From the IMG/VR virus record IMGVR_UViG_3300002144_000585, positions 1 through 20,419 of that record: a stretch of 20,419 nucleotides of DNA; one strand, 5' to 3'. Positions within the stretch are counted from its first letter, which is position 1. Every line of letters begins with the position of its first letter. The stretch is from a virus. The notes beneath the pieces were generated by a model. That model was not told the DNA's origin. It did not search any database and saw only the letters and a program-made list of their open reading frames with translations. The position numbers and the translations under genes are program-made. Positions 1 to 20,419 of the stretch are shown in pieces.

Positions 1-1967
1 TCATCTCTAGTAGTCTGCGATAGCTTTCGCTCTCCCACTACTGTAGTTCCTAGTACTCCTCGTTTTAAACCTGCTGGTGCAAACCAAGGTGCTGCTACTT
101 TATCTGTATATGCAAATACTCCTGGTATTATGGTTGAAGGGGGTACACTTACTCTCGTACCTGTGCTAGGATCTTGTAATTCTACCCATGGCCAGTAAGT
201 TGCTGCATAAGAAGAATTAATTGCTGCTGCAGCTGATTTAACTGATGCTATACTAGCTCCATAGTTAACTACATCTACTACTGCGATTGCATCTCCTCTA
301 TTTTGTGTATTCTGTACTAAAGTAGTTAGAGTTGAGACATGTGCAGTGTTTGCGTAAGTTAAACCTGGTACTGTTATAATGTTATACCTATAGTCGTCCT
401 TATTAGCCATTAAAGCTATTGCAGAAGCGTAACTTTCTGCAGGTACTCCTTGCGAGGTGTAAAGCGAATCTTCTAATATGTCTTTGTAGAATTTTGCATT
501 TCCATTTGGAGTTTCTGCTCCTTGTGCTCCTGTGAAAGATCCGCTTTGAGCTATTGGTAGGTAGGATCTATATAATGCTGAAGGTGTTCCTGTTGCTCCT
601 AAGTAGTTTGGAGTTTTGTACGCTACTGATTTTACTCTAATATATTTAGACCTGTTCGCATAATCTCCTGTAGTCTCTAAGTAACTGTCTGTTCCTTCAG
701 TTGCTACTGTTTGAACCTGGTCTCCTATTACTTTGCTTATGTAGTACGGTGAATTTGGATCTAGTGAAAGCCTGTTAAATACTTCCAATACTATTTTCTC
801 ATTAGATGTATCATCTCCTCTTCTTACAAGTAGACTAAATTCCCCTGATGAGGTATTAACAGTTGGTATTTCCCATCGTACGTTATTTGCAGTTCCGTTT
901 TCTAGAGCATTTGTACTCGGACTAGCGCTATTCATTACCTCCCCTTTTGAAAGAGTATCTAATTCGAAAGCTACATCCCCGGTTTGTACTGCTACATCTG
1001 GTCCTTGAAGAGTTATTTGAAGAGGTACATGGGTTTCGAAGTTATTTGCAGTTAATGTCCAGGTTATACTTTGCCATCTTCCTGCGGCATAATAAGGCAC
1101 GGAGTATTTTTCTCCTATATCGAAGTTGTTATCATGGGCTTTTAAAGGGCTTCTAGGTGGTTGCATCTCTAAAAGAGATACAGTTGAAGCATAAGAACCT
1201 ACTGCTGTTATAGTGTAGTTAACTGCTCCAGTGCCCCAGGATCCGGTTAAGAATGCCCATCCCTGTAGTGAGGCTCCGCCGCCGAGCTGCTTTCTTTCAT
1301 CTCCGTAAAAATCTACAATACTTTGGCTTAGGTTATTTTCTCCTGTGATTAGTCTTCCTGCTGGGTTAAGTCCTAGTTGAGCTCCTGGGATTGTTAATAT
1401 ATCGCCTACTTCGTAATCAGTGCCGGGTTTAGTTACATTTATCTGGTGTTTCTCTACCCATGTACCGTGGCTTCTAACTCTAGTGGGTAGGTACTGTATC
1501 TCTAGACCTGTTCCGCTCCCTCCAGTAGGCGTTACTGTGAAAGAAGCTCCCCACTGTACTCCGGTAGGGAAGGTGCTTATAGAGGAACTTAAATTTGTGT
1601 CTACTCCTACTGGTAGTGATGTCCCTATTGCTGCGGCGTTTAAGATAGGAGTGGATGTTGCTCTTGTATAAGATCCAGACACTACTCTTGTAACTAATAG
1701 AGAATCTCCGCCGGCGTTGAAGTAGTTTTCTGCAGAAATTGATGTTAAGTATGTTGTATCCTTTGCTCCGTACGGATCTCCGAAAGTAAAACTATCTCCG
1801 AATACATTTACGTATTCAGAGTAGCTTGATACTACGGTTGGTACTTCTACAGGACCTCTAACAGTAGGGCCGATTATTGCAGCTCCTACTGTTGTTGGTT
1901 GTCCTGTTATTTGTGAGGAGTCTACCTCTCTAGAGGCTACTCCTGGTGAGTTTAAATATGTGCTCAT
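1..1967 (-). CDS. Tail sheath protein, second enlarged copy (3' end beyond window)
   Basis: Contractile tail sheath subunit, gp18 family. The frame opens at the ATG at 1965-1967 and stays open for 655 codons to the left edge. The start (MSTYLNSPGVASREVD) is followed by VGAAIIGPTVRGPVEVPTVV, closely matching the neighbouring sheath gene, and the last residues seen (APAGLKRG, then ERKLSQTTRD) align with residue 428 of that paralogue. About 138 C-terminal residues should therefore lie outside the window. The two copies differ by a segment of about 225 residues, roughly residues 105-330 here, just after the LLVTRVVSGSY motif. It includes a GTDYEVGDILTIPGAQLG motif of a kind I recall from other phage structural proteins. 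The gene follows the first sheath after 12 bases with no Shine-Dalgarno. The fold assignment is firm. Whether both subunits enter one sheath is unknown. Confidence 0.9.
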   Translation of the reverse strand, partial: MSTYLNSPGVASREVDSSQITGQPTTVGAAIIGPTVRGPVEVPTVVSSYSEYVNVFGDSFTFGDPYGAKDTTYLTSISAENYFNAGGDSLLVTRVVSGSYTRATSTPILNAAAIGTSLPVGVDTNLSSSISTFPTGVQWGASFTVTPTGGSGTGLEIQYLPTRVRSHGTWVEKHQINVTKPGTDYEVGDILTIPGAQLGLNPAGRLITGENNLSQSIVDFYGDERKQLGGGASLQGWAFLTGSWGTGAVNYTITAVGSYASTVSLLEMQPPRSPLKAHDNNFDIGEKYSVPYYAAGRWQSITWTLTANNFETHVPLQITLQGPDVAVQTGDVAFELDTLSKGEVMNSASPSTNALENGTANNVRWEIPTVNTSSGEFSLLVRRGDDTSNEKIVLEVFNRLSLDPNSPYYISKVIGDQVQTVATEGTDSYLETTGDYANRSKYIRVKSVAYKTPNYLGATGTPSALYRSYLPIAQSGSFTGAQGAETPNGNAKFYKDILEDSLYTSQGVPAESYASAIALMANKDDYRYNIITVPGLTYANTAHVSTLTTLVQNTQNRGDAIAVVDVVNYGASIASVKSAAAAINSSYAATYWPWVELQDPSTGTRVSVPPSTIIPGVFAYTDKVAAPWFAPAGLKRGVLGTTVVGERKLSQTTRD

Positions 1968-1979
1968 TTACGCTATTGG

Positions 1980-3680
1980 TTATGCTGGAAAAGCTGCTCC
2001 TGTTGGCGTAATGTTGAAGTCTAGATAGATAAATTCTGCTGTTCTTGTAGGCTGTACGTATATCTGACCTACTAATTGATTTCTATCAATTACGTCTGCA
2101 GTGTTGTTACTATCATCCATTATTACTCTAAAAGCATATAATCCTTGTCGTTGTTGAATACTTTCTAAGTATGGATTAACCTGTGCAAGGAAATTGTTTC
2201 TAGTAGAAGTTGAGTTCTGTTCGAATACTAAATTCTGTGCTACTTGAGAGATGTAAGATTTCATTGCAATTAAAAGTCTTCTAACATTTACTCGGTCTAA
2301 AGCTGATGCTTTAGTTTGTAATGTTTTCTGACCGTAAACTACTACTCCTGTTCCCGGGAATGAAGCGATTGGGTTTACTTTACTAGTATACAATGTATCT
2401 CTACTTGCTTGAGCTAATTTTCTCTCTGGTCTGATTACTTGTCCTAATCCACCTCTGTTTATACCTGCTGGTGCAAACCAAGGATCGGATACTGTATCGT
2501 TATAAGCAAATACACCGCCCATTACTGTTGATGCAGGAACCCATATTTGTTTTCCTAAATCCGGATCCATTACTTGAACCCATGGCCAGTATGAAGCTGC
2601 ATAAGAAGTATTTCTATTTCCTGCTGCAGTGGTTATGTCTGTAATTGTCTGTCCGTACTTTACTAGGTCCATAACATATAAGTTATCTCCTCTCTGCTGT
2701 GTATTAGAAATTATAGAAGTTACCTGTGAAGTGTACTCAGCATCGTATAGGCCCGGTGTTAATAAAATGTTAAATTTATAATCATCGGTGTTCGATAACA
2801 AGTTAATCATGTTAGTGTAGCATCCGCCTGTAAGTCCTTGTGTATCTGTACCGTCTATCGCATCGTAGAATTTAGCTCCGTTCTTTACAGTACCGGTTGC
2901 AGAATCAAATCCACCGCTCGCTACAAAGGGAATAGATGCTGTATATGCTAATTTAGGTGCTCCTGCATTATCTAGATAGTTTGGAGTAGGTGCATTTACT
3001 GCTTCTACTCGGATATACTTTGATGCTACTGCATAAGATCCGCTAGTCTGTAGGTAGTAACTAGTACCGTCCTCAGCGTAGGTAGATGATTGATCTCCTA
3101 CTCTTTTCGCTACATAGTTTGGAGAGAATGGATCTAAAGATAAATCAGTCCAAGTTTCTAGTACTGATTTGTCGTTTGTATTGTCATTTCCTCTTCTTAC
3201 TAGTAGGTCAAATGTACCTGTATTAACATTTCGTCTAGCTACTTCCCATCTAACGTTATCTACAGAACCACTGTCCATTGATCCATCAGAGTTTAAAGAA
3301 GAAGTACTGTTCATTACAGCACCTTCTGCTAAAGTTTTGAAAGTTACAGCTGCGATGCTACTTGATCCATATACTGTAGCTTCTGCTGGTGCGTAAGAGC
3401 CGGTTACAACTCTTGCTACTAATAACGATTCTCCGCCGTTATTGAAGTAGTTGTAAGCTGCTACAGAGGTAAAATACGTATATGCATTGCTTGCACTTGT
3501 AATACTTGTTCCAAATACGTTTTGGTATTCGCTATAAGAAGTAACTACAGTTGGAACCTCTACAGGTCCTTTAGCGGTAGGGCCTATTATTGCCGCTCCT
3601 ACGGTTACTGGTCCTTGTGTAATAAAGGATTGGTCATTCTCTCTTGCAAGAACGCCTGCTGATATTAAAGTTTCTGCCAT
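1980..3680 (-). CDS. Tail sheath protein (gp18-like)
   Basis: Main contractile sheath subunit, 566 residues, which would polymerise around the tail tube and contract at infection. The N-terminus (GVLAREND, then TVGAAIIGPTAKGPVEVPTVVTSYSEYQNVFG) is the classic sheath start, and the C-terminal half carries YWPWVQVMDPDLGKQIWVPAS, APAGINRGG and VVYGQKTLQ, the core of the Myoviridae sheath family. The last 138 residues, ending AEFIYLDFNITPTGA, form the conserved C-terminal lobe. T4 gp18 is 659 residues, so this copy is compact. It lies immediately downstream of the gp15-like gene after an 82-base gap, the largest gap in the window, which could hold its own promoter. A second, longer sheath gene follows within 12 bases. 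Function is well supported by motif order and by the neck genes next to it. Confidence 0.95.
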   Translation of the reverse strand: MAETLISAGVLARENDQSFITQGPVTVGAAIIGPTAKGPVEVPTVVTSYSEYQNVFGTSITSASNAYTYFTSVAAYNYFNNGGESLLVARVVTGSYAPAEATVYGSSSIAAVTFKTLAEGAVMNSTSSLNSDGSMDSGSVDNVRWEVARRNVNTGTFDLLVRRGNDNTNDKSVLETWTDLSLDPFSPNYVAKRVGDQSSTYAEDGTSYYLQTSGSYAVASKYIRVEAVNAPTPNYLDNAGAPKLAYTASIPFVASGGFDSATGTVKNGAKFYDAIDGTDTQGLTGGCYTNMINLLSNTDDYKFNILLTPGLYDAEYTSQVTSIISNTQQRGDNLYVMDLVKYGQTITDITTAAGNRNTSYAASYWPWVQVMDPDLGKQIWVPASTVMGGVFAYNDTVSDPWFAPAGINRGGLGQVIRPERKLAQASRDTLYTSKVNPIASFPGTGVVVYGQKTLQTKASALDRVNVRRLLIAMKSYISQVAQNLVFEQNSTSTRNNFLAQVNPYLESIQQRQGLYAFRVIMDDSNNTADVIDRNQLVGQIYVQPTRTAEFIYLDFNITPTGAAFPA

Positions 3681-3762
3681 TTTAAATAAGGTTTAATAAT
3701 AAATAGATGAATTTCCTTCGAAGGTTTCTTTCTCATCTAAAAAAAAGCAGTATCTTTAGGAG
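3681..3762 (-). promoter_or_regulatory. Leader region of the sheath genes
   Basis: This is the longest intergenic gap in the window. In the direction of transcription it contains a run of eight T (3739-3746), a perfect 10-base palindrome CCTTCGAAGG (3715-3724), and the A/T-rich element CTATTTATTA (3697-3706) 16 bases before the sheath ATG. A related element precedes three other genes. No good hairpin sits directly in front of the T run, so I do not call a terminator. A separate promoter for the abundantly needed sheath would make sense here, but this is inference. Confidence 0.3.
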
Positions 3763-4617
3763 TTAGACTTCGTCTATATTACTAGTAGTCTCTGTATTGA
3801 AAGTTACTGTACTTGCAGTACTGAATTTCTTTAGAGAGTTTAGGTCTTTTTGTCTGGTGTTTGGTACTATATAACCGTCTAGTTTAATCTCAAAAGTACT
3901 TCTGACAACTCTTTCGTTATCTCCTGTTAGTTCTGTTTGAAATCCAAATTGGTTGATAGTTGCTCTAAACTTAAATCTTTCAGGATCTCCCCAGTAAGAA
4001 TCAGATGCATACTGCAGCGCTTCTACTATTGAGTTCTGCTGCTCTACGAAATAAGTATATAGTATAAAGGTATAGTTTAATGTTAGATAGTCTGGTGCTA
4101 CTACTGCATAGTATTCTTTTTCCGGCTTTCTATTGTTTAATACATTAAAGTTTGAATATGCGTTCTTTGCACTATACGTCTTTCCTGATACTATATAGTT
4201 ATAAGGTTGGTTAGCGTCTAGTTTGTTTGCTATAGTCTTGTTTTTAGCGATAGAGATCCTTTTAAACAGTATTAAAGGTGCCATCATAGCTCCTTTAACA
4301 TCTCGCAAGTACCCATCTTTCTGGTATGATTTCCATTTCTCCGGGGAGGAGAATATTACCGGTACTGCGATTTTTTCTCCGTTCTGTACGATATGAGGCT
4401 TTATTACCTCTCTAATGTAGTACATAAGAGCTTCATCATGATCCTGTAGGGTTACTTCTAAAGTCTTAGTCTTATCTCCTTTTTCAGAAACCTGTAACGC
4501 TCTATTTTTATTATTAGGTGTTATAGCATTAGGATCACCTCTCTCTTTATCGTAAGGATTAACTAACGAGGTACTGATCTCTCTCTGGGTCTTTGGTGTA
4601 GGTTTCTTAGTGCTCAT
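3763..4617 (-). CDS. Tail sheath stabiliser / tail terminator (gp15-like)
   Basis: A 284-residue protein resembling T4 gp15 (272 residues), which caps the tail and joins it to the neck. Recognisable blocks in gp15 order are: KIAVPVIFSSPEKWKS (about residues 83-98), matching the gp15 VPITYAS region; a middle APLILFKRISIAKN segment; VVAPDYLTLNYTFILYTYFVEQQNSIVEAL; and a late RVVRSTFEIKLDGYIVP block, matching the gp15 EWSLTFEVNGWMYPP end. The N-terminal 40 residues are basic and probably disordered. The start overlaps the stop of the preceding small gene by four bases, suggesting coupled translation. Its position between a gp14-like gene and the sheath agrees with T4 order, apart from the absence of the terminase genes that separate 15 from 18 in T4. 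Assignment rests on remembered family motifs. Confidence 0.82.
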   Translation of the reverse strand: MSTKKPTPKTQREISTSLVNPYDKERGDPNAITPNNKNRALQVSEKGDKTKTLEVTLQDHDEALMYYIREVIKPHIVQNGEKIAVPVIFSSPEKWKSYQKDGYLRDVKGAMMAPLILFKRISIAKNKTIANKLDANQPYNYIVSGKTYSAKNAYSNFNVLNNRKPEKEYYAVVAPDYLTLNYTFILYTYFVEQQNSIVEALQYASDSYWGDPERFKFRATINQFGFQTELTGDNERVVRSTFEIKLDGYIVPNTRQKDLNSLKKFSTASTVTFNTETTSNIDEV

Positions 4618-4886
4618 TCACTGTAGTTTCGTGTAATGTGAGACTTAAGTGATTTCTTTAGCTTGAAAAAAGCTTCTTCATACTTACCGAGTTTTAAATC
4701 TTCCGGGTTTTCTTTTATTGCTTTTTCCAACTGTACAAGTGCGTCATCCAGAGATCCTACTGCTGCGGATAGTGGTGTCGGTGTAATATCCCATTGGAAT
4801 GTTCCTGTTTCCTTATTTACTAAGGTAGGTTCTGAGGAGGTATATCCTAATTTACTTTCTTCTGCTATTATTTCTCTTAATGTCAT
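4614..4886 (-). CDS. Small protein of unknown function between neck genes
   Basis: A 90-residue protein I do not recognise. It has an N-terminal MTLREIIAEESKLGY segment, a middle FQWDITPTP stretch, and a C-terminal half rich in Lys and Glu (LDDALVQLEKAIKENPEDL, then KLKKSLKSHI) that looks like a two-helix hairpin or short coiled coil. No signal peptide, membrane segment or cysteine is present. It overlaps the preceding gp14-like gene by four bases and the following gp15-like gene by four bases, so it is clearly part of the neck operon. T4 has no gene at this place. Possible roles are a tail-completion chaperone or a minor neck component, but nothing in the sequence proves either. Confidence 0.75.
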   Translation of the reverse strand: MTLREIIAEESKLGYTSSEPTLVNKETGTFQWDITPTPLSAAVGSLDDALVQLEKAIKENPEDLKLGKYEEAFFKLKKSLKSHITRNYSE

Positions 4887-5404
4887 AATCTTTGTTTTGT
4901 TATTCCTAATCTATCTGCCGGTACATAATGTGCACTACAGATGATAGAAAGACTTGTTCCAAATCTATCTAAATCACTCTCTAAAGGATTGTTTCCGCTA
5001 AAATCTTTATTTGGATAATCCGGATTCTTTCCTACAAAGTATTGATTAGCGTTTGCATTATCTATTTCGTAGTATGCGTTTTTCCACTGCACTACGTCTC
5101 CAACTTCTACTAGAAGTGATGCGTCTACTAGGTCATCTCGTAAGAATCTAAAAGTAACCGGCTGTGCTTCTGTTATTACTTCATCCTGAATTGGGGAAGT
5201 TTGATCTCCTCTTTCTATCAGTGAATAAAGTAATATAGGCTCTTGAAAGGTTCTTCCGGTTGCTGCTTCTCCGTAGATATTAACTTTAGTCTGTTCTAAG
5301 TTGTACTTATAATATACTACCTGTTGGGATATTATATCATGCATCAACTCTCGATTGATGTGTCTGAATAGACTTATATCTCTTGCTTCGCCGTATAATG
5401 CCAT
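4883..5404 (-). CDS. Neck protein (gp14-like)
   Basis: A 173-residue protein placed as the head-tail neck component gp14. It is shorter than T4 gp14 (256 residues). The best support is the C-terminal block EVGDVVQWKNAYYEIDNANANQYFVGKNPDYP. This parallels the T4 gp14 stretch in which a 'data entry' loop ([29 protein letters not shown]) has the same order of Gly-Asp, aromatic, Asn, Phe/Tyr-Glu-Ile-Asn and a following aromatic-Gly-X-Asn. The N-terminal half (SQQVVYYKYNLEQTKVNIYGEA, then FLRDDLVDASLLVEVGD) is like other cysteine-free neck proteins of marine T4-like phages. It lies 11 bases after the gp13-like gene and overlaps the next gene by four bases. Gene order 13-14-15 supports the call. 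Confidence 0.75.
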   Translation of the reverse strand: MALYGEARDISLFRHINRELMHDIISQQVVYYKYNLEQTKVNIYGEAATGRTFQEPILLYSLIERGDQTSPIQDEVITEAQPVTFRFLRDDLVDASLLVEVGDVVQWKNAYYEIDNANANQYFVGKNPDYPNKDFSGNNPLESDLDRFGTSLSIICSAHYVPADRLGITKQRL

Positions 5405-5415
5405 TTCTTAGTATA

Positions 5416-6567
5416 TTACCCGATGAATATAGGTTGAGGAACTAGGTTTAATTCTTTTTGCTTGTAGTCTGCTTCTAATGCTCTTCTCTCTAATAATTTC
5501 TCTCTAGAGGTATCCTCCAAATACCCTCTTAATCTTTCTAATAATGCTCCCTTTTCTGCAGTAGCTGCGGTGATAAGGTCAGCATGGTTTAGAGTAACTT
5601 CCGCCCCGGGTATAGGTATCGTACCATATTTACCACGAACATAGCCTAGAACCTCTTTAACAATGGAGAGCGTATATTCAAAGATCCATTGACGGCCTAT
5701 AGAATTGATTTCTGTATAGGTTGGGTTTTTATAAGGTACGTTCGATACGTTTGATACTCCTCCAGATGTTCCTGGTGCTGTTATTGAATTTCTTTCTGAG
5801 TTCTTTATGTACTCAAATCTTAACTTTCCTTCTTTAGGAATTGGGAAGATTCTTAATACGTTATTTACAAGTTCAAAGCTGAATTGTGATTTTCTTATTG
5901 CATCGTTTAATTCAATAGCTTGTATTCTCTGTATGTCGAAGTTTAGAGGCATTAGCATATAGTCTACTGCAGGTGCAGAAGCTCCAAAACCGAACTGGTC
6001 TAGCATATTACTTAATCCTAATCCAGATCCTGCATAAGGGTCAAAGTATCTTACTATTGCTGGTGTTGATTCATAGAATACTCTTTTTATTTCTATTCTA
6101 TCTGTAGAGCTTATTGATGCAGAGTCTTGAGCCCATTGGTTGAGATCATAATCTTGCTTGTTATGTGTAAGGAGTAAAGAGCCTGTGTACCAAGTTACTG
6201 TTCCTCCAACTCCAGCTTCTTCACCGTATTGTTGAGACATTCTTATGATAGACGATAGGTTTGGCTGTATTACGTCTGTGTTTAGAGTAGTAGTAGTTCT
6301 TGATGTTCCTTCTAATGAAAGATAGTCTTGTCTTACTTTGTACGCATAGATCTCATTTCCGTAAGTTGTTACTGCTTCCTCAAAAGCTGCATAGAAGTTT
6401 ATATCCTGTAATTCTATATTCTCTATAGGGTATCCTAATCTTCTTGCACAGAAGGTTACTACCTTATCTGCATCTGTTTGGAATTGATAATCATTATCGT
6501 AGAACCCAAAAGGAGTGCTACCGGGATAGAACCGTGAGGTACCGTCGTATATTGCAATATTGGCCAT
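5416..6567 (-). CDS. Neck protein (gp13-like)
   Basis: A 383-residue putative neck/head-completion protein. Residues 20-80 (FGFYDNDYQFQTDADKVVTF, then CARRLGYPIENIEL and AAFEEAVTTYGNEIYAYKVRQDYL) are a very characteristic start that I associate with the gp13 proteins of T4-like marine phages. The rest contains a Gly/Ser-rich loop around residues 270-280 and ends in a basic helical tail with ERLRGYLEDTSREKLLERRALEADYKQKELNL. It opens the neck-tail module: gp14-like, a small gene, gp15-like and the sheaths follow within a few bases. The start ATG at 6565-6567 is preceded not by a Shine-Dalgarno but by CTATTTATAA three bases upstream. Function is assigned by the N-terminal signature and by synteny. 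I am less sure than for the sheath. Confidence 0.72.
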   Translation of the reverse strand: MANIAIYDGTSRFYPGSTPFGFYDNDYQFQTDADKVVTFCARRLGYPIENIELQDINFYAAFEEAVTTYGNEIYAYKVRQDYLSLEGTSRTTTTLNTDVIQPNLSSIIRMSQQYGEEAGVGGTVTWYTGSLLLTHNKQDYDLNQWAQDSASISSTDRIEIKRVFYESTPAIVRYFDPYAGSGLGLSNMLDQFGFGASAPAVDYMLMPLNFDIQRIQAIELNDAIRKSQFSFELVNNVLRIFPIPKEGKLRFEYIKNSERNSITAPGTSGGVSNVSNVPYKNPTYTEINSIGRQWIFEYTLSIVKEVLGYVRGKYGTIPIPGAEVTLNHADLITAATAEKGALLERLRGYLEDTSREKLLERRALEADYKQKELNLVPQPIFIG

Positions 6568-6570
6568 ATG

Positions 6571-6580
6571 TTATAAATAG
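6571..6580 (-). promoter_or_regulatory. CTATTTATAA element before the gp13-like gene
   Basis: A 10-base A/T-rich element three bases upstream of the start codon. Near-identical elements stand before the genes starting at 10407 and 12958, with a weaker version before 3680. Read on the opposite strand, the core is TATAAATA, the T4 late promoter octamer, but there it points away from the gene. It may act as an A/T-rich translation enhancer in a host without Shine-Dalgarno recognition, or be chance. Confidence 0.25.
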
Positions 6581-6592
6581 GACAGCTAGTAC

Positions 6593-6623
6593 AAACTCCT
6601 TTAAAAAACACAGATGGGAGTTT
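6593..6623 (-). other. Inverted repeat after the FkbM gene
   Basis: A seven-base inverted repeat (AAACTCC and GGAGTTT) at 6593-6599 and 6617-6623, with a 17-base loop, overlaps the stop codon of the upstream methyltransferase gene. A T-rich stretch lies in the loop rather than after the stem, so this is not a standard intrinsic terminator. It marks the boundary between the glycan genes and the neck module and could form an RNA hairpin. Confidence 0.3.
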
Positions 6624-7855
6624 TAAAGTACACCCTCTAACATATATCTATTTGCTTTCTTAGTTCCTTCTGTAGTATTTAACATGCTCTGCAGGATTTC
6701 TGGCTTTATTAAGTCTGGATGTATCCACCAGTCCTCAAAGCTAGAATTCATGTCCGGTGCAATATCGCCTACCACCATTATATACCCTAGAGATTTTAGA
6801 TACTCTCTTGATGCTGTTCTATAATTAAGTGTTCGATCTACGTAGTAGTCATGCTCATAAGTTATAACTGCGAACTTATATTTAGAGAACGGTATCTTTA
6901 GTAAAATATTAAAAGTTACTTCTGCCGGCTCTGCGTCTAGTTGCAGGTAATCTATAGTTTCTCCTAGGTTATACTCCTGTATTAAAGTGTTAAAATCTGC
7001 TTTAGTAGCATCCTGCAGTATGCATGGATTCTTACGGTCAACATTAAATTTTACAACTTCCGTATCTTTAGCATCTAAAGATAATCCTTTCCAGTCGTAC
7101 TGTGTTTCTAGTAGAGCTGTATTGTTACCGCTGAATGGATCTGCTGACCCTATTTCAAGGTAGGTTCCGTCTCTCTTACCGTCTAACATAGTTAGTACGA
7201 ACATATCTTGAAATGCTTGAGAGTAGTTTTTTTCTACCTTATCTGAATCTTTAAACTTATATCGTAGTTTGGAGTGTAGTTCTTTTGTGTACATCAACTT
7301 AAAATATCTCTCTCCTCCGATATTAGCAAGGTCCTTATGACATGCATCTGTGAACATATCTTCAAGTTTCCAATATTGCAGTAACTCACTAAATAGTGTT
7401 CGGGATTCATCACACCTTCCTATCCACCAGGCAGATACTGCTTTTTGAAATATTAGAGCGTGATGGCCTGGGAAATCTATATTTGTTTTGGTCTTTTTAA
7501 GATTTTCTATTTTAGAAAGTCCTTGTACTGCTGCTAGGTAGGCTTCTTGCCACTCTTGTTTTTCCTGGTGATCATAACTTAAATGGTAGTAGGCTTCTGG
7601 GCGCTCCATGTCGTAGGTTATTGCATTTAAAAAAGCTCCTCTGGTTGAATGAGGACGTCCTGTAGCTTCTTTTAAACATAGAGCTACTTTTAGAAGAGCT
7701 TCATAGGTTAGTTCTCTATCTGTGCCATATTCAGCACATCTTAGAAAGTAAGACAATGCACCTGCTCGATGCCCTTCTTGGTAGTATTGTTCTCCTAACC
7801 AGAAATTCGTCTCTGGGTTGTAGGGATCTTGTATAAAGTTATTGTATCTATCCAT
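6623..7855 (-). CDS. TPR-like protein fused to an FkbM-family methyltransferase
   Basis: A 410-residue two-part protein. Residues 1 to about 200 are helical with TPR-like spacing (NFWLGEQYYQEGHRAGALSYF, then TYEALLKVALCLKEA, AYYHLSYDHQEKQEWQEAYL, ALIFQKAVSAWWIGRCDESRTLFSEL). This is the layout often seen attached to phage and bacterial glycosyltransferases. Residues 210 to about 385 are an FkbM-type SAM-dependent methyltransferase: YSQAFQD at 211-217, the SAM-binding LEIGSADP at 233-240 with NNT following, LQLDAEP at 304-310, and ITYEHDYY at 331-338. The expected reaction is O-methylation of a sugar or similar acceptor. It overlaps the preceding propeller gene by eight bases, which ties it to carbohydrate processing. 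The substrate is unknown. Confidence 0.83.
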   Translation of the reverse strand: MDRYNNFIQDPYNPETNFWLGEQYYQEGHRAGALSYFLRCAEYGTDRELTYEALLKVALCLKEATGRPHSTRGAFLNAITYDMERPEAYYHLSYDHQEKQEWQEAYLAAVQGLSKIENLKKTKTNIDFPGHHALIFQKAVSAWWIGRCDESRTLFSELLQYWKLEDMFTDACHKDLANIGGERYFKLMYTKELHSKLRYKFKDSDKVEKNYSQAFQDMFVLTMLDGKRDGTYLEIGSADPFSGNNTALLETQYDWKGLSLDAKDTEVVKFNVDRKNPCILQDATKADFNTLIQEYNLGETIDYLQLDAEPAEVTFNILLKIPFSKYKFAVITYEHDYYVDRTLNYRTASREYLKSLGYIMVVGDIAPDMNSSFEDWWIHPDLIKPEILQSMLNTTEGTKKANRYMLEGVL

Positions 7856-8840
7856 TGATTAGTTCTTCTACAACTGTGTAAGGTATTTTTAATGCGTATG
7901 CTGAGTTATCATGAAATCCATAAGTTAATACTAGGTCGTTGTCTACAACTGCTGCTCCGCATACGAATTCAATTCTTCCGGTCATAAATTTAAAGACATC
8001 GGAGGTTTTAACTATATTCCAGTCCTCATCCCATACTATTATTCTATGGTTGTAAATACCGTCTTTATTATTATTTTCATTCATCCAAAAATCTACTTCA
8101 TGGATAACGCATAATCGGTATTTACCCCATCGTACTACCGATGAACCTCCTCTTAAGTCTTTTGCAAGTCCTAATTCTTGGTAAGGTTTTGTCACTACAA
8201 CTTCTGTGATTCTTGTCTCAGGATTTACTCTTACTACTTCAACGGGGTTAGTCCATTTAACATAGCAGTATTCCATATCGTTAATTGGCATCCAGTTCTT
8301 CTCACAGTATGAATCAAAATCAGTAGGGGGGTCTATTCTATATCTTGAGATTTCCTGTATGTTTCCGTCTACAGTTACAACCTCAGAAAGTTCCATTCTA
8401 CCTTCTCCGTTATCTTTAGTATCTCTCCTAACTCCGGTGAGGTACATTTTTTCTCCCCAACGTACTACTCTTGCATCCTCTAGCCCGATAAATTCCCAAA
8501 CAGGGTCTTGATCTAGCAATGAGGTATCTACCTTATGATAAGTTTCTACTTCTAACGTTTCCTTATTTAAAGTACAAAGGTAATTTGTTGTTCTTAGGTA
8601 ACAGTCTTCTTCTGGGTGAAGATATGCTAAAGGTCCCCATCGGCCTTGAAACTTTTGTTCATTTTCGGAATGGTATAACATATATCCTACATGTCGGATA
8701 TTACATAAAAGCATTCCATCTTTATCCAGGTAAACGGAAGGGTTACATAAGCCTGTTCCTCCAGTTTCTCCCGAAGGGAGTTTTAGGGGAGTTAATATTC
8801 CTCCTTTTTCTAAAACTAGCTTGACTAGATTATCTATCAT
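7848..8840 (-). CDS. GH130/GH43-like five-bladed propeller glycosidase or phosphorylase homologue
   Basis: A 330-residue cytoplasmic-looking protein with beta-propeller motifs of the GH130 mannoside-phosphorylase/hydrolase type: CNPSVYLDKDG (32-42), GLEDARVVRWGEKMYLTG (119-136; the family usually has GLEDPR), EKNWMPI (180-186), LRGGSSVVRWGKYRL (229-243), IHEV (246-249), and FVCGAAVVDNDLVLTYGFHDNSA (292-314). The acidic residue of GLED and the YG-x-x-D motif are kept. The family works on glycans, often mannosides, by phosphorolysis or hydrolysis; which applies here cannot be read from the sequence. It starts with a rare recognisable ribosome-binding stretch (AAGG, five bases before ATG) after a small hairpin, and overlaps the TPR-FkbM gene. 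It could trim or modify host surface polysaccharide, or glycans on the virion. Confidence 0.7.
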   Translation of the reverse strand: MIDNLVKLVLEKGGILTPLKLPSGETGGTGLCNPSVYLDKDGMLLCNIRHVGYMLYHSENEQKFQGRWGPLAYLHPEEDCYLRTTNYLCTLNKETLEVETYHKVDTSLLDQDPVWEFIGLEDARVVRWGEKMYLTGVRRDTKDNGEGRMELSEVVTVDGNIQEISRYRIDPPTDFDSYCEKNWMPINDMEYCYVKWTNPVEVVRVNPETRITEVVVTKPYQELGLAKDLRGGSSVVRWGKYRLCVIHEVDFWMNENNNKDGIYNHRIIVWDEDWNIVKTSDVFKFMTGRIEFVCGAAVVDNDLVLTYGFHDNSAYALKIPYTVVEELING

Positions 8841-8853
8841 TTACCTTAAGATA

Positions 8854-8874
8854 GGACTTTCTTTTCAGAAAGCC
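8854..8874 (-). other. Small RNA hairpin between the LamG and propeller genes
   Basis: In the transcribed strand GGCTTTC pairs with GAAAGTCC (one bulged base) around a six-base loop TGAAAA. It lies between the stop codon at 8878 and the start at 8840. No T run follows, so it is more likely a partial attenuator, processing site or RNA-stability element than a full terminator. Confidence 0.35.
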
Positions 8875-8877
8875 AAC

Positions 8878-10407
8878 TTAAAGTCCAAAGCGTTTTCTAA
8901 TTCCTTGGTAGTTTTGTTTTACTTCTTGTGCTGTTAGTGCTCTGCTGTATACTTTTGTTACTGGTATTTCACCATTCCAATACCTATCAGGCCCACCAAT
9001 ACCAAGAGGCTGAGTGCTTGTCATCATATCATGGGTTGTGACAACTGTTGCTTTTAAATCTCCGTTTTCATAAAGGCGTAAATTATTACCATCGTAACTG
9101 GCTACTAAGTGGCAATATTGGTTTAATGTAGCTGTACCCATATACGTATTTTGATAAGAGCCATTTATCATTGTTGAAAAAAACCAATTATCACTAGATG
9201 AGTGTCTACCCCAAGCTAATGAATTATTTTGACCATATCCTTTGTGAAAAAAGTACATCCACTTATCTTGCTCAGGCTTAACAACACACTCTATAGTGAA
9301 ATTAGTGCCTAGTTTAATTATTGCTAGATCCCCCATGTTAATGTACTCATCCGTACCATCAAAAGTCATTTGTGCATTACTGTCAAATGATACATTAGCT
9401 AAATCAATAGTACTGGTTCCTGTCAAGTCTACTAAACCTTGTGTTGCCGAACGAGTACCTGTTGTGAAAGGAGTAGCATGAGATTTTTGCTCTATTTGAA
9501 TATCTGCAACATCTATTTTCATATTTGCACTCGATGGAAACCAGTATGAAATAAGAGCGTTATGTGTCGGTGTAAAAGTAAAACTACATCTTACCCATTC
9601 TCCCAGGGCGCCTGTAGATGCATTCATGTAGAATCCGCTGTATCCAGCAGGACCGCTATAATTGTAGTGTTGAAATGCAATATATTGACCAACAGCACTA
9701 GCCGATGCTGCTCTTACGTAAAATGAAGTTGTAACAGGTTGTCCGATAGTTACGCCAGCATTTACACCGTACGCCATACCGTCTGTTGCATCTGTTCTAA
9801 ACCAATGAAGTCTAATGCAGTCTGTCTTTCTTAAGGGATCGAGGTCAAATCCGTTAGTTATAATTTCTTTAACTATCGCTGAGTTGGGTAGGTGAGGAGC
9901 TCCCCACCATTTAGTTGGAAATGAAGATGCATTAACAGAAACACGTTGATCTAACCAATATGAATCATGTACTTTATGTCCTCCTGTTGAAGGATTTATA
10001 TATCCTTGAGATCCATCTTGAGATGAATTATAAGCATGAAGAGAAAATTGAGTATCTGATATCTTCTTTGCTACGTAGTTTACGTTAGCTGTCAGCCCTC
10101 CCCCGGAGGTTTCAGGTCTAATAACATCAAATGATCTAATCGGATGTGCGCTTACTGTAGTTACAATATTACTTGATACAGCCGCAATAGCAGGAATGTC
10201 CCAAAAAACAGCACATCCGTTATTTCCACAGTATTGATTTGTGTTATATGTACCCCACCCATTGCCGTAAGTGGGCAAAGCGTTTACAGATGCGTTAGGT
10301 ATTAGATTAGTAGTAGGTTCTCCTTTGTAGGATTTCAGAGTATTCCCCGTATCGTAGTAGAACACTGCTCCATTCTCTGTTATATTCGGTCCTGCGCTTC
10401 CTGCCAT
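8878..10407 (-). CDS. LamG-domain virion/adhesin-like protein (copy 3 of 3)
   Basis: A 509-residue modular protein, probably a tail- or capsid-attached carbohydrate-binding protein. Residues 1-35 (GPNITENGAVFYYDTGNTLKSY, then GEPTTN) form a short adaptor shared with the next gene upstream. Residues 36 to about 330 are a variable part that includes a carbohydrate-binding-module-like beta sandwich (SFYVRAASASAVGQYIAFQ, then GEWVRCSFTFTP and MKIDVADIQIEQ). Residues 345-509 are a LamG/concanavalin-type domain (FDGTDEYINMG, FTIECVVKPEQDKWMYFFHK, CHLVASYDGNNLRLYENG, KVYSRALTAQEVKQNY). The end, NYQGIRKRFGL, is nearly identical to its neighbour's. There is no signal peptide, as expected for a virion part. 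The start is preceded by TATTTATAA. Receptor binding is inferred from the domain type and position. Confidence 0.82.
   Translation of the reverse strand: MAGSAGPNITENGAVFYYDTGNTLKSYKGEPTTNLIPNASVNALPTYGNGWGTYNTNQYCGNNGCAVFWDIPAIAAVSSNIVTTVSAHPIRSFDVIRPETSGGGLTANVNYVAKKISDTQFSLHAYNSSQDGSQGYINPSTGGHKVHDSYWLDQRVSVNASSFPTKWWGAPHLPNSAIVKEIITNGFDLDPLRKTDCIRLHWFRTDATDGMAYGVNAGVTIGQPVTTSFYVRAASASAVGQYIAFQHYNYSGPAGYSGFYMNASTGALGEWVRCSFTFTPTHNALISYWFPSSANMKIDVADIQIEQKSHATPFTTGTRSATQGLVDLTGTSTIDLANVSFDSNAQMTFDGTDEYINMGDLAIIKLGTNFTIECVVKPEQDKWMYFFHKGYGQNNSLAWGRHSSSDNWFFSTMINGSYQNTYMGTATLNQYCHLVASYDGNNLRLYENGDLKATVVTTHDMMTSTQPLGIGGPDRYWNGEIPVTKVYSRALTAQEVKQNYQGIRKRFGL
8887..8916 (-). repeat. 30-base exact repeat, copy in the LamG gene 3 end
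   Basis: A stretch of 30 bases identical to 10428-10457. It encodes the shared C-terminal tail (QNYQGIRKRF) of two adjacent LamG genes. Identity at every base, including silent positions, suggests recent exchange or duplication between the two genes. Confidence 0.8.
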
Positions 10408-10409
10408 GT

Positions 10410-10419
10410 TTATAAATAT
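10410..10419 (-). promoter_or_regulatory. ATATTTATAA element before LamG gene 3
   Basis: An A/T-rich element two bases from the start codon at 10407 and overlapping the stop codon of the upstream gene. It is the same nine-base core, TATTTATAA, as before 6567 and 12958. Its role is unknown; its closeness to the ATG favours an effect on translation over a promoter. Confidence 0.25.
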
Positions 10420-11699
10420 TAAAGATTAAAGCGTTTTCTAATTCCTTGGTAGTTTTGGATTAGTTGAGATGATGAAAGACTTTGATTATAAACTTTAGCG
10501 ACAGCTATTTTTCCTATCCATCTTTCGCTATCAGTAGTACTATAACCCCCTATCCTCAAAAAGTCCCAATCTGTAATATGAGAGCATGATGCTGCCAATG
10601 CCTGTACAGTTCCATTTACTATATAAGTCAAAGTTGACCCGTTAAAGGATACCGCTACATGCGACCATTGCCCTATAGGAACTGTTAAAGTAGAGGAGGC
10701 ACAAGGCCAAAACATTAGGTAACCGCTTGGATTTACATATAATGCATCGTCTGATGCTACGTTGTTTTGTATAATAGCCTCATACCTATTTGTAGCTTGG
10801 TTTCTATATACTACTGCTTCTATTGTTACATTTGATATTGTGGATACAGGAAAATCCGTTGTAATTATATCATCTGTACCATCAAATACCATTTGAGCAT
10901 TTGAATCAAATGATACGTTACTTAAATCAATTGTATTATTTCCCGTTAAGTCTAATAGTCCTTCAGTTACAGTTCTTGTAGGATTAGGGCTAAATTGCTT
11001 AGGGTATGATCCCCAATCAAATTGTACATCTGCTATTTTTATAGTAGCTCTAGCATCATAGTGCCCGTACATGTATATAGTAGCATATGCATCACTTAAG
11101 TTTCTACTAGAGGATGTTGTATAGGTTTGATACACTCTTTGCCAGGTATATAATTCAGTGTTTTTAGCGGTTGAGCTGGCTAAAAGCCCATCCCAAAAAT
11201 TATAACTATTAGATGGATTTCTTGTATATAAACCTACTCTTGCTGATTTTGATAAATTACCTGTCCACTGTAACCAAGATATTGTATATGTAGAACCTAC
11301 TGTTTTACCTAACGATTCCCAAGAAGGTATACCTGTTCCATATGATTTAGCTTTCCAACTAGCATCAAAATCTTCCATTACAACTACGGGTTTCTTTAAT
11401 ACCTCATCATATTGCCAATGAGCATGATATACATTTGTTGGATTACCTACACCTCCATTTACATAACCTGTTATATCACTACCAGCAGTATTATAAGCTC
11501 TAATTGCTTTTGAGTGTTTTGCTTGCCATGTGCCATCGGTTGTCCAAACATAAGAGCTATAAGAATTTTGTGCAACAGCATTTTGCTGATGAATATAATT
11601 AGTGTTAGGTTCTCCAATATAGCTTTTTACATTATTCCCCGTATCGTAGTAAAATACTAATCCGTCTTCTTTTAAATTCGGTCCTCCTGCTAACCCCAT
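10419..11699 (-). CDS. LamG-domain virion/adhesin-like protein (copy 2 of 3)
   Basis: A 426-residue protein with the same plan as the following gene: an N-terminal adaptor (GPNLKEDGLVFYYDTGNNVKSY, then IGEPNTN), a variable middle of about 230 residues with a carbohydrate-binding-module-like end (KIADVQFDWGSYPKQFSPNP), a conserved linker (GLLDLTGNNTIDLSNVSFDS, then NAQMVFDGTDD), and a LamG domain over residues 268-426 (VTIEAVVYRNQ, WSHVAVSFNGSTLTYIVNG, RIGGYS, GKIAVAKVYNQSLSSSQL). Adaptor, linker and LamG match the neighbour, while the middle is unrelated or strongly diverged. That is the pattern expected of host-recognition proteins that swap specificity modules. It begins three bases after the previous LamG gene. 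No catalytic motif is visible, so binding rather than hydrolysis is the likely role. Confidence 0.8.
   Translation of the reverse strand: MGLAGGPNLKEDGLVFYYDTGNNVKSYIGEPNTNYIHQQNAVAQNSYSSYVWTTDGTWQAKHSKAIRAYNTAGSDITGYVNGGVGNPTNVYHAHWQYDEVLKKPVVVMEDFDASWKAKSYGTGIPSWESLGKTVGSTYTISWLQWTGNLSKSARVGLYTRNPSNSYNFWDGLLASSTAKNTELYTWQRVYQTYTTSSSRNLSDAYATIYMYGHYDARATIKIADVQFDWGSYPKQFSPNPTRTVTEGLLDLTGNNTIDLSNVSFDSNAQMVFDGTDDIITTDFPVSTISNVTIEAVVYRNQATNRYEAIIQNNVASDDALYVNPSGYLMFWPCASSTLTVPIGQWSHVAVSFNGSTLTYIVNGTVQALAASCSHITDWDFLRIGGYSTTDSERWIGKIAVAKVYNQSLSSSQLIQNYQGIRKRFNL
10428..10457 (-). repeat. 30-base exact repeat, copy in the LamG gene 2 end
   Basis: Partner of the repeat at 8887-8916. It encodes the same C-terminal residues with the same codons. 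It is a possible recombination site for exchanging LamG cassettes. Confidence 0.8.
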
Positions 11700-11702
11700 A
11701 GT

Positions 11703-12416
11703 CTATAATCCAAATCTTCCTTTAAGTGTGTTGTGTGTCTGCGTAACTTCTTTCTGGGATAACGGTCTACTGTACAAGGAGTAGTAGGAGATTGCTCCAT
11801 TAAATGCGTAATTCCCTCCGTGGTATGCTCCAATTCCTATAGGACTGGTGGTGTTTTGGCCGGTTATAGTATTTGCGTTACTGTACACCTCAGTTCCATT
11901 AATGTAGAATTTTCGAGTAAACCCGTCGTGTGTTGCTATTATACTATGAAAATTTTGATAGTTTGCGCTGTAGCTTATACCGGAATTTCCATCACTCCCT
12001 CCGGTTCCTTGAGTTCTAAATACTAGGTTGCTACAGTAGTATAATTCCCAGGAGGCATTCCATTTTGTAAAGGCGGTACAGGTGTAAGAGTCCATTCGTA
12101 GCCACATTGCTACTGTCATTCCGTTTTCACACAATACTCCGTCTAAGGAAGCGCTGTTAGGAATACCTACGTAGTTGTTAGCCGCTCCATCACTCGAGGA
12201 TACATGTCTGTCGAACATCATATGCTTAGTAGTAGTGTTGTATCCACTAGTAGTGCTTGCTCCAGGGCCTGTAAAGTTATAGAGAGTGCCGTGATTGTTG
12301 TTCCCGCTCAAATCGTACCACGTAGTTCCTGTACCTGGGTAGGATTTAGGGTTGTGGGAATCTAAAGCTAATACCAGTCCGTCTGTTACTATTTTTGGAG
12401 AGTAGTGAAAGCTCAT
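11703..12416 (-). CDS. LamG-domain protein, single domain (copy 1 of 3)
   Basis: A 237-residue protein made almost entirely of one concanavalin/LamG-type domain: YSPKIVTDGLVLALDSHNPK, then SYPGTGTTWYDLSGNNNHGTLYN, a very common phage and marine-bacterial LamG start. Next come GMTVAMWLRMDSYTC, a FHSIIATHDGFTRKFYINGTEVYS strand pair, PIGIGAYHGGNYAFNGAISY, and the closing YSRPLSQKEVTQTHNTLKGRFGL. Its start ATG overlaps the stop of the 57-residue gene (ATGA), so the two are translationally coupled. Unlike the next two LamG genes it lacks the variable middle module. It is likely a minor structural or adhesion protein of the virion; the ligand is unknown. Confidence 0.82.
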   Translation of the reverse strand: MSFHYSPKIVTDGLVLALDSHNPKSYPGTGTTWYDLSGNNNHGTLYNFTGPGASTTSGYNTTTKHMMFDRHVSSSDGAANNYVGIPNSASLDGVLCENGMTVAMWLRMDSYTCTAFTKWNASWELYYCSNLVFRTQGTGGSDGNSGISYSANYQNFHSIIATHDGFTRKFYINGTEVYSNANTITGQNTTSPIGIGAYHGGNYAFNGAISYYSLYSRPLSQKEVTQTHNTLKGRFGL

Positions 12417-12586
12417 TGTTCTGTGTCTTTATAGGGAAACATTTTATTTAAAGCTTCTTGTCTTTCCGTACAGCCGCAATCTTCTTCTCCTGCTGCTTTT
12501 GCAACAATATGAGCTACTTTGTCTAGGCCAGTTGCCTGAGTTATTTTAGCGATGGTATCTCCGAGTCCTTTTGATTTTTCTTCCAT
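12413..12586 (-). CDS. Small conserved-looking protein with CGC motif, 57 residues
   Basis: A short open frame with ATG at 12584-12586 and TGA at 12413-12415. It begins MEEKSKGLGDTIAKITQATG, continues LDKVAHIVAKAAGEEDCGCT, and ends ERQEALNKMFPYKDTEQ. The combination of an N-terminal amphipathic helix, a Cys-Gly-Cys knuckle, and a following ALNKMFPY segment resembles a small protein type I recall from other phage structural regions; its function is not known to me. It fills the gap between the 121-residue gene and the first LamG gene, has normal spacing on one side and an ATGA overlap on the other, and shows sensible codon use. A real gene is therefore likely despite its size. Confidence 0.72.
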   Translation of the reverse strand: MEEKSKGLGDTIAKITQATGLDKVAHIVAKAAGEEDCGCTERQEALNKMFPYKDTEQ

Positions 12587-12592
12587 AATTTA

Positions 12593-12958
12593 TTACGAAG
12601 GCATCTCCTCTGTTAGAGGGGGAGTCCATGCTTCAGTTCCTAGCAATGCTAGAATATCTTCATGATTATACTCCGGATAGCTTCCGTTATAAATATCAGG
12701 TCTTCCATATATTCCTGCCTCTACTGTATAAGTAGATTCTTCAGTCATTACTTCGAGGTCTTCCGCAGAAGGCATTGCCGGTACTGTTACTGTATAGGTT
12801 TCCAGTACTTCATTAATCTCATACTTTACAAACGTCTCAGTTCTGTCTACCGAGTAGCGTAAGGACTCTATCGAAGTCTCTAGTACTTGGTTGAAGTTTA
12901 TGTTTTCTACTTCTGCGGTAGGTACTACCAACCATCTTCTATTAGGAAATGTGCTCAT
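12593..12958 (-). CDS. Unknown structural-region protein, 121 residues
   Basis: A 121-residue acidic protein. The N-terminus, NRRWLVVPTAEVENINFNQV, then LETSIESLRYSVDRTETFVK, matches a family I recall as common and uncharacterised in T4-like marine phages, usually near tail fibre genes: a Trp-Leu-Val-Val-Pro start, INF-x-QV, ETS, R-x-S-x-D and T-x-TFVKY. The C-terminus contains YNHEDILALLGTEAWTPPL, also typical of that family. Residues 56-85 appear to be an insertion. It has no cysteine and no membrane segment. It is probably a minor tail or baseplate-associated protein. The start at 12958 follows an A/T-rich leader containing TATTTATAA, and the next gene begins six bases after its stop. Confidence 0.72.
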   Translation of the reverse strand: MSTFPNRRWLVVPTAEVENINFNQVLETSIESLRYSVDRTETFVKYEINEVLETYTVTVPAMPSAEDLEVMTEESTYTVEAGIYGRPDIYNGSYPEYNHEDILALLGTEAWTPPLTEEMPS

Positions 12959-12970
12959 ATTAATGCTTTA

Positions 12971-12980
12971 TTATAAATAT
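12971..12980 (-). promoter_or_regulatory. ATATTTATAA element before the 121-residue gene
   Basis: A third copy of the TATTTATAA core, 12 bases upstream of the start at 12958, in the 26-base gap after the oxygenase gene. Compare 6571-6580 and 10410-10419. The reverse-strand TATAAATA octamer also occurs once inside the coding region at 12688-12695, so chance occurrence cannot be ruled out. Confidence 0.25.
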
Positions 12981-12984
12981 GGTT

Positions 12985-13566
12985 TTATTTGTAATGCTCC
13001 CCGCCTGCCCATAGAACTAAGCTTTTTCTTAGTCCTGAAGTTACAGGAGTTACTCTGTGTAGTAGGAAAGAAGGGACTATTGTAACTGCGCCTTTTACTT
13101 GCGGCATTGCTATAATATTACCTCCTAGGTTTAGCTCTAAAACACCTCCTGTGTATTCTGATGGGTCTGATAGTTGTACCATTACCGAGATTTTACGATG
13201 AGATATTGAGCCTGGCCCTATATCGATATGCCAGTCATAATGACCGCCGCCGCCTTTATATTCTGTATACTGGATGTTATCTATGATAGAGTGAAGGTTA
13301 AATTTCCAAATACTATTTGCTTCTTGAACGTATTTTGATAAGGTGTCGTATATCCAAGAAGACTGCTCATTAGGTTCGAGCCACTTAATACTACTATCTC
13401 GTATATCTTTACCAGCACCGTTCATAACAGTAGCTTCTTCAAGTTTGTTAGGTTTAGCATGTGTGATAATTCTACTAACGTCTTTAGCAGAAAATCCGTC
13501 TTCAAACCAATAGTAATTAGTCTGGTCAACCTCTAAGTCAGGGTTAAATATGGGTCTTGTGTACAT
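12985..13566 (-). CDS. 2-oxoglutarate/Fe(II)-dependent oxygenase, prolyl-hydroxylase type
   Basis: A 193-residue dioxygenase of the P4Hc/PKHD type, which hydroxylates protein or small-molecule substrates using 2-oxoglutarate, O2 and Fe(II). The iron triad is visible: H113 and D115 in YDWHIDIG, and H170 in FLLHRVTPV. R180 in GLRKSLVLWAGG is the 2-oxoglutarate carboxylate binder. The double-stranded beta-helix core also shows KISVMVQLSDPSEYTGGVLEL and GAVTIVPS. Length is normal for the single-domain family, which is frequent in cyanophages and other marine phages. It lies between the sulfation-like cassette and the LamG genes. Substrate is unknown. A collagen-like fibre at the right end of the window is a conceivable partner, but its repeats are Thr/Gln-rich with few prolines, so this is speculation. 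Confidence 0.9.
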   Translation of the reverse strand: MYTRPIFNPDLEVDQTNYYWFEDGFSAKDVSRIITHAKPNKLEEATVMNGAGKDIRDSSIKWLEPNEQSSWIYDTLSKYVQEANSIWKFNLHSIIDNIQYTEYKGGGGHYDWHIDIGPGSISHRKISVMVQLSDPSEYTGGVLELNLGGNIIAMPQVKGAVTIVPSFLLHRVTPVTSGLRKSLVLWAGGEHYK

Positions 13567-13592
13567 AGTTATAGTATAAGGTATTTTTTTGT

Positions 13593-13811
13593 TTATTGCA
13601 ACTTCTTTTCATCTATTCCAAATTTAGAAAACCTATACCAAGCTCTTTCGTGAAAGTAGTAAAGTATCATTTTAGTAATAACTTCTATTCCCCCTATACT
13701 CAGTCCTATTTTCCAATCTCCAGTTAATAACGTGGATAAAATTACTGTATCGATTGTGCCTATTATCCGCCAACTAATAGTTTTTAGAATATGTCTTTTA
13801 TAGCTTACCAT
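13593..13811 (-). CDS. DUF2061 small membrane protein
   Basis: A 72-residue protein matching DUF2061: HILKTISWRIIGTIDT (7-22), TGDWKIGLSIGGIEVITKMI (30-49), and YYFHERAWYRF (51-61). The Lys-Thr-x-Ser-Trp-Arg start and the Tyr-Tyr-x-His-Glu-Arg-x-Trp end are the family signature. Two membrane helices are likely, about 16-30 and 35-51, with basic ends on the cytoplasmic side. The biochemical role of the family is not established. I recall it next to or fused with APS kinase and sulfate-activation genes in bacteria, which would fit the neighbours here. The gene overlaps the preceding nucleotidylyltransferase by 14 bases, so it belongs to the same transcript and probably the same pathway. Confidence 0.85.
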   Translation of the reverse strand: MVSYKRHILKTISWRIIGTIDTVILSTLLTGDWKIGLSIGGIEVITKMILYYFHERAWYRFSKFGIDEKKLQ

Positions 13812-14148
13812 CTTTTCTCATCTGTTCTCTAATTTTAGTAGCTGATATTTCGTGGATATTTTCCGGTGGGGCATGTTCTAAGATTTCATAACCTACTCCC
13901 CTTCCGTAATTAACGGATTCTATATCAGGAAGTATCATAACTTTAATTCTACCTTGCTCTATAAGTTCTTTATGAACCTCTTGTAGGTTTAGTTGAATTT
14001 CTTCTGCCGTCCAAGGTTGGTTCTCATTTGTAGGTACATCTCTAATCCCTAGAAGTACATTCTTACCTTCGTTTAATCTTTGATCTATTAACCATTGATG
14101 GCCTTCATGCCAAGGCTGCCATCTACCAATAAAGAGAGAGTATTTCAT
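13798..14148 (-). CDS. Small HxGH-type nucleotidylyltransferase, full-length copy
   Basis: A 116-residue protein of the cytidylyltransferase-like (NMNAT/PPAT) superfamily, which transfers a nucleotidyl group from NTP to an acceptor. SLFIGRWQPWHEGHQWLI has the nucleotide-binding HEGH at 14-17. ISATKIRE at 101-108 is the second, C-terminal phosphate-binding motif (usually ISSTxIR). The middle (PWTAEEIQLNLQEV) is helical. The family includes NMN adenylyltransferases and, distantly, ATP sulfurylase, but the protein is far smaller than a true sulfurylase. Its start overlaps the stop of a truncated copy of itself (AAATGA). Downstream it overlaps the DUF2061 gene. In this context it may adenylylate sulfate or activate a sugar or alcohol phosphate; neither can be settled from sequence alone. 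Confidence 0.75.
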   Translation of the reverse strand: MKYSLFIGRWQPWHEGHQWLIDQRLNEGKNVLLGIRDVPTNENQPWTAEEIQLNLQEVHKELIEQGRIKVMILPDIESVNYGRGVGYEILEHAPPENIHEISATKIREQMRKDGKL

Positions 14149-14157
14149 TTACAGTTA
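13901..14157 (-). repeat. Tandem 260-bp direct repeat, unit 2
   Basis: This 257-base stretch aligns without gaps to 14161-14417 at an offset of 260 bases. By eye about 32 positions differ. It carries the start and first 80-odd codons of the full-length nucleotidylyltransferase, plus nine bases (TAACTGTAA read in transcription direction) copied from the end of the APS-kinase-like gene. Confidence 0.9.
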
Positions 14158-14408
14158 CCTCTTCCGTAATTAATAGATTCTATGTCTGGAAGAATTATGA
14201 CTTTAATTCTACCTTGTTTTATAAGTTCTTTATGAACTTCCTGTAGATTTATTTGTATTTCTTCTGCTGTCCAAGGTTGATTTTCGTCTGTTTCTATATC
14301 TCTAATACCTAGAAGTACGTTTTTACCTTCATTTAATCTTTGGTCTATTAACCATTGATGACCCTCATGCCAGGGTTGCCATCTACCAATAAAGAGAGAG
14401 TATTTCAT
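14145..14408 (-). CDS. Truncated copy of the HxGH nucleotidylyltransferase
   Basis: An 87-residue frame. Residues 1-84 match the following gene with about seven substitutions, including an intact HEGH motif at 14-17. After YGRG the frame runs into the duplicated leader and ends in three unrelated residues (Asn-Cys-Lys), so the C-terminal ISATKIR motif and the last 30 residues are missing. The cause is an in-place tandem duplication of 260 bp. Most of the base differences between the copies are silent, so the short copy seems to have stayed under selection or to be re-homogenised rather than simply decaying. It could be a dead gene, a dimer partner of the full copy, or a translational bridge between the kinase and the full-length enzyme. 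Its start lies inside the end of the kinase gene. Confidence 0.65.
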   Translation of the reverse strand: MKYSLFIGRWQPWHEGHQWLIDQRLNEGKNVLLGIRDIETDENQPWTAEEIQINLQEVHKELIKQGRIKVIILPDIESINYGRGNCK

Positions 14409-14417
14409 TTACAGTTA
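14161..14417 (-). repeat. Tandem 260-bp direct repeat, unit 1
   Basis: Partner of 13901-14157. This unit sits at the original upstream junction, because the APS-kinase-like gene reads into it. It ends where the second unit begins, which truncates its open frame. Confidence 0.9.
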
Positions 14418-14787
14418 TATTTGTTGTGTCTAATATAGTGTCTTTCTCTCCAACTTGCAAGTCTTGTACAAAATAATCTTCTCTTCCCCGTATCTCAGAG
14501 GTGGTTACAAAATAATATTCTATATTTAGGTCTAGCATTTCATCTCTAATCTCTTTGTAGGGAGAAACTACTGCTACTACTACGTTCAATCCTTTATGAT
14601 CTAAGAATCTAACGATATTATTAATCAAGGTTAGGTTCTTTACCCTACCTTCTTTACTATAATCTTTATTGTTGAAGACTGCTCTAATATCATCACCATC
14701 AACGTGTACTGCATCTATTTTCTCTAATAATGCTTTTGCTAAAGTAGTCTTCCCTGCTCCAGGCTGTCCGTAAAACCAATATATCAT
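14383..14787 (-). CDS. APS-kinase-like P-loop enzyme
   Basis: A 134-residue kinase resembling CysC, which phosphorylates adenosine 5'-phosphosulfate to PAPS. Walker A GQPGAGKTT is at 7-15. VDGDDIRAVF at 29-38 is the APS-binding DGD-x-x-R motif. KDYSKEGRVKN (41-51) corresponds to the FS-x-x-DR-x-x-N region, and VAVVSPYKEIRDEM (71-84) to the family's SP-Y-x-x-x-R segment. LDTT at 119-122 matches the usual late D-T motif. It is shorter than typical CysC (about 175-200 residues), ending soon after the last core strand. It overlaps the upstream glycosyltransferase by four bases and the truncated nucleotidylyltransferase by 26 bases, so its last residues (NEILSLYW) are encoded by the other gene's start in another frame. 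An alternative is a related small-molecule kinase; the sulfotransferase nearby favours PAPS formation. Confidence 0.75.
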   Translation of the reverse strand: MIYWFYGQPGAGKTTLAKALLEKIDAVHVDGDDIRAVFNNKDYSKEGRVKNLTLINNIVRFLDHKGLNVVVAVVSPYKEIRDEMLDLNIEYYFVTTSEIRGREDYFVQDLQVGEKDTILDTTNITVNEILSLYW

Positions 14788-15692
14788 ACTTTATCTATTG
14801 AATTATAAATTTTATCAAGGTCAAAAATTTCCTCTACACTATAGTAAGGACATTCTGCTACTTCTCCGGAAAACGAGTAGTCAAATAGGTAGGAATCTAT
14901 TAATTTAGGTTTATGGGCCGGTGGATTAGCTTCTATATTAGAATGTTGATCGTATCCAAACAGCTTTGGAGAGGTTCCTATCCATAGTACAGTTGAAGGA
15001 AGTTCTAAAGCTGCTGCTATGTGTTGTAAGCTGGAATCTATAAGTACTCTCTTGTCGGTAGAAGCAACTAATGTAAACAGTTCGTAGTTAGTCATCGACT
15101 GGTAGTAAGCTTCATCTACTCCGGGAAGTATTTCTAGTTCGTTTCTACATACCTGTAAGATTCTATATTTATCTTTATATTTTTCTACTATCTGCTGACC
15201 TATGTAAGGAGGTATATCTCGAGTCCAAGAATATACCTTTTCATCCTGTAAGGGTCCTCCGTTTGTATGGAGGAGTAGAGTAGGTTTCTCTGTTTTCCAG
15301 AGACTAACTATTCGCTGCTGTACTAAGTTAAAAAATAGCTGTGGTGTTTGTTTTCTGTATTCTAGCTCTAATAAATCACACCAACTCTTTATGAGGTGTT
15401 GCTTTTTATGAATATGAGCACTTTGGTGATATCCTTCCTGCCTAAAAATTATCGTATCTTTCCCCTCTATATAATCTTCGTAAAAGTATGTTAGCTTGTT
15501 TAAAGAGTAAACTCTATCTACGAGAGGGTTATTAAGGAAAACTTCAGGATACGAGACGGTCATTATTAGTTTTCTATCTGGATATTTTTCTTTAATAGAA
15601 GGTACTAGAGCTGTAGCCGCTACATTCTTACCTAACCCGCCCTCTACATGCCAGACTACGTATTTTTCTTTTGATTGATAACCTACTTTCAT
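14784..15692 (-). CDS. GT9-like glycosyltransferase (heptosyltransferase type)
   Basis: A 302-residue GT-B glycosyltransferase related to ADP-heptose:LPS heptosyltransferases. The N-terminal half shows HVEGGLGKNVAATALVPSIK (15-34), the usual GGIGD-like loop, then PEVFLNNPLVDRVYSL (49-64). The C-terminal half has LLHTNGG (140-146) and LIDSSLQHIAAALELPSTVL, then WIGTSPKLFGY (217-247), the sugar-nucleotide-binding region where the family has a D-S/T-G-x-x-H-x-A-A-A motif; here it is DSSLQHIAAAL. It would act in the cytoplasm on a lipid-linked or protein acceptor. It sits two bases after the sulfotransferase and overlaps the kinase gene by four bases, so sugar transfer and sulfo-transfer are likely parts of one modification. 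The donor and acceptor cannot be predicted. Confidence 0.75.
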   Translation of the reverse strand: MKVGYQSKEKYVVWHVEGGLGKNVAATALVPSIKEKYPDRKLIMTVSYPEVFLNNPLVDRVYSLNKLTYFYEDYIEGKDTIIFRQEGYHQSAHIHKKQHLIKSWCDLLELEYRKQTPQLFFNLVQQRIVSLWKTEKPTLLLHTNGGPLQDEKVYSWTRDIPPYIGQQIVEKYKDKYRILQVCRNELEILPGVDEAYYQSMTNYELFTLVASTDKRVLIDSSLQHIAAALELPSTVLWIGTSPKLFGYDQHSNIEANPPAHKPKLIDSYLFDYSFSGEVAECPYYSVEEIFDLDKIYNSIDKV

Positions 15693-15694
15693 TT

Positions 15695-16516
15695 TTATAT
15701 TTTATATTCGAATGCTTCGTAGAACCATTGATAGTTGTCTGTAATTAGTTTACAGGATGTTTCCCCTAGTACTTCTAGATAATCTTCTTTCAGTATTTCT
15801 AGTTTACTTTTAATAATATGGTCTCCAAATACTCCGTATATCTTATCATCTTCGTAAGTAAATTGCTCTATGTTATTAAAATCGTGGGTATATAACGGTA
15901 AGTCTAAGTATTCGTAAATTCTTACCATTTCCTCATTAGGATTCTTGCACAAATCTTCGAATCGTACGAATAGAATGTTCTGATGGATGTCTTCTAGTAG
16001 AGTTTGGTATAGTCTATCTAAGGCAGGGGCTATTGGTACATTATTAGACCAGTATACAACTCTCTTATCTGTAGTAGTTCCGGTAAGGTCTTGCCAATTC
16101 GCTATACCCAGGTCTTTCTGAGGGTTCTCCCTATATTTTTTCTCTAAAGAAGCGAACACTCCTCTTAAGTCCCTAACCATGCATATGATTTTAGGGTTTG
16201 GATCGTAAAAATCAATAAATTTATAGTCCATTCCCCAGCCTCTACTTTTATCTAGAACGTAGGGTCTATCTGTAATCGCATTATAGAACTCGTAAATCCC
16301 TGCTTTAAGAAGTGCTTTATAGCCTTTCTCCATTGTAGCTTCATCCTGTGCCTTAAACTCTTGGGAATTAGTATACATTGTTCTAATACCGTGGTACATT
16401 TCGAATATACCAGATGTAGGAGTAGGGTAAATTAAAGGGTTTTGAGCTAGTATATTTTGAATCAAGGTAGATCCTGCTCTTGGCAGAGAACTATTGTAGA
16501 ATACTTTATTAACCAT
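15695..16516 (-). CDS. PAPS-dependent sulfotransferase
   Basis: A 273-residue sulfotransferase that would move a sulfo group from PAPS to a hydroxyl or amine. The 5'-phosphosulfate loop SLPRAGSTLIQNIL is at 10-23, with the family P-R-x-G-S-T core. The 3'-phosphate site is IICMVRDLRGVFASLEKKYR (110-129), including the R-D-x-R and the Ser needed for 3'-phosphate contact. Later RFEDLCKNPNEEMVRIYEYLDLPL is the common domain end. Length fits single-domain bacterial sulfotransferases acting on glycans, lipids or proteins. It begins the enzymatic cassette after a 42-base gap and is followed within two bases by the GT9-like gene. With the APS-kinase-like gene 0.9 kb on, the phage appears able to make and use PAPS, given APS from the host. 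The acceptor is unknown. Confidence 0.86.
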   Translation of the reverse strand: MVNKVFYNSSLPRAGSTLIQNILAQNPLIYPTPTSGIFEMYHGIRTMYTNSQEFKAQDEATMEKGYKALLKAGIYEFYNAITDRPYVLDKSRGWGMDYKFIDFYDPNPKIICMVRDLRGVFASLEKKYRENPQKDLGIANWQDLTGTTTDKRVVYWSNNVPIAPALDRLYQTLLEDIHQNILFVRFEDLCKNPNEEMVRIYEYLDLPLYTHDFNNIEQFTYEDDKIYGVFGDHIIKSKLEILKEDYLEVLGETSCKLITDNYQWFYEAFEYKI

Positions 16517-16558
16517 GTTATAACTTATGTAATATATGTTAATATACTACCGTTTATA

Positions 16559-16849
16559 CTAATTTGCAAATAACTCTGCGATTTTATTTCTTGTTAGTGT
16601 TAGAGCTGCTTCTATATCTGCTTTCTGTTCCGTAGTTATGTATTCTGAGATCCATTCTTCCGCTAAAAGCATGCGGAATCTTTCTCTACTGTTAATAATA
16701 TACCTGGTCGTGTTTGAGGTTCCGTCCATTATATGTTCTTCAGGAGTATATTTCCTCTCATAGTTTGCAGTCTCTAGTATTACGTTAATATCGTCTACTA
16801 ATAAAAGAACTAATTTAACTCTCTCTTGTTTTTCTTCTTGTGTACCCAT
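16559..16849 (-). CDS. Small helical protein of unknown function, 96 residues
   Basis: I do not recognise this 96-residue protein. It is mostly charged and helical: QEERQ-type start (EEKQERVKLVLLLVDDINVI), a central GTSNTTRYIINSRERFRMLL segment, and a C-terminal helix pair (SEYITTEQKADIEAALTLTR, then NKIAELFAN). There is no signal peptide, cysteine or clear membrane segment; the LVLLLV stretch is too short. It starts two bases after the last S74 fibre gene and is followed by a 42-base gap before the sulfotransferase, so it probably belongs to the fibre group. A role as a fibre-assembly chaperone or attachment protein is possible but unsupported by any motif. Confidence 0.65.
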   Translation of the reverse strand: MGTQEEKQERVKLVLLLVDDINVILETANYERKYTPEEHIMDGTSNTTRYIINSRERFRMLLAEEWISEYITTEQKADIEAALTLTRNKIAELFAN

Positions 16850-16851
16850 TT

Positions 16852-17865
16852 TTATATTATAACTTTACTTTTTAATGTTTGAACTCTGGTGTCGATTGCT
16901 TGAATAGCCTTTACTAGTGGAGCTAGTAATTCCTCATAGGTGAGTTGGTAGTTATCTTCTTCTGGGCTATATATAACAGCGTCAAAGGAAGTATTAAGGT
17001 TTTCTGCTACGGCTTTTACTTCTTGTGCTATAAATCCATAATCTCTTGTTTCTTTCTTTAAAGTACCATCCTTAACCCCGTACTCAAATCCACATTCACG
17101 TACATAAGTATCTCTGGGATCTCCTTTAAAGGAGGTAGGTCTTAATTGACGTATAAAGTTTAATCCTAAGTTGTCTGTTAACGGTGTTACTTCTGCTTTA
17201 TCTCTACAGTCAGAAATGCTTGTCCATGTATTCCATGCGCAGTTGCAGACGTTATTGCTGCTATTTCCCCATCGGATTCTTGTTGCTGCTAAAGTTATAC
17301 TATGCCCTATAACGATAGAGCAGGTTCCTGTAACAGAAGAAGAATTCCCTACTACTACCCCGTACGGTGCGGATGTTCCGACGCAAGATCCGACTCCTAC
17401 AATTACTGTCCCTTGCCTGTTTGAAGTAGATTCCATACCTACTACGGTACTGTTAGAATAGGTTCCACCGTTTGCAAATCCTGTTAGAGCTCCTACTCCA
17501 GTATTACTTGCTCCGGTTGTGTTAAACCTGCCTGCTAAATATCCGGCAGAGGTATTATCAGATCCGGTAGTTAGGCTACATCCTGCTTTTGCTCCGACTG
17601 CTACGTTTTGATTTCCGGAAGTTATTGCAGATAAAGCGTATGCTCCGATTCCTATATTACAGCTACCTGTACCGTTTCTTACGGCTTGATACCCAATAGC
17701 TACGCTTTTTCCTCCGTTATTACCTGTTAAGGCACATCTGCCCATTATAGCGTTCTCGTTTCCTGTAGGAGCTCCGATACCGGTTCCCATCTGCACTCCA
17801 TTACTTCCTCCGGTGGTGGAGATCTTTATATTGCCGACGCATGAATTATTTAATAAACTAGCCAT
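16852..17865 (-). CDS. Tail-fibre-type protein with S74 chaperone domain (copy 3)
   Basis: A 337-residue fibre protein. Residues 1-35 are an N-terminal part (MASLLNNSCVGNIKISTTGG). Residues 36-200 are Gly/Ala-rich head-like repeats of the type NxAVGxxAG (SVAIGYQAV, NIGIGAYAL, NVAVGAKAG, TSAGYLAG), predicted to form a trimeric beta-roll. Residues 216-337 are an S74 intramolecular chaperone: SDCRDK with S218 and K223 matching the S-D-x-R-x-K self-cleavage signature, LNFIRQLRP, YGFIAQEVKAV, and a C-terminal heptad-like helix. In this family the domain trimerises, helps the fibre fold, then cuts itself off. Ten cysteines are unusual for such a protein. The start overlaps the upstream gene by eight bases through the sequence ATGGCTAG. 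Confidence 0.88.
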   Translation of the reverse strand: MASLLNNSCVGNIKISTTGGSNGVQMGTGIGAPTGNENAIMGRCALTGNNGGKSVAIGYQAVRNGTGSCNIGIGAYALSAITSGNQNVAVGAKAGCSLTTGSDNTSAGYLAGRFNTTGASNTGVGALTGFANGGTYSNSTVVGMESTSNRQGTVIVGVGSCVGTSAPYGVVVGNSSSVTGTCSIVIGHSITLAATRIRWGNSSNNVCNCAWNTWTSISDCRDKAEVTPLTDNLGLNFIRQLRPTSFKGDPRDTYVRECGFEYGVKDGTLKKETRDYGFIAQEVKAVAENLNTSFDAVIYSPEEDNYQLTYEELLAPLVKAIQAIDTRVQTLKSKVII

Positions 17866-18913
17866 TGCTTTGTAGGTTTTCTAAAGTCTCTAAACGGGTT
17901 AAGGTATCTTGCACTGCTTGTATAACAGGTGCTATCAAATCAGTATATATTAGACGGTAGTGATCTTCATCAGAGTTATAATTTAATGCATCAAAAGAGC
18001 TAGATACCTCTGTAAGAGCTGTTTCCATTTCTTGTGCTATAAAACCATACGATTTTTTTTCATTTGCTAAGGTTCCATCTTTAGTTCCGTACTCGAAATT
18101 ACATTCCCGAACGTACTTATCTCTAAAGTCAAAATTGTATTTGACAGGTCTTAACTTTCGTATGAAGTTTAATCCTAAATTAGTATCTAATGTTTCTATG
18201 TCTGTTTTATCTCTACAGTCTGAGAGAGTAGTCCATCCAATACCTACACAGAAGGTGGAGCATCCGGAATTCCCTGCAGCTGTATGGTTATCAAAATCTG
18301 CTGCTGTGCTGCAGCATCCTATAGATATCGTATTACTGGCGTTGTTTACACTAAAACCTGCCTTGTACCCTACTGCTATATTATTATCACCCTGAGCGTT
18401 AGCTAATGCGCAGAAACCTACAGCAATGTTACCGTTGGCGTTGGTACCAGCAGCGGTTAAAGCAAAAGCTCCTATTCCTGTATTACTGTTTCCTTCTCCT
18501 ATTGTGCTTCCTGCTCTAAACCCTACGAAAGTATTCGAGCCTCCATTTGTCAAGGCCGCGCCTGCGCAGCTTCCTATAGCAGTATTATAACAGCTAGATA
18601 CTGCGTCAAGAGTTCCAAAACCTACTGCTGTATTTCTAGTGCTAGCGTAGGCGTTATACATTGATTTAGCTCCAATAGCAGTAGAGCTGCAGTGAGTACC
18701 GCTGCTGTATAGGGCTTTATAGCCTACTGCTGTGGTATTCGTAGTACCAGTTCCTCCATATGCTAGAGCTTTATACCCGAAGATAGTATTTCGAAGTCCA
18801 GTGACTGAGGTGGTAGTTCCCCAGGCGCATCGGCCGGCAACAATATTAGTATCACTCCCTAGGGTTGCTACCCGGATGGTGTTGAAAGTACTATTAGTTA
18901 ATAAATTTGCCAT
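17858..18913 (-). CDS. Tail-fibre-type protein with S74 chaperone domain (copy 2)
   Basis: A 351-residue paralogue with the same plan: an N-terminal part (MANLLTNSTFNTIRVATLGS), then Gly/Ala-rich repeats of the TAVGYKAL / TAIGAKSM / TAVGFGTL / TAIGSCAG type over about residues 40-200, then an S74 domain from residue 229. The self-cleavage signature is SDCRDK (S231, K236), followed by LNFIRKLRPVKY, YGFIAQEMETAL and a C-terminal helix. Eleven cysteines are present, including a CC pair in SIGCCSTA. The repeat region differs clearly from its neighbours, while the S74 part is conserved. It starts one base after the previous fibre gene. These genes probably encode alternative or heteromeric fibres or whiskers; which structure they join cannot be told. 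Confidence 0.88.
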   Translation of the reverse strand: MANLLTNSTFNTIRVATLGSDTNIVAGRCAWGTTTSVTGLRNTIFGYKALAYGGTGTTNTTAVGYKALYSSGTHCSSTAIGAKSMYNAYASTRNTAVGFGTLDAVSSCYNTAIGSCAGAALTNGGSNTFVGFRAGSTIGEGNSNTGIGAFALTAAGTNANGNIAVGFCALANAQGDNNIAVGYKAGFSVNNASNTISIGCCSTAADFDNHTAAGNSGCSTFCVGIGWTTLSDCRDKTDIETLDTNLGLNFIRKLRPVKYNFDFRDKYVRECNFEYGTKDGTLANEKKSYGFIAQEMETALTEVSSSFDALNYNSDEDHYRLIYTDLIAPVIQAVQDTLTRLETLENLQSNG

Positions 18914-18914
18914 T

Positions 18915-19934
18915 CTATGTTAACTGTGCTTCTATTAAATCCAAATCCTCATTTATTTGCTGCAAGGCTTTAACTATCGGAGCTATAAGTTCTATTGCAG
19001 CTAATCCGTATACATCGTCATGTGCATTATAGCTAACACCGTCAAAGGTTTCACTTAGTGCTTCAGCAGCTTCTTTTACTTCCTGAGCTAAGAAACCGTA
19101 ATGTTCAAGTTGTTCTGTGAGAGTTCCGTCTTTATCTCCGTATTCGAAACCACACTTAAACATGTACTTTCTTCTATGGTCAAATTTAAACGAAACGGGG
19201 TTAAGTTTTCTTATGAAGTTTAATCCTAAGTTATCCGTTAAAGATTCAACATTAGTCTTGTCCCTACAGTCTGAGAGGTTTGACCATCCTACGTTTACGT
19301 GAGCAGTTGTAAATGAGTACTTCCCTATAACAAAATGATTATTAGAATAGTTAGATCCGTATGCGTAGAATCCTATCTGAACTGTTCCGCTGTTTGCTCC
19401 AAACCTGTTAGCACAAGCTCCAATCGCAGTATTCCCTGTACTTGAATAAAACTGACTTGCTGCTTGTCCTATAGCTACTTGCTTGCCGGCGGAGTTAGCT
19501 GCCTGCCCTGCGTTAGCTCCTATACCGGTTGAGCAGCCAGTGTTATAACGGAATGCAACTCTACCTATCTGAGTATTAGAAATATTGCAGGTTCCGGTCT
19601 GTATTTCGTTTCCTATAGTCGTTGATTGGCAGGAGGTAAAATAATTGTTAAAGTTTCCTATAGATACTGTATCGATCCCTCCGTAGTTACCTACTCCTGA
19701 TCTTTCTCCTATGTGTATGGTTCTATGTCCGTATAGGGCGGTTATTCCTGCTCTATACCCTATCGAAACTTTATCATTACCTGTAATAGCTCTTCCAGAG
19801 TTTTTTCCTATAGAGGTATTTCTAGCTCCGGAAGAGTAAGCGTTGCCGCTACCGAATACGGTATTAGTAAGTATGTTATTAACACCTTTTCCTAATACAA
19901 TCCCCCCTATTGTCGATTCCTGTAAGCTAGCCAT
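18915..19934 (-). CDS. Tail-fibre-type protein with S74 chaperone domain (copy 1)
   Basis: A 339-residue paralogue. The N-terminus MASLQESTIGGIVLGKGVNN is followed by repeats such as NTSIGKNSGRAI, KVSIGYRAG, TIHIGERSG, TVSIGNFNN, QVAIGQAAS and TAIGACANR, a YadA-head-like left-handed roll, to about residue 205. The S74 domain starts at 219: SDCRDK (S221, K226), LNFIRKLNPVSF, HYGFLAQEVKEAAEAL, and a final helix EDLDLIEAQ. It has six cysteines. There is no signal peptide or outer-membrane anchor, so it is a phage fibre, not a bacterial autotransporter adhesin. Its ATG lies inside the end of the preceding fibre gene (overlap of eight bases), with the same ATGGCTAG junction seen at 17865. Confidence 0.88.
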   Translation of the reverse strand: MASLQESTIGGIVLGKGVNNILTNTVFGSGNAYSSGARNTSIGKNSGRAITGNDKVSIGYRAGITALYGHRTIHIGERSGVGNYGGIDTVSIGNFNNYFTSCQSTTIGNEIQTGTCNISNTQIGRVAFRYNTGCSTGIGANAGQAANSAGKQVAIGQAASQFYSSTGNTAIGACANRFGANSGTVQIGFYAYGSNYSNNHFVIGKYSFTTAHVNVGWSNLSDCRDKTNVESLTDNLGLNFIRKLNPVSFKFDHRRKYMFKCGFEYGDKDGTLTEQLEHYGFLAQEVKEAAEALSETFDGVSYNAHDDVYGLAAIELIAPIVKALQQINEDLDLIEAQLT

Positions 19935-20419
19935 TATTCTCTAAGTGTTCAATTCTTTGTGCTAATTCTTTTATTGCTTCTACTAGAACTGCAGTTACTC
20001 TCGGGTACGATAAACTCTCTACCTGTCCGTCTTTTAAATGTACCAGTTCCGGTATTACTGTTTCTACTTCTTCTGCTATAAATCCGATTTGTCTTGATCC
20101 TTCAGCTATATTTGTAAAGTATACGCCTCGTAGCTGTTTTACCTTACTTAGAGCATCTGTTAATTGTTCAACGTCTTTCTTATACTTCAAAGCAGAGCTT
20201 TCAGTCAGGGCAGCTACAGTTAACGTAGTTCCGTTAAAAGTCATATTCGCAGATCCAGTAACTACGTTGCTTCCGTTTTTATAAACTACTTGGTTTGCAG
20301 ATCCTGCTACAGGTCCTGTTATTCCCTGTGTTCCTTGTGTTCCAGGCCCTCCTGTTGTACCTTGAGTACCTGTTGATCCTGTTCCACCGGTTGCACCGGT
20401 TGTACCTTGAGTACCTGTT
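19927..20419 (-). CDS. Collagen-like tail fibre with S74 domain (5' part beyond window)
   Basis: The frame is open from the right edge to the stop at 19927, so only the C-terminal 163 residues are seen and the start lies outside the window. The first 37 or so residues are Gly-X-Y collagen-like repeats rich in Thr and Gln (GTQGTTGATGGTGSTGTQG), followed by a short beta region (NQVVYKNGSNVVTGSANMTF). Then comes a compact S74-type chaperone domain: SSALKYKKDVEQL, VKQLRGVYFTNIAEGSRQIG, FIAEEVETVIPELV, and a final coiled helix (VEAIKELAQRIEHLENNG). An internal ATG at 20242-20244 is in frame but sits in the middle of the protein and is not the true start. It is a phage tail or appendage fibre, distinct in repeat type from the three genes that follow. 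Confidence 0.88.
   Translation of the reverse strand, partial: TGTQGTTGATGGTGSTGTQGTTGGPGTQGTQGITGPVAGSANQVVYKNGSNVVTGSANMTFNGTTLTVAALTESSALKYKKDVEQLTDALSKVKQLRGVYFTNIAEGSRQIGFIAEEVETVIPELVHLKDGQVESLSYPRVTAVLVEAIKELAQRIEHLENNG

Follow-up and report, generated by a model that had tools for sequence, protein, structure and literature searches.

Tandem plain and decorated tail sheath genes in an uncultured virus

An uncultured aquatic virus of bacteria encodes two full-length tail sheath paralogues in one genome, one directly behind the other, and the second carries a large insertion that the first lacks. The window, which is the whole stretch of DNA that we analyzed, is 20,419 bases long and makes up an entire IMG/VR virus record. 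Gene A (positions 1980 to 3680, minus strand) encodes a complete, undecorated sheath protein of 566 amino acids and is the upstream member of the pair. Gene B (positions 3 to 1967, minus strand) encodes a decorated paralogue and is open at the left window edge, so that the first 655 of its 793 residues lie within the window. A spacer of 12 nucleotides without a promoter-like element (positions 1968 to 1979, minus strand) separates the stop of A from the start of B. Both proteins exceeded the Pfam cut-offs for the Phage_sheath_1 (PF04984, 31.4 bits) and Phage_sheath_1C (PF17482, 26.9 bits) domains, with scores of 47.5 and 48.4 bits for A and of 44.7 and 44.2 bits for the complete B. Each also matched the tail sheath family phrog_23 of PHROG, and A aligned globally to gp18 of phage T4 (hhalign, E value = 4e-41). 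These results indicate that A and B are gp18-like contractile tail sheath proteins, in agreement with an initial annotation that had placed tandem sheath genes in positions 1 to 3680.

The left edge of the window falls inside B, and the initial annotation had raised the possibility that this gene is interrupted further on. This was excluded by contig L004 (IMGVR_UViG_3300002134_000070), from the same virus or one nearly identical to it, which is 99.55% identical to the window over positions 1 to 7585 and extends past the edge. There, B is a single uninterrupted frame of 793 amino acids (5619 to 7997 of L004) with both sheath Pfam domains. In BLASTP alignments with A, residues 1 to 106 of B were 61% identical and residues 333 to 655 were 47% identical (E value = 4e-95), while residues ~107 to 330, or about 225 residues inserted in frame, had no counterpart, which bears out the earlier placing of an insertion at about residues 105 to 330. 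A and the complete B were 56% identical over the whole and 82% identical over the final 60 residues of B. In other family pairs of similar divergence, the last 60 residues averaged 76% identity; the value for A and B is within the family range, and we therefore rejected a copy-specific conservation of the C-terminal arm. The C-terminal likeness of the two proteins points to compatibility rather than specificity.

The pair lies in a T4-like neck and tail module in which the sheath is doubled. The gp13-like adaptor comes first, then three genes of unknown family, then A, B, and the tail tube gene. The head-tail adaptor (Ad2, gp13-like; positions 5416 to 6567, minus strand; phrog_211, E value = 2e-11) is what ties the A-B pair to such a module. 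The neighbor directly upstream of A (positions 3763 to 4617, minus strand) encodes 284 amino acids, had no Pfam or PHROG match, and is kept in two related contigs (L051 and L054). Just downstream of B, contig L015 extends into a gene for a gp19-like tail tube protein of 162 amino acids, whose match to PF06841 (E value = 0.0017) is below the Pfam cut-off.

Tandem paralogues recur in the window. Four adjacent genes (positions 16852 to 20418) have in common a terminal tail-fiber region of the S74 (endosialidase chaperone) type and are 27 to 38% identical to one another where alignable. Three adjacent paralogues at 8878 to 12416 have LamG/concanavalin-like C-terminal domains and show a relationship to virion structural proteins in PHROG. 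A recent tandem duplication is seen at positions 13798 to 14408, where two short neighboring genes of nucleotidyltransferase-like type are 92% identical over 84 amino acids and the upstream one (14145 to 14408) looks truncated. Between the fiber genes, positions 12985 to 16516 hold a group of enzymes of the kind that act on sugars and small molecules, with a sulfotransferase, a GT9-like glycosyltransferase, a kinase, a 2OG-Fe(II) oxygenase, and a DUF2061 membrane protein.

Next, we looked at where the insertion sits in the sheath fold. The inserted residues (positions 978 to 1649, minus strand) were missing from A in both pairwise and family alignments. The sheath family profile aligned with T4 gp18 as far as residue 97; domain I of T4 gp18 comprises residues 98 to 188 (PMC3004832), and the Pfam family Gp18_dom_I (PF22639) spans residues 96 to 188. 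The insertion starts at the position aligned with the start of domain I (T4 residue ~96 to 98) and occupies the domain I site. The GTDYEVGDILTIP motif, which had been reported within the insertion, was located at residues 182 to 194 of B (positions 1386 to 1424, minus strand), where it matches 'PGSNYAVGDKITV' in domain I of T4 gp18, and the short motif common to the two is PGTDYEVGDILTI. Gp18_dom_I matched 3 of 9 orthologous insertions (E values of 0.047 to 0.062) with scores of 13.7 to 14.1 bits, below the Pfam gathering cut-off of 27. The insertion profile matched the domain I profile with 82% probability over 17 columns only (hhalign), and T4 gp18 as a single sequence matched the insertion profile no better than shuffled sequences did. 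Because T4 gp18 alone did not rise above the shuffles, we keep homology of the domains as a lead only; what the insertion and domain I have in common is their position and a short element.

In a structural model of B (mean pLDDT of 72), the top PDB fold match was T4 gp18. The modeled insertion was beta-rich, with a pLDDT mostly of 70 to 85 for residues ~120 to 190 and below 50 for residues 208 to 281; modeled alone, it reached a pLDDT of 44, too poor for a structure search. Domain I of T4 gp18 protrudes and takes no part in contacts between subunits; it binds the baseplate and keeps hold of the retracted fibers (PMC3004832). Since the insertion starts where this protruding, contact-free domain starts, the likeliest reading is that the insertion faces outward from the tail. 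The earlier suggestion of an outward decoration is thus probable by analogy with T4. A tblastn search with the insertion gave no match in cultured phages. Homologous insertions were present in single-copy sheaths of other contigs, over their full length in L136-L157 and in their first part in L163-L169, and a different, apparently unrelated type of insertion (YFFSTGSTAT...IN) fills the same sheath site in L011, L028, L031, L039, and L049. The site seems to be a general place for adding surface domains.

Purifying selection acts on both genes, and within the pair it is the insertion that evolves fastest. Pairwise dN/dS values were 0.06 to 0.11 for A, 0.06 to 0.17 for the core of B, and 0.18 to 0.27 for the insertion; the close pair L004 and L029 gave a value of 0.48 for A, from few, clustered changes. 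Between orthologues, the insertion was 49 to 63% identical and its flanks 70 to 88%. Such rapid change argues for an outward partner that varies. A loop of A at and just after the insertion site (residues 101 to 126, positions 3303 to 3380, minus strand) held 8 of the 13 amino acid differences between the window and contig L005, so that the site is variable in A as well as in B. Contig L029 was ~100% identical to the window over most of A and as far as ~180 nucleotides into B and then ~70% identical, a drop mapped inside B (L029 positions 6146 to 6622 against window positions 1501 to 1967) that would reflect recombination within B or else a chimeric assembly. We saw no gene conversion between A and B, as copies from the same virus were no more alike than copies from different viruses.

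We also evaluated whether the pair occurs beyond this record. It was present in ten further contigs from several assemblies: L004, L005, and L029 carry the same or a near-identical virus, and seven more diverged carriers (L052-L057 and L112) had an A 81 to 84% and a B ~70% identical to those of the window. Where complete in related contigs, B was 793 to 799 amino acids long. Near relatives in contigs of up to 150 kb had a single sheath gene each, and a second sheath, sought elsewhere in the relatives' contigs (records of up to 150 kb, mostly fragments), was not found. One close relative, L051, encodes an A 94% identical to that of the window, and there A directly precedes the tube gene and B is absent. 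In the tree, L051 falls within the A clade beside the window virus, so that the simplest reading is a loss of B in the L051 lineage. The absence suggests that B is dispensable, and the tail of L051 presumably works without it.

A second lineage with tandem sheath genes comprised L026, L028, and L189, in which the upstream copies formed one clade and the downstream copies another. The sizes of the copies were 572 and 568, 700 and 704, and 710 and 569 amino acids (the upstream copy of L026 is cut at its 5' end), so that decoration is not bound to one particular copy. Two unannotated sheath frames of 830 and 827 amino acids were also found about 1 kb apart in a 484-kb uncultured huge phage (LR756508, region 200000 to 213000, at 2446 to 4935 and 5944 to 8424 of that region, L130). 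We rejected Campylobacter phage IBB_35 as a precedent, since its two adjacent 'gp18' genes (HM246720, 4504 to 7809 of L218) resemble one sheath divided into an N-terminal and a C-terminal portion rather than two complete copies; a similar split into two frames occurs in L159 (3989 to 5713).

The trees bear on the origin of the two copies. In free trees, A grouped with undecorated single-copy sheaths and B was placed elsewhere, not as sister to A; the A-B distance was 1.04, and the nearest single-copy relative lay at 0.37 from A and at 0.77 from B. Trees forcing A and B together were not rejected (AU test, P values = 0.15 and 0.31). A recent local duplication was unsupported by the free trees, though the AU tests do not reject a grouping of A with B. 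The pair may have arisen either through an acquired second sheath or through an old duplication.

Then, we considered how the two genes are likely to be expressed. A TATTTAT-type element stood some 20 to 30 nucleotides before A and before the tube gene (the latter in L015), and the copy upstream of A, CTATTTATTATTAAA (positions 3692 to 3706, minus strand), is promoter-like in its placement. No such element preceded B in any of the seven loci checked, and in all seven B started 12 to 21 nucleotides past the stop of A. In the second lineage, the downstream copies possess a TATTTAT-type element of their own. On the minus strand of the window, the element lies 11 to 25 nucleotides before four gene starts, at 3680, 6567, 10407, and 12958; it was enriched by position only and not by count. 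Judged by its position, it is possibly the late promoter of the virus. If it is a promoter, A and B would be read from one message, which favors co-assembly over alternative use. The initial annotation had asked whether two sheath types in one phage mean a mixed sheath or differential use; the two types are there, and differential use is disfavored by the lack of a promoter-like element before B together with the short gap at all seven loci.

The reading that we prefer, and to which we give about an even chance, is that the virus builds a two-component contractile sheath in which B co-polymerizes with A and carries its insertion on the outside. A would supply the plain subunit. B, which would follow A immediately on a shared message, would supply a subunit with the same tube-facing, neighbor-linking core, to which a beta-rich domain of ~225 residues is added at the domain I position. 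This domain would project from the outer sheath surface, and B would join A as a minor or local component. The domain may be displayed for docking (of retracted fibers, the baseplate, or the collar) or for weak binding of host surface sugars, a function proposed for added sheath domains (PMC9230969). We infer co-expression, co-assembly, outward display, and a binding function of B. The conserved tandem order and the intact B in the carriers of the pair (L004, L005, L029, L052-L057, and L112) support the model, as do the purifying selection on both copies, the sheath domains kept in B, the site and modeled beta-rich fold of the insertion, the lack of a promoter-like element before B, and the precedent of PaBG, whereas the absence of B in L051 and the free association of decoration with either copy in the second lineage count against it. 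Decorated sheaths were moreover found as the sole sheath in other contigs, so that decoration needs no mixed sheath.

The main rival is that B is confined to a single ring or a few of them, at the neck or the baseplate, where its extra domain docks to the baseplate or collar, which we regard as unlikely though worth weighing. The larger sheath paralogues of extracellular contractile injection systems (eCIS; Pvc3, Pvc4, Afp3, and Afp4) appear to be ring-specific, and in a baseplate map (PDB 6j0n) Pvc3 and Pvc4 have 6 chains each, equal to one ring each; domain I of T4 itself binds the baseplate (PMC3004832). However, homology to these paralogues is distant, and we found no one-to-one correspondence. 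A surface that docks to a conserved partner would not be expected to change faster than the rest of B, as the insertion does, and L051 does without B altogether.

Plain redundancy comes third and is, in our judgment, improbable: B would have been acquired or duplicated, either protein could build the tail, and the two copies would compete, or drift, up to the loss of one of them. In this view, the insertion would be an ordinary variable sheath domain. This would fit the occurrence of plain (A-type) and decorated (B-type) sheaths each alone in contigs of other viruses, the missing B of L051, the difference in decoration between copies in the second lineage, and the lack of gene conversion that would keep the copies alike. 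Against this, the pair persists across viruses whose A differs by ~18%, both copies are under strong purifying selection, and pairs are kept in two lineages. We consider it similarly doubtful that the sheath is an exchangeable display platform, with a dispensable decorated paralogue co-polymerized into the tail beside the plain subunit and a surface domain that is swapped by recombination in the manner of a tail fiber; the viruses exchanging it would be nearly identical elsewhere, and the swaps would take place at the site of gp18 domain I. An assembly artefact or pseudogene is very improbable and is refuted by the independent intact copies, for although the abrupt change from ~100% to ~70% identity inside B of L029 could be an assembly chimera, the same junction occurs in many contigs of differing divergence, B is intact in L004, L052, L054, and L112, and copies only ~47 to 61% identical are too different for assembly duplication, which, like chance, is ruled out as the source of the pair.

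Several known systems resemble parts of this arrangement. Pseudomonas phage PaBG likewise has two paralogous sheath genes, and both proteins were seen in its virion (Kurochkina et al. 2018, as cited in PMC7412058). In that account, the PaBG genes (gp76 and gp213) are far apart, and their products are close in size (57.9 and 58.5 kDa), with no mention of a decoration on either one, unlike the tandem pair with one large insertion described here; the PaBG sheath is only ~26% identical to A. Its relatives Alexandravirus and Salmondvirus have a two-component sheath (PMC8472413), and Evseev et al. mention other phages that have two sheath copies (PMC9230969). T4 gp18 (PDB 3foa and 9mkb; PF22639) has its insertion at the same site, after a conserved N-terminal block, shares the element PGxxYxVGDxLTI, and is the best PDB fold match of B. 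In contrast to our virus, T4 has one sheath protein, always with domain I (91 amino acids), while A has none and B has ~225 residues that score below the curated Pfam cut-off for that domain. The multidomain sheaths surveyed by Evseev et al. (2022, PMC9230969) are similar in having an N- and C-terminal core to which further domains, often rich in beta structure, are added at a distance from the tube; however, that survey kept one sheath per genome and did not analyze plain and decorated pairs. The eCIS (Pvc2/3/4 and Afp2/3/4) also place several sheath paralogues in one contractile machine, but they are not viruses, and their sheath proteins are of 354 to 451 amino acids, distant in sequence, and apparently position-specific. 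We found no close homology of A and B to the Pvc and Afp paralogues; the matches were distant and confined to the C-terminal core that all of them share. The closest cultured relative is Flavobacterium phage immuto 2-6A (NC_055915, KNV73_gp041), whose sheath is 54% identical over all of A, has an insertion of its own (709 amino acids in all), and is followed by the tail tube gene, but is the product of a single sheath gene.

Two sheath proteins in one virion (PaBG, PMC7412058) and common added sheath domains (PMC9230969) are thus already known. What is new is the tandem arrangement of a plain and a decorated sheath, conserved in an uncultured aquatic clade and with B absent in a close relative, together with a second tandem lineage in which the decoration varies. 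With the same tail occurring with and without B, and with either sheath type used alone elsewhere, the role of extra phage sheath domains becomes testable by comparison. In addition to PaBG, there is now a tandem case in which to ask if phages mix their sheath subunits and in what way.
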